Assembly (NCBI GenBank): GCA_002707785.1
Contig: PANW01000084.1
Span: forward strand, 1-64,000
DNA length: 64,000 nt
Reading direction: 5' to 3'
Source of the DNA: Cellvibrionaceae bacterium
Lineage (GTDB): Bacteria > Pseudomonadota > Gammaproteobacteria > Pseudomonadales > Cellvibrionaceae
Part shown: positions 1 through 64,000 of the stretch, piece by piece
How positions within the stretch are numbered: the first letter of the stretch is position 1
Layout of the letters: each line of letters starts with the position of its first letter
The notes under the pieces: generated by a model
Seen by the model: the letters and a program-made list of their open reading frames with translations, nothing else
Database searches by the model: none
Told to the model about the DNA's origin: nothing
Program-made: the position numbers and the translations under genes

Positions 1-167
1 AAATGTTCAACTCAGTACGATTCGCCATTGGAATGAATAATGAAACCAGTCCAACTAAAGCTCTGATGTCATGTATTTCAACTTAATTTGAACCGATGAA
101 GACATTCGCAGTGTGGTTTGGTGAGTGATATATATATTGTGGCAGTGTTTTGATTTAGATAATTAAA

Positions 168-962
168 TTACATACTTTCGCATGACAGAGTCACGGATTG
201 TTTAACTGAAGTTGCTAGATTAAGTGGATGTTCTCTATTTTTTATTATTTTACGAAACTTTGTAATATTTTTATCAATGGAAGTATCAATTGTCTCTTTT
301 ACTATTTGAGGTAATGAGGCTCGGTATCCCAGATACAATCCCCGTACGCGGGCGATCTCCATTTTATGCAATTTTTGTGAGGGGCTTAGTTTCTCTAAAG
401 TTGATTCTAAATATGTTTCTGAGCTGATTATTATGTCAATTCGCTTGGCTAGTAATGCTTTAAGTAATGATTCATGACCTGTGTAGAGTCTGGGTTTTAA
501 TCCGTGTTTTAATTTCACTAAGTCTTCACCGGAAGACCACGGTGAAATATCTCTTATTATTCCAACTCTAGCATTACTGGTTTTGGGCTGGGATAGGGAG
601 TAGTAATTCTCTTCTATGTCAATAATTCTATTTCTATTCAACTGAATTTTATTTTTATCTATCATGGGGATTTCGGATTTATTTATTAGAATTAGCGATA
701 TATCTAGACTTCTGTTATTTAGTTCTGCTATATGCCTAAGCCCTAGCGGCATTATTTTGGGGCAAATTATAAGGCTCGATCCAGCTAGTAGATTCCGTAT
801 GATAAGTACAGAGTTTTTATAGTAGCCTCCAGTTAGACCCGCATTTTGAAAAACGGGGAAGAACAACGGAGAGAGATAGTTAACCGTATTAGCTACCGCT
901 ACTTTCGGATTAAACGTGGAAAGCGATATCAACGTTAAAATAAATAAGTACCAAAATTGCAT
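168..962 (-). CDS. Periplasmic solute-binding-like protein, function unknown
   Basis: 264 aa. The first ~24 residues are a hydrophobic signal peptide ending near VAVANT, so export to the periplasm is likely. The middle (DISPWSSGEDLVKLKHGLKP, then ESLLKALLAKRIDIIISSE) resembles the second lobe of family 3 solute-binding proteins, where a short helix is followed by a statement-like 'RIDI' strand; this is family-style resemblance, not a firm match. It is AT-rich and stands alone, with no transporter genes beside it. The nearest gene feature upstream is a decayed thiolase/dehydrogenase remnant. It could be a sensor-type periplasmic protein rather than an uptake component. The function is not recognised. 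Confidence 0.55.
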   Translation of the reverse strand: MQFWYLFILTLISLSTFNPKVAVANTVNYLSPLFFPVFQNAGLTGGYYKNSVLIIRNLLAGSSLIICPKIMPLGLRHIAELNNRSLDISLILINKSEIPMIDKNKIQLNRNRIIDIEENYYSLSQPKTSNARVGIIRDISPWSSGEDLVKLKHGLKPRLYTGHESLLKALLAKRIDIIISSETYLESTLEKLSPSQKLHKMEIARVRGLYLGYRASLPQIVKETIDTSIDKNITKFRKIIKNREHPLNLATSVKQSVTLSCESM

Positions 963-1065
963 GATCCCACTTAATTAAGTAGATAATATTTCTTGAGTGT
1001 AGGGCTTGTGACGGTTTTTGGCTAATGATTATTCCTATTGATTCTTGTGGGTTAGGGTACGCTGG

Positions 1066-1213
1066 TGTAGGCACGGATAATGGGGTATTCGTGCATATAG
1101 CCGTAACCGCCAAATAATTGTAAGCATTGAGTAATTAGCTTGCCTTGTGCTTGGTTAGCATAAAGTTTGACCATAGCAGCCATTGTGTCATCCAGCTTCC
1201 GTTCCATTAAGAG
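1066..1213 (-). pseudogene. Acyl-CoA dehydrogenase C-terminal remnant
   Basis: Translating the minus strand gives a fragment containing QLFGGYGYMHEYPI-like sequence, matching the C-terminal part of the intact acyl-CoA dehydrogenase at 13506-14669 (QLFGGYGYMNEYPIARLYRD). DNA similarity to 13580-13730 is also visible directly, for example TTGCCTTG followed by the TGTCATCCAGCTT/CGTCCAGCTT stretch. Only about 49 codons remain, with no start, no flavin-binding core and no proper end. It abuts the thiolase remnant at about 1213-1222, so both are pieces of one collapsed operon copy. Confidence 0.75.
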
Positions 1214-1219
1214 CTTAAG

Positions 1220-1762
1220 GAAATGGTATCAAAGGCGCTTTTCAATACGCCAAGCCCCTCAAGAGTAGCGTCAGGACGTAGGTATTCATCCTTGCTTAGA
1301 AGCGGCAAGCCAAGATCATCAATCACAGTAATAACAGAATTATCAAAGTGGCCTTTAGTCCACGAGTGGGCAGTGCGTTGCTGGCGTTCTACTGCGTATT
1401 GGTCAAGGTCTTCACAGCTGAAACCGGAGCGGGTAGCAATTAGGTCGGTTCCAATACCTTGATGGGCAAAACTACTATTGTAGATAATGGCTGGGTCTCG
1501 AGGCAAAGCTCCTTCTTGAGAGCCCATAGGTACATGCGGCATGGATACAACTCCGCCGTCTATGGTTACGGACAAAACCTGTGAAACTGCCATATTAACC
1601 GCATTAAGGCCTGATGAGCAGGCTTGATCCAGTTGAAAGCCCGAGACCGATTGATCATATCCCAGCAGTAGTACAGCGGGATGGGCCAGATTGCAGCCTT
1701 GCTCCTCCACCAGTGTGACAATTCCCAGTGCTACGTCATCTACCTTACTGGTATCGGCTTGC
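1220..1762 (-). pseudogene. Thiolase remnant (truncated at both ends)
   Basis: The frame (open from a GTG at 1710, with homology running upstream to about 1762 as VDDVALGIV) matches residues ~50-230 of the intact thiolase at 16940-18148: SVSGFQLDQACSSGL retains the nucleophilic Cys loop and GIGTDLIATRSGFS is nearly identical. The N-terminus and the whole C-terminal half with the GHP and second Cys motifs are gone. GGGVES has become GGVVSM. Its 3' end runs straight into the acyl-CoA dehydrogenase remnant, so the FadB-like gene that lies between the two in the intact operon has been deleted. Non-functional. Confidence 0.85.
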
Positions 1763-2270
1763 TAACAGTCTTATAGAGGTTATTGGTTATGGCCATAATA
1801 ACGAAATGTGGTAGTTGCTAGGATTTAATAGAAGGGCATCTGATTTGCGAGAGACATTGATAGTGATCTCGTAGGTAGGGTTATAAACAGTAAGGCTTGT
1901 TGTTAAAAATAGGTTTAAAAAGATTTATATCCTGTATATGATTATACTGTATGGTGTTGGTGCGAAGCCTTTCGCTCGCTTGGTAAAGCTACAAGAGGCT
2001 TGGCATGTGTTTGTTCAATCGCTAAAAAAGCAGTACTGGTTGATTATCGAAAGGTGTTGTTCAAGATTGATCATGTGACATGATTGTGGCCAATTCATGA
2101 CAAAACTCATTAGACTTATGTTGCTTGATGTTCAGCATTTTCAGTGGGTTTAACTAACTTCTGTGAACGATAGTGAGTTGGGTGTCATGTGAGAGGTTAT
2201 ATAGATTATGAACTGCAATTAGATAACCCAGATTCTGCAAAAACCTATAATAAATTGGAGAGAATAATCC
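1763..2270. other. Intergenic region before the TonB receptor
   Basis: About 500 bases without a convincing gene. It is AT-rich. A half-site TATATGATTATA lies at 1935-1946 and resembles the right half of the operator family found elsewhere in the window, but its left half is poor. A purine-rich ribosome site (GGAGAG, 2257-2262) precedes the receptor start. I could not assign a clear promoter. Confidence 0.4.
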
Positions 2271-4574
2271 ATGAAAAAATTTCAAATGAAGCAGATGCCC
2301 GTAGCTGTAGGTGGAGTTATTGCTATGTTATTTGGTGCATCAGAACCTATTCATGCAGAAGGATTTGAGCTAGAGGAGATTGTGGTAACCGCACGTAAGC
2401 GCGAAGAATCATCTCAGGATGTTCCGGTTGCGATGAGTAACTATAGTGGTGGTGACTTGGCTGCACTTAATCTGACTGATACAAATCAGCTAGGCCAATT
2501 CTCTCCAGGGGTAAATATTGAGCCTCCAGCGGCTCAGGGTGGCTCAGCAACGCGTGTGACTATACGTGGACAGGTGCAGACTGATAATTTAATCACCTTG
2601 GATCCTTCTGTTGGTTGGTACATTGATGATGTTTATCTAGCCCGTACCTATGGTACTGCTAACAGTATTTTTGACTTAGAGCGCGTTGAAATTCTAAAAG
2701 GTCCTCAGGGGACTCTATATGGTCGTAACACCACGGGTGGGGCTATCAAACTGGTTACCACTAAGGCTGACCCTTTTGAAGGAGTTAGTGGTTACGTTAG
2801 TGGAGGCATTGGTAACTTCGATCAAACAAAAGTTGGTGGCGCAATTAATATTCCGTTGGTTGAAGATAAGTTGGCGGTGCGTTTGGTCGCCCTGAAAGAT
2901 AAGCGTGATGAAGGTTTTGGTGATGTCACCATTTATGGCAATGCTTCAGACCCGTTGGTAGTAGGGGCAGATGTATATGATCCTACAGACAAAAAAGATT
3001 GGGGCACAAAAGATAACGAGCTGTATCGTGTAGGAGTTACATATTTTGCAAGCGAAGATTTGTCTGTCTTTTTAAATTATGAAAAGACCGAAAGCTACAC
3101 CACTGATATTTCTTACAATGATTCAAATGAGCCTGGTAATCAGGGGGATCTTCCTAATGGTCCATCTATCTTTCCTTTCTCGCGCTCAACAAGTGATCAC
3201 TATAGTGCCGCTCTTAATGCGCTAAACTGGTCAGAGTCTGATACTGAAACTGTCGGATTTACTGTTGAATATGATATCAATGAAGATCTTTCAACTCGAC
3301 TGGTTTACGGTTGGCGTAATAGTGAAAATGAATATGTAGCGGACATAGATGGAACTGCATTGCCCTTAAGTTCATTTGTTACTCCGTTTACGTCTGATGC
3401 TGAACAGCATTCTTTTGAATGGCAGTTGACAGGCACGGCGTTTGAAGGATCTGTAGACTGGATTACTGGTTTGTACTGGTTTGAGGAAAAGGGAAGTGAC
3501 TACTCCTCCTCGCAATCGGGAGCGGCTATTTTAGGTGGGGCGACAAACACTATTTTCGATGCATCGGCTGAAAATAACAGTGAGTCTGTATTTATTTCAG
3601 CGACATTCCACGCAACGGACTCCATCAATGTTGTCACGGGTGTGCGATATACTCATGATGATAAATCTGTGGAAGTGACGCCTACTCAAGAGATTATTGG
3701 CGTTACACCAGCATTTTGTATTGCTGCTGTAGCTTCGTTGCCAAATGGAGACCTTACCGCTTGTGAATGGAGCAATCAGGAGGATGACTACATTGTGTCT
3801 TATAATGTAGGTGTCGATTGGGCTGCAACTGAAAATGTAATGGTTTATGCAAAAACAGCTAGTGCGAGTCGGTCGGGCGGCCAAAATATGAGGGCCTTAA
3901 GTCTCGAAGATGCAAAACCTTTTGAGGAGGAAACTGCAACAGATTGGGAGTTGGGTATTAAGTCGCAGCTTTTAGATAACACATTGCAGGTTAACGCAGC
4001 GGTGTATCAAACTGACTATGAGTCAGTGCAGCAGACAGACCTAAAAAATGACCCTGCTAGTGGTGCTAACTACACAGTGGTACGTAATGCAGGTGATGCT
4101 ACCATTGACGGTTTTGAGGTCGATTTTAAGTGGGTTGTTACAGATAGCTGGATGGTTTCTGGTAGCGCTGGAATTTTAAATTGGAACTTTAAGGATGACA
4201 CCTCTATTTCACCTTCGGCTCCGGAAAAAGAAGCATCTTTGCGCATGAACTACTTATTGCCAACCGATATAGGTGTTTTCAATTTTGATGTTAACTATAG
4301 TTACCGAGGGGAGATGGTTAGTAATACTTCTGGGGGGCGTGACAATGTTAGAAACTACTCAGCGATTACCGTAGATTCAGTCGAATTAGTTGGGGCGCGT
4401 ATAACTCTAGATATGATCGATGATGCTTTGTCTTTATCTCTATGGGGAACCAATTTGACTGATGAAGAATACCGCTCGTCAAGTCTGAATATTATCAGTG
4501 GACCTTTTGCTTTAAGTAATTCAGGTGTGGGTGCACCTCGCTCGTTTGGCTTAGAAGCGACTTACAAATTCTGA
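2271..4574 (+). CDS. TonB-dependent outer-membrane receptor
   Basis: 767 aa. A signal peptide ends near HAEG (residue ~31). It is followed by a TonB-box-like segment EEIVVTARKREESSQDVP and a plug domain (VTIRGQ, then YIDDVYLARTYG, FDLERVEILKGPQGTLYGRNTTGGAI), then a 22-strand-type beta-barrel. The C-terminus ends in the aromatic residue of TYKF, the usual outer-membrane assembly signal. Length is normal for this family, which takes up large or poorly soluble ligands with energy from TonB-ExbBD. The start is supported by GGAGAG 8 bases upstream. Receptors of this subtype often accompany catabolic clusters for hydrophobic compounds, so uptake of the island's substrate is a reasonable inference, but the ligand cannot be read from sequence. 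Confidence 0.93.
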   Translation: MKKFQMKQMPVAVGGVIAMLFGASEPIHAEGFELEEIVVTARKREESSQDVPVAMSNYSGGDLAALNLTDTNQLGQFSPGVNIEPPAAQGGSATRVTIRGQVQTDNLITLDPSVGWYIDDVYLARTYGTANSIFDLERVEILKGPQGTLYGRNTTGGAIKLVTTKADPFEGVSGYVSGGIGNFDQTKVGGAINIPLVEDKLAVRLVALKDKRDEGFGDVTIYGNASDPLVVGADVYDPTDKKDWGTKDNELYRVGVTYFASEDLSVFLNYEKTESYTTDISYNDSNEPGNQGDLPNGPSIFPFSRSTSDHYSAALNALNWSESDTETVGFTVEYDINEDLSTRLVYGWRNSENEYVADIDGTALPLSSFVTPFTSDAEQHSFEWQLTGTAFEGSVDWITGLYWFEEKGSDYSSSQSGAAILGGATNTIFDASAENNSESVFISATFHATDSINVVTGVRYTHDDKSVEVTPTQEIIGVTPAFCIAAVASLPNGDLTACEWSNQEDDYIVSYNVGVDWAATENVMVYAKTASASRSGGQNMRALSLEDAKPFEEETATDWELGIKSQLLDNTLQVNAAVYQTDYESVQQTDLKNDPASGANYTVVRNAGDATIDGFEVDFKWVVTDSWMVSGSAGILNWNFKDDTSISPSAPEKEASLRMNYLLPTDIGVFNFDVNYSYRGEMVSNTSGGRDNVRNYSAITVDSVELVGARITLDMIDDALSLSLWGTNLTDEEYRSSSLNIISGPFALSNSGVGAPRSFGLEATYKF

Positions 4575-4624
4575 GTTTAATTAATCTAATTTGATCATAT
4601 CTTCAAAAGTGATCAATGTCATGT

Positions 4625-4662
4625 GGCTCCCTTCACCGGTTAATTTTTGGTGAAAGGGGCCC
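4625..4662 (+). terminator. Stem-loop after the TonB receptor
   Basis: GGCTCCCTTCACC pairs with GGTGAAAGGGGCC around an AT-rich loop, 50 bases after the receptor stop. The U-tract is weak (CATTTATGTTT), so it may be a terminator or only an mRNA-stabilising hairpin. Confidence 0.5.
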
Positions 4663-4681
4663 ATTTATGTTTCTGCATTTA

Positions 4682-5229
4682 TCACTCCTGATTTCTAGTA
4701 ATACCCAGTGTCTCGATGCCGAAGTCCAACGGCGGAACCTCTATTTTCTGGTCCAGATTGTAATCACTAAAGCGATTGATGTTGGAGTTGCATGATGGCG
4801 ATAGTCCATTCAGTAGCTCTTTATTGATATAGCGAAGTAAAAAGAGTGTCCTTATTGACTTTTCAGCACTTTAAACGCTAACTGTAACCAGTTCTTACGA
4901 CTGTACGTTCCTAGTCGTCGCAAAATCGTCGAAGCGGTAATTTTACCTTTTTTGATCGAGATAACCACGCGGAGCATATCTCGAAGGTGTCGCTAAATTA
5001 GTTTGAGATTATTACTGTCGGGAACAGGGGCCCAGTATATTTGTATCGAGAGCGATTGTCGGGACTAAAAAAGTAAAAAATCCCGCAGTGTTGCATCAGT
5101 CGAAACATGTTTGCCATTGCTCCGGTATTTAGGCAAATCAAATTTATTATAAGTATTGACGAGCTGGGTAAACTGATTGCGGCTCAGCTGGAAGTAAAAC
5201 CCGGTAGTGATAACCGTCGGGCTTGCGGT
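4682..5229 (-). pseudogene. Tn3-family transposase (TnpA) C-terminal remnant
   Basis: Minus-strand translation gives NKFDLPKYRSNGKHVSTD, then after stops RHLRDMLRVVISIKKGK, ITASTILRRLGTYSRKN and, in a second frame, IRTLFLLRYINKELL. This order matches the conserved C-terminal part of Tn3-family transposases (DLPKY.GSGKH.SADGTK; DMLRV..SIK.GKITASTILR.LGTYSRKN; RT.FLL.YI). In-frame stops occur at 5065-5067 and inside the NNLKLI/RHLRDM junction, there is a one-base frameshift near 4854, and most of the DDE core between the blocks is deleted. The last frame stops at 4682. The IS3 element at 5233-6467 is inserted at its upstream edge. No Tn3 inverted repeat or resolvase gene was seen. Clearly dead. 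Confidence 0.75.
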
Positions 5230-6075
5230 CAATGGCAAGCCCCTAGTTTTCGAGACGTTTGCCAGCTTCTTAAAATAGCTTCTCTCAAACTCCATAGGTG
5301 ATATGCCATCGTTGTTGCCGTGTCGACGCCTTGGATAGTAGAAAAACACAATGTAATTAAATGTCTCTGACCTAGCGTTATTCCTGGTTTTGTAGATTTT
5401 TCGTTTGATACGCTTCGTTTTCAGAAGATAGAAGAAGCTCTCAGCTACCGCATTGTCATGACAGTTGCCTCGGCGACTCATGCTTAACTCCAGGTTGTTA
5501 TCATCGACGAACTTGCGCCAATCCGAACTGGTATATTGAACTCCCTGATCAGAGTGGATTAATACCTTACCTTCAGGTTTTCGACGCCAGATTGCCATCA
5601 ATAGCGCATCGATGACCAGGTCCGATCTCGGGCTGCTTTTCATGCTCCATCCAATAATTTGACGAGAGAATAGGTCCAAGACGATCGTCAGATAAAGCCA
5701 ACCTTCATGAGTGCGAATGTAGGTAAAGTCAGTTACCCAGGAAATATTTGGCTCCGCCACTTCAAATCCCCGATCCAAGGTGTTGCGCGCTACATGGCTC
5801 AGATCGCCTCCCTTAAATCCACGATGCTTTTTATAGCCGAGTTGGGAGCGTATGCCAGCTTCTCGCATGATGCGATGCACTCGGTTCTTCCCGCACCGTT
5901 CACCACAATCCTTAAAATCTCTAGTGATATTACGATAACCGTACGAGCATCCGCTCTCCAACCAGAACTTTTTAATCTTCCCCAGTAGGCGCTTATCTTC
6001 TATGGCTCTGGGGCTATCTGGTGGCTTAAGCCAAGCATAAAATCCGCTGTAGTGAAGCCCCAGAATACGGCACAT
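5065..6075 (-). CDS. IS3-family transposase OrfB with flanking-DNA tail
   Basis: 336 aa open frame. It has an HTH_21-type segment (YGYRNITRDF), then the rve integrase core with the DDE residues visible: Asp in WVTDFTYI, Asp in IHSDQGVQY, Glu in NAVAESFFYLLK. Homology to OrfB proteins ends at about FKKLANVSKTRG, exactly where the IS end lies (5233). The last ~56 residues are read from the host Tn3 remnant, so the IS has no stop codon of its own inside its end. OrfB is normally made as an OrfAB fusion by -1 frameshifting; in-frame sequence continues upstream of 6075 past the IS3 A-rich region near 6118-6128. Acts as DNA strand-transfer enzyme. Confidence 0.9.
   Translation of the reverse strand: MCRILGLHYSGFYAWLKPPDSPRAIEDKRLLGKIKKFWLESGCSYGYRNITRDFKDCGERCGKNRVHRIMREAGIRSQLGYKKHRGFKGGDLSHVARNTLDRGFEVAEPNISWVTDFTYIRTHEGWLYLTIVLDLFSRQIIGWSMKSSPRSDLVIDALLMAIWRRKPEGKVLIHSDQGVQYTSSDWRKFVDDNNLELSMSRRGNCHDNAVAESFFYLLKTKRIKRKIYKTRNNARSETFNYIVFFYYPRRRHGNNDGISPMEFERSYFKKLANVSKTRGLPLTASPTVITTGFYFQLSRNQFTQLVNTYNKFDLPKYRSNGKHVSTDATLRDFLLF
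5233..5256. repeat. IS3 terminal inverted repeat, right end
   Basis: 24-bp end at the orfB side; pairs with 6444-6467 (19/24). It is flanked outside by target duplicate CAA at 5230-5232. Confidence 0.85.
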
Positions 6076-6107
6076 GGTCAGAACAGAGAATTGCGTGAGT
6101 CGGGATT

Positions 6108-6400
6108 TTATGATTTCGTATTTTTCTTTGACTCGCTTGCGAAAAATACTGCGGCTTCCTTTAATATATCTCGCTCCTCAGTAACACGCCTAAGCTCAGC
6201 CTTTAACTTCATCATCTTCTCCTGCTGGCTTGATATAGTCTGATGCTGAATGCCAGCATCCCCATATTTTTTGTCCAATCATGCAGGCTTTTCTGGGTAA
6301 CTCCTAAGCGCTTAGCCGCATCAGCTATCTTATAGCCTCGCTCAGTGACCTGTTTAATAGCTTCTAGTTTAAACTCTTCTGTGTAACGTTTGCCGCTCAT
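6108..6400 (-). pseudogene. IS3-family OrfA, frameshifted
   Basis: The ATG at 6400 opens MSGKRYTEEFKLEAIKQVTE, a typical helix-turn-helix OrfA start that binds the IS ends. After DWTKN the frame is lost: the true continuation (YGDAGIQHQTISSQQEKMMK, then LKAELRRVTEERDILKEAAVFFA) lies in the next frame up to a stop at 6108-6110. One A appears to be missing from an A6 run at 6268-6273. The leucine-zipper segment and the region preparing the programmed frameshift to OrfB are otherwise intact. It is either a real inactivating deletion or a sequencing error in a homopolymer. Confidence 0.8.
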
Positions 6401-6443
6401 GCTTTAACACCTTCTGTTTACGCCAATTATAACGCTGACAGGT

Positions 6444-6467
6444 GTCTAGGATACTGGGAGCTTGCCA
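6444..6467. repeat. IS3 terminal inverted repeat, left end
   Basis: 24-bp end at the orfA side; reverse complement of the 5233-5256 end with five mismatches. It is followed by target duplicate CAA at 6468-6470. Confidence 0.85.
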
Positions 6468-6541
6468 CAACTTTCCTTTGCAAGTGCTGTGTTAGATGTT
6501 ACCAAGTTTTTTTCGCTTTTGGCGATCTGCGAGCCTGTCTT

Positions 6542-6558
6542 TTCGAGACCGTCTCGAA
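6542..6558. promoter_or_regulatory. Perfect 8-bp palindrome, operator-like
   Basis: TTCGAGACCGTCTCGAA is an uninterrupted inverted repeat with one central base. It stands about 75 bases outside the IS3 left end and 90 bases beyond the stop of the thioesterase-like gene. The size and symmetry fit a TetR-type operator, but no gene starts here now; the IS may have cut it off from its target. It is unrelated to the AATYAT-N4-ATGATT family. Confidence 0.4.
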
Positions 6559-6645
6559 TGCTACAATTACTTTTAGAATATTATCTAGGAGGAGTTTTTC
6601 TGAGATAGGAAAAAGTTTGGGATATACTAGATGGTTACACAGAGG

Positions 6646-7191
6646 TTAACTCTGGGAGTTAGAAATAACATAGGTAAGCATTTTCTTTTTAATGTTATTT
6701 GAAACAAGAACAGGCTTTCCATCAAGGGTATGCACTAAAATTGCTTCGCAGTAATCAATACATTTTTGCTGGCGAAAAAGTGCCTGACTGCACACGTAGG
6801 AAGAATTACCTATATGACTGATTCCAGAGGCCAGCTGCAAGGTTTCGGGGAAGTGAATGTCATCCAGGTAGCGGGTGTTTGTTTCGGCTAAAACAATTCT
6901 GGTGGGATTCTTTGTCTGATACAAGGTTTGACCAAAGAACTCCATTTGCCAGCGGGCTCTTGCACTTTCGTAATAACGTGAGACTGTAAGATTATTAACG
7001 TGCCCGAGTGCATCCATGTCGCCGAATTGTGTGTCTTGCTGAATGTGGTGTTTGTAATTGGCAGCTTGTAATAAGGTGGGATCCAGATTCTGTTTTATGA
7101 CTAGGTTGTTCCTGCAGAGGTTGGATAGGGGGAGTTGGTGACAAGTTCTGTGAATTAAGCGCTGATTGATACAAAAACGTCGCCCCGACAA
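6646..7191 (-). CDS. 4HBT hotdog-fold acyl-CoA thioesterase, start unclear
   Basis: The conserved core starts at FGDMDALGHVNNLTVSRYYE, the 4HBT (YbgC-type) signature in which the Asp of the DxDxxGHVNN block is catalytic. The family hydrolyses short or medium acyl-CoA thioesters in the cytoplasm. The core spans roughly residues 48-175 of the open frame, and total length fits if the protein starts just before the core. The only start codons upstream are TTG at 7191 and an ATG inside the catalytic motif, with no ribosome site; the first ~45 residues look unlike a real N-terminus. The 5' end may therefore be damaged. It follows the enoyl-CoA hydratase at 7283-8059 on the same strand with a 90-base gap, likely co-transcribed. 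Confidence 0.65.
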   Translation of the reverse strand: MSGRRFCINQRLIHRTCHQLPLSNLCRNNLVIKQNLDPTLLQAANYKHHIQQDTQFGDMDALGHVNNLTVSRYYESARARWQMEFFGQTLYQTKNPTRIVLAETNTRYLDDIHFPETLQLASGISHIGNSSYVCSQALFRQQKCIDYCEAILVHTLDGKPVLVSNNIKKKMLTYVISNSQS

Positions 7192-7282
7192 TAAAAGTCA
7201 TTTGTGGGGCGAGCCTTTAGTGCTAAGAGGTTTTGGTGCAAAGAAGCTTAAATGCAGAGCTGTTGTTACCAGTGAAACGTAG

Positions 7283-8059
7283 TTACTTCCCTTGCCAAAT
7301 CGGAGCGCGTTTTTCCATAAAGGCTCTGGGGCCTTCTTTGGCATCTACGGAGCTCATGACAATCTTCATGGCTGCTGTATTCATGTCCCACAGCTGGCTT
7401 TCGGTGTTGTCGTTAGCGACCTTAGTAAGTTTCAGGCTTTCCACGACAGAAATGGGCGCGTTGGAGGCAATTTCTTCCGCTAGCTCGGTGGCCACCTCAA
7501 TCGCCTTTCCTGTTTCAACCACACGGTTAACCACCCCGTATTGCAGTGCACGATCTGCACTGAGAGGCAGGCCGGTGGTGACAATTTCGTTGGCAATCAC
7601 GCGGGGCAGTGAAGTGCCCACACGGAAGACGCCGCCAGCGGCAGCCATCAACCCGCGCTTAACCTCTGGTAGGCCTAATTTGCTAGTTTCGCTGATTACG
7701 GCCATCTCGCAGGTAAGCATCAGCTCAAATCCACCACCCAGTGCAAGGCCATCAATTGCTGCAATCCAGGGTTTAGTTCTGGGTTCTTTGACAAAGCCAG
7801 CGAAGCCACCAGTGGGCGTGTTACAGGCCGCGCCGCGACCCGCAGCCACTTCCCCAAGATCAACGCCGGCGCAGAATACATTGCCGTTAGCGGCGAGAAT
7901 GGCTACACGTAATTCCGGGTCATCTTCGACCGTTTTAATAGCTTCAGACAGCCCTTTGGTAATATCACCATTAATGGCGTTCTTTTTGTCGGGGCGGTTT
8001 AGTGTCACTAATGCAATGTGTGGCGTGAAACGTTCGAACAGTACGGCGGCTTCAGACAT
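7283..8059 (-). CDS. Enoyl-CoA hydratase/isomerase (crotonase)
   Basis: 258 aa from the ATG at 8059 (MSEAAVLFERFTPHIALVTL); an open frame extends upstream to 8155 but lacks crotonase homology. Oxyanion-hole segments are NVFCAGVDLGEV and DGLALGGGFELML. Both catalytic glutamates of the hydratase family are present (in GFELML and LGLPEVKRG), so hydration of a 2-enoyl-CoA is plausible, unlike two other crotonases in the window. It diverges from the CoA-transferase at 8323, and operator-like site 8184-8199 lies between them, which suggests joint control. The next gene downstream is a thioesterase. Confidence 0.88.
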   Translation of the reverse strand: MSEAAVLFERFTPHIALVTLNRPDKKNAINGDITKGLSEAIKTVEDDPELRVAILAANGNVFCAGVDLGEVAAGRGAACNTPTGGFAGFVKEPRTKPWIAAIDGLALGGGFELMLTCEMAVISETSKLGLPEVKRGLMAAAGGVFRVGTSLPRVIANEIVTTGLPLSADRALQYGVVNRVVETGKAIEVATELAEEIASNAPISVVESLKLTKVANDNTESQLWDMNTAAMKIVMSSVDAKEGPRAFMEKRAPIWQGK

Positions 8060-8183
8060 AATGTGGTCTCTTAATCGATGAATTAACCTATTATTGACAC
8101 GAGAGCCTGCCCCGACCAGTAAGGGATGGGGTTTGGGTTTCGGTCTGCTTGTCATTATGGCTTATATACATAATAATCTTCAC

Positions 8184-8199
8184 AATTATATATATGATT
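8184..8199. promoter_or_regulatory. Operator-like site AATTAT-N4-ATGATT
   Basis: AATTATATATATGATT lies in the divergent promoter region between the enoyl-CoA hydratase (minus) and the double-domain CoA-transferase (plus). It is identical to sites 18417-18432 and 41487-41502. Member of the window-wide 16-bp inverted-repeat family. Confidence 0.65.
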
Positions 8200-8322
8200 T
8201 GATAGTATGTAAATTAAGCCTCGCACACGAAAATACAATCCGGGCCAAGACAAAGGCATCCCGAGAGAGGCTCAGGCGCAGTGACGGCAATCCGACAGCA
8301 GAGATAATAATCAGGTGACAGC

Positions 8323-10773
8323 ATGACAGACAATTCTTCTAATGTGACTTCAAACGATATGTCACTCCCTTTAACCGGCGTGCGTGTCATTGATATGGCT
8401 GATGGTAAGGGCGAGATGTGTGGTCGCCTCTTAGCGGATTTTGGCGCTGAGGTGATTTTAGTGGAGCCGCCTAAGGGGTTGGCTTCTCGACAGCTGCCAC
8501 CGTTCTATCGAAGCGAAAGCTTGTACTTTGCTACCCATAATGCCAATAAACGCAGTGTGGTACTGGATTTGGACACGGATCAGGGTAAGGCGGATTTCTT
8601 GGCGCTGTCAGACCGTGCGGATATTTTGATTGAAGCGGACAAGCCGGGTCGTATGGCAGAACGCGACCTTTCCGCAGCCACCTTGCGTGAACGAAACCCT
8701 CAGTTGATTGTCGTGTCCATTACTGATTTCGGCCAGACAGGCCCTTACAGTCAGTACCGCGGGAGTAACTCTGTATTGATGGCTATGGGTGGTGTGCTGG
8801 CACGTTCGGGTATTGAGGGCGAGCGTCCATTATTGCCACCTGCCGAAATGGCGCTTGAAGCCACAGCAGTGCAGGCGGCTTGGGCGACCATGGTGGCGTA
8901 TTGGCAACGCTTGCAAACCGGTAAGGGCAATACGCTGGACTTTTCGATGTTTGAAGCCACGGCACAAATTCTGGATCCTGGTTTGGGAGTTACAGGCAGT
9001 GCTGCGGCAGGGCGTAGTGCTTCCGAAATGGCACCTTATGGTCGTCCTCCGATTGGAAAACTCTACCCTATTTTTGCTTGTGCCGACGGCCATGTCCGGA
9101 TTTGTGTGTTAAACCCGCGTCAGTGGCAGGGAATGTGCGCCTGGTTGGGCGATGATCACCCGTTTACCGACCCGGCTTACGGCAATATCGCAAAGCGCTT
9201 TTCAGAAATTGTCGCCATTAATGCACTGATTGCCGAACTGTTTAAAGATAAAAATGCCGTGGATCTGGTGATGGAAGGGCAGAGCCGTGGTGTACCCATT
9301 GCTGCGGTATCTACCCCAGCACAGGTGCTTGAGGATGAACAATTCAATGCCCGTGGCGCGTTTACTGCGTTAACTTTGGCTGATGGAGCAGAAGGGAAGG
9401 TACCAGCAGGGTATTTGGAGCTGGATGGTCAGCGAATGGGAATTCGGCAGACGGCGCCAGAACTGGGAGCTAATCAGTCTATCTTGGATGGACTCTCCAC
9501 CGTTGGGGACTGTGTTGATCAAGCTTCTGAAGCCACTTCAAGCCGCAGGCCTTTTGAAGGTATACGAATTCTGGATCTCGGTGTGATTGTGGCCGGTGCT
9601 GAGCTGGGCCGTTTGTTTGCGGATCAAGGCGCAGAAGTCATTAAAGTTGAAAACTCTGCGTTCCCTGACGGTTTGCGACAAAGTTCGGGGGGGGCACCTA
9701 TTAGTCAGTCATTTTCTCAGGGGTCACGCAACAAACTTTCCATGGGCTTGAACTTGCGGACTGAGAAGGGCATTGCGCTGTTTCATCAGCTAGCCAAAGA
9801 GTCCGATGTTATCTTGTCGAATTTTAAACCCGGCACATTGGAATCCCTGGGCATTGGTTACGATCAACTCAAGACGTTGAATCCAGGCATTATCGTGCTG
9901 GAAAGTAGTGCGCTGGGTAATACGGGGCCGCTAGCGAAAAGTATGGGTTATGGCCCACTGGTTCGCGCATCCTCGGGATTGACCGGCCTATGGTGCTATC
10001 CCGAAATTGAAGGCAGTTACAGTGACAGCATTACTATTTTCCCTGATCATTTCGCGGCGCGGGTTGCAGCCGTAGGCATAGTGGCCGCATTGGCGCGCCG
10101 TGAGCAGACGGGAGTCGGTGGTAAAGTGGCGCTGTCTCAGGCAGAAACCATTCTGAATACTTTGGCGACCAGTTTGCTGCGGGAGTCGGTAGAGCCAAAC
10201 TCATTCAGGCCTCTGGGGAACCAATACGAGTTTGATGCCCCTGCCAACGTATTCCCTTGTGCAGGGGATGACTTGTGGTGTGTGGTTGAAGTGAAAAGTA
10301 ACAGTGACTGGCTGAGCCTGTGTACTGCAATTGATCGCCCTGATCTTTTGGAGGTTGCAGACTATAAGACAGCTGAAGGCAGGTTGCAGAACAGGGAGAC
10401 TCTGGAGGCGATTGTTCGGGATTGGACTGAGCAGAGATCGCCCTATGAAGTGCTTGAAACATTGCAGGCAGCTGGTTTGGCTGCGGGTAATATGCAGCGG
10501 TTGAGCGAGTTTGATAACAATCCACACTTCCTGGCTCGCAAGTTCTTCCGCCATTTTGAGCAACCTGGATTTCCCGGGATTTTGCAAACAGAAAATGGGC
10601 CGGTCAGCTTCAGTGAACTGCCTGAACCGGAGATCCGTCCAGCACCATTTCAGGGACAGCACACCCTGGAGTTGGCTAAACGTCTGTTGGGATTAAGCCC
10701 GGAAGAAATTCAGGCATTAACCGAAGAGGGCGCTCTGGAGCCTATGGCTGATAATGAATTTGTAAAGGCATAA
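8323..10773 (+). CDS. Double-domain type III (CaiB/BaiF) CoA-transferase
   Basis: 816 aa, two tandem CaiB-type domains: ~15-395 (LTGVRVIDMADGKGEMCGRL) and ~410-800 (FEGIRILDLGVIVAGAELGR). Family members move CoA between carboxylates through an enzyme-bound aspartyl anhydride. By alignment with CaiB Asp169 (ADYFSG), domain 2 keeps Asp (IFPDHFAAR, residue ~575), while domain 1 has Glu (PPAEMALEA, residue ~175). Domain 1 may therefore be structural or altered. Fused double-domain forms are known in degradation clusters. It is a paralogue of 26532-29018, which keeps Asp in both domains. Its likely job is CoA activation of a branched or cyclic acid; the substrate is unknown. Preceded by operator-like site 8184-8199. 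Confidence 0.88.
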   Translation: MTDNSSNVTSNDMSLPLTGVRVIDMADGKGEMCGRLLADFGAEVILVEPPKGLASRQLPPFYRSESLYFATHNANKRSVVLDLDTDQGKADFLALSDRADILIEADKPGRMAERDLSAATLRERNPQLIVVSITDFGQTGPYSQYRGSNSVLMAMGGVLARSGIEGERPLLPPAEMALEATAVQAAWATMVAYWQRLQTGKGNTLDFSMFEATAQILDPGLGVTGSAAAGRSASEMAPYGRPPIGKLYPIFACADGHVRICVLNPRQWQGMCAWLGDDHPFTDPAYGNIAKRFSEIVAINALIAELFKDKNAVDLVMEGQSRGVPIAAVSTPAQVLEDEQFNARGAFTALTLADGAEGKVPAGYLELDGQRMGIRQTAPELGANQSILDGLSTVGDCVDQASEATSSRRPFEGIRILDLGVIVAGAELGRLFADQGAEVIKVENSAFPDGLRQSSGGAPISQSFSQGSRNKLSMGLNLRTEKGIALFHQLAKESDVILSNFKPGTLESLGIGYDQLKTLNPGIIVLESSALGNTGPLAKSMGYGPLVRASSGLTGLWCYPEIEGSYSDSITIFPDHFAARVAAVGIVAALARREQTGVGGKVALSQAETILNTLATSLLRESVEPNSFRPLGNQYEFDAPANVFPCAGDDLWCVVEVKSNSDWLSLCTAIDRPDLLEVADYKTAEGRLQNRETLEAIVRDWTEQRSPYEVLETLQAAGLAAGNMQRLSEFDNNPHFLARKFFRHFEQPGFPGILQTENGPVSFSELPEPEIRPAPFQGQHTLELAKRLLGLSPEEIQALTEEGALEPMADNEFVKA

Positions 10774-10777
10774 TCCT

Positions 10778-11719
10778 TTACTTGTTACCTGCCAGTGATT
10801 GCCCGTAGCTCAGCATCAGGGCAATCACCTTTTCGGCGGCGGGTGATGAAGTTCGCCCATTCAAACGCACAACCGACTGTGTAGAAGGCCATTGCATGGG
10901 TCCCTCCCTGGTGTATAAGGGCACTATCTCGCCTTGATTCAGACTCTCCTGAATCGCTAAAGAACTCATCAATAAAACCGCGTCCGAAGACAAAGCCACC
11001 GTTTCAAGTACTTTCACATTTTCACAGACAATATGACCATTTCGGGTCGCCAAAAGCTCTTGCAGTTCGCCGCGAGGCTCGTCTGCACTTAAGTTGGGGG
11101 GCGTTAAACTGGAATCGGTTGAACTGGAAAAGCCAGGAGAGGCGAGGGTAAAGTCCAAAAACGCCTTCGGTTTGATCGGTTTGCCCGCCAATGGATGATC
11201 TTTTCGCACAAATAGTCCTGCCGGTAAAAAAAGCAAAGGTTCATAGTGAATGTCGGCAGAGGGTATAAACTGTGTCGTATCAGCCACAAAGAACTCAATC
11301 CTCTCTTCTAATAACCACTCCATTAGCCGTAACGCCGATTGTACCTCTGCCGTGATGTTCAAGTGAGGGTGGTCACGGCTGATTTCTGACATCACATAAG
11401 GCAACAGAAGGTGTGCCGGCACCGGCCCAACACCGAAGGCAATATCGCCTATGTGCGCTTCTCGTAGTAGCTCAGCCTCGTGCTGCAGGCTGTTAGCGCG
11501 GCGCAGCAGGTCACGTGCACCGGAGAGTATGTGTTGCCCTGCAATGGTGGGCCTGACGCCGTTGGAATGACGCTCAAACAATTGTAGCTTTAGTTCGCCT
11601 TCAAGGGCCTGAATGCTGCGACTGAGGGCTGACTGAGTAATGTGTAGCTTCTCTGCTGAACGAGCAAAATTGCCTTCTTCCGAGAGCGTAACGGCGTGAC
11701 GAAGTTTTTTTATGTCCAT
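10778..11719 (-). CDS. LysR-family transcriptional regulator
   Basis: 313 aa. The N-terminal winged helix-turn-helix is MDIKKLRHAVTLSEEGNFAR, then SAEKLHITQSALSRSIQALE, followed by a periplasmic-binding-like effector domain (~90-300). Length is typical. It converges with the CoA-transferase (5-base gap) and diverges from the membrane hydroxylase at 11852, the usual arrangement for a LysR protein controlling its neighbour. The effector is unknown. Confidence 0.93.
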   Translation of the reverse strand: MDIKKLRHAVTLSEEGNFARSAEKLHITQSALSRSIQALEGELKLQLFERHSNGVRPTIAGQHILSGARDLLRRANSLQHEAELLREAHIGDIAFGVGPVPAHLLLPYVMSEISRDHPHLNITAEVQSALRLMEWLLEERIEFFVADTTQFIPSADIHYEPLLFLPAGLFVRKDHPLAGKPIKPKAFLDFTLASPGFSSSTDSSLTPPNLSADEPRGELQELLATRNGHIVCENVKVLETVALSSDAVLLMSSLAIQESLNQGEIVPLYTREGPMQWPSTQSVVRLNGRTSSPAAEKVIALMLSYGQSLAGNK

Positions 11720-11851
11720 GAGAAAATCTCATTAGGTTATCGAAAAATTTGCATTGGACTCATTGTCTAGATTACACCACACTGATGCTCAGAAACAATA
11801 AAGATCACTGCTCCTGGAGTGGCCATAACAGATACAGAGAGGCATTTACTG

Positions 11852-12679
11852 ATGGAAATTACTCACATCATCCATTTATTGATTTTATTAATTCTTGCAA
11901 CCGAAATCGTTACCGGTCGGCATAAAGGGGTGTACGATAAAGATGACTTGTTATTGACTATAGGCAGTTTAGCGATCACGCGACTAGTTATGTCACCTCT
12001 AGCTGCTGGACTTGTTGCTTTGGTGATGGTAACCGTCTTACCGGGTTTTACGGGGAGTATGAGTGAGACACCTATTTGGATGGCGTTATTAGGTATGGTT
12101 CTTCTTGGTGACTTCTTGTTCTACTGGGTTCATAGAGCAGCGCACAATCCTGCCAAGTTTCCGTTCTTGTATAAACTGCACGCGACCCATCACACGGCCA
12201 CCTTCATGAACGTCTCTTTGATGGCTCGAATCAATGTGTTTTGGGTTTTTTTCCAGCCTTATTTGTGGGTTTCCGGGCTTGCTGTTTACCTGGGTATGAC
12301 TGAAGCCGCAGTGTACTTTTTCACCGGGATGATGGCATGGAATGCCTTTACTCACACGAATTTCCGCTGGGACGATGGAATCAGAAACAATCTACCCAAA
12401 GGGGATGCAATTGTTCAGGCGATTGAGTGGGTATTTATCACTCCTCGTTTACACCATACTCATCATGGCTATGGCAAGGATGGAAAGGCCTTTCGCAACT
12501 ACTGCACCATGTTGAGCATCTACGATCGTATGTTTGGCACTTTATTTATTCCAGAAGGTCGCCCCGCGAAATATGGAATTATAGGTCGGAACAATAAAAA
12601 TACCTCACTGTGGGAGCAGTTGGCTTACCCTATTTTCAAAACACGGAAAAAAGAAGTGGTTCCAGTGCAAGAGGCTTAA
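11852..12679 (+). CDS. Membrane di-iron fatty acid hydroxylase/sterol desaturase family
   Basis: 275 aa from ATG 11852, chosen because GAGAGG lies 9 bases upstream; a GTG at 11819 is in frame but lacks a spaced ribosome site. Histidine boxes of the FA_hydroxylase superfamily are visible: HRAAH, HATHH, and HHTHH, with a further His in FTHTNF. Four hydrophobic helices surround them. The family uses a di-iron centre and O2 to hydroxylate or desaturate lipid-like substrates in the membrane. Divergent from a LysR gene and followed by a strong terminator, so monocistronic. The exact substrate is unknown; a terpenoid or sterol would fit the island. Confidence 0.88.
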   Translation: MEITHIIHLLILLILATEIVTGRHKGVYDKDDLLLTIGSLAITRLVMSPLAAGLVALVMVTVLPGFTGSMSETPIWMALLGMVLLGDFLFYWVHRAAHNPAKFPFLYKLHATHHTATFMNVSLMARINVFWVFFQPYLWVSGLAVYLGMTEAAVYFFTGMMAWNAFTHTNFRWDDGIRNNLPKGDAIVQAIEWVFITPRLHHTHHGYGKDGKAFRNYCTMLSIYDRMFGTLFIPEGRPAKYGIIGRNNKNTSLWEQLAYPIFKTRKKEVVPVQEA

Positions 12680-12704
12680 ATTTCAAAGAGCCCAAAAAGA
12701 TCGA

Positions 12705-12745
12705 AAAAAGGCTCAGAGGGTCCCAAACCTTCTGAGCCTTTTTAT
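12705..12745 (+). terminator. Rho-independent terminator
   Basis: AAAAAGGCTCAGAGG pairs with CCTTCTGAGCCTTTTT around TCCCAAA, followed by a T-rich run. It closes the hydroxylase gene and could also act in the other direction. Confidence 0.88.
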
Positions 12746-12820
12746 TTATCGTCAAAAAATTATTTAGCGTCAAAAAACGTGAGACATCTGAATTCAAGTT
12801 GCAAGAGATTGGAGTAATCT

Positions 12821-13291
12821 AGTTGATATCGCCAATTTGACAAAGCTGTTTGCCGACGTTCGCGCCGCGGGTGAGAGAGTTGATCGCCTCGTGTATATTC
12901 TCAATGCCTTGAGTTACTGTGGCGTGGTGCTTAAGCTGGCCTCGGTGGAACAATTCTAGGGAGTGTTGCCTTTGATCCTAACAATACTGCTCCAGCGAGT
13001 GGTTGTGGTCGCCAGATAATCGCCGACATCCCAGTCTGGGTGTCGGCTTTCGATAACCTGACCTACAGCACCGGATCCGGACATTACTTCTCCTGGTTGT
13101 GTTTTGATGACATAGCCACCTCGGTCATCGAGCTGTCCTTTGCTGCCTGCATCGATCGACAGAAAAATAACCCGCATCAGAAACTCACCGTCTTTCAATA
13201 CGGGAAGTGGTTGTTCGATAATATCAAACGTCTCTCGGTTTAAGGGGCCGGGTGAGGGTAATTGCTTTACCTGTACGGTAGAATTCTGCAT
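12821..13291 (-). pseudogene. CurA-like NADP-dependent oxidoreductase remnant
   Basis: The N-terminal ~105 residues of a medium-chain reductase are readable (FDIIEQPLPVLKDGEFLMRV, FLSIDAGSKGQL, GEVMSGSGAVGQVIES), resembling the CurA/prostaglandin-reductase-like group. The frame stops at 12956. A separate frame then encodes a typical C-terminus of the same family (TVTQGIENIHEAINSL, then GANVGKQLCQIGD) ending at ~12821. The whole NADPH-binding Rossmann domain between them is missing and the two parts are out of frame. Non-functional. Confidence 0.8.
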
Positions 13292-13438
13292 AAATATCTC
13301 GCTAACGAGCAGCAGCTTTTACTGCTCAAGCAGTAAGGCTTAATGAGTAGGTCGGAAGTTGCTGGTCACTATAGAAGAGTCATTGCGACAGATCTCGAGT
13401 GTTATTCGATCGGGAGTTCTGCGTAATGCACTAGACTC

Positions 13439-13474
13439 GGGCTTTCTGCAGATATAAAAGCTGCAGGAAAGCCC
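13439..13474 (-). terminator. Strong hairpin at the end of the fadB-like operon
   Basis: GGGCTTTCTGCAG and CTGCAGGAAAGCCC form a long stem with an AT-rich loop, 32 bases beyond the dehydrogenase stop. No T-tract follows on the minus strand, so termination efficiency is uncertain. Confidence 0.5.
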
Positions 13475-13505
13475 AATGTATTTGGAGGATTGTTTCAAGT
13501 TGGCA

Positions 13506-14669
13506 TTACATACTGCGTGAAATTACCAGTTTCATAATTTCACTGGTGCCGCCCCAGATACGTTGCCCACGTGCATCTCGATAAAGACGAGCAATAGGGT
13601 ATTCGTTCATATAGCCATAGCCACCAAACAACTGCAGGCATTCATCCACCAGTTTGCCTTGCGCTTCACTGACATGCAGCTTGGCCATGGATGCCATAGT
13701 ATCGTCCAGCTTACCTTGCATTAAGAGATCCAGACAGTGCAGGGTGAAGACCTTGGCAACCGTTGCTTGAGTTTTGCACTCGGCCAATTTGAATTGAGTA
13801 TTTTGGTAGTCCATCACTCGTTGGCCAAAGACTTTGCGCTCTTTCACGTACTCTACAGTATGCTCCAGTGCTATTTCCATGGCGTAAATACCTTGCAGGG
13901 CGATGATCAGGCGCTCTTTGGGTAGTTCTTTCATGAGCTGCACGAAGCCTTTGCCTTCTTCCAGACCAAGTAGGTTTTCTTTCGGCACGCGCACGTCTTC
14001 AAAAAACAGCTCGGAGGTATCCTGGGATTCACAGCCGACCTTGTCAAGAATGCGACCGCGGCGGAAACCTTCAGCTGCTTCGGTTTCTACCATCATCAGT
14101 GACACACCGCGAGAGCCGGCGCTGGTATCTGTTTTGGTGACCACACAGATCAAGTTCGCAACCTGACCGTTGGAAATAAAGGTTTTCTGCCCATTGATGA
14201 CGTAGTCGTCGCCGTCTTTTACGGCGGTTGTACGCACGGCAGACAAGTCAGAGCCCGTACCGGGTTCCGACATGGCAATAGCTCCACGCAGTTCACCGGT
14301 TGCCAAGCGTGGCAGCCAGCGTTGCTTTTGTTCCTCGGTGCCGTGCAGCAAAATATAGGGCGCGAGAATGGCGTTGTGTAAGGTAATACCAAAGCCACCG
14401 GCATCGTGTTTAATGCTGTTTTCGATGATGACTACTTCGTGGCGAAAATCACCGCCTGAACCGCCGTATTCCATAGGGATAGACGCGCATAACAAACCGG
14501 CTTCGCCGGCGTGTTTCCAGATGTCTAGATCACTCATGTGGTTTTGACGCCACTGTTCGGTGGTCTCTGGTGATGCGTGGCGCTCATAGAAGCGGTTGAC
14601 TGCATCTTGGAACATATTGATTTCATCGTCCTGCATGCATGCAGGGTTCTCGACGTTGAGTACACTCAT
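13506..14669 (-). CDS. Acyl-CoA dehydrogenase
   Basis: 387 aa, normal length. The flavin/substrate motifs AMSEPGTGSDL and GGYGYMNEYPIARLYRDARG are present. The C-terminal segment reads RIWGGTSEIMK, with Gly where medium-chain enzymes have the catalytic Glu; in this branch (isovaleryl- and long-chain-type) the base sits in an earlier helix. Start ATG 14669 has AAGGAT upstream. Third gene of the operon thiolase (18148) - FadB-like (16910) - dehydrogenase. It oxidises an acyl-CoA to the 2-enoyl-CoA. A fragment of a close relative remains at 1066-1213. Confidence 0.92.
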   Translation of the reverse strand: MSVLNVENPACMQDDEINMFQDAVNRFYERHASPETTEQWRQNHMSDLDIWKHAGEAGLLCASIPMEYGGSGGDFRHEVVIIENSIKHDAGGFGITLHNAILAPYILLHGTEEQKQRWLPRLATGELRGAIAMSEPGTGSDLSAVRTTAVKDGDDYVINGQKTFISNGQVANLICVVTKTDTSAGSRGVSLMMVETEAAEGFRRGRILDKVGCESQDTSELFFEDVRVPKENLLGLEEGKGFVQLMKELPKERLIIALQGIYAMEIALEHTVEYVKERKVFGQRVMDYQNTQFKLAECKTQATVAKVFTLHCLDLLMQGKLDDTMASMAKLHVSEAQGKLVDECLQLFGGYGYMNEYPIARLYRDARGQRIWGGTSEIMKLVISRSM

Positions 14670-14741
14670 GGTTGTATCCTTTATCTCAAACGTTCTTATA
14701 GTTTAGGGATCCACTGTCTTCAGCAATCGTTAGGGGTAAGC

Positions 14742-16910
14742 TCAATAAAAGGCCTGATTATTTTCAGCGCGCTGGCGCAGCCACTCGCTGGGGCGGAAGC
14801 GCTCGCCAACGGTATCTGCCAACTGATCGCACCTGTTGACAAACTCTTTTAAGCCAACGGTATCCATCAGAGAAAACACGCCCCCGGTATAGCCGGGAAA
14901 GCCAATTCCAAGGATTACACCCACATCACCTTCGGTAACATCAGTAATCACGTTTTCTTCCATGCATTTGGCGGCTTCCAGTGCTTGGATATACAGCAAG
15001 CGTTGCTTCAGTTCTTCAGCATCAGCGGCCTTGGCTGCGGGGGTAAAAACTTCGCCTATCCCTGCCCATTCTTGCCGTTGATTGTCCACGCCGTCTACTG
15101 TAGCGTAGTCGTAGAACCCTTGTGCAGCACGGCGTCCGATACGGCCTGAATCGTGCAGCGTTTTTTGTACATGAAACCCTTGTGGTTCTTGCCAGGTGTC
15201 ACCGACCGCAGCTTTTTCTGCCAGTGTTGCTTTGTAACCGTTTTCCATTCCGATGTCATCGATCAAAGCCAAAGGTCCCATAGCGAATCCGGCCTGCTTG
15301 GCAACGTTATCGATCAGAGTAGGGCTCAGACCGTCACCAACCATACTGAATGCTTCTTGCAGGTAGGCAGAAATCACTCGTGAGGTGTAGAAGCCTCGTG
15401 AATCATTCACCACGATAGGTGTCTTGCGCATTTTGCCAACCAGATCCAGCGAGTGCGCCAGGGTTTCGTCGCTGGTGTCTTTACCGACAATAACTTCAAC
15501 CAAAGGCATGCGATCCACAGGGGAGAAAAAATGCAAGCCGATAAAACGGCTGGAGTCTGCCAAGTTTTCACTCAGGCCGGTAATCGGTAAGGTTGAAGTA
15601 TTGGAGGCGAGAATGGCATCTTCGCGCATGGATTCGCGAGCCATCGCGAACACTTTTTTCTTGACGTTTTCATCTTCGAAGACCGCTTCAACGACGATGT
15701 CGCAGTCCGCTAACTGGCTGTAGTCATTAGTCGGTGTGATGCGTTCCAGTATCGCGTAGGCTTTGTCTTGAGTCATGCGGCCGCGGCTGATGCGTTTTTC
15801 AAAACCTTTGGCGATACCCGCCTTGCCTTTGTCGGCATTGCTTTGATCCAGATCCAGCAGTTTGACGGTCAGCCCGGCTTGTGCGGAGGAAAGAGCAATG
15901 CCGGCACCCATTAATCCTGCACCTAAAACGCCAATGGTTTTCAGATCGGCTTTGTCGATGCCTTGCGGGCGACGTACTAATTTATCCAGTTCACCTTTAT
16001 TGACGAACATGGTGCGCACCATGTTGCGAGCGGTCGGATCAAGAATCAGTTTGGCAAATTGACAGGATTCAATGTGCAATCCTTGATCCATCTCAACGGC
16101 CGTGCCACGAGCTACAGCCGTGAGGAGTGCTATGGGGGCAGGAAGATTGCGTTGAGTATTGTTGGCGATAGTCGTGGTGTGGTAGTTGTAAAGATTGCCC
16201 AGGTCGGCATCGAAAAAACCACTGCCACCGGGAATTTTAAAGCCTTTTTCGTCCCAGCCTTTCACCGCACTGACTTCGCCGTTGAGGATTTTTTCACAGA
16301 CGGTGTCCAGGAGTTGGTCGGCAGGAATAACTGCATCAACAATGCCTTTTTTCAGAGCTTTTTCCGGGGTTAATGGTGCACCTTGCAGCATGATCTCCAG
16401 AGCGGGTGCAATACCGATCATACGCGGTAAGCGCTGCGAGCCGCCAGCGCCAGGCATCAAGCCCAGAGTGACTTCTGGCAGCCCCAGAAATAGCTTGTTG
16501 TTGTCTGCAACGACTCGATAGTGACAAGCTAAAGCTAGCTCCAGCCCGCCGCCCATAGCTGCACCGTTAATGGCAGCCACAAAAGGTTTGCCGCAGGTTT
16601 CCAGTTTGCGTAAAGTTGGTTTGAGCGCGTTGGCGAGATCGAGTGCTTGCTCTTTGGTGATGGGAGGGGCGAACATCTCAACCATGGCTTTCAGATCGCC
16701 GCCCGCCATAAAGTCATTTTTGGATGAGGTGATCACGGCGCCAATCACGCTGTCGTCTGCGACGACTTTGTCAATGACCAACGAAAGTTCATCGCGAAAA
16801 GCATCGCTCATAACGTTGGCGGAGCTGCCGGGTATATCCATACTGATAACCGCAACACCTTTATCATTGATGATGTACTTAAATGTCTCGAATGCTGTAT
16901 TTGTAGGCAT
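14742..16910 (-). CDS. FadB/FadJ-type enoyl-CoA hydratase/3-hydroxyacyl-CoA dehydrogenase
   Basis: 722 aa. Residues ~1-190 are a crotonase with both glutamates (GGGLELALACHYR; LGLPEVTLGLMPGAGG). Residues ~310-500 are an NAD-binding 3-hydroxyacyl-CoA dehydrogenase domain (VLGAGLMGAGIA; the catalytic His in GLHFFSP), followed by two C-terminal helical domains. This is the standard beta-oxidation multifunctional alpha subunit. It lies 29 bases after the thiolase on the same strand, which could provide the partner subunit. The ribosome site is weak. Confidence 0.94.
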   Translation of the reverse strand: MPTNTAFETFKYIINDKGVAVISMDIPGSSANVMSDAFRDELSLVIDKVVADDSVIGAVITSSKNDFMAGGDLKAMVEMFAPPITKEQALDLANALKPTLRKLETCGKPFVAAINGAAMGGGLELALACHYRVVADNNKLFLGLPEVTLGLMPGAGGSQRLPRMIGIAPALEIMLQGAPLTPEKALKKGIVDAVIPADQLLDTVCEKILNGEVSAVKGWDEKGFKIPGGSGFFDADLGNLYNYHTTTIANNTQRNLPAPIALLTAVARGTAVEMDQGLHIESCQFAKLILDPTARNMVRTMFVNKGELDKLVRRPQGIDKADLKTIGVLGAGLMGAGIALSSAQAGLTVKLLDLDQSNADKGKAGIAKGFEKRISRGRMTQDKAYAILERITPTNDYSQLADCDIVVEAVFEDENVKKKVFAMARESMREDAILASNTSTLPITGLSENLADSSRFIGLHFFSPVDRMPLVEVIVGKDTSDETLAHSLDLVGKMRKTPIVVNDSRGFYTSRVISAYLQEAFSMVGDGLSPTLIDNVAKQAGFAMGPLALIDDIGMENGYKATLAEKAAVGDTWQEPQGFHVQKTLHDSGRIGRRAAQGFYDYATVDGVDNQRQEWAGIGEVFTPAAKAADAEELKQRLLYIQALEAAKCMEENVITDVTEGDVGVILGIGFPGYTGGVFSLMDTVGLKEFVNRCDQLADTVGERFRPSEWLRQRAENNQAFY

Positions 16911-16939
16911 AATGTAAATTCCGAACGAAAGGGTTGCAG

Positions 16940-18148
16940 TTAAACGCGTTCAATAATGGTCGCGACACTCATGCCAATACCGACACACAGAGAAATGAGT
17001 GCAGTTTGTTTGCCTGTGCGCTCCAGCTCGTCCACAACGGTTCCCACTAACATCGCACCAGTAGCACCCAATGGATGGCCCATGGCAATAGCGCCGCCAT
17101 TGACGTTGATTTTATCGTGCGGTATGTCCAACACTTTCATGTACTCAAGCACCATCGAGGCAAAGGCTTCGTTGAGCTCGAACAGGTCGATATCGTCAAG
17201 CGTCATGCCGGCGTTCTTCAGGGCTTTTTCGGTCGCTGCAGCAGGGCCAGTGAGCATGATGGTAGGTTCAGAGCCAACTGAGGCGAAGGCGCGAATGCGT
17301 GCACGAGGCTTGAGCCCCAGCTCGTCAGCTGCTTGCTGGTTGCCGATCAAGATGCCGGAGGCGCCGTCGACGATACCGCTGGAATTACCCGCTGTGTGAA
17401 CATGATTGATGGCAAAGACTTCCGGGTATCGCTGTTGTGCGATGGCGTCATAGCCGCCTTGCTGACCCATCATAGCAAATGCCGGCTTAAGGGCTTGTAG
17501 ATCTTCAAGGGTGATGCCAGCACGAAGATGTTCATCTTTGCTTAACAGTGGCAAGCCCAGTTCATCCATCACAGGAATCACGGACTTGCTGAAGTAGCCT
17601 TCGTCCCAGGCGTGAGCCGCACGTTTTTGACTCTCAAGGGAGTAGTTGTCCAGATCTTCGCGGCTGAAACCGGAGCGTGTGGCAATGAGGTCGGCACCGA
17701 TGCCTTGTGGTGCAAAATGGGTCTTGCAAATGACCGCTGGGTCGCGAGGCCATGCACCGCCCTGAGAGCCCATGGGCACGCGGGACATGGATTCGACACC
17801 TCCACCGATGGTTAGTCTGGCTTGGCCAGACATGACTTGCCCTGCTGCCATGTTCACCGCATCTAGGCCAGAGGAGCAAGCGCGATCTAATTGAAAGCCA
17901 GAAACAGATTCGTCGTAATCCGCCATTAGAATGGCGGGACGGGTCATATTGCAGCCTTGTTCCCCCACAGGGGTGACAATACCCAGGGCCACATCATCAA
18001 CTTTGCTGGTATCCAGCGCATTGCGTTCCTTCAGTGCCGTCAGAACCTGAGCGGCCAGTTCAATTGGAGGAACGCTGTGTAGAGAACCGTTGGCTCGGCC
18101 GCGGCCACGAGGGGTGCGCACATGGTCAAAGATAAGTGCATCAGTCAT
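16940..18148 (-). CDS. Acetyl-CoA acyltransferase (thiolase)
   Basis: 402 aa from ATG 18148 (MTDALIFDHVRTPRGRGRA); the frame is open further but that part is not thiolase-like. Nucleophilic Cys in LDRACSSGLDAVNMA, His in AIAMGHPLGATGAM and the second Cys in SLCVGIGMS are all present, so it is catalytically complete. First gene of the operon with FadB-like and acyl-CoA dehydrogenase genes. Operator-like sites at 18325 and 18417 lie upstream, shared with the divergent crotonase. A truncated relative is at 1220-1762. Confidence 0.94.
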   Translation of the reverse strand: MTDALIFDHVRTPRGRGRANGSLHSVPPIELAAQVLTALKERNALDTSKVDDVALGIVTPVGEQGCNMTRPAILMADYDESVSGFQLDRACSSGLDAVNMAAGQVMSGQARLTIGGGVESMSRVPMGSQGGAWPRDPAVICKTHFAPQGIGADLIATRSGFSREDLDNYSLESQKRAAHAWDEGYFSKSVIPVMDELGLPLLSKDEHLRAGITLEDLQALKPAFAMMGQQGGYDAIAQQRYPEVFAINHVHTAGNSSGIVDGASGILIGNQQAADELGLKPRARIRAFASVGSEPTIMLTGPAAATEKALKNAGMTLDDIDLFELNEAFASMVLEYMKVLDIPHDKINVNGGAIAMGHPLGATGAMLVGTVVDELERTGKQTALISLCVGIGMSVATIIERV

Positions 18149-18324
18149 TAGGCATTGTCTCTCTTTGCTGTATGGTCTTGTTCTTGTTGCTGCGATGCTT
18201 AAAACAACGGCGGCTACCACAGCTAACATTAATTGAACGTGGAGGCTGTATTATGCTCAATCCGCCTGCGCGGCGGTTGATATTTATAAAGCGTATCGAG
18301 CATCATAATACGCATAAAGATATT

Positions 18325-18340
18325 AATCATCAATATGATT
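18325..18340. promoter_or_regulatory. Operator-like perfect inverted repeat AATCAT-N4-ATGATT
   Basis: AATCATCAATATGATT has two perfectly complementary half-sites. It lies 177 bases upstream of the thiolase start (minus) in the divergent region. One of the two most symmetrical members of the family (the other is 31708-31723). Confidence 0.7.
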
Positions 18341-18416
18341 ATGGTGGGGTATGAGTTGCGATCTCCAGACTGTCGCGCTCAAAGCCGTGCATCAGCATTT
18401 TTCTTGATATTGACAC

Positions 18417-18432
18417 AATTATATATATGATT
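18417..18432. promoter_or_regulatory. Operator-like site AATTAT-N4-ATGATT
   Basis: AATTATATATATGATT directly follows a TTGACA (18410-18415), a good -35 box for the plus-strand crotonase at 18570. The site would cover the promoter spacer, as expected for a repressor operator. Confidence 0.7.
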
Positions 18433-18569
18433 AAGTTTGATTTGACGGGCTGTGTAGTCTATTCCGGATTGAGTTTAGACGTTTTACACCGTCGGTTCCG
18501 ATGATAGTGAGCACAGTGCCCACCAATACAGTAATACAACAAAGGCAGTATAAGCAGGAGAGCTTGTAG

Positions 18570-19352
18570 ATGAGTTACAACACCATTAAATACGAAGTAA
18601 CCCCCGATAAAGTGGCGCTGGTAACCATTAATCGCCCCGATGCCTTGAACGCCTTTACGTTGGAAATGTGCCAGGAGTTTGAGCATGTGTGGGAAGCTAT
18701 TATGGCTGACGATAACGTGAACTCCGTGGTATTGAGTGCCGCTCCAGGTCGAGCGTTCTCTACAGGGGCCGACGTTAAACAAAACGATCCAAATACTGCT
18801 GATCGGTGGTATGAAAAGGACCCCGGCGAGAGTCTGGGGCCGCGTTCAAACCGTATGTGGAAACCGGTGGTGTGTGCGGTGCATGGCCTCTGTTGTGGTG
18901 GGGCATTTTATTGGTTAAATGAAGTGGACATCATTATTTGTTCTGAGGATGCTCAGTTCTTTGACCCGCACGTATCTTACGGCATGGTCTCGGCTGCCGA
19001 GCCGATTGGTATGAGCTACAAAATGCCACTGCAGGAAGTCATGCGTATGATCCTGCTTGGCAATGACGAACGGATGTCGGCAGAAACTGCCCAGCGCGTG
19101 GGGCTGGTCAGTGAGATTTTACCTGAGGACAAGTTACGTGATCGCGCTTACGAGCTGGCGGCAAAAATTGCCAACAAGCCCCCGGCAGCTGTGCAGGGTA
19201 GTGTACGTGCAATTTGGGAGTCGCTGGACTTACCGCGTCAGGCTGCGGTGACCTTGGGCTTGCGCCACTGCAAAATTGGTAATGCGCTGGGTGCTGAGCA
19301 GATGGATGTAGCGGCTGCTCGCAAGCAATCCAAGGCTTATGAGGTTCGCTAA
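18570..19352 (+). CDS. Crotonase-family protein lacking both hydratase glutamates
   Basis: 260 aa with the crotonase fold (ALVTINRPDALNAFTLEMCQ; GRAFSTGADVKQ; VHGLCCGGAFYWLNEVDI). In enoyl-CoA hydratases the two acid/base Glu lie in GGGCELA and FGQPEI; here the same positions read GGAFYWL (Tyr) and FFDPHVS (His). Classical water addition is therefore unlikely; hydrolase, isomerase or C-C cleaving roles are known in this superfamily. Start ATG 18570 follows AGGAGAG. It overlaps the next gene (alpha/beta hydrolase) by 14 bases, so they are translationally coupled and probably act on consecutive intermediates. Confidence 0.85.
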   Translation: MSYNTIKYEVTPDKVALVTINRPDALNAFTLEMCQEFEHVWEAIMADDNVNSVVLSAAPGRAFSTGADVKQNDPNTADRWYEKDPGESLGPRSNRMWKPVVCAVHGLCCGGAFYWLNEVDIIICSEDAQFFDPHVSYGMVSAAEPIGMSYKMPLQEVMRMILLGNDERMSAETAQRVGLVSEILPEDKLRDRAYELAAKIANKPPAAVQGSVRAIWESLDLPRQAAVTLGLRHCKIGNALGAEQMDVAAARKQSKAYEVR

Positions 19353-20274
19353 CTTGACTGAATTAACTGCAGCTGAACAGCAGGCTGAGGCTGCCTATGT
19401 TCCCCAAAGGATCAGTCGTTCAGAGTTTGTGATGGTGCGTGGGCGGCAACACCATTTACGCCGCTGGGGGAAACCTGATGCTCCGCTGTTGGTGCTGTTA
19501 CACGGCTGGATGGATATGTCTGCGACATTTCAATTTGTCGTGGATCATTTTCAAAAAGACTGGAACATTGTTGCTCCAGACTGGGCGGGCTTTGGTCTGA
19601 GTGAAGGTCGTGATGGCACTTATTACCTGACTGACTACCTTGCCGACCTTGATGCGATGCTGGAGCGCATATCGCCGGATCAGCCAGTCAAAATTCTCGC
19701 TCACAGTATGGGGGCGAACGTTTCTACGATTTATGCCGGGGTGCGCCCTCAGCGGGTCAGTCATATTGTCAACATGGAGGGGTTGGGGCCAGTGCCTGGG
19801 CTAGTGATTAACGCTGCAAGTATGATGAGCAAGTGGTTAAAGGCACAGCGAGAGCCTGAAATACACCCTGGCTATCAAAGCGTTCAGCACTTTGCTGAGC
19901 GATTGGTGAAGGCGAATGATCAGCTCAGCATGTCCAAGGCACTGTTTTTAGCAAAAGAATTCACTCAAAAAAACCACAGCGGCAGCTATGAGTTACGTGC
20001 AGAGCCTTCGGTGCGTGCGACTCTGCCATTGTACCCTCATCGGGAGCAAATTTTGGAATTCTGGGGGGGCGTGACTGCCAAGACCTTATTCATTCTGGGG
20101 ACGGCGTCGTTTGTCACCCGTGCTATTGAAAAATACCCCGGTGAATTGAGATCGCGCATTGAAGCGGTGGCCGGTTATGAAGAAGTGGTATTGGAAGGCG
20201 CCACTCATAATATGCAACATGAGCAGCCACAGTTGATTGCTGCGACTGTAGAGCATTTTTTAGATTTAGCCTAA
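19339..20274 (+). CDS. Alpha/beta hydrolase
   Basis: 311 aa. LLHGWMDMSATF is the oxyanion strand, AHSMGANVS the nucleophile elbow (Ser), and GATHNMQHEQP carries the catalytic His. This fold covers esterases, thioesterases and C-C hydrolases. The ATG at 19339 lies inside the end of the crotonase gene; a TTG at 19354 just after that gene's stop is an alternative. Coupling to the crotonase suggests hydrolysis of its product. The substrate is not readable. Confidence 0.88.
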   Translation: MRFANLTELTAAEQQAEAAYVPQRISRSEFVMVRGRQHHLRRWGKPDAPLLVLLHGWMDMSATFQFVVDHFQKDWNIVAPDWAGFGLSEGRDGTYYLTDYLADLDAMLERISPDQPVKILAHSMGANVSTIYAGVRPQRVSHIVNMEGLGPVPGLVINAASMMSKWLKAQREPEIHPGYQSVQHFAERLVKANDQLSMSKALFLAKEFTQKNHSGSYELRAEPSVRATLPLYPHREQILEFWGGVTAKTLFILGTASFVTRAIEKYPGELRSRIEAVAGYEEVVLEGATHNMQHEQPQLIAATVEHFLDLA

Positions 20275-20290
20275 GATTTCTATAATTGTT

Positions 20291-20319
20291 ATAATCATGT
20301 ATATCAATTGTATGATTAT
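20291..20319. promoter_or_regulatory. Extended palindrome ATAATCAT-N13-ATGATTAT
   Basis: Two perfectly complementary 8-mers (20291-20298 and 20312-20319) flank 13 bases. It uses the same half-site (AATCAT/ATGATT) as the 16-bp family but with wider spacing. It lies between the hydrolase stop and the flavin reductase start (20382), overlapping a TATAAT at 20290-20295. Confidence 0.6.
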
Positions 20320-20381
20320 GGGCTTTGTGCTTTAATTGACCTAATTTGATAATGAATATTTGCTTTACGGGAGAAAAGAGT

Positions 20382-21332
20382 ATGTCTACCTCTGCAACAG
20401 ATTCGAGCACAGTTGACCCAAGAGAGCTGCGCAATGCTCTGGGCTCTTTTGCCACCGGTGTCGCCATCGTAACCACCAGTCAGGATGGTCACGACGTTGG
20501 AATGACCATCAACAGTTTTAACTCCGTCTCGCTGGATCCACCTATGGTGCTATGGAGTTTGGCAAAATCCTCTGCCAGTCTGGATATTTTTACTAACTCC
20601 GGGTATTTCGCTATTCACATTCTTTCCGCAGAACAGCAGGATATGTCGCAGCGTTTTGCAACCCGCGGGATCGATAAGTTTGCCGGTGTTGAAGTTGAGC
20701 GCGGTGAGGGGAATGTGCCGATCATTCAAGGTTGTTCGGCAGTTTTTCATTGTAAAACCACTTACAAGTACGAAGGCGGCGACCACGAAATTTTTGTGGG
20801 CGAAGTACTTAAGTTTGAGCACTTCCAAAAATCTCCTCTGGTTTTTCATGCGGGAAAATACGCTCTGGCGGTAGCCAAACAAAATGAACCCGAAGTAAAA
20901 GAGCCGGTAGTGGGCTTTAACGCTAATTCACTGACTTACTTAATGGGACTGGTGTATTTCCAGCTGGCAAAGAAATCTTCCGAGAAAATGGCCGAACACG
21001 GTATCAATGACTGTGAAGCTGCCATCCTTCACGCATTGTCAATGGGTGGTGGACGCTCAGCTGCCGAAATCGAGCGTATCGTAGCGGTGGGTGGTTTGCA
21101 CGTGACTGACGACATCTTGCTACAGATGGCCGAAAAGAACCTGCTTACCCTGGCTTCTGAAAATGGCGAAAACAAAGCCAGTTTGACGGATGAAGGTTCT
21201 GAGATGCTGATGAAAATGATTGCTTATGTACAGGCAATTGAAGATGGGGCGATGCCAGATGACGCCTATACTGAACTGTCATTAGCGAAAGATCTTCTGA
21301 AAAAAGCAGCACTCAAATTATTGAAAGATTGA
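20382..21332 (+). CDS. Flavin reductase with C-terminal MarR-like domain
   Basis: 316 aa from ATG 20382 (MSTSATDSSTVDPRELRNAL), with GGGAG at 20369. Residues ~10-165 are the flavin_Reduct fold (LRNALGSFATGVAIVTT; TINSFNSVSLDPPMVLW), the short-chain flavin:NAD(P)H reductase of two-component monooxygenases. Residues ~180-316 form a helical extension (LTYLMGLVYFQLAKKSSEKM; NDCEAAILHALSMGGGRSA; EKNLLTLASENGENKASLTD) resembling a MarR winged helix. A comparable tail is known in the reductase of p-hydroxyphenylacetate hydroxylase from Acinetobacter, where it gates activity by ligand binding. No flavin oxygenase partner is in the window. Confidence 0.85.
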   Translation: MSTSATDSSTVDPRELRNALGSFATGVAIVTTSQDGHDVGMTINSFNSVSLDPPMVLWSLAKSSASLDIFTNSGYFAIHILSAEQQDMSQRFATRGIDKFAGVEVERGEGNVPIIQGCSAVFHCKTTYKYEGGDHEIFVGEVLKFEHFQKSPLVFHAGKYALAVAKQNEPEVKEPVVGFNANSLTYLMGLVYFQLAKKSSEKMAEHGINDCEAAILHALSMGGGRSAAEIERIVAVGGLHVTDDILLQMAEKNLLTLASENGENKASLTDEGSEMLMKMIAYVQAIEDGAMPDDAYTELSLAKDLLKKAALKLLKD

Positions 21333-21420
21333 TATTGTTTGCCGTTAAACGGAGGCAATTATCTGAGTTAACTGTGCATTGGATTGCTCGTATAAAAGAC
21401 TGAAAAACCTAGGAATTATC

Positions 21421-22650
21421 ATGAGCGAAGCCTGGATTATTGATGCTGCACGAACTCCTCGTGGCATTGGCCGTATAGGAAAAGGATCACTGTGCGATAT
21501 ACATCCACAACATCTATTGTCTACAGTACTGAAATCGTTAGCGGAACGAAACGATCTCAACACAGCCGATATAGATGACGTCATTATCGGTTGCTGCACG
21601 CAAGTCGAAAAGCAGAGTAGCTGTATCGCACGTATGGCGGCAATAGATGCAGGCTACGCACGCAGTGCTTCGGGCGTTACGCTTGATCGTTTTTGTGGTT
21701 CTGGTATTACCTCCGTCAATATGGCTGCCTCCAGCATTATGTCTGGCATGGAAGATTTGGTTGTTGCCGGTGGTGTGGAAATGATGTCTTTCACAACAGG
21801 TGTGACGGCTCAACACCCTACTGACATGTACAATCTGCGTTTACGTGCCGCGCACCCTATGACTAACGTAGGTATTGCCGCTGACATTATTGCGACCGAA
21901 GAGGGATTTAGTCGTGAGGCTCTGGACAGCTTTGCGGCCGAAAGTCAGCGTCGTGCGGGTGTGGCCATTGAAAGTGGTGCTTTCGCTAAGAGCCTGATCC
22001 CTGTTTTTCGTGAAGATGGTTCACTGGCTCTGGATGTGGAAGAGTATCCCAGACCGCAAACCACCGCTGAATCCCTTGCTCAACTGAATCCAGTATTCGC
22101 CAATTTTATGGATATGGAGTTTTTCGGTTCCGGCGAAACTTATCGTGACTTAGTGAATCGCCGTTGGCCAAGGCTGGAAGTGGATCACCGACACCACGCA
22201 GGTAACTCTTCAGGAGTGGTGGACGGCGCTGGTGCTTTGGTTTTGGCGTCCCCAGAGTACGCAAGAGCACACGGCTTGAAGCCACGAGCCAAGATTCGCG
22301 CAATGGCAAACATGGGACATATACCGGAATACATCTTGAATGCGCCTGTAGATGCCACCACAAAAGTACTGAAAAAAGCGGGCATGAACATTGATGACAT
22401 CGATTTATTCGAGATCAATGAGGCTTTCGCCGTAGTGCCGATGAAGTGGATGAGAGACTTAAATGTCGATCACAGCAAAGTTAATGTCAATGGCGGCTCT
22501 ATTGCTTTAGGACACCCCATTGGTGCAACCGGCTCCATGTTGATTGGTACTTTACTGGATGAACTGGAGCGCGCTGACAAATCTACGGGATTGGTAACTA
22601 TGTGTGCTGCGGGAGCCATGGCACCTGCCGTTGTGATTGAGCGCATGTAA
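21421..22650 (+). CDS. Acetyl-CoA acetyltransferase-type thiolase
   Basis: 409 aa from ATG 21421 ([18 protein letters not shown]) with AGGA upstream. The catalytic set is complete: Cys in [15 protein letters not shown], His in [14 protein letters not shown], and Cys in [10 protein letters not shown]. It follows the flavin reductase with an 88-base gap and is closed by a terminator. It is a distinct thiolase from 16940-18148 and the two are not close duplicates. Confidence 0.93.
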
Positions 22651-22687
22651 CAATTTTACTTTGTTTCCGTACTACATTGTCTCTTGG

Positions 22688-22724
22688 CGCCCTGATAACT
22701 CTTCTGTGATCAGGGCGTTTTTTA
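22688..22724 (+). terminator. Rho-independent terminator
   Basis: CGCCCTGAT pairs with ATCAGGGCG, followed by TTTTTT. It ends the flavin reductase-thiolase unit. Confidence 0.92.
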
Positions 22725-22785
22725 TTAAGTCTGAAAAATAATTATCGATCTCAATAGAGGGGGAAACCTCCCTGAGCCTCAGATG

Positions 22786-23469
22786 CTACTCCCTGAAATT
22801 TTGTAGCGTTTGAAGGTCTGTAATTAAAATTGACTTATACCCTCGCACTATCCAGCCATTTTTCTCAAATTTTCTTAAGTGAGCATTAAGCGATTCTCTG
22901 GACACTCGGCTAAGATCGGCCAACTCATACTGATCTACGGAAATTGTTCCGTCATTATTTGTACCGATCGTGCGGTGTAACTCCCACAATCGGTGAGCAA
23001 TTCTTTGGGCGCTGGGTAAAGCGAATAGAGCGCAAATTCTTACCGTGTTTTGCAGTTGTTTATATAGCAACTCACCCATAGATCTCCACAGCTCTGGATG
23101 ATGCGCGGCAATACGTTCTATTGCCGAATCGCCAAGGGTGAATACCTTAGACTCTTCTCTTGCTGTCACGGTTACCAGACGATCACCGCCACCCAGTACG
23201 CGGGACTGGCCAATAATCGTTGTTGGACCACCAACGCTCAGCAACCGAGAGGATTCCCCATCGATTGATATCCACACATTGATACTGCCACACAGCACTG
23301 TGGCTATACCCGTCTCTGTGTCGCCTTCTCCGTACAGCCATTGATTGGGCTTGTACATTTGTACTCGCCCATTAGCGATGACTTCCTCTGCAAGGTCAGG
23401 AGAAAGAGACTTGAACCACTCGAGAGAAAGCAGCTGTTGACGTATGGTCGCGGAGATCTGAATTGACAT
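22786..23469 (-). CDS. Crp/Fnr-family transcriptional regulator
   Basis: 227 aa from ATG 23469 (MSIQISATIRQQLLSLEWF); the frame is open up to 23649 but the extra 60 residues have no family match and the shorter form has the normal length. Cyclic-nucleotide-binding jelly roll at ~15-120 (YKPNQWLYGEGDTETGIATV, LCGSINVWI), then a helix-turn-helix at ~170-215 (QYELADLSRVSRESLNAHLR). No Fnr-type cysteine cluster is seen. Divergent from the alkylsulfatase, which it may control. The ribosome site is poor. Confidence 0.88.
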   Translation of the reverse strand: MSIQISATIRQQLLSLEWFKSLSPDLAEEVIANGRVQMYKPNQWLYGEGDTETGIATVLCGSINVWISIDGESSRLLSVGGPTTIIGQSRVLGGGDRLVTVTAREESKVFTLGDSAIERIAAHHPELWRSMGELLYKQLQNTVRICALFALPSAQRIAHRLWELHRTIGTNNDGTISVDQYELADLSRVSRESLNAHLRKFEKNGWIVRGYKSILITDLQTLQNFRE

Positions 23470-23687
23470 GACGTAAACCGGTATGTGAAGAAGTTCCCAT
23501 GATTTTACAGGAATGTGGAATTTTACACATTCACCAGCTAGGGCATTGATAAAATTAAATGGATAGGCCGTGATCGGATGAACAAGATCTGGCACACGAA
23601 CCGTTGTGAGTATTTGTTCCTGCAGCGCAACATGCATTGCGCGTTCCAAAGTCTGAAGAAAATGAGTCCAATAATAGAGAGCCTCCT

Positions 23688-25652
23688 ATGCTTAAAATCC
23701 CTTCTCGCATTCAGTCCATGATACCGCTGATACTTCTGACGGTATCTGCTGCAACGATTGCAGAGACACCGGTACAGGCTACGTCGATAGCGCGTACAAC
23801 GGCACAAGTTAGCCCCTATCTCGATTTCAAAAACTCTGAGGATCATGACTTTGCAAGCCGAGGGTTTATCGCCACTCGAACTGACCCAGAGATTAAAGAT
23901 GAGTCAGGTAAAGTAGTCCTTGATTTAAGAGAAATGGATTATCTCAATCTGGAAGAGACAAAAAAAACCATCAACCCCAGCTTGTTGCGTCACGCTCAGT
24001 TGCTGAATGAAGCTGGTTTGTTTGCTGTTACCGAAAACGTCTATCAGGTACGGGGTTTTGATCTTGCCAACTTTACTTTTATCCGTGGTGATACCGGCTG
24101 GATCGTCATTGATACGGGCTCGTCACCAGTCACTGCTCGTGCAGCCTACGAATTGGTCAGCGAACAATTGGGGTCGTTCCCGATCAAAGCCATCATATAC
24201 ACTCATAGCCATGCAGATCACTTTGGCGGTACTTCAGGGTTGGTAAGCCAAGCTGAGGTAGATGTTGGCAAAGTGGAAATTATTGCTCCCCAAGGCTTTA
24301 TGGAACACACCATTCAGGAATGGCTTGTGACTGGTAATGCCATGCTGCGTCGAGCCCAGTATCAGGGTGGCCCTGCGTTGCCGCGTAATGCCACAGGTTA
24401 CGTTTCCTTCGGCCTCGGCAATCGAATCCCTCACGGCAGCTGGTCATTGGTGGCGCCGACACTGGAAATTAATCAACCTGTTACCAAGCACAGCATCGAT
24501 GGATTGGAACTGGTTTTTCAATTGACCCCTGGCACAGAAGCACCTGCGGAAATGAATATTTTCATTCCTAAGTACAAGGTGTTGGATATGGCTGAAAATG
24601 CCAGTCCGATGATGCATCAGATTTATACTTTGCGTGGTGCGGAGGTGCGGGACGCCGCTTTTTGGGCGGAGCAGTTAGGCGAATCAATTACATTATTTGG
24701 CGATAAAACTGAGACGATGATCTCCAGCCATGGCTGGCCTCGTTTCGGTCATACCGCAGTTATCAGCTATCTTGAAAAACACCGCGACCTTTATAAGTTT
24801 CTTCACGATCAAACCATTCGACTGATCAACCAAGGGATGAATGCCGAGGAAATCGCCCATCACATTGAATTGCCAGAAAGCCTGGCGGGGGAGTGGTATA
24901 ACCAGGGCTATTATGGCAGCGTCATACACAACGTACGCGGTGTGTATCAACGCTATATGGGCTGGTATGACAGCAACCCTGTACACCTAGCAGCAATTGA
25001 CCCCGTTGTGGAGGCGACACAATACGTGAAAGCTATGGGCGGGCGTGAGCGAGTCATGGAGCAGGCACAAACGGCCGTTAGGGATGGAAATCCGGCTTGG
25101 GCTGCGGTGCTCTACGATAAGCTTGTTATGTCCGATGCCGGTGATCATCAAGCTCGCAATCGATTAGCGAAAGTGTATGAAGGCTTAGCCTATGCACAAG
25201 AGAATGCGTTGTGGCGCAACGAATACCTGACGGCCGCACTTGAATTGCGTAACGGAATTCCCAAGCTTAAATTGGGTTCGTTGACGGACTCCAGTATTCT
25301 TGCCACTTTGCCCAGCGAATCTCTATTTGACTTACTATCCGTACGCCTTGATCCAACCAAAGTAAAAGGCAATAACGCTGAAATTGATTTGTTTTTTACT
25401 GATCTCAATGAACATTTTCGTATTAGTGTTAAAAATGATGTTATGTGGTATCAGTCACAGCCTGTAAAGGCTGCCGGAAAGGATGCCGATGCGGTGGTTC
25501 GCGGCCCCAGAGGCGCGATTCTCGGTTTGATTATGGCCGGTCAAAAGTCTCCGAAGGCAGTAGTCTCCGGTGAGGAAAAAAAAGTGGAGGAATTTGCTGA
25601 TTGGTTTGAAACACCTAACCCACGCTTTCCATTGGTTTGGCGGGATCGTTGA
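23688..25652 (+). CDS. Alkylsulfatase (SdsA1-type metallo-beta-lactamase fold)
   Basis: 654 aa from ATG 23688, with a signal peptide (MLKIPSRIQSMIPLILLTVS..), so a periplasmic or secreted enzyme. The Zn motif THSHADHFGG sits at residues ~180-190, followed by GTEAPAEMNIFIP and ASPMMHQIYTLRGAEVRDA, conserved in the SdsA1 group. A dimerisation domain follows, and the C-terminus (~520-654) is the SCP2-like substrate-binding domain. Length matches SdsA1 (about 658 aa). The family hydrolyses primary alkyl sulfates to alcohol and sulfate. Here it could release an alcohol for the island's dehydrogenases. Confidence 0.9.
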   Translation: MLKIPSRIQSMIPLILLTVSAATIAETPVQATSIARTTAQVSPYLDFKNSEDHDFASRGFIATRTDPEIKDESGKVVLDLREMDYLNLEETKKTINPSLLRHAQLLNEAGLFAVTENVYQVRGFDLANFTFIRGDTGWIVIDTGSSPVTARAAYELVSEQLGSFPIKAIIYTHSHADHFGGTSGLVSQAEVDVGKVEIIAPQGFMEHTIQEWLVTGNAMLRRAQYQGGPALPRNATGYVSFGLGNRIPHGSWSLVAPTLEINQPVTKHSIDGLELVFQLTPGTEAPAEMNIFIPKYKVLDMAENASPMMHQIYTLRGAEVRDAAFWAEQLGESITLFGDKTETMISSHGWPRFGHTAVISYLEKHRDLYKFLHDQTIRLINQGMNAEEIAHHIELPESLAGEWYNQGYYGSVIHNVRGVYQRYMGWYDSNPVHLAAIDPVVEATQYVKAMGGRERVMEQAQTAVRDGNPAWAAVLYDKLVMSDAGDHQARNRLAKVYEGLAYAQENALWRNEYLTAALELRNGIPKLKLGSLTDSSILATLPSESLFDLLSVRLDPTKVKGNNAEIDLFFTDLNEHFRISVKNDVMWYQSQPVKAAGKDADAVVRGPRGAILGLIMAGQKSPKAVVSGEEKKVEEFADWFETPNPRFPLVWRDR

Positions 25653-25721
25653 GTTAAACCAGTAGACATGGCAGGGGAGTTTCGGTCAGAACCGGTGTTC
25701 CCCCAGCAATATGAGTATTTC

Positions 25722-26483
25722 TCAGGTTGAAGATTGTTTAAACGAAGCCATCATCTGCTGGATATCGCCCGACTCACGGCATTTGATAAAGCCCTCTACC
25801 TCGGCCTTCAAATATTCTTCAGGCGATAATGTTTGGCTGTTGACCAGGTTGGCTTTGATGTGAGCGAAAGCAGTTCCCGACATCCGGGATAATTGACGAG
25901 CCAGATTTGTGTAGGTTTCAACGAACTTGTCAGTCTCAACCACTTCACGGATCAGCCCCCAATCCCTAAGTTGATTAGCATCCAGTTTCGGGCAGGTTAG
26001 CGCAAGCTCCATGGCCGCTCCATACCCGATTAGGCGGGACATAAAGTACAAGCAACCAAAATCGCCCGACAAACCAATTTTGGTGTAGGCAAACGAGGCT
26101 TTTGCTGTTTCATCCACCACGCGTAAATCGCAGGCCAGCGCTAAAGCTAATCCACCGCCGGCAACGGATCCCCGGATAGCAGCGATGGTGGGCTTTGGCA
26201 TGTAATGCAATTGCATTGCCGCTCGCCCCCCGAGCATCAACATTTCATCCAGCGGCATTTTCCGCTCGCCAGGTGCCTGCTTTAAATCAGCCCCGGCACA
26301 AAAGTGATCGCCCGCCCCGCGTAAAACCACGACCTTCGCGCAATCATCTTCTGCGGCTTTAGTGACAGCGTCACTGAGCTCAAGGCAGAGCTGTGGTGTG
26401 ACCGTGTTGCGAGCCTGTGGGCGGTTAAGCGTAATCGTTGCAACGGAATTATTCAGTTCATATTGAACAACCATATCTTGCAT
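25722..26483 (-). CDS. Crotonase-family isomerase/hydratase
   Basis: 253 aa. The fold is intact (VATITLNRPQARNTVTPQLC; DHFCAGADLKQ; RGSVAGGGLALALACDLR). The first hydratase Glu is Ala (GGGLALAL) and the second position reads FAYTKIGLSGDFG, like PaaG-type enzymes, in which an Asp near this place acts. Isomerase or another crotonase reaction is more likely than plain hydration. The gene lies 48 bases after the CoA-transferase, last of the operon ADH - ALDH - CoA-transferase - crotonase. Confidence 0.87.
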   Translation of the reverse strand: MQDMVVQYELNNSVATITLNRPQARNTVTPQLCLELSDAVTKAAEDDCAKVVVLRGAGDHFCAGADLKQAPGERKMPLDEMLMLGGRAAMQLHYMPKPTIAAIRGSVAGGGLALALACDLRVVDETAKASFAYTKIGLSGDFGCLYFMSRLIGYGAAMELALTCPKLDANQLRDWGLIREVVETDKFVETYTNLARQLSRMSGTAFAHIKANLVNSQTLSPEEYLKAEVEGFIKCRESGDIQQMMASFKQSST

Positions 26484-26531
26484 GATTCCAAACCTTCAAT
26501 TGTCTCTGTCGTTAACTGGGTTACGTACCGC

Positions 26532-29018
26532 TTAAATTTCGAGATCACCGGACTCGATCAGAGCCTCAATGTCAGTCGCCGGCATGCCCAACACCCGGCT
26601 GATCACTTCACGGGTGTGCTGGCCCTGCAGCGGAGCGGGTCGAATATCAGGGTCGGGCAAGTTGTCTGACAGTGCTGGCGCATTCTCAGTTGGCCAGATT
26701 TCGGGATTACCCGGTTGCTGCAAGTGAGCGATAAAATTGCGGGCGTAAAGGTGCGGGTTTTTATCCAATTCAGGCAGGCGGAACATAGCACCAGCACTGA
26801 TGTTGGCGGCCTGCAAGCGATTCATGACGTCTACTGGGCTGTATTGGCGTGTCCATTCGCTGACTTGTTGGTTCAGCCGGTCTCGGGCGCGAAGGCGGTC
26901 AGAGGCTGTTTTCAAATTGGCGTCCTGCGATAAATCCGGGCGCTCAATCAGTTGGCAGAATCTCTGCCACTGGTCGTCGGTTTCAATGCTGATCACGCAC
27001 CATTCATCATCACCCGCGCAAGGGAACAGGCCATTGGGGGCACTGAATTCGTTGTGGTTACCCAGCGCTTTGAGCGAGCCAGGCTCGACAGATTCGCGCA
27101 GAAACTGGGTAGTAAATACATTTAGCAGACTTTCAGCCTGAGACACACTGACTTCGCCACCCTGATCCGTTTTCAGGCGACGCGCAAGCAGCGCCATAAT
27201 GCCAATAGCCGAAACCCGGGCGGCAAGATGGTCGGGCACAATGGTGATGCCGTCACTGAAGCTGGCGTCGTCATCGGTGTAGCGCCACTGGCCAGTCAGG
27301 CCCGTCGACGCTCGCACCAATGGGCCATACCCCATGGATTTACTGAGAGGGCCAGTGCGGCCCAGTGCTGAACTGTCCGCCATGATGATCGATGGGTTAA
27401 TTTCACGCATCAGGTCGTACCCCAGCCCCAGCTTTTCCAAGGTTCCGGGTTTAAAATTGGAGACAATAATGTCGCTCTTGGCCGCCAGTTGCTTGAATAT
27501 CTCAACACCTTTGGGGGAGCGTAGGTTCAGCCCCAGACTTTCTTTGCCCCGGTGCCCCTGTGCAAACGAAATACTGACCTGATCTTTGGTGCCGGATTGG
27601 CGACTGCCATCCGGGAAGGCCTGATTCTCGACCTTGATGACTTCGGCCCCTTGGTCCGACAGAATACGCCCCAGCTCTGCTCCGGCGACAATCACCCCCA
27701 GATCCAGTACGCGTATCCCTTCAAGCGGTCTCCGCTTTGAGCCTGTGCAGTAACGTACTTTATTGTCTGACGACTTTTGGTTTCTGCTTGCGGGGTTGTT
27801 CAGCCATTCTTGCAAAACTTTATCGGTGTGTTGTCCTAACTTGGGCGCTACGCACTGAACGCCCATACGCTGGTTATCTATTTCCAGGTAACCAGACGGT
27901 AGGATACCGTTTGAATCGTTGCTCAGGGTCAAGTGTGTCCATGCACCGCGAGCTTGAAAATGCTCATCATTGAGGACATCTTCAGGTTGGGCCAGCAGGG
28001 CAGTAGGTACACCGCGTAACTGGGCTTCCCGAACAATATCGACGGCATTGAGCTCGATTAACTTGTTGGAAATTAGCTCGACGATTTGATCCATCACCTT
28101 CATGCGGGTAAATAGATTGCCGTATTCAGGGCCGCTAAAAGGATGATCCGGGCCTAACCATTCACTCATCCCCTGCCATTGCCGTGGGTTGAGGATGCAC
28201 ATGCGCACAAAGCCGTCTTTACAGCGAAAAATGGGGTAGAAACTGCCCGCTTTAGGGCGATCCCGGGATTCAGCCAGCTGCATGGAACTTTTACCCGCAG
28301 CGGCACTGCCGGTCACGCCCATAATCGGGTCGAGGATTTGTGCCGTGGCCTCAAACAGAGAAAAGTCCACGTGATCCCCGACGCCAATGTGCTGCGATTG
28401 CCAGTAGGACACCAGCACTACCCAAGCGGCTTGCACGGCACTGCACTCCCAGGCCAAATCTCCTGGTGGCAGCAGCGGCTCGCGACCGGGTAAGCCAGAA
28501 CGGCACAACATGCCCGCCATCGCCAGTTGAACGCTGTTGGATGCAGAAAAGTCCCGATAAGGGCCCGTTTGGCCAAAATCACTGATCGACAGAATGACCA
28601 ACTGAGGATTCCGGTTATGAAGCACATCGCTACCGAGTGACCAGCCTGCCATAGTCCCCGGCGGTGTGGATTCAATCAGGATGTCTGCCTCTTGAATGAG
28701 TTGCAGAAATTGTGACTGACCGCCGGAGTCCGTGAGATCCAAACACACACTGCGTTTGTTCGCACTGTGGCTGGCAAAATACAGACTTTCGTTAAGATGG
28801 AACGGAGGGCGGGAGCGCCCCGGAGAACCGGACTCGGGTTCCACCAACACGACATCTGCCCCCAAATCGGCCAGGATTCGACCGCACATATCCACTTTGC
28901 CCGTGGAAATTTCCAGTACCCGGACTCTGTGAAGAGGCAATTCGTTGAGGGTGTTTTCTGATTCAGCAGATATGGAGGGCACGTCGAGCTCCTGAGGCTG
29001 CTTTAACTTATCAGCCAA
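26532..29018 (-). CDS. Double-domain type III CoA-transferase
   Basis: 828 aa and a full-length paralogue of 8323-10773, with the same two CaiB-type domains (LHRVRVLEISTGKVDMCGRI at ~30; LEGIRVLDLGVIVAGAELGR at ~430). The catalytic Asp equivalent to CaiB Asp169 is present in both halves (PPGDLAWE at ~187; VPDHLAAR in domain 2). It starts with TTG at 29018 without a strong ribosome site. In the operon it follows an alcohol and an aldehyde dehydrogenase, so it probably activates the acid they produce, taking CoA from a recycled acyl-CoA. Confidence 0.88.
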   Translation of the reverse strand: MADKLKQPQELDVPSISAESENTLNELPLHRVRVLEISTGKVDMCGRILADLGADVVLVEPESGSPGRSRPPFHLNESLYFASHSANKRSVCLDLTDSGGQSQFLQLIQEADILIESTPPGTMAGWSLGSDVLHNRNPQLVILSISDFGQTGPYRDFSASNSVQLAMAGMLCRSGLPGREPLLPPGDLAWECSAVQAAWVVLVSYWQSQHIGVGDHVDFSLFEATAQILDPIMGVTGSAAAGKSSMQLAESRDRPKAGSFYPIFRCKDGFVRMCILNPRQWQGMSEWLGPDHPFSGPEYGNLFTRMKVMDQIVELISNKLIELNAVDIVREAQLRGVPTALLAQPEDVLNDEHFQARGAWTHLTLSNDSNGILPSGYLEIDNQRMGVQCVAPKLGQHTDKVLQEWLNNPASRNQKSSDNKVRYCTGSKRRPLEGIRVLDLGVIVAGAELGRILSDQGAEVIKVENQAFPDGSRQSGTKDQVSISFAQGHRGKESLGLNLRSPKGVEIFKQLAAKSDIIVSNFKPGTLEKLGLGYDLMREINPSIIMADSSALGRTGPLSKSMGYGPLVRASTGLTGQWRYTDDDASFSDGITIVPDHLAARVSAIGIMALLARRLKTDQGGEVSVSQAESLLNVFTTQFLRESVEPGSLKALGNHNEFSAPNGLFPCAGDDEWCVISIETDDQWQRFCQLIERPDLSQDANLKTASDRLRARDRLNQQVSEWTRQYSPVDVMNRLQAANISAGAMFRLPELDKNPHLYARNFIAHLQQPGNPEIWPTENAPALSDNLPDPDIRPAPLQGQHTREVISRVLGMPATDIEALIESGDLEI

Positions 29019-29106
29019 AAGTTTCTATTGTGTTGAATGGCAGCCTCCCATCGTGTGAAGGGCTGCCATCAATAGAGAACTTTTTATGTTTTAAACGCCG
29101 AGCGAC

Positions 29107-30447
29107 TTATGCTTCAAACACAGAGCGAGCATTGGAAAGCTCTTTAAAGCCGAAAATACCTTTGCAGCGACCGATACCGCTTTGGTTAGCGCCGCCAAAG
29201 GGCAGGTTCTTTTCCATGTAGTGCATCATCATGCTGTTAACGGTGACGCCACCGGAAGAGGTATTCAGCAGTACGTCTTCTACGAACTCATCGTTCGGGC
29301 TGAAAATGTACATGGCCAGAGGCTTGCCCGTTGCGTCGATCTGTTGATAAATCTCGTCACGGTTTTTGTAGGTGAGGATTGGCAGCAATGGACCAAAGAT
29401 TTCATCCTGCATGATGCTGCTGTCAAGCGGCACATTGACCAGTAACGTTGGGTGAATCGTCAAATCGTCTTCTTCGAGCTGACCGCCTTTGACAACCTTG
29501 GCCCCTCGTGCGACGGCGTCGTCCAAGTGGGCTTTAACCCGATGGAAATTACGGTTATCGACCATGCGTGACAATTCGGCTTTGTTCAGTTCGCCATCGA
29601 CATAAAACATCTTGTCGACAACGGCGCTGGCGATCGGCACAAAAGTATCCAGCATCGCTTCTGGCACCCACACGTGGTCGACAGACAAGCAAAGCTGACC
29701 GGCGTTGCGGAAGCGACCGCCAATCGCCATACCGGCTGCTTGCATGGGGTCACAACCGTCATCCACAATCATCGGGCATTTACCGCCCAGCTCCAGAGTG
29801 ACAGAGGTAAGATTTTTAGCCGCAGCCGCCATGATACGTTTACCAACCGCTGGGCTGCCAGTGAAGAATATGTGATCCACGGGTAATTCCAGCAACGCAT
29901 CGGCCAGCGGCACGCCACCTTCCAGAACGGCTACGTCCTGCTCGTCAAAGACTTCGCGGATAATACTGGCGCTTACTTTGCTGACGATTGGCTGCATCTC
30001 GTTAGGTTTGACAATACAGGCATTGCCGGCAGCAATGATTTGTACCAATGGTGCAAACACCAGCGAGAAGGGGAAATTCCAGGGACCAAACAACAGACAC
30101 ACACCGCGTGGCTCGTATTGAATGTAGGTCTTTTTACCACCCAGCTGAGGCGTTGGCTCGACGGCTTCAGGCTTCATCCAGTCTTCGAGTCCGGCCAGAG
30201 CGACATCAATTTCACCGAGAGCGGATTGAATCTCATAGTGCTCTATACCGAGGCGCTGTTTACGCATATCCTGGAATAAGGCGTCATCAATCTCATCGGC
30301 GCGGGCGACTATCACGTCGCGCAGTTTTTGTAGTTTGGCTTTACGTTGCTCGGCCGTACTGCACTTTAAATTGAGACGATTGCTGCGCTGAAGCTCAAAA
30401 ATGCGTTGAATCTCTGTTTGGGTTTGTGTATCGACAGCTTCTGACAT
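29107..30447 (-). CDS. Aldehyde dehydrogenase (class 3/coniferyl-aldehyde type)
   Basis: 446 aa, short form without an N-terminal extension. Catalytic Cys in NAGQLCLSVDHVWV, general-base Glu in TLELGGKCPMIVDD, NAD-binding FTGSPAVGKRIM. Class 3 enzymes oxidise medium or aromatic/allylic aldehydes. ATG 30447 follows GAGGG. It lies 92 bases after the alcohol dehydrogenase on the same strand and would take its aldehyde product to the acid. Confidence 0.92.
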   Translation of the reverse strand: MSEAVDTQTQTEIQRIFELQRSNRLNLKCSTAEQRKAKLQKLRDVIVARADEIDDALFQDMRKQRLGIEHYEIQSALGEIDVALAGLEDWMKPEAVEPTPQLGGKKTYIQYEPRGVCLLFGPWNFPFSLVFAPLVQIIAAGNACIVKPNEMQPIVSKVSASIIREVFDEQDVAVLEGGVPLADALLELPVDHIFFTGSPAVGKRIMAAAAKNLTSVTLELGGKCPMIVDDGCDPMQAAGMAIGGRFRNAGQLCLSVDHVWVPEAMLDTFVPIASAVVDKMFYVDGELNKAELSRMVDNRNFHRVKAHLDDAVARGAKVVKGGQLEEDDLTIHPTLLVNVPLDSSIMQDEIFGPLLPILTYKNRDEIYQQIDATGKPLAMYIFSPNDEFVEDVLLNTSSGGVTVNSMMMHYMEKNLPFGGANQSGIGRCKGIFGFKELSNARSVFEA

Positions 30448-30539
30448 CGGTATTCCCTCTGAATTTTTATAAATTTTTTTAGGGGAGGTCTGGCCTCCCG
30501 CTGAGCCTATGGTTTTGATTCGAGTCTAAAGTTGTGATC

Positions 30540-31655
30540 TTAGGCTGGCAGACGCAAAATAGGCTTAATGGCTGAACCATCTTCAGCAGCGTGAATAGCC
30601 TCATTAATCTGATCAAACTCGTAGAAGGTCACCAGCTTTTCAAACGGGAACAGGCCCTGGCGCCAGAAGCCAATCAATTTCTGAATAAAGAATTCGGGAA
30701 TGGTATTGGCACCGGCCATGATGGAGCCTCTGATTTCCAGGCGCTTGCTTTGGACGATTGTTGGGTTAAATGTCACCGCCGCATCTGCACCGGCCACACC
30801 AACCAGAGCGGTAATACCGTTGTAGCCCAGCGCATGAATAGCTTGTGTCATCACCGCAGGAATGCCTGTGGCTTCTACCGTGAAGTCTGTGCCGCCACCG
30901 GTGAGTTCGGCAATTTTAGCCAGCACATCTTCATTGCCCGCGTTAAGGACGTGAGTCGCGCCCAGCTCAGTAGCTAGCTCTAGGCGCGATTCCACCATGT
31001 CCACCGCAATGATAGTGCTGCAACCGGCAATTTTAGCCGCCATCAGGGCGGAAAGGCCTACAGCGCCTGCTCCAAAAATAGCAATGCTGCTACCTGCATG
31101 AACTTGCAGTGTGTTGAACACCGCTGCAGCTCCGGTTTGAATGCCGCAGCCCATTGGTGCCATCAAATCTAATGGCAAGTCATTGTCGAGCTTGATAATG
31201 CTGCGCTCAGTGGTCAAAGAGTAAGTTGCAAAGGAGGATTGGCCAAGGAAACGGGCAAAGACCGGTTTGTCATTCTGGCTGTGGCTACAGGTGCCATCGG
31301 CGCAATAGCCGCCTGACATATTGATCTCACGAAAGCTGAGGCAGTACGACGGTTGCCCTTCGTGACAGCTCTTGCATTTACCGCAGGAGGCGGTAGTCAT
31401 TATAACGGAGTCACCGATTACGACTTTAGTCACGTTACTGCCGACTTTTTCCACAACGCCAGCCCCTTCATGGCCTAAAACAGCAGGCCACGGCAGGGGG
31501 GCATTGTTAAGAACCGTAAGGTCTGTGTGGCACAGGCCGGTGGCGGCGATTTTAACCAGGATGTCATTAGGGCCCGGCTCAACCAGATCAATTTCTTCAA
31601 TAGACAGGGGGCTGTTGTTGCTATGTGCCAGTGCGGCTTGGATTTTCATTTTCAT
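30540..31655 (-). CDS. Zn-dependent alcohol dehydrogenase, geraniol/aryl-alcohol type
   Basis: 371 aa. Catalytic zinc ligands Cys42 (GLCHTD), His62 (GHEGAG) and the Cys of MGCGIQTGAAAV; structural zinc Cys91, 94, 97, 105. The nucleotide fold is GAGAVGLSALMAAKIAG. The segments FLGQSSFATYSL and MGCGIQTG resemble aryl- and allylic-alcohol dehydrogenases such as XylB and GeoA (geraniol dehydrogenase of Castellaniella). First gene of the operon with ALDH, CoA-transferase and crotonase. Operator-like site 31708-31723 lies 53 bases upstream. AGGAAG precedes the start. Confidence 0.9.
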   Translation of the reverse strand: MKMKIQAALAHSNNSPLSIEEIDLVEPGPNDILVKIAATGLCHTDLTVLNNAPLPWPAVLGHEGAGVVEKVGSNVTKVVIGDSVIMTTASCGKCKSCHEGQPSYCLSFREINMSGGYCADGTCSHSQNDKPVFARFLGQSSFATYSLTTERSIIKLDNDLPLDLMAPMGCGIQTGAAAVFNTLQVHAGSSIAIFGAGAVGLSALMAAKIAGCSTIIAVDMVESRLELATELGATHVLNAGNEDVLAKIAELTGGGTDFTVEATGIPAVMTQAIHALGYNGITALVGVAGADAAVTFNPTIVQSKRLEIRGSIMAGANTIPEFFIQKLIGFWRQGLFPFEKLVTFYEFDQINEAIHAAEDGSAIKPILRLPA

Positions 31656-31707
31656 CGCTTCCTGAGTTAAATGCGTTTGGCGTGGCGCTACAATTCTTAT
31701 ATGTATT

Positions 31708-31723
31708 AATCATTATGATGATT
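31708..31723. promoter_or_regulatory. Operator-like perfect inverted repeat AATCAT-N4-ATGATT
   Basis: AATCATTATGATGATT, both half-sites complementary, 53 bases upstream of the alcohol dehydrogenase start. Confidence 0.7.
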
Positions 31724-31954
31724 CTAGTGTAATTTCTGTGCACTTTGCAACAAGGAAGCCACTCCAGAATGAAGCGCCCAGGTATCGATAATATATTGCA
31801 CCCAATTTAATAGGCTGATTAGAGGCTGTAAATGTTAAGTGTGTTTAGTAGAGGTAGCGTCTAGTTAAGCGGCAACTAAAGCGAGGAGGTAGCTGAGAAG
31901 AGTCAAAGACGCAGCATCGCTGCGTCAACATCAAAAATTAGCAAAAACGAATAA

Positions 31955-32275
31955 CTAAAGCTGATTGTCCGGCAAGTGCAAAGTCATGCCATCCAGTTCA
32001 GACGTTACTTCGATTTGACAGCTCAGACGGCTGTTAGGTTTAGGGTCCAGAACTCCTTCGAGAAGCTCAAGCTCCATTACTGAGGCCGGGGCAAGTTTGC
32101 TCGACCACTCATCATCGACATAAACATGGCAGGTGGCGCAGCTCAGGGTGCCGCCACATTCAGCCAGAATAGAATCGACACCGTTATTCATGGCTGCTTG
32201 CATAATATTAACGCCGTCGGTGGTGTCTACTTCATGCTGGCTGCCATCGGCTTCTATAAATATCAATTGTGTCAC
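31955..32275 (-). CDS. [2Fe-2S] ferredoxin, P450 redox partner
   Basis: 106 aa from a GTG start at 32275 with GGAGAG five bases upstream. Cluster ligands Cys40, Cys46, Cys49 and Cys86 follow the C-X5-C-X2-C...C adrenodoxin/putidaredoxin pattern. It follows TetR and the P450-DUF3237 gene on the same strand with a 32-base gap, so it is the obvious electron donor. It is a paralogue of 37965-38285. No ferredoxin reductase gene is in the window. Confidence 0.93.
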   Translation of the reverse strand: MTQLIFIEADGSQHEVDTTDGVNIMQAAMNNGVDSILAECGGTLSCATCHVYVDDEWSSKLAPASVMELELLEGVLDPKPNSRLSCQIEVTSELDGMTLHLPDNQL

Positions 32276-32307
32276 TGTGTCTCTCCAAAAAAACGGGCGT
32301 GTGAATG

Positions 32308-33039
32308 TTAATCTGATCGCATTTCATTTTGAGCTTGCTGCTGAAGCAGCCGCTGCAATTGTTGTTCGAGCTTGTCGAGACGTGCCTTGCTGTTGGGCAT
32401 TGACTCGTGTTGCTCGCTGTGTACTTGAACTGTTGCAGTGAGAAATTGATCGGGAATTAATATGGGAAGAATAAATTGGCGTATACGCCTCAGCAGAGCA
32501 TCTTCTTCCCACGGGCCAGCCGCGACCAATTGTAAAAAATTCCTTAATAGCCACTCTGAAACTTCATCGGAATCCAGCCCCGAGCGCAGCTCGCCAGCTT
32601 CTCGGGCAATTTCGAGGATCGGCATAAGGTTGGTTTGCACCAAGTGACGATAGACCGGCCTGACCAGATTGAGTGCAAACTCAGAAGGCCCATCACTGAA
32701 AACGGTTTTCAATATTTGATACTGGGGTAACTCCATCACAGCATAAACGGTGCCAATTTCGAGGCGCTGTGCCAGGGAATTGGCCGTCGCTGTGCGTAAC
32801 ATGGCGTTTTGTGTGTAGGGAATGGCCTGCTGTTGGCACAAAGCGGTTAGAATTCCCTCTTTGTTTCCAAAGCGTCGGTAAAGCGTGGCGCGGGAAATTC
32901 CAGATTCTGCCGCAATGTGATCCATGGAGATTTTATGAAGTCCGTGCACATCAATACAGAGGATGGTCGCCCCCAGCGCACGCTGGATTAATTCTTCATC
33001 CTTTTGTGCGGAAGGGGTAGTAAGTACGGCGGACTTCAT
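32308..33039 (-). CDS. TetR-family regulator
   Basis: 243 aa. The N-terminal helix-turn-helix is HKISMDHIAAESGISRATLY followed by RRFGNKEGILTAL, then a helical effector domain and a Gln-rich tail. AGGAGA precedes the ATG. It sits inside the P450 - TetR - ferredoxin operon. Candidate reader of the AATYAT-N4-ATGATT operators, though no such site lies directly in front of its own operon. Confidence 0.92.
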   Translation of the reverse strand: MKSAVLTTPSAQKDEELIQRALGATILCIDVHGLHKISMDHIAAESGISRATLYRRFGNKEGILTALCQQQAIPYTQNAMLRTATANSLAQRLEIGTVYAVMELPQYQILKTVFSDGPSEFALNLVRPVYRHLVQTNLMPILEIAREAGELRSGLDSDEVSEWLLRNFLQLVAAGPWEEDALLRRIRQFILPILIPDQFLTATVQVHSEQHESMPNSKARLDKLEQQLQRLLQQQAQNEMRSD

Positions 33040-33069
33040 TAAGACATTCTCCTGGCGAGGTTAAAACGC

Positions 33070-34818
33070 TTATTGTACCGCGTAAATCTCATAAATCAGC
33101 TTGTTCATTCCGGCGGCGCGACCACGACCAATAGCCTGTACCTTGTTTAACCAGGCGTAGCGATGATCGTTGGTTTCGAAGGTTGGTGCCGTGATGATCG
33201 GTGCCTGACCGGCTTGCATGTAATCTGAGCGCCCTTGGTAGGACACATAAATTGACGCCCCATCTTCGGTTTGCAGGTGGCAACGAACGTCAATTTGCAA
33301 GGAACCGTCTTTGTCGAGCAGCGCCCAGTCACCCGCAGGTCCACCGACTTGCTTGGCGTTCAGGTGTTCACCTTCCCAGGTGGCACCGGTTACTTCGACA
33401 ATCATACGAGTGCCGCGAGGGCCATTTTCCATCACAGTAGGAATGCCGATATCCAGTGTGGCAGTGCATAAATGGACTAACTTAATGTCGTGGCCATCTT
33501 TCGCGCTTAACACATTAGCGTCGGTAGATTGTGGGGCTGGCATAGGTTTTGGCTCCGAGTGAGAGGCGTACATAGGAACGGAAGAGGCATCGCCAATGGC
33601 TTTACCCGGGGTAAAACGCACGGGCATGCGCTTGATACCGTTGGTGAAATTGGAAATCAGACGATCCACTGGACCATCCAATTGAATGTCAGGAATGCGG
33701 GTCAATAACTGAGTAAACATGGCGCGCAACTCGCTGCGTGCCAGCATTGAGCCCAAGCAGCGGTGAATACCGCCCTGTGATCCAAAGGCCATGTGTGCCT
33801 TGGCATTTTTGCGATAGATATCGAAAACATCCGGATTTTCAAAAACAGACTCGTCCCGATTACCAGAGCAATACCACATCATTACCTGATCGCCGGCTTT
33901 GATCATCTGACCATGCATTTCAATGTCTCGGGTCGCCTTGCGGCCAAAACCCAGTGCCGGGGTGGTAAAGCGCAGCATTTCTTCCAAAGCATTGGGCAGT
34001 AAAGACAAATCTTCACGCAGGGCGGTCATGGCCTCGGGATGTTCAATCAGGTTTAAAGTGCCCTGCATAAATTGGGTTCGAGTGGTTTCGTTACCGGCTG
34101 TTGCCAGCACAATAAATGTCGCTCCCATATCCAGCAGACTGAGTCGCTCACCGTCCTCTTCTGCATTGGCGATGATACTGAATACATCGTCTTGTGGGTT
34201 TTCGCGGCGATCAAGCCCGGTTTTTTGAGCGTAGGAGAGCATCTGTAGTGCACCCATCATATTGCGCATGGGGTCAGACAGTTCAGGGTCCCCTGCGCCG
34301 AACATGGCATTGGCCCAGTTGTAGAGTTTCTGTCGGTCGTAAGAGGGGACACCAAGAATGTCGGCAACCACTTCAATGGGGGTGTAGGCGGCAACGTCGT
34401 GCCAGTCGCAATGACCCTTCTCGATAACGGCATCAATTGCGTTTACTGCGTATTGGGCGATATTTTCTTCAAGAGTTTTAATGGCGCGGGGGGTGAATGC
34501 GCCGGTAATGGCGCGGCGCAAGAAGGTATGGCGCGGTGGGTCACTGAGGATAATTGAGCGATCAATGGTGCTTTCCAGGGTGGATTCCGGAATAGGCAAT
34601 GGGCTGATGTTGGTTTTGTTGGTAAAGACTTCAACATTCTTTTCCACGTCCATGATGTCGTTATAGCGGACTATGTTCCAAAATCCGCCGCCGCCCATTT
34701 CAGCGGGACGAGGGTTCCAGCTGACCGGCGCTTCTTTGCGCAGGAAGGCAAAATAGTCATGAGGTACGGCTTGGGCAAACGAGCCGGGGTTGGTTAAATC
34801 AACATCACCCACTTTCAT
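33070..34818 (-). CDS. Cytochrome P450 fused to a DUF3237 domain
   Basis: 582 aa from ATG 34818 (GGAG 7 bases upstream). Residues 1-405 are a complete bacterial class I P450: I-helix AGNETT (241-246), ExxR at 280-283, heme loop FGSQGGIHRCLGSMLAR with Cys354. After a Pro/Ser linker (~406-440), residues ~444-582 match DUF3237: MENGPRGTRMIVEVTGATWE, GDWALLDKDGSLQIDVR, TEDGASIYVSYQGR and FETNDHRYAWLNKV. P450s of this class normally end near 400-420 aa. The fused domain may bind the product or give a second activity. Operon with TetR and ferredoxin. Confidence 0.92.
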   Translation of the reverse strand: MKVGDVDLTNPGSFAQAVPHDYFAFLRKEAPVSWNPRPAEMGGGGFWNIVRYNDIMDVEKNVEVFTNKTNISPLPIPESTLESTIDRSIILSDPPRHTFLRRAITGAFTPRAIKTLEENIAQYAVNAIDAVIEKGHCDWHDVAAYTPIEVVADILGVPSYDRQKLYNWANAMFGAGDPELSDPMRNMMGALQMLSYAQKTGLDRRENPQDDVFSIIANAEEDGERLSLLDMGATFIVLATAGNETTRTQFMQGTLNLIEHPEAMTALREDLSLLPNALEEMLRFTTPALGFGRKATRDIEMHGQMIKAGDQVMMWYCSGNRDESVFENPDVFDIYRKNAKAHMAFGSQGGIHRCLGSMLARSELRAMFTQLLTRIPDIQLDGPVDRLISNFTNGIKRMPVRFTPGKAIGDASSVPMYASHSEPKPMPAPQSTDANVLSAKDGHDIKLVHLCTATLDIGIPTVMENGPRGTRMIVEVTGATWEGEHLNAKQVGGPAGDWALLDKDGSLQIDVRCHLQTEDGASIYVSYQGRSDYMQAGQAPIITAPTFETNDHRYAWLNKVQAIGRGRAAGMNKLIYEIYAVQ

Positions 34819-34859
34819 AGGACACTCCAAATTGATACGATTCGCTTAATTGTCTCAAT

Positions 34860-34888
34860 ATTTAAATCAAATTATCTTATTGTGTCAA
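34860..34888 (-). promoter_or_regulatory. Sigma70-type promoter of the P450-DUF3237 operon
   Basis: On the minus strand, TTGACA (34888-34883), a 17-base spacer, and TTAAAT (34865-34860). It overlaps ATTGTGTCAATT at 34879-34890; a similar ATTGTGACAATT lies at 54762-54773 ahead of the second P450. Confidence 0.55.
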
Positions 34889-34946
34889 TTATAATGTTTA
34901 TATTGAATGAGATTTTTGACTGGTTTGAGGACTGAAGGGTGAATAT

Positions 34947-35378
34947 ATGACAGATATAGACTGGATTGAGAGTTCGCTGGAGTTACTGGCTCCACATGCT
35001 GATCGCTTGGGGGGATTGGTTTATCCGCGGTTTTTCGTTCACTTTCCGGAGGCGGAGACGTTGTTTGGAGGGGGAGAATTGGGGAAGTCCACCCAGGAAT
35101 CCATGATTGTGCCACTGTTAATGGGATTGAAAGATATTGCTGATGGTAAGACTTATATGCTGACAATAGAGCGTTGGTTGGAAGATCATCGTGAATATGG
35201 CGTAACGCTTCCAATGTACTCCGTGATGCTCGATAGTCTTTTGCTGGGGATGCGTGAAGCAGTGGGAGATTTGTGGACTACAGAGATGGACGGGGCCTGG
35301 CAGGAGGTTCTGGCTAGGTTGCTGTTGTTGGTTGAGGGTGTTTATGCAGAGTGGCAGGTAGATTCCTGTCCGCAATAA
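34947..35378 (+). CDS. Globin-like protein
   Basis: 143 aa, the length of a single-domain globin. The pattern LLAPHADRLGGLVYPRFFVHFPEA resembles the A-C helices, and LEDHREYGVTLPMYSVMLDSLL resembles the F-G region of bacterial hemoglobins (KH..LGI.PEHY..V...LL), placing a His at the proximal heme position. The end AWQEVLARLLLLVEGVY fits helix H. Assignment is by pattern only. It diverges from the P450-DUF3237 operon, with AT-rich promoter DNA between. It could supply or sense O2, or protect from NO. Confidence 0.6.
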   Translation: MTDIDWIESSLELLAPHADRLGGLVYPRFFVHFPEAETLFGGGELGKSTQESMIVPLLMGLKDIADGKTYMLTIERWLEDHREYGVTLPMYSVMLDSLLLGMREAVGDLWTTEMDGAWQEVLARLLLLVEGVYAEWQVDSCPQ

Positions 35379-35385
35379 AGAGTAT

Positions 35386-35401
35386 AACTATATATATGAT
35401 T
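35386..35401. promoter_or_regulatory. Operator-like site AACTAT-N4-ATGATT
   Basis: AACTATATATATGATT begins 8 bases after the globin stop and lies 130 bases before the thiolase-like gene. Confidence 0.6.
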
Positions 35402-35530
35402 ATGGTAGATTGTGGAAGTGATTCTAATGACGCTGGTGTCATTAAGAGCTCCATCAAAACTAAAAGGCCTGTGGAAACCACATAGGGAAAGGGAAACTGG
35501 CGTGGAGCCTACCATATAGGAGAGATGTTA

Positions 35531-36727
35531 ATGACTTGGGAACATCAAGATAAAACCGCCATTGTTGGTGTTGGCGCAACCCCCTATTACCCACGGGGTA
35601 CATCCGAACCCAGAACTATTTATGAAATGGCGGGTGATGCAATCCTTGGCGCGTGTGAGGATGCCGGCATCAATGTCAAACAGATAGATGGTTTCGCTTA
35701 TTACTCGGGCGCGACTGCGGGTTATACCGATAAAATGGATACTGCTGACTTTATGGAGTTGCTGGGTATTCCTGAAGTCACGTTTACAGCATCACTCACC
35801 AGTGGCGGTGGTGGCTCGGCAGGTGCTGCAGGACTGGCAACCGCCGCTATTGTGTCTGGTCAGGCCACCTATGTGGTGACGGTCATGGCTCTACAGCAAT
35901 CCAAGTCCCGTTTGGGGACCGTGTTTGGTCAGATAGCCCCGGATCCTATCAACTCTTTTTTACAGCCGTCAGGTTTGGTTGGGCCTGGACATTTGATGTC
36001 CGTGTTGGCCCGTCGTCATATGCATCTTTATGGGACCTCCCGTGATGCCTTTGCCGAAATCGTGATGGCCACCCGTGAAAATGCCGTCAATCGCCCTACG
36101 GCTGTGCGTCGTAACCCTCTGACTAAAGAGGAGTATTTTAATGCGCCGATGATTGCAGACCCTCTTTGTCGTCTGGACTTTTGCCTTGAAACCGATGGCG
36201 CTGTGGCCTTTATCACAACGTCCTCTGAGCGTGCGAAAGATCTGAAACAGAAACCCGTTTACATTCACGGCTGTGCTCACGGCGGAACCCGAGACTGGGG
36301 GCGTGCGTTTGCCTGGATGGGGATGCCGGATGAAGCTTTTGCTTCGGCTGGCAACAAGCCTATTGCCAATCGATTGTGGAACGATACCGGTCTTAGCCCA
36401 AAAGATATAGATGTGGCTCTGTTGTACGATCATTTCTCGCCCATGGTGTTGATGCAGCTTGAAGATTACGGTTTCTGTGAGCGCGGTGAAGGAGATGCCT
36501 TTGTGAAGAGCGGGGCGATTCGCTACGGTACGGGCTCTATTCCTGTAAATACCCATGGTGGACAGTTGTCTGAGGCTTACATTATTGGTATGACTCATGT
36601 GCGTGAGGGGGTGGAGCAGTTGCGTGGTACCGCGGTCAATCAAGTTGACGATGCTGAGTTTGCATTGGTCACTGGTGGACCGGCTTCACTGCCAGTGTCA
36701 GGTCTGATTTTGCGAGGCGATAAATAA
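35531..36727 (+). CDS. Thiolase-fold lipid-transfer (Ltp2-like) protein, probable aldolase subunit
   Basis: 398 aa from ATG 35531 (GGAG eight bases upstream; the ATG at 35525 is too close). Thiolase-like fold (AIVGVGATPYYPRGTSEPRT at the N-terminus), but where thiolases carry the nucleophilic Cys the text is TSGGGGSAGAAGLA, with no Cys. A C-terminal His lies in VNTHGGQLSEAYI. This is the pattern of SCP-x/Ltp2 proteins, which with a DUF35 partner perform retro-aldol C-C cleavage of tertiary beta-hydroxyacyl-CoA esters in steroid side-chain breakdown. The stop overlaps the start of a DUF35 gene (TAATG), strongly supporting a heteromeric complex. Confidence 0.85.
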   Translation: MTWEHQDKTAIVGVGATPYYPRGTSEPRTIYEMAGDAILGACEDAGINVKQIDGFAYYSGATAGYTDKMDTADFMELLGIPEVTFTASLTSGGGGSAGAAGLATAAIVSGQATYVVTVMALQQSKSRLGTVFGQIAPDPINSFLQPSGLVGPGHLMSVLARRHMHLYGTSRDAFAEIVMATRENAVNRPTAVRRNPLTKEEYFNAPMIADPLCRLDFCLETDGAVAFITTSSERAKDLKQKPVYIHGCAHGGTRDWGRAFAWMGMPDEAFASAGNKPIANRLWNDTGLSPKDIDVALLYDHFSPMVLMQLEDYGFCERGEGDAFVKSGAIRYGTGSIPVNTHGGQLSEAYIIGMTHVREGVEQLRGTAVNQVDDAEFALVTGGPASLPVSGLILRGDK

Positions 36728-37155
36728 TGTCTGATAATCTTTCCAAGATGTTGCCCGGTGACCGCATCAAAATAACCACCGACACATGCACGGTGGGTTT
36801 TTGGGATAAAGCCAAAGAGCATAAACTGACGGCTTGCCAGTGTGCCAGCTGTGGCAGATTCCGTATGCCTCCAAGACCTTTTTGTCCCGATTGCCAGAGC
36901 AAAGAGATCAACTGGCCGGAGTTACCGGGCACGGCAACAGTTTATAGTTTTGCCGTATGTCATAAGTCGCCTTTTTCTGGTGAGGAGTTGTTGTATATTC
37001 CGGCGGTTCTGGATATTGATGGCGCACCGGGAGCGCGATTGACCTCGAATCTGGTGGGCTTTGATCCTGATCAGGTGGAAATTGGTATGAAGGTTAAGGT
37101 GGATTGGTATTCGATTACAGAAGATTGGGTGTTACCGGTGTTTGTTCCGGCTTAA
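36727..37155 (+). CDS. DUF35 Zn-ribbon/OB-fold acyl-CoA-associated protein
   Basis: 142 aa. A rubredoxin-like Zn ribbon is at residues ~38-60 (CQCASCGRFRMPPRPFCPDC, two CxxC pairs), then an OB-fold (TVYSFAVCHKSPFSGEELLY). Such proteins pair with thiolase-like partners; in steroid catabolism the DUF35 domain of ChsH2 activates Ltp2. Its ATG overlaps the stop of the thiolase-like gene by one base, so the two are translationally coupled. A strong terminator follows. Confidence 0.9.
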   Translation: MSDNLSKMLPGDRIKITTDTCTVGFWDKAKEHKLTACQCASCGRFRMPPRPFCPDCQSKEINWPELPGTATVYSFAVCHKSPFSGEELLYIPAVLDIDGAPGARLTSNLVGFDPDQVEIGMKVKVDWYSITEDWVLPVFVPA

Positions 37156-37180
37156 TAGACCATTTTTGATAATGTATTAT

Positions 37181-37217
37181 AAAAAAGCCCTTCAGTGATT
37201 GCTGTGAGGGCTTTTTT
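37181..37217 (+). terminator. Rho-independent terminator
   Basis: AAAAAAGCCCTTCA pairs with TGTGAGGGCTTTTTT. It works in both directions and separates the aldolase pair from the minus-strand genes. Confidence 0.92.
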
Positions 37218-37239
37218 ATGGAGGCTTTTAATGAGCTGG

Positions 37240-37488
37240 TTAGCCTATTGCTTCGTTCATACTGACAACAGGCCGGCTTTCGCGTGTACCTCGCATTTTT
37301 CGATCGGGGTCAGAGGGATCATTCGCTGAAATGATCACGTAATCATCTCCCACTTCCACAAGTGTTCCCACAAATGGCATATCCGAAAATCCGCCATCTA
37401 CACGGTAGCTGACTGTATCGCCTGCCTTAAAGGTTGTTTCGTCAAAATTAAATTCGAATGGGCAATCGCCTTCACCTTCGGTTTTCAT
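37240..37488 (-). CDS. Small hypothetical protein
   Basis: 82 aa, acidic, with a beta-rich pattern (FKAGDTVSYRVDGGFSDMPF; VGTLVEVGDDYVIISANDP) like a small SH3-type barrel. AGAGAG precedes the ATG. No recognised family. Separate from its neighbours by a terminator on one side and a 65-base gap on the other. Confidence 0.6.
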   Translation of the reverse strand: MKTEGEGDCPFEFNFDETTFKAGDTVSYRVDGGFSDMPFVGTLVEVGDDYVIISANDPSDPDRKMRGTRESRPVVSMNEAIG

Positions 37489-37553
37489 GATTTTATTTCT
37501 CTCTAAATTTCTGACAAGCGTTTATTGTAGGGGTTGTGGATACGGAATAAGGC

Positions 37554-37910
37554 TTAATTCGCTAAATGGTGTCGTTTACCTAGTAATATTTTAGTGATAT
37601 TGCCTTGGTGGGTAATACTCAGTAAAAGTAAATACGCTAAGCTGAACAGTCCACCACCTAAAACGCAAAGGCTGCCAATAAACCAGCTGGCCGGTGAAAA
37701 ATTCTGTCGCCAGCTTGCCCAAAGACCTAGGAGTAGTAGGTGCGCAAGAAAGTCAGTATTAAATTGTGAGCGCCACAGACCGTTCATAATATCCCCGATA
37801 AAAACCTCACCGGCGATAAGTCCATCAGAGCGGAAAGCATGAATGCTGATGATCAGAACCGCAAGCCAAAAAAGTACCAAAAAGCTTCGAAACAACATCA
37901 TATTAATCAC
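37554..37910 (-). CDS. Small membrane protein, unknown function
   Basis: 118 aa with three hydrophobic segments (FRSFLVLFWLAVLIISIHAF; DFLAHLLLLGLWASW; WFIGSLCVLGGGLFSLAYLL), so an inner-membrane protein. Start uncertain among Met 1, 4 and 5. Fifty-four bases downstream of the ferredoxin stop on the same strand, possibly in its operon. The layout suggests a DUF2834-type protein but I cannot confirm it. Confidence 0.6.
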   Translation of the reverse strand: MINMMLFRSFLVLFWLAVLIISIHAFRSDGLIAGEVFIGDIMNGLWRSQFNTDFLAHLLLLGLWASWRQNFSPASWFIGSLCVLGGGLFSLAYLLLLSITHQGNITKILLGKRHHLAN

Positions 37911-37964
37911 CGCAGCCGCTATAAGTTAAGTAGTTTCCAGTAAAGTTAACACCAGTGATAGCGC

Positions 37965-38285
37965 CTAAAACTGGCTTTCTGGTAAATGTATGATCACGCC
38001 ATCTAATTCAGGTTTGACTTCCACTTGGCAGCATAATCGGCTGCTCGGCTTGCGATCAATCGCACCTTCTAGCATGTCCAGTTCCATTTCATTTGCGGGC
38101 CCTACTTTTTCGAGCCAGGTATCGTCTATAAAACCGTGGCAGGTGGCGCAGCTGCAGGCCCCGCCGCACTCTCCCAAAATTGAGTCAACGCCATTATCGA
38201 TGGCAACTTGCATTAGATTAGTGCCATCGATGGCTTCAATTTCGTGACGGGTGCCGTCGGCATTTTCAAAAATTACGGTTGTCAT
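37965..38285 (-). CDS. [2Fe-2S] ferredoxin
   Basis: 106 aa from ATG 38285 (TTTGGAG upstream); an open frame extends to 38342 but the shorter form matches its paralogue exactly in length. Cys40, 46, 49 and 86 ligate the cluster; Cys44 and Cys85 are additional. Close relative of the ferredoxin at 31955-32275. It directly follows a TetR gene (19-base gap), repeating the TetR-ferredoxin order seen there. It would serve one of the two P450s in the window. Confidence 0.93.
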   Translation of the reverse strand: MTTVIFENADGTRHEIEAIDGTNLMQVAIDNGVDSILGECGGACSCATCHGFIDDTWLEKVGPANEMELDMLEGAIDRKPSSRLCCQVEVKPELDGVIIHLPESQF

Positions 38286-38304
38286 GGGATCGCTCCAAAA
38301 GAGA

Positions 38305-38922
38305 TTAAGATTTAATTGGTGCCTGCTGGATTTGGCCATCAATGCACCAGTTTAACTGTTGAGTGCAACGTTTCAGTGCTGCAGGAGAGTTATCGTTACT
38401 GGTATCGACACTGATGCCAATGACCAGATTTCGGATCATCGCCGCAATCAGTGGTATATCGTCTGGTAATTGCCGATTTGCTTTGTGGTACATCGCCGAC
38501 AATGATTCAGTGATATTGCTGTTTACCGCTGTCACATACTGGTTATAGCGTTTGGCAAATTCCGGATTGCGTTTGGCATGCAGTTGGACTTCGATATTGA
38601 AAAGCCCCCATTCGGCTTGCTGTAGATAGCTAATAAACTCTTCCGACATTTTCTGGTAGGTGATATTCAGGTTGTCGGAGTCGGCAATCATGCTTTGCCA
38701 TTTGACGATCTCGCGCTCATGCTGTTCTTGTAGAAGCTCGAGCAGCAACTCTTCTTTGGTGGAGTAGTTGGAATAGAAAGCACCACGGGAAAAGCCCGCA
38801 TCCTCGGTAATACGATCAATAGCTGCGCCCGAAAAGCCATTACTTGCGAAGGCCTTCAGTGCGGCGCTTTTGATTTTTTCCTGAGTTTCCAAACGCTTTT
38901 CTTCGCGCGATAACCTGGCCAT
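38305..38922 (-). CDS. TetR-family regulator
   Basis: 205 aa. Helix-turn-helix AAIDRITEDAGFSRGAFYSN with the family's YSTKEELL continuation, then a ligand-binding helical domain. In the operon SDR - ALDH - TetR - ferredoxin. Operator-like site 41385-41400 stands at the head of that operon, so this is a good candidate to bind it. Confidence 0.93.
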   Translation of the reverse strand: MARLSREEKRLETQEKIKSAALKAFASNGFSGAAIDRITEDAGFSRGAFYSNYSTKEELLLELLQEQHEREIVKWQSMIADSDNLNITYQKMSEEFISYLQQAEWGLFNIEVQLHAKRNPEFAKRYNQYVTAVNSNITESLSAMYHKANRQLPDDIPLIAAMIRNLVIGISVDTSNDNSPAALKRCTQQLNWCIDGQIQQAPIKS

Positions 38923-39012
38923 CGTCTTACTCTTGATTTTTCATATGCATGTTACAAGTTAACCGCAGCTCTCGCTTTAACGACAGCGGCGTCAATCAGC
39001 CAGCAGTTTATA

Positions 39013-40485
39013 TTATGGCGCCAAGCTAACACTCTTCAAAAACACAAACTCATCCAGACCAGGACGACCGCCTTCCTTACCGTAGCCGGACAGTCCCAGG
39101 CCACCAAACGGTGCACAGGCGGGTATGTTACGTGAGCCATTGATGTGAACAAAACCGGTTTGCAGTGCAGCCGCCACGCGATGCGCGCGCTTAACATCCT
39201 GCGTGCGAATGTAGCCGCCCAGTCCATATTCAGTGGAATTGGCAATTTCAATGGCTTCTTCTTCAGTTTTGAATTTATGAATCACCAAAACTGGACCGAA
39301 GACCTCATGCTGGGCGATATCACTTTGTGGGTCTACATCGGCAAATACTGTGGGTGCCATATAGCTGCCGCCGGCCAGCTCACCGTCCAGTTCGACCGGC
39401 TGGCCGCCAGCGATCAGGCGCCCTGCGTTGCTCTCGATAGCGCGATCAATCATTCCCTGCACACGGGTAACCGCGTCAGCGTTGATGAGTGGGCCAACGG
39501 TAGTTTTTGGGTCCCAGGGGTCGCCGATTTTCAGATGGCTGGCAATCGTTGTAACTGCTTCCACCATTTGGTCATATATACCTTCCTGAACCAATAGGCG
39601 AGTGGGGAACTCACAGCCTTGGCCGGCCAGTAAGGACACGCTCATGCCTACAGCGTGTTGTGCGGTTTCCATCATGTTAGGGGCGTCATCATCAAAGACG
39701 ATGTTGGCCGATTTGCCACCCAGCTCCAGTACCGCGGGCTTCAGATGTTCGGCGCATTGCGCCAGGATCTTACGCGCGGTGATCGGGCCGCCCGTGAAGG
39801 TAACTTTCTTCACGTCTTTGTGAGCGATCAGTGTCTGTGCGGATTCCACGGCACCGGGCAAAATATTAATGACACCATCGGGAATGCCCGCCTGCTTGGC
39901 AAGCTGTCCAAATAATGTTGCTACGAAGGGTGTCTGCTCGGCGGGTTTAATGACCACGGTGTTGCCTGCAGCCAACGCCGGAGCGACCTTCATTCCCAAT
40001 GAAATCAGTGGGCCATTCCAGGTGATGATAATACCAATCACACCGTAGGGCTCTGGGACGGTATAAATCAATTCGTCCCCTGGGGTGTGACTGACCACTT
40101 GACCGTCCAGCTTGTCTGCCCAGCCCGCATAATAACGAGTCCACTCTTCGCCGATCATGGCACCGGCAACCGCCATGGAATAAGGCGTACCGCCTTCGAT
40201 CGTGGACAAACGCTGGAATTCATCGGCGTTTTCGACGATTAGGTCGGCCAGTTTATTGAGCAAATCGCGGCGTTGTGTCGGAGACGTCTTGCGCCAGACT
40301 TCAAAGGCCTCTTTGGCGCAGGCAACCGCTTGGTTGGTTTCCTTGGCTCCGGCCAGTGGCACTTCGGCCTGGGCTTTACCTGTGGCAGGGTTAATGTGGG
40401 TAAATGTACCACCTGAGCCAACAGTCAGCTCTTCGCCACCGATGATCAGTTTAGCTTGAATAGGGGTGCGATCAACAGTTGTCAT
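39013..40485 (-). CDS. Aldehyde dehydrogenase
   Basis: 490 aa, full-length class 1/2-type. Catalytic Cys in LLAGQGCEFPTRLLV, general-base Glu in VLELGGKSANIVFD, NAD-binding FTGGPITARKIL. It is 59 bases after the SDR gene in the same operon and would oxidise the aldehyde to the acid. Its length is close to the geranial dehydrogenase GeoB, but substrate specificity cannot be read. Confidence 0.93.
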   Translation of the reverse strand: MTTVDRTPIQAKLIIGGEELTVGSGGTFTHINPATGKAQAEVPLAGAKETNQAVACAKEAFEVWRKTSPTQRRDLLNKLADLIVENADEFQRLSTIEGGTPYSMAVAGAMIGEEWTRYYAGWADKLDGQVVSHTPGDELIYTVPEPYGVIGIIITWNGPLISLGMKVAPALAAGNTVVIKPAEQTPFVATLFGQLAKQAGIPDGVINILPGAVESAQTLIAHKDVKKVTFTGGPITARKILAQCAEHLKPAVLELGGKSANIVFDDDAPNMMETAQHAVGMSVSLLAGQGCEFPTRLLVQEGIYDQMVEAVTTIASHLKIGDPWDPKTTVGPLINADAVTRVQGMIDRAIESNAGRLIAGGQPVELDGELAGGSYMAPTVFADVDPQSDIAQHEVFGPVLVIHKFKTEEEAIEIANSTEYGLGGYIRTQDVKRAHRVAAALQTGFVHINGSRNIPACAPFGGLGLSGYGKEGGRPGLDEFVFLKSVSLAP

Positions 40486-40544
40486 AATGAGTTTCTCTGT
40501 ATTCGATCTTGTGAATGGATGTATTTACAAGCGGGCTAATGTAT

Positions 40545-41312
40545 TTACAGGCGGGCAATAGTACCGCCATCAACTGGCAGAATCTGTCCGTTGATATAGC
40601 TGGCCTGATCGCTCAACAGAAATACGCCAACGCGGGAAATCATCGCCGCTTCCGCCACTTCACCGGTTGGATTGCCCAGCATGGCAGTCCATTGAGACAT
40701 TTGCTCAACCGACATAATGGGTTGCATCCCTTCGGTATTGACAGTGCCAGGGGCGATGGCATTCATGCGAATACCCTTTGGTGCCAGAATGTGGGCGAGG
40801 TTGAGAGTGAGGGCATTGACCCCCGCTTTGGAAACCGAATAGATACCGGTTGTCTGCCAGGCGCCAATGGAAGAGGTGTTGACGATAGCACCGCCGCCGG
40901 TCTCTTCCATGATGGGTGCAACGGCCTGAGTCATGAAAAGCACGCTGTTGGTGTTTACGTTCATGATACGCTGGTAGTCATCGATCGCGATCTCATTCAA
41001 GGGGGCAGCCGTGGCAGAACTCAGCAGGCCAGCGTTGTTTACCAGGTAATCGATACGGCCAAATCCCTCTTTGGTTTGCTGAGCGCAGGCGTTGCAGGAC
41101 TCCGGGGCACCGACATCAAGCTTGATCGCTAGTGCCTTGCCTCCATCGGCGTTGATGGCAGCGGCCACCGCTTCGGCCTTTTCACTGTTGATGTCGGCGA
41201 CCACTACGGCAGTGCCGGCAGCGGCCAGGATTTGGGCATAGGCTGCCCCCATACCCTGGGCTGCGCCGGTTATGATGGCTACTTTATCGTTGAAACAATT
41301 ATTTGAATTCAT
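40545..41312 (-). CDS. Short-chain dehydrogenase/reductase
   Basis: 255 aa from ATG 41312 (GAGGAGAG upstream); an upstream in-frame start at 41390 would overlap the operator-like site and is unlikely. TGAAQGMGAAYA is the NAD(P) loop, LVNNAGLL the NNAG motif, and the catalytic Ser/Tyr/Lys are in NTSSIGAWQTTGIYSVSKAG. Ends in the usual PVDGG. First gene of the SDR-ALDH-TetR-ferredoxin operon; probable alcohol or 3-hydroxyacyl oxidation. Confidence 0.93.
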   Translation of the reverse strand: MNSNNCFNDKVAIITGAAQGMGAAYAQILAAAGTAVVVADINSEKAEAVAAAINADGGKALAIKLDVGAPESCNACAQQTKEGFGRIDYLVNNAGLLSSATAAPLNEIAIDDYQRIMNVNTNSVLFMTQAVAPIMEETGGGAIVNTSSIGAWQTTGIYSVSKAGVNALTLNLAHILAPKGIRMNAIAPGTVNTEGMQPIMSVEQMSQWTAMLGNPTGEVAEAAMISRVGVFLLSDQASYINGQILPVDGGTIARL

Positions 41313-41384
41313 ATTTCTCTCCTCGAGCGCAGCAACGCGTCTATATTTGGCTAGGGCTTGTTTTTCTATCCTGTTATTAAAAAC

Positions 41385-41400
41385 AATCATTTATATGAAT
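41385..41400. promoter_or_regulatory. Operator-like site AATCAT-N4-ATGAAT
   Basis: AATCATTTATATGAAT, one mismatch in the right half, 73 bases upstream of the SDR operon start. Confidence 0.6.
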
Positions 41401-41486
41401 GCAACAGTGAATTTAAATACAGGCATGTATTTAAATGTAAAGTTGTTCTTTGCTTAAAGGCGGATTGAAAATGTGCAAAACCTAGC

Positions 41487-41502
41487 AATTATATATATGA
41501 TT
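41487..41502. promoter_or_regulatory. Operator-like site AATTAT-N4-ATGATT
   Basis: AATTATATATATGATT, identical to the sites at 8184 and 18417, 97 bases before the unknown gene at 41599. Together with 41385-41400 it gives two sites in one divergent promoter region. Confidence 0.65.
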
Positions 41503-41598
41503 GGGTGTGAGGATGGGATGCCTGTCAGGCTTACTTATCGATAACTTTATTATTAAATACGTTTGGCATTAGACAACGCGGCAAGAGTTAAGAGAGAT

Positions 41599-42114
41599 AT
41601 GGCGAAGATAGATGTGGAAACTCTGAATTTGAAGGATTGGCCGGCACCTGAAGCTTATTTGGTTGAAGTGGGGCGTATCGCACTAGTATGGCGACGACTG
41701 GAAACGTTTGTGTGTAATTCGGTAGCCAACCTTGCCGGGCTGGAAAACCTGGAAGACCCTAAAATGTATTCTGTATTTGCTGATCGAAACTTTCAGGAAA
41801 ATTTAGCGCTACTGGAGCGCTTGTGTCAGCAACAACTACCGCAGATGCCGAATTTATCTTCCTATCAGTCTGTACTGGAAAAGCTGAGTCGGGCCGAACT
41901 GGACAAAAACTACTATATGAATGGCTCGATGCGATCAGATCAAATTGAGGGCGGTGTCGAAATGACAGTTTGGGCCGACGAACTGACGGGTAAAACCACT
42001 AGTGTTCCTGTGAGACTGAGTGAGTTAAAGAAAGTAGTGCTGAGCCTCGATGATGCTCAGCACGAGCTTTATAAATTAGTATGCGCTCTGGATCGGCCCG
42101 GGCGGAGGGTCTGA
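41599..42114 (+). CDS. Hypothetical cytoplasmic protein under the shared operator
   Basis: 171 aa from ATG 41599 (AAGAGAGA upstream; a TTG at 41563 is in frame). Mostly helical by composition (VEVGRIALVWRRLETFVCNS; NFQENLALLERLCQQQLPQM; LSELKKVVLSLDDAQHELYK). No signal peptide, membrane segment or recognised motif. The long helices recall proteins that bind as helical bundles, but no function can be given. Divergent from the SDR operon and convergent with the membrane protein at 42137. Confidence 0.6.
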   Translation: MAKIDVETLNLKDWPAPEAYLVEVGRIALVWRRLETFVCNSVANLAGLENLEDPKMYSVFADRNFQENLALLERLCQQQLPQMPNLSSYQSVLEKLSRAELDKNYYMNGSMRSDQIEGGVEMTVWADELTGKTTSVPVRLSELKKVVLSLDDAQHELYKLVCALDRPGRRV

Positions 42115-42136
42115 TTAACGCCTGGGCCATACATTG

Positions 42137-42577
42137 CTAGCTTTCGCTTGTTTTTAGAGTGGCTATTAATAGAGACGCTATCACCAACACGAACGCCAGA
42201 ACACCAACAAGAAACAATCCGTGGTTTAGCGTGTTCCAATCCATTCCAGTTGCAATAGCACCACGACCTCCTGTGAGGGCACTACTGGTTGAGGCAACGG
42301 CATTGGTCCAACCGCAGGTGATCAAGGCCCAACTCAGAGTGGACGATTGCTTCTGGCTAACGGTCAAAAATTTTGTGGCAGTCGCTACCGAAAGCATCAG
42401 CAGGGCATTCAACAAACATTCCAAATGGGCCATGTTCCAGGCGCGAGTATCAACGCTAGCTCCCGGTGTCGTTAGCTGTTCAATGACAGCCTGCCCGTAC
42501 ATAAAGCCGGTTATTGCTGTTAGCACTAATATAAGCGCCGCATTTAAAATAACACGCTTAAAATGTTTCTGATTCAT
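42137..42577 (-). CDS. Four-helix membrane protein, possibly styrene-oxide-isomerase-like
   Basis: 146 aa with four membrane helices (LNAALILVLTAITGFMYGQA; HLECLLNALLMLSVATA; WALITCGWTNAVASTSSAL; HGLFLVGVLAFVLVIASLL). The layout, the AHLxxLLNALLMLxVA stretch, the GWTN in helix 3 and the glycine-rich loop before helix 4 recall styrene oxide isomerase (StyC), a heme-containing four-helix membrane enzyme that turns epoxides into aldehydes. This is remote, pattern-level similarity only. It starts 20 bases after the terminator that follows the linalool-isomerase-like gene, so read-through would be needed. No good ribosome site. Confidence 0.55.
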   Translation of the reverse strand: MNQKHFKRVILNAALILVLTAITGFMYGQAVIEQLTTPGASVDTRAWNMAHLECLLNALLMLSVATATKFLTVSQKQSSTLSWALITCGWTNAVASTSSALTGGRGAIATGMDWNTLNHGLFLVGVLAFVLVIASLLIATLKTSES

Positions 42578-42596
42578 AGAAAATTTCTGAGTAGAG

Positions 42597-42637
42597 AAAA
42601 AACCCCTGGCCTTGCCTAAAAAGGGAGGCTAGGGGGC
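42597..42637 (-). terminator. Terminator after the linalool-isomerase-like gene
   Basis: On the minus strand CCCCCTAGCCTCCC pairs imperfectly with GGCAAGGCCAGGGG around TTTTTA, followed by TTTTTT. It lies between the isomerase stop and the next small gene. Confidence 0.75.
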
Positions 42638-42658
42638 GGATTAGGTTAACGACTTAAG

Positions 42659-44578
42659 CTAAACCTGTGGAGTGACGGTCACAGCAGTCCGGCCATCGAG
42701 TTGAATGGACTCAGTTATTTTACCTGAGTCGCAAGCCTGAATATTTTTCTCTGTTCCATTTACACTAAAGGTATAAGGTGTATTGGGCTTCAGGCGCTCC
42801 ACGGTGAGGGGGTGTTCCCCTGCGCCATTTCCAGGATAGAGCACCAGATCTAAGTCGTTACTCGTGTGGCTGTAAGCCTTGGCAACCAGCACTTCAGGAT
42901 AACTCACATCGGTTAAGATCGGTCCTTTAAGGGTGGTCTCAGACGGCCCTTGAGTAATGGCATTGCGCCAATCGTTGCGACGCAAGATTCGGGCACGGGC
43001 GATATTGGCATTGTTGGAATTGGAACATTTGTATTCTATAGAACCGTCGCTGGTCTCTTTACGAAATTCGGCGTCGAGCATCTCCAGTGCAACATCCGCC
43101 AATTCATCATCACCAAATTCACGGGCTGCTGCCATAACATTTTGGATGTTAGCAGCCTGACTTTTGGTGTAGTTACCCATATCAATGCCTTTTTCAGGCA
43201 GACGGATTTTCAATTTTCCGTTTTCCGTATACGTCATTTCCTCACGCGCAAAAGCCCAAGCCTCCAGCGCACGATCGTGGTTGATGGGATTGAAAAAGAA
43301 TGAGCGCCCTTCATCGGCAAAAGGAAAAGGAATGGCGAAGCCCGTCAGATTGGAACGCAATGCCATCACACTGCCATCCAGCTGCGTGAACTCGGTGTCC
43401 AGCTTGTTAACAAATTGGTCGTAGATGTCGTTGAAGTGGGTAGTGCCAAACAGGCGATCGTAAACAGCCAGCGCTTTCATGGCCATAAAGTTACACGGGG
43501 TGTAAACCCAGTTCGGTTCGCAAGGATATAAGCAAAAGGCTTGCTCTCTTTGGTTGTCCACAATCGATTGGATTAGCGTATGAATGCTGTGTTTGTATTC
43601 TCTGTTTTTACTGTATTTAAACGTCAGGCTGCCTGGTTCGGTGTAGCGCCGGTCACCGGTGTTTGACATATACAGTCCGATTTGAAGACAGTAAAAGCCG
43701 GTCAACATGATGTTGTCTTTAACTGCAGGATTGAAATTAAAATTAAAGTTACCCCACATGTTTTCCAGTGGCCAATAACCCCAGATTTGACGTTCCAATA
43801 CTTGTGCAATCAACGTTTGCTGGGCGTCGTTTAAGTAGCCATGAAAATTGGGCGTATAGTGACACTGCATGGTACTCAGGCAGTAGCCAAGACCGTTGAA
43901 CTGATAGCGAAGGGAAGCTGTTTGGAACTGATCAATCTTATTGAAACCTTGGTATTGACCAATTGGTTGAAGGGCGCGATCAAAAGAGTAGCGCAGGTTG
44001 GCCAGTTGCTCTTCGGTCAGTTCGCGAGTGCCGGGTGTCGGCTCATCACTGGCACGCGCTTTGATTTCAGTCAGAGTTTGGGGCAAATATTTTTTACGCT
44101 CAGCTTGCCGTTTGAAATTGTCGGCTAGCTGCTTGCGCCCTTTGGTTATTTTTCGCGTTTCGCGAAAGACGACCAGCGCCAGAGTGATGTAGAGTGCAGG
44201 TGCCCAATTTGCATCACTGCTACCACTCAGCATACTACCAGCCCAAATGGCGGAGCCTGCCCAAACAATCACCGGAGCAATGATCGCGCCAGTCCCGAAC
44301 CACACGAACAGAGATAGCATATACAGCGCATAGGTGAGGGGCATTAGTAATATTGCCCAACCGCCCACGGAGAGAAAGCCTGCACCAGGGAATACCAAGC
44401 CTAATCCGGCAGCTTGCAATACTGAAGACAAGTTTAATAAGGTGGGCGTGAGACCAATAAGGCCTAGCACGATAAAAAAGATTGACGTTCTACGTAAACG
44501 GCTTTTGGATAGAGGCCCGTCGTTAGTCGTTTTGGTTAACCTGGGACTACTGTGTAGCATCTCGTTTATAGCGCTCAT
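42659..44578 (-). CDS. Membrane-anchored linalool isomerase/dehydratase-like protein
   Basis: 639 aa. Residues ~30-140 hold four to five hydrophobic helices. From ~190 the sequence follows the (alpha/alpha)6 linalool dehydratase-isomerase (Ldi) domain: IWGYW (~265), NPAVKDNIMLTGFYCLQIGL (~283), TGDRRY (~307), and CEPNWVYTPCN with Cys353 and Cys362 spaced exactly as the two active-site Cys of Castellaniella Ldi; VYDRLFGT follows. The Ldi active-site His in the DNIM..GH segment is Phe295 here. Total length and membrane N-terminus match the linalool isomerase of Thauera linaloolentis (about 644 aa), which interconverts linalool and geraniol. Late gene of a long operon with acyl-CoA ligases and dehydrogenases. 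A role on another tertiary allylic alcohol is possible. Confidence 0.85.
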   Translation of the reverse strand: MSAINEMLHSSPRLTKTTNDGPLSKSRLRRTSIFFIVLGLIGLTPTLLNLSSVLQAAGLGLVFPGAGFLSVGGWAILLMPLTYALYMLSLFVWFGTGAIIAPVIVWAGSAIWAGSMLSGSSDANWAPALYITLALVVFRETRKITKGRKQLADNFKRQAERKKYLPQTLTEIKARASDEPTPGTRELTEEQLANLRYSFDRALQPIGQYQGFNKIDQFQTASLRYQFNGLGYCLSTMQCHYTPNFHGYLNDAQQTLIAQVLERQIWGYWPLENMWGNFNFNFNPAVKDNIMLTGFYCLQIGLYMSNTGDRRYTEPGSLTFKYSKNREYKHSIHTLIQSIVDNQREQAFCLYPCEPNWVYTPCNFMAMKALAVYDRLFGTTHFNDIYDQFVNKLDTEFTQLDGSVMALRSNLTGFAIPFPFADEGRSFFFNPINHDRALEAWAFAREEMTYTENGKLKIRLPEKGIDMGNYTKSQAANIQNVMAAAREFGDDELADVALEMLDAEFRKETSDGSIEYKCSNSNNANIARARILRRNDWRNAITQGPSETTLKGPILTDVSYPEVLVAKAYSHTSNDLDLVLYPGNGAGEHPLTVERLKPNTPYTFSVNGTEKNIQACDSGKITESIQLDGRTAVTVTPQV

Positions 44579-44623
44579 TAAAATTCATCCTATTTGTTGT
44601 GCGTAAATGTTTGAATGATATAT

Positions 44624-44944
44624 TCAGTGATGCGGATGTTGACTTGCATTATTCGTGGGTGCACATTCACGGTGAGATAGGGAACTGTCACATTCGTAAG
44701 AGGGTTCCATCCAAGCGATAATATGGTGCCAATGCAAGGTGCCGTAGGCCGCGGTGGAACCGATCATAAAAACAGGTATTGCCACACTCAAACTGCGACG
44801 CCAGAGTGAGGCTTTTGTTTTTCCATTTTCTTCGGGCTGCCAAAGTGAGCCGTCTTCGACCTTGAAGCCTAAAAAACCTTTGATTCTTCGATAGATCACC
44901 AAAAAATTGGTGATAATCATTGCAGCGAAAATACAACAGGCCAT
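44624..44944 (-). CDS. Small membrane protein next to the isomerase
   Basis: 106 aa from ATG 44944 (GAGGAGT eight bases upstream). Two hydrophobic helices (CCIFAAMIITNFLVIY; LSVAIPVFMIGSTAAYGTLH), a basic linker, and a His/Cys-rich tail (HWHHIIAW; YECDSSLSHRECAP; ending HPHH) that could bind metal. Family not recognised. It is 34 bases after the ligase gene and 45 bases before the isomerase-like gene, so it may be an accessory subunit of that membrane enzyme. Confidence 0.7.
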   Translation of the reverse strand: MACCIFAAMIITNFLVIYRRIKGFLGFKVEDGSLWQPEENGKTKASLWRRSLSVAIPVFMIGSTAAYGTLHWHHIIAWMEPSYECDSSLSHRECAPTNNASQHPHH

Positions 44945-44978
44945 GATAGGGACTCCTCGAAAAAACCGTATGGTTCGA

Positions 44979-46541
44979 TCAGCTTGTGGTTGGGTAGCCG
45001 CCACCGCCGTGATCTTTATCCACCTGAGTGCGATTGATTTGCCCATCACCACCTCGGGGGAGCTGGGTAACAAATTCCACCAACTTAGGCTTTTTATAAG
45101 ACGCCAGGTGTTCTCGGCAGTGTTCAGTAAGCACTTCGGCGGTCACTTCTTGTTCGCTGTCCACGACCACAACAGCTTTTACATTCTGTTGCCATTTAGG
45201 ATCGGGGACGCCAATTACGCACACATCATTAACCGCCGGGTGCTTGCGTAAGCAGGCTTCTACTTCTGCGGGGTAAATATTCTCGACGCCGGATTTGATC
45301 ATGGTGGTTTTCGGTCCGACAAATGCAATAGAACCATCGTCAAGACGCATGCCGAGATCATTGGTGCGGTGCCAGCCATCGCGACTGCGGCGGTTGTTTT
45401 CATTTTCACGATCGAGGTAGCCATTCATGACTTGTACGCCGCGAACCGCAATTTCACCGGTTTCGTTTGGCGCTTTTTCGTTGCCCTCATCATCCAGAAT
45501 ACGCACTTGCGCTAATGGCGATACACGGCCTGCGCCACCACCTCCGAGCCAGCCCATGGTGACAAACCCCATGACTTCTGTTTGACCGTAAACGCGGGGT
45601 TCTTTATTGAAAAGCGCATCGACAGGCATGACCAGAGGGCTGTTCCACTCGGGCGCATCCGGTGTAGACCACAAGCTGCTTGTGTCATATTTGCCCGCGG
45701 TATTGATCTCACGGATTTGCATCAATGTTGGCTGCACCACAAAGGCATGAGTGACTTTGTGAGCCTCAATCAGTTGCAACATTTCTTCTGCATCAACACG
45801 GGCGGTGAAGACATTTTTACCACCGAAACAAAAGGTTGCCATGGTTGATAGCATGGTGCCCAAGTGGAACAGTGGACCTGAATTCAGGTAGACCGAAGAT
45901 TCATTAATAGTCTGACCATAGGCGATCATTAAACTCTGATAGAGAAACGCTGACTGTGATAACAGGGCTGCATTAGGACGACCATCAAAAGCGGCGGTGT
46001 ACATGGCCACGACAGGTGTGTCAGGGTGTATATCCAGATTGGGATCAGTATCCGGCAAGGAAGCTATCAGGGCTTCATAGCTCTGTTGCTCATTGGTATC
46101 GCCATCGTGCTGAATCCAGTGTGCCTGGTGGGTCGATTTTTCCCGTACTTCGGTTGCAATGTCAGCTAGATCAGTTGCTTGCCACAGGACAATAGCTGGC
46201 GCGTAGTCATCAACAACGGCTGTCATTTCAGCCGGGCTCTGACGCCAATTGATGGGACAGAGCATGGCACCAATTTTAGCGGCCGCTAATAAGGCTTCCA
46301 GCAATCTAAAGGAGTTTTGACCTAACCACAGTATGCGGTCACCTTGGCCGAGCTTCTGGGCAATCAAGAAATTAGCAAGTTGATTCACCCGGCTATCCAA
46401 TTGCGGCCAATTCAGCTTGAACTGCTCATCTACCACAGCGGTTTGCTGCGGACGTGAACGCCGATGTTCACGCAGGACATCGCCTAACCCATGCAATCGA
46501 ATATGCTGGTAGGCGCTGCTGGATTGCTCAAAATGACTCAC
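44979..46541 (-). CDS. AMP-binding acyl-CoA synthetase-like protein, altered active site
   Basis: 520 aa, GTG start with GAGGAA upstream. ANL fold: YGQTEVMGFVTM (A5), GWHRTNDLGMRLDDG (A7), GVENIYPAEVEACL (A8). The phosphate-binding loop, normally YTSGTTGxPKG, reads YTAAFDGRPNAAL, and the A10 catalytic Lys of PRTxxGKIxR is Gln in LPRGGDGQINRTQ. It may have lost adenylation, or belong to a divergent subfamily with another role. In the operon between an unknown gene and the small membrane protein. A second, canonical ligase heads the operon. Confidence 0.85.
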   Translation of the reverse strand: MSHFEQSSSAYQHIRLHGLGDVLREHRRSRPQQTAVVDEQFKLNWPQLDSRVNQLANFLIAQKLGQGDRILWLGQNSFRLLEALLAAAKIGAMLCPINWRQSPAEMTAVVDDYAPAIVLWQATDLADIATEVREKSTHQAHWIQHDGDTNEQQSYEALIASLPDTDPNLDIHPDTPVVAMYTAAFDGRPNAALLSQSAFLYQSLMIAYGQTINESSVYLNSGPLFHLGTMLSTMATFCFGGKNVFTARVDAEEMLQLIEAHKVTHAFVVQPTLMQIREINTAGKYDTSSLWSTPDAPEWNSPLVMPVDALFNKEPRVYGQTEVMGFVTMGWLGGGGAGRVSPLAQVRILDDEGNEKAPNETGEIAVRGVQVMNGYLDRENENNRRSRDGWHRTNDLGMRLDDGSIAFVGPKTTMIKSGVENIYPAEVEACLRKHPAVNDVCVIGVPDPKWQQNVKAVVVVDSEQEVTAEVLTEHCREHLASYKKPKLVEFVTQLPRGGDGQINRTQVDKDHGGGGYPTTS

Positions 46542-46640
46542 GCTCGTTTCCTCTTTACATCGTTTAAGTACGGTGTCGTTTATGTGGCTGGTGTTTCTTG
46601 AATAACAGTAATTGTCAAAATAGCAGTAGGTGTCAGGTCT

Positions 46641-47324
46641 CTACGGATTTAGCTCTATTCGTGGGTCGGCATTACCACATTGACAAGCATCATGAAGGAT
46701 GCGTCCTTTTACACCCGTCTTGTAGTGCTGGAACGGGGTAGAACGAGCCAGGCGATTGGTCAATACTATTTCGCCATCCTGCTCTTCAGTCTTCCATTCA
46801 AATCGATCTATATGTGCGCCGCTGCCATGGGAGCATTCAATGGCAACGGCGGGGCCGAGTTCGATGAGATGGTAAACGTCTAATGAAGGTATTGCTTTTA
46901 ACTGCTCGTAGGCGTCTGAGCGTGCCCAAACCACCATGTTGGCGAATACATCCTCTGGGTTAAAACCCAGCTGCTCTAACCCTGTGAGAGTGTCGGCTGA
47001 TATTCCGGCAGCACCTGCTAATTGGAAGCGACGAGTAATGGATTCTACGCGTTTGGCGTCGTAGGGAGATGAATCTGCAGAGACAGCCACCATACCATAA
47101 GACATGATCGCACGTTCCAGCGGCATCAATTGTGCACCTTCATGAAACAAGGCGGTAATCATAATGTTGCTGCCCGTGCGAAAATGGAAGGTATTCAGCA
47201 CACGGGTAATGGCACGACGTGCCCGCTCCGCTTCTTCGGAAGAATATGGCAGGGGAGTAGGTAGCCCTTCTGCATTAGTGTAGCGGCCCACAGACATGGG
47301 CGATAATGTTGTTTCTGAGTTCAT
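46641..47324 (-). CDS. Unknown protein paired with a PaaK-like ligase
   Basis: 227 aa from ATG 47324 (GGAGGG upstream); the longer open frame to 47402 overlaps the neighbour. The segment VLNTFHFRTGSNIMITALFH, then LMPLERAIMSYGMVAVSADS, DAKRVESITRRFQLAGAAGI looks like the N-terminal Rossmann-type part of an AMP-binding enzyme, followed by a beta-rich end with a CQCGN motif. It lacks the P-loop and C-terminal domain. It may be a stand-alone half or a subunit; identification is weak. Confidence 0.6.
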   Translation of the reverse strand: MNSETTLSPMSVGRYTNAEGLPTPLPYSSEEAERARRAITRVLNTFHFRTGSNIMITALFHEGAQLMPLERAIMSYGMVAVSADSSPYDAKRVESITRRFQLAGAAGISADTLTGLEQLGFNPEDVFANMVVWARSDAYEQLKAIPSLDVYHLIELGPAVAIECSHGSGAHIDRFEWKTEEQDGEIVLTNRLARSTPFQHYKTGVKGRILHDACQCGNADPRIELNP

Positions 47325-47385
47325 GTTCAATGACCCTCCATAATTTTCGCTGTTCAAGGGGTGATGCCCTGTGATGTCGTAGTGG

Positions 47386-48699
47386 TTATGATTTTGTGAC
47401 ACGGGGAATTTTATTTGGCGGCCCGTTTTTCAGCAGTTCGGCATTATCAGTGAGATGAATGTTTACTGGAATATCCAGTTTGCTGCTGATTAAATCAGTC
47501 AGTCGACCAGCAAGTTCGTCAGTTGGGGTTTCTAAGCTGTTTTGATCATAACCAACACGTAAATTAAGAATATCTGCTTCGCGCTGTGGTCGAATAAGCT
47601 GAAACAATCCGCTGCTGGTTTCTTTAACGTTGCCAATCAGCGGAAAAATATCGATAGGCAGAATGGATTTTCCTTGAATTAACATTTCATCGCCTTTGCG
47701 CCCCAGGGGTTTCAAACGGCCGTGGGTTCGTCCACAGGTACAGGGCTGACGGGTAAAGCTGATGAGATCGTCGGTGCGAAAGCGAATCAGCGGCCCCACA
47801 TCATCCGCCAATGCGGTCACAACGAGTTCACCGCGAGTGCCATCGGCAACGGGCTCGTTTTTCTCCGGATCCAGATGTTCAACCAGTGCCAGATCTTCCC
47901 AGGTATGCATGCCATCGTGAGCTTTACATTCCATCGTGGTAGCGATATCACCCAGTGAGCTCAACTCGAAAATTTCCAGGCCCCAGGATTCAACCAAAGA
48001 GCGTAAATGCGGACTGAGTGGCTCACCACCAAAGACGGCGCCTTGGTAGGAAGAGAAGGCTTCACGCAGGTCTTCACCTGTATTTTTCTGGTATTGCTCT
48101 AAGGTCAGGATCACAGGCGTGGACAGCATGAACATGGCTTTTGGGCGAAGCTGACGGGAAACCTGGACAAAGTAAGGTATTTCATTGGGTAAATGCTGAA
48201 TTGCAATCGGACGCATGCCTGATTCCAGCCACTTGTCGGCGTTCAGCCCGTCGCGAAAAGTGAACAGCATATACGTCATGTAATCGTTACTGCGTACACC
48301 CATGTGCCACATTTCACGCTTCAAGCCGGTCAGGGAGATATGATCTTCGGAGCGAGGCAGTGGGGTCGGGTCACCCGTCGTGCCAGAGGTAAAGCCAACA
48401 CCGCGTAAGTGTGGCGCAGTTGCACACGCTAAGCCGCCAAACGGATCATCATGTTTGTCACGATAGTCACGGATCATGTCTTTGTCCATGAAAGGAACTT
48501 TGGCTTTAAAGTCAGCCAGTGAACGTATGTCATCTGGAGTAATGCCGGCTTCGTTCCATAAGGATTTCACCAATGGGGAACGTTGATAGACATAAGGTAC
48601 CAACTGTAAGATACGGGCTTCCTGAAGCTTTTCGATTTGATCGCGTGGCATGGTTTCGATATCTGCGTCGAAAAAGCGATCGTCATTTATAGCGGCCAT
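47386..48699 (-). CDS. PaaK-like phenylacetate-CoA ligase family protein
   Basis: 437 aa, the usual length. The phosphate loop is VGFTSGTTGDPTPLPRSEDH. The adenine-binding region is FGGEPLSPHLRSLVESWG..IFELSSLGD, and the hinge RFRTDDLISFTRQPCTCGRTHGRLKPLGRKGDEM contains the CxCG pair typical of PaaK proteins. Activates an aryl or other acid to its CoA ester through the adenylate. Same-strand neighbours suggest it serves the isomerase operon. Confidence 0.9.
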   Translation of the reverse strand: MAAINDDRFFDADIETMPRDQIEKLQEARILQLVPYVYQRSPLVKSLWNEAGITPDDIRSLADFKAKVPFMDKDMIRDYRDKHDDPFGGLACATAPHLRGVGFTSGTTGDPTPLPRSEDHISLTGLKREMWHMGVRSNDYMTYMLFTFRDGLNADKWLESGMRPIAIQHLPNEIPYFVQVSRQLRPKAMFMLSTPVILTLEQYQKNTGEDLREAFSSYQGAVFGGEPLSPHLRSLVESWGLEIFELSSLGDIATTMECKAHDGMHTWEDLALVEHLDPEKNEPVADGTRGELVVTALADDVGPLIRFRTDDLISFTRQPCTCGRTHGRLKPLGRKGDEMLIQGKSILPIDIFPLIGNVKETSSGLFQLIRPQREADILNLRVGYDQNSLETPTDELAGRLTDLISSKLDIPVNIHLTDNAELLKNGPPNKIPRVTKS

Positions 48700-48854
48700 G
48701 AATGAAATACCTTTTTAATGTATCGGTACCAAATGCTTTTTCAGCACTGGCAACAATGTCGTTATTCAGTTTAGTTTATCGCTGTTGCCAAGCCATTACG
48801 GCTTTTTTATGTAATGTTTTGTTTGCGTGTTTGATTTTTAGAATTATTTATAAA

Positions 48855-49931
48855 CTACCAGTCTGCAAGATCGGCAACGCGCTTACGGTGCACCGATGGG
48901 GTGCCCAAGTAGGCGTAATTAAACAGTGCTCGTTTGAGTAAAATTTGAGTGTCGCACTCCCAGGTGTAACCAATACCACCGTGCGCTTCAATGGTATTAC
49001 GAGCTGTTTGTAGAAACCGGTCGCAAATGTGAGCTTTGGCCAACGCAGCTTGGCGCCGAGCGGCAAGGGGCTCGTGATCAAATGCGTATGCGCTGTGCCA
49101 ATACAGACCGCGCATGGGTTCTACCTCAAGAGCCATATTCGCTAGCTGATGCTTCATGGCCTGAAACGAGCCAATCAATACACCAAATTGGCTGCGGGTT
49201 TGCGCGTACTCAACGGCCTGATCAATGCAGCGTCGAGCACCGCCGAAACTGTCTGCGGCCAGTAATATCAATGCAGTGTCGAACACTTTAGCGGCTGCAT
49301 CTGTACTTCCGGCTAAATGTTCAATAGGTGTGTTATCCAGCTGGATGTCGGCAATGTGGCGAGTGCGATCAGTCAACTTTCTTTTATGCACACTTAAACC
49401 AGAGGCTCCGCGTTCGAGCAGAGCAAAGCCACCCTCGGCCAGAGCCATGACAATAATGTCGCTCTCGTCGGCATAGAGAACATGTTGCTTGGTTCCTGAA
49501 AGAGACTGCTCACTTTTTAGACTTAATTGCTCCGGTAGCCAGCAGTCGTTAGACTCTGCGCAGGCAAAGCTGCCCAGGATTTCTCCGCTGGCCAACTTGG
49601 GTAACCAGGCTTGTTTTTGCTCTTCGCTTCCGGCTTGCAAAATAGCTTGGGTACACAGCGCATGCCCTAAAAAGGGACCGGGGGTGGTGGCGTAGCCGAG
49701 GGTCTCTGTCAGAATGGCAAGATCCAACAACTCTAAACCGAGGCCGCCGTACGCTTCAGGAACAATCATGGCAGGTATGCCCAAGTCGACAATGCCTTGC
49801 CACAGTTCACGGGAGTGACCATCTTCGCTGTCAAAGATTTCGTGTAACGTCGTGGACGGACAGGTCTTTTCCAGAAACCGTCTTACGGAGTCTTGCATTT
49901 CGATTTGTTCGTCGGACAGTAAAAATTCCAT
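48855..49931 (-). CDS. Acyl-CoA dehydrogenase, probable beta-type subunit
   Basis: 358 aa. Standard N-terminal helical domain (EFLLSDEQIEMQDSVRRFLE), middle beta domain and C-terminal AHGGIGYTWECDTQILLKRA. The C-terminal Glu-Gly-Thr type motif is missing. It lies directly after a 399-aa dehydrogenase (76-base gap), the arrangement of alpha2beta2 heterotetrameric enzymes known for steroid and isoprenoid-type CoA esters, where one subunit lacks catalytic or flavin residues. Confidence 0.88.
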   Translation of the reverse strand: MEFLLSDEQIEMQDSVRRFLEKTCPSTTLHEIFDSEDGHSRELWQGIVDLGIPAMIVPEAYGGLGLELLDLAILTETLGYATTPGPFLGHALCTQAILQAGSEEQKQAWLPKLASGEILGSFACAESNDCWLPEQLSLKSEQSLSGTKQHVLYADESDIIVMALAEGGFALLERGASGLSVHKRKLTDRTRHIADIQLDNTPIEHLAGSTDAAAKVFDTALILLAADSFGGARRCIDQAVEYAQTRSQFGVLIGSFQAMKHQLANMALEVEPMRGLYWHSAYAFDHEPLAARRQAALAKAHICDRFLQTARNTIEAHGGIGYTWECDTQILLKRALFNYAYLGTPSVHRKRVADLADW

Positions 49932-50007
49932 GTTCAGCCTATCGTAATCATTGTTAAGTGGCGCTTATTCGTTGTCTGCGTTGTTGTTCACAACCTGAGG
50001 TAGCGTT

Positions 50008-51207
50008 TCAGGTGTCGCCGCTCTCGCGTGGCAGCCCTAAACCGCGTTCGGCAATAATATTGCGTTGGATATTCGAGGTGCCGCCGGCAATAGCCACACC
50101 TAATGACCCCATCAACTGGTTGAGCCATTTTTCAGGCCCGGTAGCACGTCCTTTGGTGGGTGGCATGTACAGCAAGTTCTCGCCAAGAAGATCTTTCGCT
50201 AAAGCCGCAACTTCGTGACCGATATTGGTGTTAATCAGTTTGTTCATCAGTCCGACATAACCTGAGTTTTGTTTGGCGGCTGCCATGGAAAGCTGACGGT
50301 AATTAGAGTACAGGTGTGACTGTACGTAGCCTTCTAATGTCACAAGACGGTCGCGAATAATCGGGTCTTTAATGGCAGGCTGACCGTTAAGCGTGGTCTC
50401 TTTCGCCAGTTGCAATAATTTCTCAAACAGGTTGACAGATGTTTGAGCGCCACCGATGGAACTCCGCTCGTGTTTCAGCGTGGATTTTGAGACTTTCCAA
50501 CCATCTCCACGCTGGCCGACAATCCAGTCAGCAGGTGTGCAGGCATCATCAAAAAACACTTCGCAAAATTCAGTGCCGCCTGTAACTTGCTTAATTGGAC
50601 GAATGGTAATGCCGGGTTGTTTCAGATCGATCAGTAAATAAGAAATGCCTGCGTGTTTACCGGCATCTGGCTCAGTGCGGGCAAGGACAAACATGTAATC
50701 GGCGTATTGCGCTAGTGTGCTCCAGATCTTCTGACCGTTGATAACCCATTGCTGACCTTCAGGCCCATCGCGCAATTCTGCGCGAGTTCGTAACGAGGCT
50801 AGGTCTGAACCGGCGTTGGGCTCGGAGTAACCCTGTGCCCATTTATATTCACCCGTGAGGGTTTTGGATACAAACCGCTCTTTTTGTGCTTGAGTGCCGC
50901 ATTCGAGCAGTGTAGGTACCAACATCATATTGCCGATGCCTGGGGCTTCCATTGGAGCCCGTACCTTGCTGAATTCTTCTCGAATAATGGTGGCTTTAAG
51001 AATATCTGCTTCTTGCTCAGAGCCGCCAAATTCTTTGGGAACGGAGCGATAGAGGTAGCCATTTTCAATAGCTTGCGTGCGAAACCATGCCTCTTGTTTG
51101 TGGCGAGGTTGCTCAGCAATTTCAGCGGGCACAGGCCAATGGCCTTTCAGAAACTCGGCAACGGTGGTTCTGAATTGTTCGTATTCGGCGTTGTAACTGA
51201 GATCCAT
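50008..51207 (-). CDS. Acyl-CoA dehydrogenase, probable alpha-type subunit
   Basis: 399 aa, GGGGAG before the ATG. WAQGYSEPNAGSDLASLRTR and GQKIWSTLAQYADYMF are the substrate and flavin motifs; the C-terminus has AGGTSNIQRNIIAERGLGLPR as in FadE-like steroid/isoprenoid dehydrogenases. Adjacent to 48855-49931, with which it probably forms a heteromer. Second gene of the operon headed by the ligase at 51262. Confidence 0.9.
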   Translation of the reverse strand: MDLSYNAEYEQFRTTVAEFLKGHWPVPAEIAEQPRHKQEAWFRTQAIENGYLYRSVPKEFGGSEQEADILKATIIREEFSKVRAPMEAPGIGNMMLVPTLLECGTQAQKERFVSKTLTGEYKWAQGYSEPNAGSDLASLRTRAELRDGPEGQQWVINGQKIWSTLAQYADYMFVLARTEPDAGKHAGISYLLIDLKQPGITIRPIKQVTGGTEFCEVFFDDACTPADWIVGQRGDGWKVSKSTLKHERSSIGGAQTSVNLFEKLLQLAKETTLNGQPAIKDPIIRDRLVTLEGYVQSHLYSNYRQLSMAAAKQNSGYVGLMNKLINTNIGHEVAALAKDLLGENLLYMPPTKGRATGPEKWLNQLMGSLGVAIAGGTSNIQRNIIAERGLGLPRESGDT

Positions 51208-51261
51208 GTGGCTCCCCTGAATTCTCGTTATGTAAGTCGTTAATGTCTCTAGCGTAAGGTA

Positions 51262-52782
51262 TTACTGAGCCCGTTCATTGAGAAAAAGCTGGGTCACGTC
51301 GTGCTTACTGATTTTCATCGACGGTGTGCGTGGCATTTCAGGCAGTATTTTAAAGGCGACGGGTATCTGATATGACGTTAGGTGTTCACGTAAATATAGC
51401 TTTAAGTCATCCAAATTGATGTCGCTGAATCCTGGTTGAAGCTGAATGGCTGCAACCGGCACCGCACCAAGGCGTTGGTCAGGAATGCCCACCACGCAGG
51501 CGTACTTGATAGCCTCGTGCTTACGTAAAATGGTGACGACATCGGCTGGGATGATTTTGAAACCACCGCGAATAATAGCGTCGTCAGAGCGACCGCGAAT
51601 ATACAAAAAGCCATCTTCATCGATTTCGGCGAGATCTGTCGTCCGGGTCCAGTCACTGTGTCCAATTTGTGAGGTTTTGACTTCAAGCAGGCCAGGAGTG
51701 CTATGGGATAACTCTTCTCCGCTGTCCGGATCCACGATGCGCATTTCAACGCCAGGCTGTACGCGGCCAACCGATCCGCGCTTAGTACTGCCAAATTTTC
51801 TGTGATCCTGAATGGTCCAGCCAGCAACGGCCCCAGCAAACTCAGTGGCTCCATAAGAGTCTAGAAGGGGAACGCCATATTTTGCTTCAAAGCTTTCGTG
51901 CAAATCCGAGGGCATGGGCGCACTGCCCATGCGTATGGCCAGCAAGCAGCTCAGATCTTCTTTGGGAACATCGGCATCGTAAATCATACGGATTGCAGTC
52001 GGTGGGAGTGCCACCAGCTTAGGCTGATAAGCTTGTAAAGTGCGACGCATTTCATCAACGCTGAATTTCTCCAGAATGACGATGGGGCGGGCGGAAGTTA
52101 TGGCTGCCATTGCCGCGTACATACCGCCAATATGAACTAATGGGGTGGTGAGTACTGCGGGTGTTGATTTGAGTGCTACTTCATCCTGTTCATTATGGCT
52201 GCTGTAGTGACCGGGTACGCCCATCAGCGAAATGGCAAAGCTTTTATAGGGTAATTTGATTCGTTTGGCGGGACCGGTGGTGCCACTGGTGAGCATCAAT
52301 ATGCAGGTGTCAGGTAGAGGCTCGTGATGATTTTGCCCTGTAGGTTGTTGGTGGCCGTTGATCGCCTCGACACTCAGGGTTTCCTGCTGGGAAATCTGAA
52401 ACAGTGCGGCACCGGTTTCGGCTGCGGCTTGCTGAATAGCAGGCTGCGCCCAGTCGTCGGTATCTGCAACTAGAACAGGCAGGTTCAGTTTTTTGATGTC
52501 GGCCGCAACTTTCTCGGGGCTCTGGAACGGATTGATGCTCACAACACAGCGGCGCGATGACAGCAGTTGCATCACGCAGGCCACATGAGCTGGGCGGTTG
52601 CGGAGCAATACGCCGATAGGTGCACCTTGTTTTTGTCCGGCGGACAGTAAAAGGGATTCCAACTGTGCCATGGTGCTACTGACATCTTTCCAGGAGTACC
52701 AAGTGCCTTTGAATTCCAGGGCGTTAGCCGGCGGTGAAAGCTGTACGACAGTGGCGATTCGTTCGGTGAGTCCTGGTTGCAT
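51262..52782 (-). CDS. Acyl-CoA synthetase (AMP-forming)
   Basis: 506 aa. Motifs are intact: LMLTSGTTGPAKRIKLP (P-loop), DSYGATEFAGAVAGW, TTDLAEIDEDGFLYIRGRSD, and the C-terminal catalytic Lys in PRTPSMKISK. First gene of the long minus-strand operon down to the isomerase-like gene. Operator-like repeat 52855-52879 lies 73 bases upstream. It probably activates the acid formed from the island's substrate. Confidence 0.93.
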   Translation of the reverse strand: MQPGLTERIATVVQLSPPANALEFKGTWYSWKDVSSTMAQLESLLLSAGQKQGAPIGVLLRNRPAHVACVMQLLSSRRCVVSINPFQSPEKVAADIKKLNLPVLVADTDDWAQPAIQQAAAETGAALFQISQQETLSVEAINGHQQPTGQNHHEPLPDTCILMLTSGTTGPAKRIKLPYKSFAISLMGVPGHYSSHNEQDEVALKSTPAVLTTPLVHIGGMYAAMAAITSARPIVILEKFSVDEMRRTLQAYQPKLVALPPTAIRMIYDADVPKEDLSCLLAIRMGSAPMPSDLHESFEAKYGVPLLDSYGATEFAGAVAGWTIQDHRKFGSTKRGSVGRVQPGVEMRIVDPDSGEELSHSTPGLLEVKTSQIGHSDWTRTTDLAEIDEDGFLYIRGRSDDAIIRGGFKIIPADVVTILRKHEAIKYACVVGIPDQRLGAVPVAAIQLQPGFSDINLDDLKLYLREHLTSYQIPVAFKILPEMPRTPSMKISKHDVTQLFLNERAQ

Positions 52783-52854
52783 CTATTTATACCTTTTAAT
52801 TTGTAACCTGGCTGGTGCTTCAGGTGGCGTAATCTACCCTTATCTAATTGTATG

Positions 52855-52879
52855 AATCATATCAATTAGATATATGATT
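52855..52879. promoter_or_regulatory. Operator-like repeat in front of the isomerase operon
   Basis: AATTAGATATATGATT at 52864-52879 fits AATTAT-N4-ATGATT with one change, and an extra AATCAT (52855-52860) makes a wider AATCATAT-N9-ATATGATT-like symmetry. Between the ligase operon (minus) and the GntR gene (plus). Confidence 0.6.
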
Positions 52880-53069
52880 ATCAACTGTGTGAGGTATCTC
52901 AGGGTTTGCGGTCTGGAGGCAGTTCAACCTTTAGGGGTTGTTGGCCGAAAAAGGGGTTTGCTGCATAATCAATATAGTGATATTAATGATTTATACAAAT
53001 AGAAGGAGCGCTGTAACTAATGCATAAGTGGCATTTTGATGGCTCAGTCATTGGCAATATAGAGTGGAT

Positions 53070-53873
53070 ATGATCGATATAAGTGACGTGACAAAGAAAT
53101 CTGGCCGCTCCGGTGGGGTGGTGGCGAATCGCCTGCGAGTCCCCAAGGCCTCGGAGATCCTTGCAAACCAGATCAAGCAGCAAATTGTGCAGGGCGATTT
53201 GTGTGATGGCGACCATTTGCCGGCAGAATCAAATTTGATGCAACAATTCGATGTGTCACGCCCAACCATTCGCGAAGCTTATCGTATTTTGGAGGCGGAA
53301 CAATTGGTGACTGTGGCTCGGGGCGCTAAAGGCGGGGCTATAGTGCACGTACCAACGTCTCAGCTGATTACGGATTATGCATTACTGGTGTTGCAGTCTG
53401 AAAGAGCGACTGTGAATGAGGTCTATCAAGCCAGAAATGCCTTCGAGCCGGCTTTGATTCGTTTGATTATATACAACAACCGTGATCAGGCTGTGTCGGT
53501 TCTGACGGAGGCCATTAAAGAGGAGGAGGCCAGTGTGTCTGAGCCGAAGGCCTTTGCTAAAGCGTTAGCTGGATTTCATCATGCCCTAATAGAGTTGTCA
53601 GGTAATCGCCCGATGGCTCATTTGTACGGTTGTATTAACGAAGTGATTGAGCGTCATCAGGCAATGGTGGTGACGCTTCGTCATCATGGTGTTGTCAAGG
53701 GTGATGAGCCGGTCTCTCCAGGTTTGAACTCCCATAGAAAGTTGGTTCGGCTGATTGGTAAAGGCATGGTAGACGAAGCTGAGAGCCATTGGCGGCAACA
53801 CAATGAGATGGCTTATGAAGCGTGGATTACAGGGTTCGAGGCAACGACAGTATTGGAAATTATGTCAGAATAG
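53070..53873 (+). CDS. GntR-family (FadR/FCD) regulator
   Basis: 267 aa from ATG 53070 (a GTG at 53064 is in frame). Winged helix ASEILANQIKQQIVQGDLCD, then AESNLMQQFDVSRPTIREAY, then an FCD helical domain (~110-240) with possible metal or acid ligands (ALAGFHHALIELSGN; LNSHRKLVRLI). It diverges from the ligase-isomerase operon and probably senses an acyl-CoA or acid of the pathway. Confidence 0.92.
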   Translation: MIDISDVTKKSGRSGGVVANRLRVPKASEILANQIKQQIVQGDLCDGDHLPAESNLMQQFDVSRPTIREAYRILEAEQLVTVARGAKGGAIVHVPTSQLITDYALLVLQSERATVNEVYQARNAFEPALIRLIIYNNRDQAVSVLTEAIKEEEASVSEPKAFAKALAGFHHALIELSGNRPMAHLYGCINEVIERHQAMVVTLRHHGVVKGDEPVSPGLNSHRKLVRLIGKGMVDEAESHWRQHNEMAYEAWITGFEATTVLEIMSE

Positions 53874-53902
53874 ATATCATCTTTTGATAGAGTAATCATC
53901 TT

Positions 53903-54610
53903 ATGCCGGATTTTACTGACTTTGAGCGTAACCCGAATGAATCGCCTCCTGCGCTTCAAAAAACGCCCAGTATCCGAAAGGTGCAAAAGCCGGATGCTAT
54001 GAGGCGTGTGCCTCAACAATTGCGTTCGCGGCGGATGGTTAATGCGATTGTTGATGCTGCGGGTCAAATCTTGCGGCAGCAAGGGCGTGAAGGTTTATCA
54101 ACTACCTCTCTGGAGGTGGTCTCAGGCGTAACTAAAGGCTCTATCTATCAGTATTTCCCCAATTTGGATGCTGTGGTGGCAGAAGTTTTTCACGATGTAA
54201 TCCGCCAGAGGATGGCAGAGTGGAGTGCCGCCCAGATCACGGAATTTGAAAAAGCGGCTGATGTAGTGACGCTGGTGGTGGATTCTGCTCTGGGGTTGCA
54301 CGGTGAACTGTTGGCATTGGACCGGGTGTTTTACTGTTCGTACAGCGGCTTTTACGACTTGTGGCAGGCGTTTGATGAGACCCAGCAGCGACACAATGCC
54401 AGCATGTTGTTTTTAAAGCAGAACCTAGAGCAGTGTGTTGACTTCCCGATAGGGTTGGATGCTCGGATGGCGGCCTATGCCCTGGGCCGCTCCGTAGAAT
54501 TAACGACCTACGCCATGCTCAGGGATGACCCCGATTTTTTAACGCGCCCCGAACTCCGAAATATTTTGATCCGCATAGGCTGTGCAATTACTGAGCGGCA
54601 TGAGCCCTGA
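53903..54610 (+). CDS. TetR-family regulator
   Basis: 235 aa with a ~40-residue N-terminal extension, then the helix-turn-helix GLSTTSLEVVSGVTKGSIYQ followed by YFPNLDAVVAEV. Thirty bases after the GntR gene, so co-transcribed. Third TetR in the window and another candidate for the shared operator, with the P450 at 54800 downstream. Confidence 0.92.
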   Translation: MPDFTDFERNPNESPPALQKTPSIRKVQKPDAMRRVPQQLRSRRMVNAIVDAAGQILRQQGREGLSTTSLEVVSGVTKGSIYQYFPNLDAVVAEVFHDVIRQRMAEWSAAQITEFEKAADVVTLVVDSALGLHGELLALDRVFYCSYSGFYDLWQAFDETQQRHNASMLFLKQNLEQCVDFPIGLDARMAAYALGRSVELTTYAMLRDDPDFLTRPELRNILIRIGCAITERHEP

Positions 54611-54799
54611 TCAGAGGCAGGAAAAATACTGAACATAAATCTGAATCGCAGGTAGTTTAAGCTGGAATAATCTTTTAAAAACAACGGGTTGCATAAATCT
54701 ATTCTGGATTAAAACGCGACCCAGATCTTCTGGATTGCAAGCCTTTAACTGCTCAATAATGATTGTGACAATTGATTTGCTAGATTATTGGAGTTGACC

Positions 54800-56017
54800 A
54801 TGCTTGCAGGAATCCCTTTGGCCGGTAGGCCTTCCCACGTCCCCGCTGAATTAGAGCGCGATTTTAATATTTATAATGTGAATACACTAAATGAAGATTG
54901 GCAGCTTAAACTGAAAGAGCTAGTTCACGGAGAGGGTATCCCCGACGTCTTCTGGACCCCTCATAATAGTGGTCACTGGGTGGCAGGGCGAGCGGCTATC
55001 GCTAAAGAAGTCTTGAGTAACGCCGAGCATTTTTCATCGCGCTCCATTGTTGTCATTCCAGAGATGAACCCCAACCCACCGTTTGCCCCCTTGCAAATTG
55101 ATCCACCCGATCATGCGGCCTATCGCGCAATTTTGGCGCCAGCTATGACGCCCAAGGCTGTGCAGGCGCTGGGCGAGCGTGCTCGCGAGATGGCTATCGA
55201 ATTGATCGAAGGCTTTAAGGCAAAAGGTGAGTGTGAGTTTGTTGGCGATTTTGCGACCTGGTTGCCCATTGCCATTTTTATGCAGATGGTGGATTTACCC
55301 CTGGAAGATCGCCCAATGTTGTTAGGGATTGCGGACTCACTTGTGAGAGCCACATCTCCTGAAGAGCAGATGGACGGTCATATTCGTCTACATCAATACT
55401 CCATGCAGAAAATACAGGAGCGTAGAGCTAATCCCGGTAATGACATGATTACCACTCTGACCAAAGCCACGATTAAGGGCGAGCCAGTGCCAGATGAGAC
55501 CTCATTGGGTATGCTGAACTTATTGTTGACCGCAGGTTTGGACACCGTCGCCAATATGATGGGGTTCTTTGCGCTCTTTTTGGCCAACAATCCAGAGTAC
55601 CGCCAGCGTTTGATTGATGACCCAAAATCCATCACGCCTGCCATTGAAGAGCTGTTACGCCGTCATCCGATTGCCAACCTCGCCCGAGAGGTCAAAGTGG
55701 ACTGCGAGCTTGGCGGTGCCCACTTGAAAAAAGGAGAGCGTATCTTAGTGCCTGCTATCGCTTACGGTCTAGATGAGCGCCAGTTTGATAATCCTGAGCA
55801 TGTGGACTTCGATCGCGCTAACAAAATACATGAAGCTTTTGGTGATGGTGTCCACCGCTGTATGGGTTCTATGTTGGCGCGTGTGGAGCTGAGAGTGTTC
55901 CTGGAAGAGTGGTTGAAACGAATTCCGAACTTCACCGTGAAGAAAGGTGCAGATATCCAGGTTACATCTGCTTCCGTGGCGGGTATTCGAGAGCTTTATC
56001 TGGTGTGGGACACCTGA
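54800..56017 (+). CDS. Cytochrome P450
   Basis: 405 aa from ATG 54800 (GGAG six bases upstream; a TTG at 54788 is in frame). I-helix AGLDT (245-249), ExxR at 284-287, heme loop EAFGDGVHRCMGSMLAR with Cys354, all intact. Length is normal, and the fused DUF3237 of the other P450 is absent. Class I bacterial type, so it needs a ferredoxin such as those at 31955 or 37965. ATTGTGACAATT at 54762-54773 resembles the ATTGTGTCAATT over the other P450's promoter. Probable terminal or allylic hydroxylation. Confidence 0.94.
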   Translation: MLAGIPLAGRPSHVPAELERDFNIYNVNTLNEDWQLKLKELVHGEGIPDVFWTPHNSGHWVAGRAAIAKEVLSNAEHFSSRSIVVIPEMNPNPPFAPLQIDPPDHAAYRAILAPAMTPKAVQALGERAREMAIELIEGFKAKGECEFVGDFATWLPIAIFMQMVDLPLEDRPMLLGIADSLVRATSPEEQMDGHIRLHQYSMQKIQERRANPGNDMITTLTKATIKGEPVPDETSLGMLNLLLTAGLDTVANMMGFFALFLANNPEYRQRLIDDPKSITPAIEELLRRHPIANLAREVKVDCELGGAHLKKGERILVPAIAYGLDERQFDNPEHVDFDRANKIHEAFGDGVHRCMGSMLARVELRVFLEEWLKRIPNFTVKKGADIQVTSASVAGIRELYLVWDT

Positions 56018-56062
56018 GATTGACATCAAGGTAGGTGAGCTGGGGGATATCTAAAACAGTAT

Positions 56063-56078
56063 AATTGTATTGATGATT
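56063..56078. promoter_or_regulatory. Operator-like site AATTGT-N4-ATGATT
   Basis: AATTGTATTGATGATT, one to two changes from consensus, 165 bases before the amidohydrolase start. Confidence 0.55.
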
Positions 56079-56243
56079 TATATGTATATGTGTACTATAG
56101 TAGGTATAACCGTTTCATAGGCAGTATACGAAAAGCTGGGCACACAGAGCCAAGAAGGGCCAGCCTTTGCTTTTCGTCTATCCTCTGTTTGAGGTAATAA
56201 CTGCTTAACCGTGGCTGCCTTGTCACCTCACTGGAGAGATACC

Positions 56244-57341
56244 ATGACAAACTTCATTTTTAGTGCCGATTCGCATATTAGAGAACCTTACGATCTGTTT
56301 ACTAAAGCGATGCCCGAGCATCTGAAGCAGTACGCCATCAATGCCATCAAAAACGACAACTACATTGATAACCGTATTGGCGAAACCGTTTGCATGCGTA
56401 TTCCGATGGACTGGGGTAAGGATGGCTCTCAGGTAACGGATGAGCGCTATGGTTCTAATAATTTAGATCTGCGTAAAATTGATATGGAAAAGGACGGTAT
56501 TGACGCCGAACTGTTGTTCCCATCCCTAGGCTTGATCAACTATCTTATTGAAGATGCAGAAGCAGAATTGATCTCGGCTAGAGCCTACAATGACTGGTTG
56601 TTTGAACACGTTAAAGAGCATTTGGAAACTTTCGTGCCTGCTGCCATCATACCAGTGCGCGATCTCAATAATGCTTTGGCAGAACTGAAACGCATTGATG
56701 AAATGGGCTACACCACGGCTATGCTACCTGTTGTACCGTGCGATGGAATTCCTCGTTACAATGAAGCGGTATGGGATCCAATTTTTGCCTATGCCGAAGA
56801 GAAGAAAATTCCTCTGATTATGCACACAGGTACCGGTAAAGTTGATATTCGTGCAGCTCGCGGCCCCGGCGGTGCCTTGATCAACTACACTCGTCAAATG
56901 GAAGATGGTACTAACGCCATCATGTACTTGGTTGGTGGTGGTGTGCTGGATCGTCATCCAGGTGCGAAAGTGGTATTTGCCGAGTGCGGTGCTTCCTGGT
57001 TAGTTGGATTGGGTGAGCGCATGGATGAAGTCTACGAAGGTCACAGTCACTTCATTAAACCAAAATTGTCACGCATGCCGAGCCAGATTGTGCGCGAGCA
57101 AATCGTTTGTGCGTTCCAGAATGACCGAAATTGTGTGGTCAACCGCGAGGCTATGGGGCTGGAAACCATGATTTGGGCATCGGATTACCCGCATAAAGAA
57201 GGTACTTTCCCTCACTCGAAAGAGGTTGTTGAAAAGTTGTTCGATGGCGTTGAAATCAGTGAGCAAGAAAAAGCTGCCATTTTGGGCGGTACAGCGGCTA
57301 AGCTTTTCCGCCTGAGCAACTCAAAACTGAAGGCCGCCTAA
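56244..57341 (+). CDS. Amidohydrolase family 2 (ACMSD-like) protein
   Basis: 365 aa from ATG 56244 (GGAGAG upstream). The first metal motif reads FSADSHIREP instead of HxH, followed by the His in PLIMHTGTG and the Asp in WASDYPHKEGTFPHS, the set used by amidohydrolase_2 members that decarboxylate or cleave C-C bonds. Paralogues are the broken copy just downstream (57548-58425) and the minus-strand gene at 58638. Operator-like site 56063-56078 lies upstream, so it belongs to the regulon. The reaction is unknown. Confidence 0.9.
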   Translation: MTNFIFSADSHIREPYDLFTKAMPEHLKQYAINAIKNDNYIDNRIGETVCMRIPMDWGKDGSQVTDERYGSNNLDLRKIDMEKDGIDAELLFPSLGLINYLIEDAEAELISARAYNDWLFEHVKEHLETFVPAAIIPVRDLNNALAELKRIDEMGYTTAMLPVVPCDGIPRYNEAVWDPIFAYAEEKKIPLIMHTGTGKVDIRAARGPGGALINYTRQMEDGTNAIMYLVGGGVLDRHPGAKVVFAECGASWLVGLGERMDEVYEGHSHFIKPKLSRMPSQIVREQIVCAFQNDRNCVVNREAMGLETMIWASDYPHKEGTFPHSKEVVEKLFDGVEISEQEKAAILGGTAAKLFRLSNSKLKAA

Positions 57342-57547
57342 ATTATTTACAGTAATGTGTTAAAGTCACTTTAACTACACTTGGACAGCAGCTCCCGGCA
57401 TTGGAGCTTGCTGTTCAGGGCTCTCCAACTATTCTCGTTATACCTCGGCCTCAATTTCACTTCTATTGATTCCTCCATGCGTAGCTCTTTTGTTTTGAGT
57501 AGACATCGCTTTGCGCGACTGCCTGACTGCCCTCTTGGAGAGATACC

Positions 57548-58425
57548 ATGACAAATTTCGTTTTTAGTGCCGATTCGCACATTAGAGAGTCGTACGACCT
57601 GTTCATCAAGGAAATGCCTGAGCATCTGAAGCAATATACGATCAATGCAGTAAAAAAATGATAACTACATTGATAATCGCATTGGCGAGACGATCTTTAT
57701 TCGCATTGCCATGGATTGGGGTAAAAACGGCTCTCAGGTAAACGATGAGCGCTATGGTTCCAACAATCTTGATCTGCGCAAGGTGGATATGGCAAAAGAT
57801 GGTATTGATGCCGAATTACTGCTCCCTTCAATGGGGTTGATTAATTACCAGGTCGAAGATACCGAGGCTGAACTGATCTCTGCCAAAGCTTATAACGACT
57901 GGCTGTTCGAGCATGTAAAAGACCATCTGGATACCATTGTGCCAGTACGGGACATGAATAATGCGGTCGCCGAGCTCAAGCGCATTGATGAAATGGGCTA
58001 TGCTACGGCCATGTTGCCGGTGGTGGTGTGCTGGATCGTAACCCGAGCGTTAAAGTGGTGTTACTGAGTGTGGCTCCGCCTGGTTGGTGGGCTTGGGCGA
58101 GCGTATGGGTGGGGTGTATCTGGGGCACAGTCACTTCATCAATCGCAAGTTGTCGTGCATGCCAAGCCAGGTTGTACGTGAGCAGATTGTCTGTGCCCTC
58201 AAGAATGATCGTAACTGTGTGGCCAATCGCGAAACCATGGGTTTGGAAACCATGATCTGGGCATTCGATTACCCCCACAAGGAAGGTACATTTGCGCACT
58301 CGAAAGCTGTGATTCAGTAATTGTTTGACGGGGTTGAAATCAGTGAAAAGGATAAGGCAGCTATTCTGGGTGGTACCGCGGAGAAGCTGTTCCGTTTGAA
58401 AAATCCCGGAGTCAATGACGTCTAA
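57548..58425 (+). pseudogene. Broken tandem duplicate of the amidohydrolase
   Basis: It begins with the same GGAGAGATACC leader and MTNFVFSADSHIRESYDLF. The frame shifts near 57655 in an A-run (INAVKK then NDNYIDNRIGE), continues in frame to ATAMLPVV, then skips about 200 bases that in the intact gene encode the IMHTGTG metal segment, resuming at GGGVLDRNPSVKVV. A further frameshift near 58075 and a TAA at 58318 follow; the last recognisable residues are LFDGVEISEKDKAAILGG. A metal-binding His is deleted, so it cannot function. Confidence 0.93.
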
Positions 58426-58589
58426 ATCTTTCAGTTTTTGATATTAAATGTATCGAGTCTAACCTGTCTCGCGCTGTTGAAACCCTGCTTCCAGGGGTAT
58501 ATAGAGGTGTCGCAGGTTTTTTATTGCCTGAAAAATGAAGTTGGCGGTATCAGTAACGCTGTTGTGGGGGGGAGTGAAGCTCGAGATTA

Positions 58590-58612
58590 AACAGCCTGCC
58601 TGGCAGGCTGTT
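58590..58612 (-). terminator. Stem-loop ending the amidohydrolase
   Basis: AACAGCCTGCC and GGCAGGCTGTT form a near-perfect stem 26 bases beyond the stop of the minus-strand amidohydrolase, followed on that strand by TTTAAT. Confidence 0.7.
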
Positions 58613-58637
58613 GTTTCATGCTGGCTGGTCTGTTGCC

Positions 58638-59855
58638 TTAGACTGCAACTCCCAGTTGTTGTGCGCGTTCTGTTACTTTGTTTTGAAGGTTGGCTCGTTT
58701 GAAGAGTTTGGCGGCATTGCCACCCAGTACTGCTACAAAGTCCTCCATGGAAGCATCGTCGTTGACTTGCATCATGCGCTCAACCACTTTCATGGTGAAG
58801 GGAAAGGTGCCCTCGGAGTGGGGGTAGTCGCTGGCGAATAATAGCGCATCGATGCCGACACCTTTACGGGTTGCCACGGAACCGACATCATTTTGCAGAG
58901 CGCAGTGCACCTGGTCGCGAATAATCTGGCTTGGCATACGGCTCAGTTTTGGAAATATCACGGGCGCATGGCCTTCGTAAATTTCATCCATGCGCTCGGC
59001 CAGTCCCCAAAGCCAGCCGGCACTGTGTTCGGCAAACAAAATATGGGAACCGGGATTGCGATCCAGTACGCCACCGGCTACCAGTGCGGTAATGATATCA
59101 ACCGCATCGTTCATCTGGCGGGTGTAATTGTACATGCCGCTGCCAGGACCTTTCATGGCGCGAATGCCGACATTGCCCACGCCGGTATGGAATACCAGTG
59201 GTACATTGTTTTCGGCACCCAGGGCAAAGATAGGATCCCAGGCGGGATCATTGTAGTTGTCCATGCCCTCCCAGAGGCACAGTGCGGCATAGCCCATTTC
59301 GATGCAGCGTTTGGACTCTGCTAGTGCGTCTTCCAGATCGATACAGGGAATCATGGCGGTGGGAATTAGGCGATCGCCCAGTGGCTTGCAGTATTCGAAG
59401 GCCCAGTCGTTATAGATTTTGCAGGCTTCGCGCTGACCATCGCGATCGGGAATGCGCGGCAGTAACAGCCCCAGTGAGGGGAATACCAGCTCTGCGTCGA
59501 CGCCATCTCGGTCCATGTCTTCAGCGCGCAGCGTCAGATTCCGTGAGCCGCGGCGAGTGGTATCGACGGCGCAATCGCTCATGAAGTTGTCATTCTGGTC
59601 GGTGCAGGAACGATCTTCTCCCAGTAATTTTTCTTCTGCGGTGATACCGGTTTTGTGGTTGTGGAAATTTTTGCGCACCCGCAGGGCTTCAGCATCACCG
59701 ATTTTGGTGATGATGTACTTGCCGTCTTCGCTGGGGGCGCCAGAAATGGCCCACTGTTTCAAATCATCAGGCATGTTGCTGGTAAAAAGATCAGAGGGTT
59801 CTGAAATATGGGCGTCACAACTGAAAACAAAAGGACGCAGTCTGTTGTCGGGCAT
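58638..59855 (-). CDS. Amidohydrolase family 2 protein, long paralogue
   Basis: 405 aa, AGGAG before the ATG. Same motifs as 56244-57341: FSCDAHISEPSDLF, LVFHTGVGNVGIRAMKGPG, FAEHSAGWLWGLAERMDEIY, FASDYPHSEGTFPF, with a ~45-residue insertion near the N-terminus (KNFHNHKTGITAEEKLLGED). The insertion and opposite strand argue for an old duplication. Operator-like site 59945-59960 lies 90 bases upstream. Confidence 0.9.
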   Translation of the reverse strand: MPDNRLRPFVFSCDAHISEPSDLFTSNMPDDLKQWAISGAPSEDGKYIITKIGDAEALRVRKNFHNHKTGITAEEKLLGEDRSCTDQNDNFMSDCAVDTTRRGSRNLTLRAEDMDRDGVDAELVFPSLGLLLPRIPDRDGQREACKIYNDWAFEYCKPLGDRLIPTAMIPCIDLEDALAESKRCIEMGYAALCLWEGMDNYNDPAWDPIFALGAENNVPLVFHTGVGNVGIRAMKGPGSGMYNYTRQMNDAVDIITALVAGGVLDRNPGSHILFAEHSAGWLWGLAERMDEIYEGHAPVIFPKLSRMPSQIIRDQVHCALQNDVGSVATRKGVGIDALLFASDYPHSEGTFPFTMKVVERMMQVNDDASMEDFVAVLGGNAAKLFKRANLQNKVTERAQQLGVAV

Positions 59856-59944
59856 GGGTACTTCTCCTTTGCTGTATTTTGAACAGCTTTTTATATGAAT
59901 CGTTAAAAGAGTGTTTCAGTTTGTAGACCATGCCTTAACGGTTT

Positions 59945-59960
59945 AATTATTTATATGATT
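59945..59960. promoter_or_regulatory. Operator-like site AATTAT-N4-ATGATT
   Basis: AATTATTTATATGATT lies between the amidohydrolase (minus, start 59855) and the end of the dehydrogenase operon. Confidence 0.65.
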
Positions 59961-60004
59961 TAGATCAATAGGTTGATGTTCCTTTGTGGGCCATATTTGA
60001 TCGG

Positions 60005-61105
60005 CTATGGTTGCCGGGCGCGGATTAATGATCCGAGCTCGCTGATGGCTCGGGCACTGCTACTGTAGCGCAGCTCGAGATCCCGGGCGGCAGTGCAGTA
60101 GCGGAACAGGCCGTAATCGCGATCGACCCCCATACCACCGTGTACATGCTGAGTGGTGTGACTGATATTATGCAGCGCATCGCCCAGCCATATGTTGGCA
60201 ATCAACGCAGCTTCCCGGCTTGAGTCACTGGTATCGTCCAGTGAAAGCTCATAGATGGCTTTTTCACTGGCAGCCCGTAAGCACTGCTTATCGATATAAG
60301 TATTGGCCAGTTGTTGTTGTACCGCCTGGAAGCTGCCGATGGCTTTACCGAATTGTTTGCGATCTGCGGTATAGGTACTGGCTTGTTTAATCATGGATTC
60401 TGCAATACCAACTGCATAAGCAGCCCCGGCTGTTTGACTGTAGCGTGTGGCTAGCGATAAAAACGCTTCTGCTTCGGTGCCGGAGGCAATGAGACGGGCG
60501 GGCAAGTTATCCAATGTCAGTGTGGCCGCATGTTCACCGGTTGTGAGGACTTGTAGTTCTCGGCTGCATTGCGACTGGGTCAGGTCTGCCAGCACAATAA
60601 TAGTCTGTTGATTGAGCTCTGCTTTTAACAGGCAGAAATCGGCATCGTTACCCAGTGCCACTATTCCACTTTTACCGTTTAGCAAGACTTCACTTTCATT
60701 GCTTTCTTGGGCTGTAAAAACGGACACGTTTGATTGTAGATCACTGGTTAACAGTTTTTCACCGCTGACAATACTTGGCAGTATTGATGCAGAAATCACT
60801 GGTGAAAAAGCTTGTAGCAGGAGGGCACCATCAACCAAAACCGACAGTAAGGGCACTGGTGCTGCATGTTGACCTGCTGCTTCTAAAAAGACACAGAGTG
60901 TTTCAAAATCCAGTCCCATACCACCATGTTCTTCGCCAATGGCAATGCCTAACAATCCAGCATCTGCCAGGGATTGCCAGAGGCTGCGGTCAAAGTAGCC
61001 TGTTTTATCAAATTGAGCCAGCTGAGCGGGAGAAGTGGCGTCTGATAATATTTGTGTTGCCAGCTCTTGTGCTTGCTGTTGTGTTTCGCTGAGTGAAAAA
61101 TTCAT
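60005..61105 (-). CDS. Acyl-CoA dehydrogenase, probable beta-type subunit
   Basis: 366 aa, AGGA before the ATG. Acyl-CoA dehydrogenase fold with HVHGGMGVDRDYGLFRYCTA near the C-terminus, but no SEP..GSD substrate motif in the middle domain (it reads LTSDLQSNVSVFTAQ), so flavin or substrate contacts are reduced. It directly follows a 389-aa partner (62-base gap), repeating the pairing at 48855-51207. Confidence 0.87.
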   Translation of the reverse strand: MNFSLSETQQQAQELATQILSDATSPAQLAQFDKTGYFDRSLWQSLADAGLLGIAIGEEHGGMGLDFETLCVFLEAAGQHAAPVPLLSVLVDGALLLQAFSPVISASILPSIVSGEKLLTSDLQSNVSVFTAQESNESEVLLNGKSGIVALGNDADFCLLKAELNQQTIIVLADLTQSQCSRELQVLTTGEHAATLTLDNLPARLIASGTEAEAFLSLATRYSQTAGAAYAVGIAESMIKQASTYTADRKQFGKAIGSFQAVQQQLANTYIDKQCLRAASEKAIYELSLDDTSDSSREAALIANIWLGDALHNISHTTQHVHGGMGVDRDYGLFRYCTAARDLELRYSSSARAISELGSLIRARQP

Positions 61106-61167
61106 CTGTTTATTCCTGCTAAATTAGCGGTCTGATGTTAGAAAAATAGTCGTTGCCGTCGGTGCTT

Positions 61168-62337
61168 CTAGCGAGGCAAGCCCAGACCCGCGTTTGCCAC
61201 AATCGTGCGTTGTAATTCATTTGCGCCACCGCCAAACGTATGTACGGTGCCTTTGCGATACCATTTTTCAGCAATGCCATTAAGCACCATAGAAGAACCT
61301 TGTGCGACATTGGCAGCGGCACCGAGAATCTCAGACATGCGGCGTCCAAGTTCTATATAGACCTCTGATCCATAAACTTTTGTGGCAGAAGCTTCCACCA
61401 TGCCGCTTTCTCCCTGCTCCATTTTCCAGGCGGCTTTTAAGCATAGTGTTTTCAGCACCTCTAAGCGGGAATGGGCATAAGCGAGGCTGTCCTGCACCCA
61501 GGACTCTTCCAGTAAAGGCGAGAAATTTGGGTCTGATTGCAGTAAGGACAGAGTCTGGTCGTAGAGTTTGGCCACATGACCGTAATTGACCAACGCCAGC
61601 CTTTCGATATTGAGCTGCCCGGTAATCAGTGGCCAGCCACCATTGACTTCACCTACACGATAACGATCAGGGATACGAACCTGGTCGTAGTAGGTAGCGG
61701 TGGTCAGGACACCAAGGGTTTCAATCAACGTGCAGGAAAAGCCTTCGCTGTCGGTTGGCACCAGGAATATGGTGATGCCGCGATGACGTGACTTAGGGTC
61801 GGGATCGGTACGTGCCGCCAGCCAAATATATTGCGCAAAGTTGGCGCAACTGGTCCAGATTTTTTGGCCATTAATAACCCAGTCATCCCCGTCGCGCTCA
61901 GCTCGGGTTTTCAGCGAGGCGAGGTCGGAGCCTGCTTCTGGCTCCGAATAGCCGATAGCCAGGTACGCCTCACCATTGAGGATCTCATTAACCACCTTGT
62001 CACGAATCGCGTCTTGCGCATGGCGAGCCAGTACGGGGCCAATTGAGTTGGCTGACAGTGACGGCCAGGGAAATCCGACGCGCTTTGCCTCATCTACAAG
62101 GATGTATTGCTGAACCGGGTCAGCCCCTGCGCCGCCGAGTTCTTTGGGCCATGACAGTCGAATCCAGCCATCTTGACCTAGTTGTCGCATTTTTTCCCAA
62201 TACACGGGGCCGCCACCGTGGCTCAGGTCTGGGGTATCAAGCTCTGCCTTGAAGTCATCCGTCATCATGACGTTCTTCATATAGTCTCGTACAGAGGCCT
62301 GAAACGCTTTCTGTTCTTCGTTCAAGTCAACAATCAT
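61168..62337 (-). CDS. Acyl-CoA dehydrogenase, probable alpha-type subunit
   Basis: 389 aa. AIGYSEPEAGSDLASLKTRA and GQKIWTSCANFAQYIW are intact, and the C-terminus HTFGGGANELQRTIVANAGLGLPR matches the FadE-like type. It starts 4 bases after the NMO stop (62342), so they are coupled. With 60005-61105 it probably forms a heteromeric dehydrogenase for a bulky acyl-CoA. Confidence 0.92.
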   Translation of the reverse strand: MIVDLNEEQKAFQASVRDYMKNVMMTDDFKAELDTPDLSHGGGPVYWEKMRQLGQDGWIRLSWPKELGGAGADPVQQYILVDEAKRVGFPWPSLSANSIGPVLARHAQDAIRDKVVNEILNGEAYLAIGYSEPEAGSDLASLKTRAERDGDDWVINGQKIWTSCANFAQYIWLAARTDPDPKSRHRGITIFLVPTDSEGFSCTLIETLGVLTTATYYDQVRIPDRYRVGEVNGGWPLITGQLNIERLALVNYGHVAKLYDQTLSLLQSDPNFSPLLEESWVQDSLAYAHSRLEVLKTLCLKAAWKMEQGESGMVEASATKVYGSEVYIELGRRMSEILGAAANVAQGSSMVLNGIAEKWYRKGTVHTFGGGANELQRTIVANAGLGLPR

Positions 62338-62341
62338 GGTG

Positions 62342-63487
62342 TTACTCGCTTTCTAAGAGTTGGTTAATGCGATGGGTGGATTCCAAAAATTCATTCAACA
62401 AATCGTAAATGACAGTTTTGACGCTGGATTCCTGCTGCATATCGCCGACTATCTGCCCTACAGGGTAGCCCATGTGCTCGGTCACTTCGGCGCGCTCGAT
62501 ACGCAGGCGTGCTTCCAGGGTGAGCAGTGTTTGTAAGGGCATAGGCAGTGGCGGTAGAGTGCCGGGTTGTGCCCAAGCGTCGCTGAAACCGCTGCGCAGC
62601 ATCCGGCAAGGTTTGCCACTGAGTGCTCGTGACTGAATGGCATCTTCAGATTTAGCCGTGAACAAACGTTCTTTCATTGCAGTCCCAAGCTCACTTTGCT
62701 CGGTGCCCAACCAAATAGAGCCACACCAGATACCTTCTGCACCTAACGCTAAAGCGGCTGCCATCTGACGCCCACGGCCAATACCGCCGGCGGCTAATAC
62801 TGGCACAGGAGCCACGGCATCAACGACCTGAGGCCATAGCACCATCGAGCTTATATTACCGGTGTGACCTCCGGCCTCGGAGCCTTGTGCAACGATAATG
62901 TCGACTCCCGCAGCTACCTGAGCTATAGCGTGTTCCGTTTTTCCGACCAGTGAAGCAACTTTGATTCCTCGAGCGTGGAGTTTATCTACCTGTTCTTTAG
63001 CGGGTGTGCCCAATGCATTCACGACCAGACTAACGGGGAACTCCAGCGCCACATCGACTAGACTGGCAGAAGAAGTGGGTGACATGTTAATACGTCCATA
63101 CTCAGCGTTAAGCAGTGCAGCCGCCAGATCCGAAGGGAGTTCGGGGATGTTGTTTTTTATGCAATAATCCTCCATAAATTGACGGTGTTGCTGAGGAATA
63201 CGAGCTAGTAAATCCTCTAAAGAGTGAGGCTGGTTGGCTCTGCTGGGAGCATCTGGGCTTGATGTCTCGGTACGACCAGGAATAAGAATGTCAACGCCAT
63301 AGGGCTTGCCCTGGATATGTTCATCAATCCAGGCCAGCTCTTCACGTAGTTGCTCTGGAGTGAACCCCACTGCGCCCAGAACACCCATGCCACCCGCGCG
63401 GGAGACTTCTACAACAACGTCGCGGCAATGGGTAAAGGCAAAAACAGGCAATTCAAGGCCGAGCATCTTACAGACTTCAGTTTTCAT
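62342..63487 (-). CDS. Nitronate monooxygenase/2-nitropropane dioxygenase-like flavoprotein
   Basis: 381 aa from ATG 63487 (GAGAG upstream; the open frame runs to 63571). TIM-barrel FMN enzyme: CKMLGLELPVFAFTHC, SRAGGMGVLGAVGF, VAQGSEAGGHTGNISSM (flavin/phosphate loop) and VLAAGGIGRGRQMAAALALG. In degradation clusters such proteins are often annotated as NMO but act as oxidoreductases on other substrates. First gene of the operon with the two dehydrogenases. Confidence 0.88.
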   Translation of the reverse strand: MKTEVCKMLGLELPVFAFTHCRDVVVEVSRAGGMGVLGAVGFTPEQLREELAWIDEHIQGKPYGVDILIPGRTETSSPDAPSRANQPHSLEDLLARIPQQHRQFMEDYCIKNNIPELPSDLAAALLNAEYGRINMSPTSSASLVDVALEFPVSLVVNALGTPAKEQVDKLHARGIKVASLVGKTEHAIAQVAAGVDIIVAQGSEAGGHTGNISSMVLWPQVVDAVAPVPVLAAGGIGRGRQMAAALALGAEGIWCGSIWLGTEQSELGTAMKERLFTAKSEDAIQSRALSGKPCRMLRSGFSDAWAQPGTLPPLPMPLQTLLTLEARLRIERAEVTEHMGYPVGQIVGDMQQESSVKTVIYDLLNEFLESTHRINQLLESE

Positions 63488-63684
63488 GACAGCTCTCTCA
63501 AAATACAAGACTTGGTTTATAGCGCTAATCATAGTCTTATGGGTGTGATCGAGAAGCACCGAAAATGACAATGGAGCACACCGATGTGTTTATCTGGGTG
63601 GTTTAATCAAGCCTTAGTGATAGTTAATGTCTCGTTTTTCGATTGATTGAAATTGTTGTTTTAAACAGGAGCGTAAGGATTTTA

Positions 63685-64000
63685 GTGATATCCAAAACTG
63701 ATATTAATTACCGCATGCCGGTTTTAAGGTTATTGCACGGAGCTCAGCGTCAAGGGGTGAGCTTGGATAGAGTATTGGCTGCTGCGGGTATAGAAAAGGA
63801 TATAGCCTCTCAGTCGGCACGAGAAGTGGACAGCATTCAGTTTGTTGCACTGTTGATGCACATCCAGTCAGCACTGGGGGATGAGTTTTATGGGCTTGCT
63901 ACCCGAAAACTCAAAAAAGGATCTATCGCGATGATGACAGATATCGCTCTACACAGTAAAAATCTGGAAGGAGCCTTGCAAGGTATTCATCGATTTATTG
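63685..64000 (+). CDS. AraC-type regulator, N-terminal part (runs off the edge)
   Basis: Open from GTG 63685 with AAGGA upstream to the window end, 105 codons. The translation MISKTDINYRMPVLRLLHGA, then GVSLDRVLAAAGIEKDI, SIQFVALLMHIQSALGDEFY, GSIAMMTDIALHSKNLEGAL matches the N-terminal Arabinose_bd-like domain of OruR-type AraC regulators. The DNA-binding C-terminus lies beyond 64000. Divergent from the NMO operon, which it may control. Confidence 0.8.
   Translation, partial: MISKTDINYRMPVLRLLHGAQRQGVSLDRVLAAAGIEKDIASQSAREVDSIQFVALLMHIQSALGDEFYGLATRKLKKGSIAMMTDIALHSKNLEGALQGIHRFI

Follow-up and report, generated by a model that had tools for sequence, protein, structure and literature searches.

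What would a membrane-anchored relative of the linalool dehydratase/isomerase (Ldi) do in an oxygen-using setting of CoA ligases, acyl-CoA dehydrogenases and cytochrome P450? The question is raised by one gene in a stretch of 64,000 nucleotides from a Cellvibrionaceae bacterium, hereafter the window:

42659..44578, minus strand: membrane-anchored Ldi-like enzyme of 639 aa (Pfam, PDB Ldi, hydropathy, alignment and tree, low-confidence models)

The first-pass annotation of this DNA had assigned the frame to the Ldi family and proposed an HMM search as a check. This search confirms, at the sequence level, that the protein belongs to the Ldi domain family, with PF18566 matching residues 224-518 at an E-value of 2.2e-84 (284 bits against a cut-off of 26.1). 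The same annotation had given the C-terminal two thirds of the protein to Ldi; the domain is present, but this extent was generous, being the match limited to 224-518 and residues ~555-639 modeled, at low confidence, as a separate C-terminal beta domain. Moreover, the PDB search recovers the solved Ldi at an E-value of 1.1e-07 with the single window sequence and of 1.7e-22 with a 12-member profile.

For Ldi, the sections of the literature consulted list D38, Y44, H128, C170, and C179 as active-site residues (PMC12455561, PMC6600392) and describe an essential disulfide, Cys48-Cys101, that caps the active-site cavity (PMC6600392). By alignment, Cys353 and Cys362 of the window enzyme correspond to Cys170 and Cys179, as had been proposed, whereas Phe295 occupies the position of His128 and Glu262 that of Cys101; Cys48 falls outside the aligned stretch. 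The cluster residues named in the window enzyme are then Cys353, Glu354, Cys362, and Phe295.

An N-terminal membrane anchor like that of the Thauera linalool isomerase (Lis) had also been proposed, and hydropathy agrees with it. The first 155 residues are hydrophobic (mean of +0.65 versus −0.54 for the remainder), and the hydrophobic part (~30-137), with basic flanks, appears as six overlapping segments or as four separate peaks in two analyses; the cellular side on which the Ldi domain lies is something that we infer. Two AlphaFold2 models, each built with three sequences, reached a mean pLDDT of 48 and 56. With the latter, still a low-confidence model, Foldseek places Ldi at rank 3 (E-value of 1e-3) among what are mostly glycoside hydrolases, and a VIA alignment places the solved Ldi at ranks 2-11 (Z of 8.0-8.4 over 184-197 residues), with a phage tail protein at rank 1 (Z of 8.8). 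Comparison of the fold of this low-confidence model with Ldi lends weak support.

An alignment of 49 rows of Ldi-family relatives shows the C-E...C cluster in 48, the exception being a second reading frame that lies beside a normal one in locus L031. At the position of His128, the residue is His in 6 rows, Phe in 9, Tyr in 14, Trp in 18, and Ala in 1, with one gap; Phe, Tyr, and Trp then account for 41 of the 49. A tree built from 45 rows (the second frame of L031, L044, L085, and L086 were left out) recovers an anchored clade of 25 rows with an SH-aLRT of 99, which includes the window protein and no row bearing the His, and the solved Ldi lies in another deep branch; long branches were flagged in this tree, among them L018, L019, L020, L026, and Ldi itself. 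Within the clade, the window protein clusters with those of Spongiibacter thalassae, a Zhongshania MAG, and the Zhongshania-type genome G224 (support of 99). Because every one of the 25 anchored rows has an aromatic residue at the His128 position, Phe295 marks, as judged by alignment, the whole branch; thus, the earlier placement of Phe295 at the His position stands, but the idea that it makes the window protein unusual was dropped. An aromatic residue at this position may be a mark of isomerase-only chemistry.

The gene is patchily distributed. With the window's own genome included in each count, PF18566 was found in 2 of 58 relatives (the second match being below the family cut-off); at the rank of order, 11 of 390 genomes carry it, at that of class 6 of 369, and at that of phylum 3 of 398. 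In one gammaproteobacterial family (f211), it occurs in 18 of 36 genomes. Among 72,556 plasmid records, 12 match the query P0001 at an E-value of 1e-5, and those matching over at least 80% of its length are three plasmids, from Rhodococcus opacus, Novosphingobium, and Aureimonas. No phage matches at an E-value of 1e-5, and no relative is encoded by any of nine candidate stretches from viral contigs. Also, a literature search on PF18566 found no paper, one on Zhongshania and terpenes returned rubber only, and the titles listed for sclareol-breakdown clusters held nothing pertinent.

The first-pass annotation had tied the family to anaerobes, a view that does not survive this distribution: only the characterized members stem from work on such organisms, whereas relatives lie on the plasmids of Rhodococcus, Novosphingobium, and Aureimonas. 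P450 genes lie near two Rhodococcus copies. Of four f211 loci whose neighbors were scanned, two have oxygenases, with Rieske oxygenase, luciferase-like, and flavin-binding genes at L043 and a flavin monooxygenase-like gene at L084; no oxygenase was seen among the few neighbor genes scanned at L073 and L070. An oxygen-using setting is then not rare in the Ldi family, because of the P450 genes near the Rhodococcus copies and the oxygenases at the f211 loci, and the suggestion that the aerobic setting of the window enzyme is unusual was abandoned. Thauera linaloolentis is itself described as able to respire oxygen in the part of PMC4847356 that was available.

The gene closes a minus-strand run that goes from 52782 to 42659 with gaps of <160 bases between genes:

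51262..52782, minus strand: AMP-dependent acyl-CoA ligase, first of the run, not conserved in the operons of relatives
50008..51207, minus strand: large acyl-CoA dehydrogenase, 77-81% identical in relatives
48855..49931, minus strand: small acyl-CoA dehydrogenase, 60-63% identical in relatives
47386..48699, minus strand: PaaK-like CoA ligase, 66-71% identical in relatives
46641..47402, minus strand: companion resembling the C-terminal part of PaaK (Pfam and genome searches)
44979..46541, minus strand: AMP-dependent acyl-CoA ligase, upstream neighbor of the small gene in 3/3 relatives too, 69-71% identical
44624..44944, minus strand: overlooked small membrane protein of 106 aa, starting MACCI, with GAGGAG upstream of the start

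The Ldi-like gene comes last. Nearby are three further genes, which together with the ligases and dehydrogenases bear out the earlier description of an oxygen-using island for CoA-ester catabolism:

40545..41390, minus strand: short-chain dehydrogenase, candidate allylic alcohol dehydrogenase
39013..40485, minus strand: aldehyde dehydrogenase, candidate for the aldehyde-to-acid step
33070..34830, minus strand: cytochrome P450 with a C-terminal DUF3237 domain (Pfam)

The operon is shared with S. thalassae, the Zhongshania MAG, and G224, in which seven window proteins have counterparts with 57-81% identity; the f211 loci, when compared, do not have it in common. The operons of the three relatives hold the same genes except for the first ligase, and their run also includes a thiolase-like gene together with its DUF35 partner. 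Of 67 genomes, 3 have a match to the PaaK-like companion, and these are the operon carriers among the 67; a second copy lies in the window's genome just past the window. Further homologues of operon genes are found beyond the window, at ~65.2-77.7 kb of the contig, including a ligase (at 68.8-70.3 kb, 52% identical to the first ligase of the run), a dehydrogenase pair, a PaaK-like pair, and a nitronate-monooxygenase-like gene that in the relatives sits inside the operon (73-77% identical). At 65.2-66.5 kb, a protein of 443 aa carries a FAS1-like dehydratase domain (E-value of 4.7e-07) and is 53-54% identical to the product of the leading gene in the relatives' operons; the hydratase-like frames of the relatives, cut by the edge of the locus, have no Pfam match at an E-value of 0.1. 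Among solved structures, the large dehydrogenase best matches Tcur3483 (6wy9; 6wy8) and 4x28, 6wy9 being the closest; for the small one, other dehydrogenases come first and Tcur3481 (6wy8) ranks tenth.

The thiolase-like gene and its partner, absent from the first-pass annotation as was the small gene, are present in the window as well, outside the run:

35525..36727, plus strand: thiolase-like retro-aldolase of the Ltp2 type (6ok1_A, E-value of 5e-66)
36727..37155, plus strand: DUF35 OB-fold partner of the ChsH2 type (Pfam; 6ok1_B, E-value of 1.1e-25)

The two genes overlap by one base. Chain 6ok1_A, which we take to be TcLtp2 of Thermomonospora curvata, has Tyr at positions 294 and 344. This is consistent with the catalytic residues given for TcLtp2, Tyr294 within a YDHF motif and Tyr344, in the portion consulted of a study of Sal, a related aldolase (PMC12329534). 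Both align with Tyr in the window protein, and the motif and the second catalytic Tyr are kept in the window and the three relatives (4/4). The product of 35525-36727 is then predicted to be an Ltp2-type retro-aldolase with its catalytic residues kept. In the three relatives, the thiolase-like protein is 60% and the DUF35 protein 30-32% identical to those of the window, with the thiolase-like gene inside the operon that carries the Ldi-like gene. The window pair, however, lies on the strand opposite to the Ldi-like gene and ~5.5 kb away, which counts against the pathway proposed below. Thiolase-like neighbors at the f211 loci L073 and L079 were considered as Ltp2-type and rejected, being without a YDHF-type motif.

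The small gene fills an apparent gap of ~400 bases before the Ldi-like gene, a gap kept in all four operons. A stretch resembling a ribosome-binding site precedes its start, being GAGGAG in the window and AAGGAG or GAAGG in the relatives. Substitutions among the small genes of the three relatives fall mainly on the third codon position (e.g. 27, 14, and 58 over 108 codons); the bias is weaker between the window gene and its relatives (31, 25, and 42 over 75 codons), and one ungapped pair (L081/L128) shows none, the codon-position evidence ranging from clear to weak among the pairs. The last ~25 codons of the window gene seem out of frame relative to the relatives, which makes its C terminus doubtful. 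The long form has ~100-130 aa, and in 13 such sequences, M1, C3, C4, one His, and a C-terminal Cys are invariant. Pfam and NCBIfam searches with seven members at an E-value of ≤1 gave nothing convincing, the best match (0.037) being below its own cut-off.

A profile of the four members, run against the 5202 reading frames of the collected loci, returned 23 rows at an E-value of ≤5. Eight of these are the four members and their copies, and the other fifteen represent eight new places (E-values of 2.1e-05 to 0.032), all of which adjoin the Ldi-like gene by coordinates, following it in Novosphingobium. A second profile adds L043, and a short form of ~50 aa, starting M[IL]CCVIG, precedes the Ldi-like gene in five further loci of the 25 that are anchored and in L085. 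For a count by motif, we took reading frames of at least 45 codons beginning with the start residue, any residue, two Cys, and Ile, Val, or Met (hereafter MxCC), and defined the flank as within 600 bases on the strand of the Ldi-like gene. The 25 anchored loci hold 19 such frames in 488,283 bases, 18 of them at the flank, versus none in 205,581 bases of 19 loci from other branches of the family; by locus, an adjacent frame occurs in 18/25 versus 0/19. In these counts, the DNA comes nearly all from around the Ldi-like gene, so the whole-genome test is the search of 72 genomes only. There, the long form occurs in 14, being in 13 of the 20 with an anchored gene versus 1 of the 52 without it (G1145, a fragmented assembly), with one further weak match in G1130 (E-value of 0.0076). 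We assigned the 20 genomes ourselves, partial genes in G980, G1128, and G1139 included. Both the motif and the genome counts are post hoc, since the motif was chosen once seen, and the loci are related; they speak for specificity and do not give a clean probability.

Seven anchored loci have no adjacent MxCC frame (L018, L020, L026, L069, L073, L076, and L079). L069 reaches the end of its contig, and on a different contig of that genome (L130) the small gene precedes the beginning of an Ldi-like frame. Genome G1144, the source of L073 and L076, has the small gene elsewhere (L128), with no match to the Ldi-like gene in the surrounding 13 kb. In all, two genomes have the small gene without the Ldi-like gene beside it, which counts against a partnership. 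The small gene is genetically linked to the anchored Ldi branch in several bacterial groups, and its product is likely an accessory subunit of the anchored enzyme, although physical partnership would have to be read from this linkage.

In Rhodococcus opacus and Allorhizobium, the Ldi-like gene is followed instead by one for a CtaG-type or SCO-type protein. The names CtaG and SCO both point to the assembly of cytochrome oxidase.

Altogether, we propose, with a probability of roughly one half, that the window enzyme is an Ldi-type isomerase of a tertiary allylic terpenoid alcohol that feeds a retro-aldol route free of the Atu pathway, with the small protein as accessory subunit. The anchored enzyme would shift the hydroxyl group of the terpenoid alcohol to give a primary alcohol, by a reversible 1,3-shift through an allylic cation in which the conserved Cys/Glu/Cys cluster would act. 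The primary alcohol could be oxidized by the dehydrogenases nearby, with 40545-41390 and 39013-40485 as candidates, and the operon CoA ligases would turn the resulting acid into its CoA ester, a beta-methyl enoyl-CoA. Hydration at the methyl-bearing beta carbon, perhaps by the candidate hydratase at 65.2-66.5 kb of the contig, would allow the Ltp2-like/DUF35 pair to cleave the product, yielding acetyl-CoA together with a methyl ketone and bypassing the carboxylation on which the Atu pathway relies. The small MxCC protein would perhaps keep thiols reduced or bind a metal. If this is true, the operon suggests a cleavage of beta-methyl enoyl-CoA from terpenoid alcohols without the Atu carboxylase.

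An Atu-like route may nevertheless operate in the window's genome. No match to the AtuA family was found there, which is weak evidence because the genome is 87.6% complete, and a biotin-dependent carboxylase cluster lies elsewhere in it, identified by a Carboxyl_trans match with the rest read from the sequence. AtuA-family genes occur in 13 of the 22 genomes searched, both Zhongshania-type ones among them, at places other than the operon.

Other substrates and roles have to be weighed against an acyclic terpenol. The large dehydrogenase and the thiolase-like/DUF35 pair find their best matches in steroid side-chain proteins of T. curvata, which for the small dehydrogenase come at the tenth rank; P450 genes are nearby, and the accessible part of a cholesterol-breakdown paper proposes an Ldi-like isomerase of the side chain. 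Thus, a polycyclic terpenoid or sterol could be the substrate, its side chain undergoing dehydration/hydration or a hydroxyl shift in an igr-like side-chain operon. We consider this unlikely, although with an appreciable share of probability, given that a Pfam scan of 36 window proteins (a part of the window's reading frames) brought no ring-degradation genes to notice, that Ltp2-type chemistry suits any tertiary beta-hydroxyacyl-CoA, and that a 25-hydroxysterol would have no allylic double bond.

Very unlikely, in our opinion, is a detoxifying role, by which toxic terpene alcohols would be converted at the membrane into less harmful isomers and the location in a catabolic island would be incidental. 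A defense role has been argued for the periplasmic Ldi, as far as the text seen of PMC4791888 goes, and the gene is patchy (besides the window's own genome, 1 of 57 relatives matched, below the family cut-off), but two bacterial families have the operon context in common. We give even less credence to the Ldi-like protein being the hydratase of the operon, adding water to the enoyl intermediate and thereby forming the tertiary alcohol on which the Ltp2-like pair acts. The Ltp2-type step does require a tertiary beta-hydroxyacyl substrate; however, the relatives' operons begin with a distinct hydratase-like gene, the Ldi His is absent from the anchored branch, and we know of no Ldi substrate that resembles a CoA ester. 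The hydration of alkenes by Ldi speaks for such a role, and the reported difference between Lis and Ldi in dehydratase activity against it (both from the sections available of PMC4791888).

The isomerase reading can finally be compared with known systems, and as a whole the earlier interpretation comes out partly supported. What is new is the linked small gene beside a membrane-anchored relative, set in an aerobic operon, of the known Ldi family. Ldi-type enzymes are studied for the production of alkenes and terpene alcohols, and the anchored branch enlarges the known set.

The closest counterpart is Lis of T. linaloolentis 47Lol (ENO87364), compared here by its description, which resembles the window enzyme in length (644 versus 639 aa) and in having an Ldi-like domain preceded by a hydrophobic anchor at the N terminus. 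In the parts seen of PMC4791888, Lis has four predicted helices within its first 139 residues and a cytosolic domain, is active in native membranes, and required a reductant and anoxic assay conditions; when lis was expressed alone in Escherichia coli, the protein was in the membrane and inactive. No small partner protein of Lis is described in those parts of that paper, and the titles returned for a linalool isomerase accessory protein held none that was pertinent. Because Lis alone is inactive and a reductant is needed, the di-cysteine membrane protein is a candidate for the missing factor. More tentatively, at somewhat short of even odds, the anchored branch would be a two-component enzyme in which the small protein supplies a redox or metal function that enables an oxygen-sensitive thiol enzyme to work in aerobes, and its absence would explain the inactivity of Lis. 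Lis is a biochemical orphan, and the genetically linked small gene makes the idea of a missing partner directly testable.

The genetic settings differ: the window gene lies in an operon of ligases and acyl-CoA dehydrogenases, whereas lis is neighbored, at consecutive accessions, by atuC, atuF, and atuE (PMC4847356, seen in part). The Atu pathway would break down the same kind of beta-methyl enoyl-CoA as the proposed route, which unlike it would cleave by retro-aldol chemistry without carboxylation; Castellaniella defragrans, the source of Ldi, is reported in the portion consulted to be without the Atu pathway (PMC4847356). The Ltp2-ChsH2 (DUF35) steroid retro-aldolase of T. curvata (6ok1) is like the window pair in both partners, in the YDHF motif, and in the second Tyr, whereas the window pair is linked to an Ldi-like enzyme. 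Ldi of C. defragrans (5hlr, 5g1u) shares the domain family and the catalytic Cys170/Cys179, which align with the window enzyme, but is periplasmic, with 371-397 aa in the solved chains, whereas the window enzyme is membrane-anchored, has 639 aa, and carries Phe295 for His128 and Glu262 for Cys101.

Immediately 3' of ldi in the window lies a short hydrophobic ORF, and genes for a P450 fusion and a ferredoxin are found in the same stretch:

42137-42577, (-), hydrophobic ORF of 146 aa
33070-34830, (-), cytochrome P450 and DUF3237 domain in a single ORF (Pfam)
37965-38342, (-), 2Fe-2S ferredoxin (Fer2, E 2.8e-07)

The 146-aa ORF, for which a comparison with Pfam returned nothing at E 0.1, is possibly an additional member of the operon, and the ferredoxin may serve the neighbouring P450s.

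Past the window end, within about 65.2-77.7 kb of contig C83 of the same genome (G000; stretch L033), a second gene set comprises a ligase, a dehydrogenase pair, and a PaaK-like ligase with its companion, together with dehydratase-like and nitronate-monooxygenase-like genes. Proteins with a DUF2889 domain recur close to these operons, being encoded in L033 (9443-10441), in L024 (13402-14208), and immediately 3' of ldi in L003 (11994-12800) and L004 (11988-12812).

Among the other loci, L031 carries a tandem pair of overlapping ORFs (9412-11702), both matching the Ldi profile, the second being devoid of the C-E...C cluster of conserved cysteines and glutamate. The small MxCC gene, which accompanies the anchored ldi in the window, also stands by itself in L128 (6218-6550) and L129 (3883-4215), with no ldi match around it within the stretch examined.

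Cytochrome oxidase assembly proteins are encoded immediately 3' of the Ldi-like gene in L018 (CtaG-type, 14074-14925) and L023 (SCO-type, 9514-10014). Finally, on an Aureimonas plasmid (L020, 11240-14389), the gene for an anchored Ldi-like protein overlaps that for a polyprenyl diphosphate synthase and has a diacylglycerol kinase family gene after it, a neighbourhood that hints at polyprenols as substrates.
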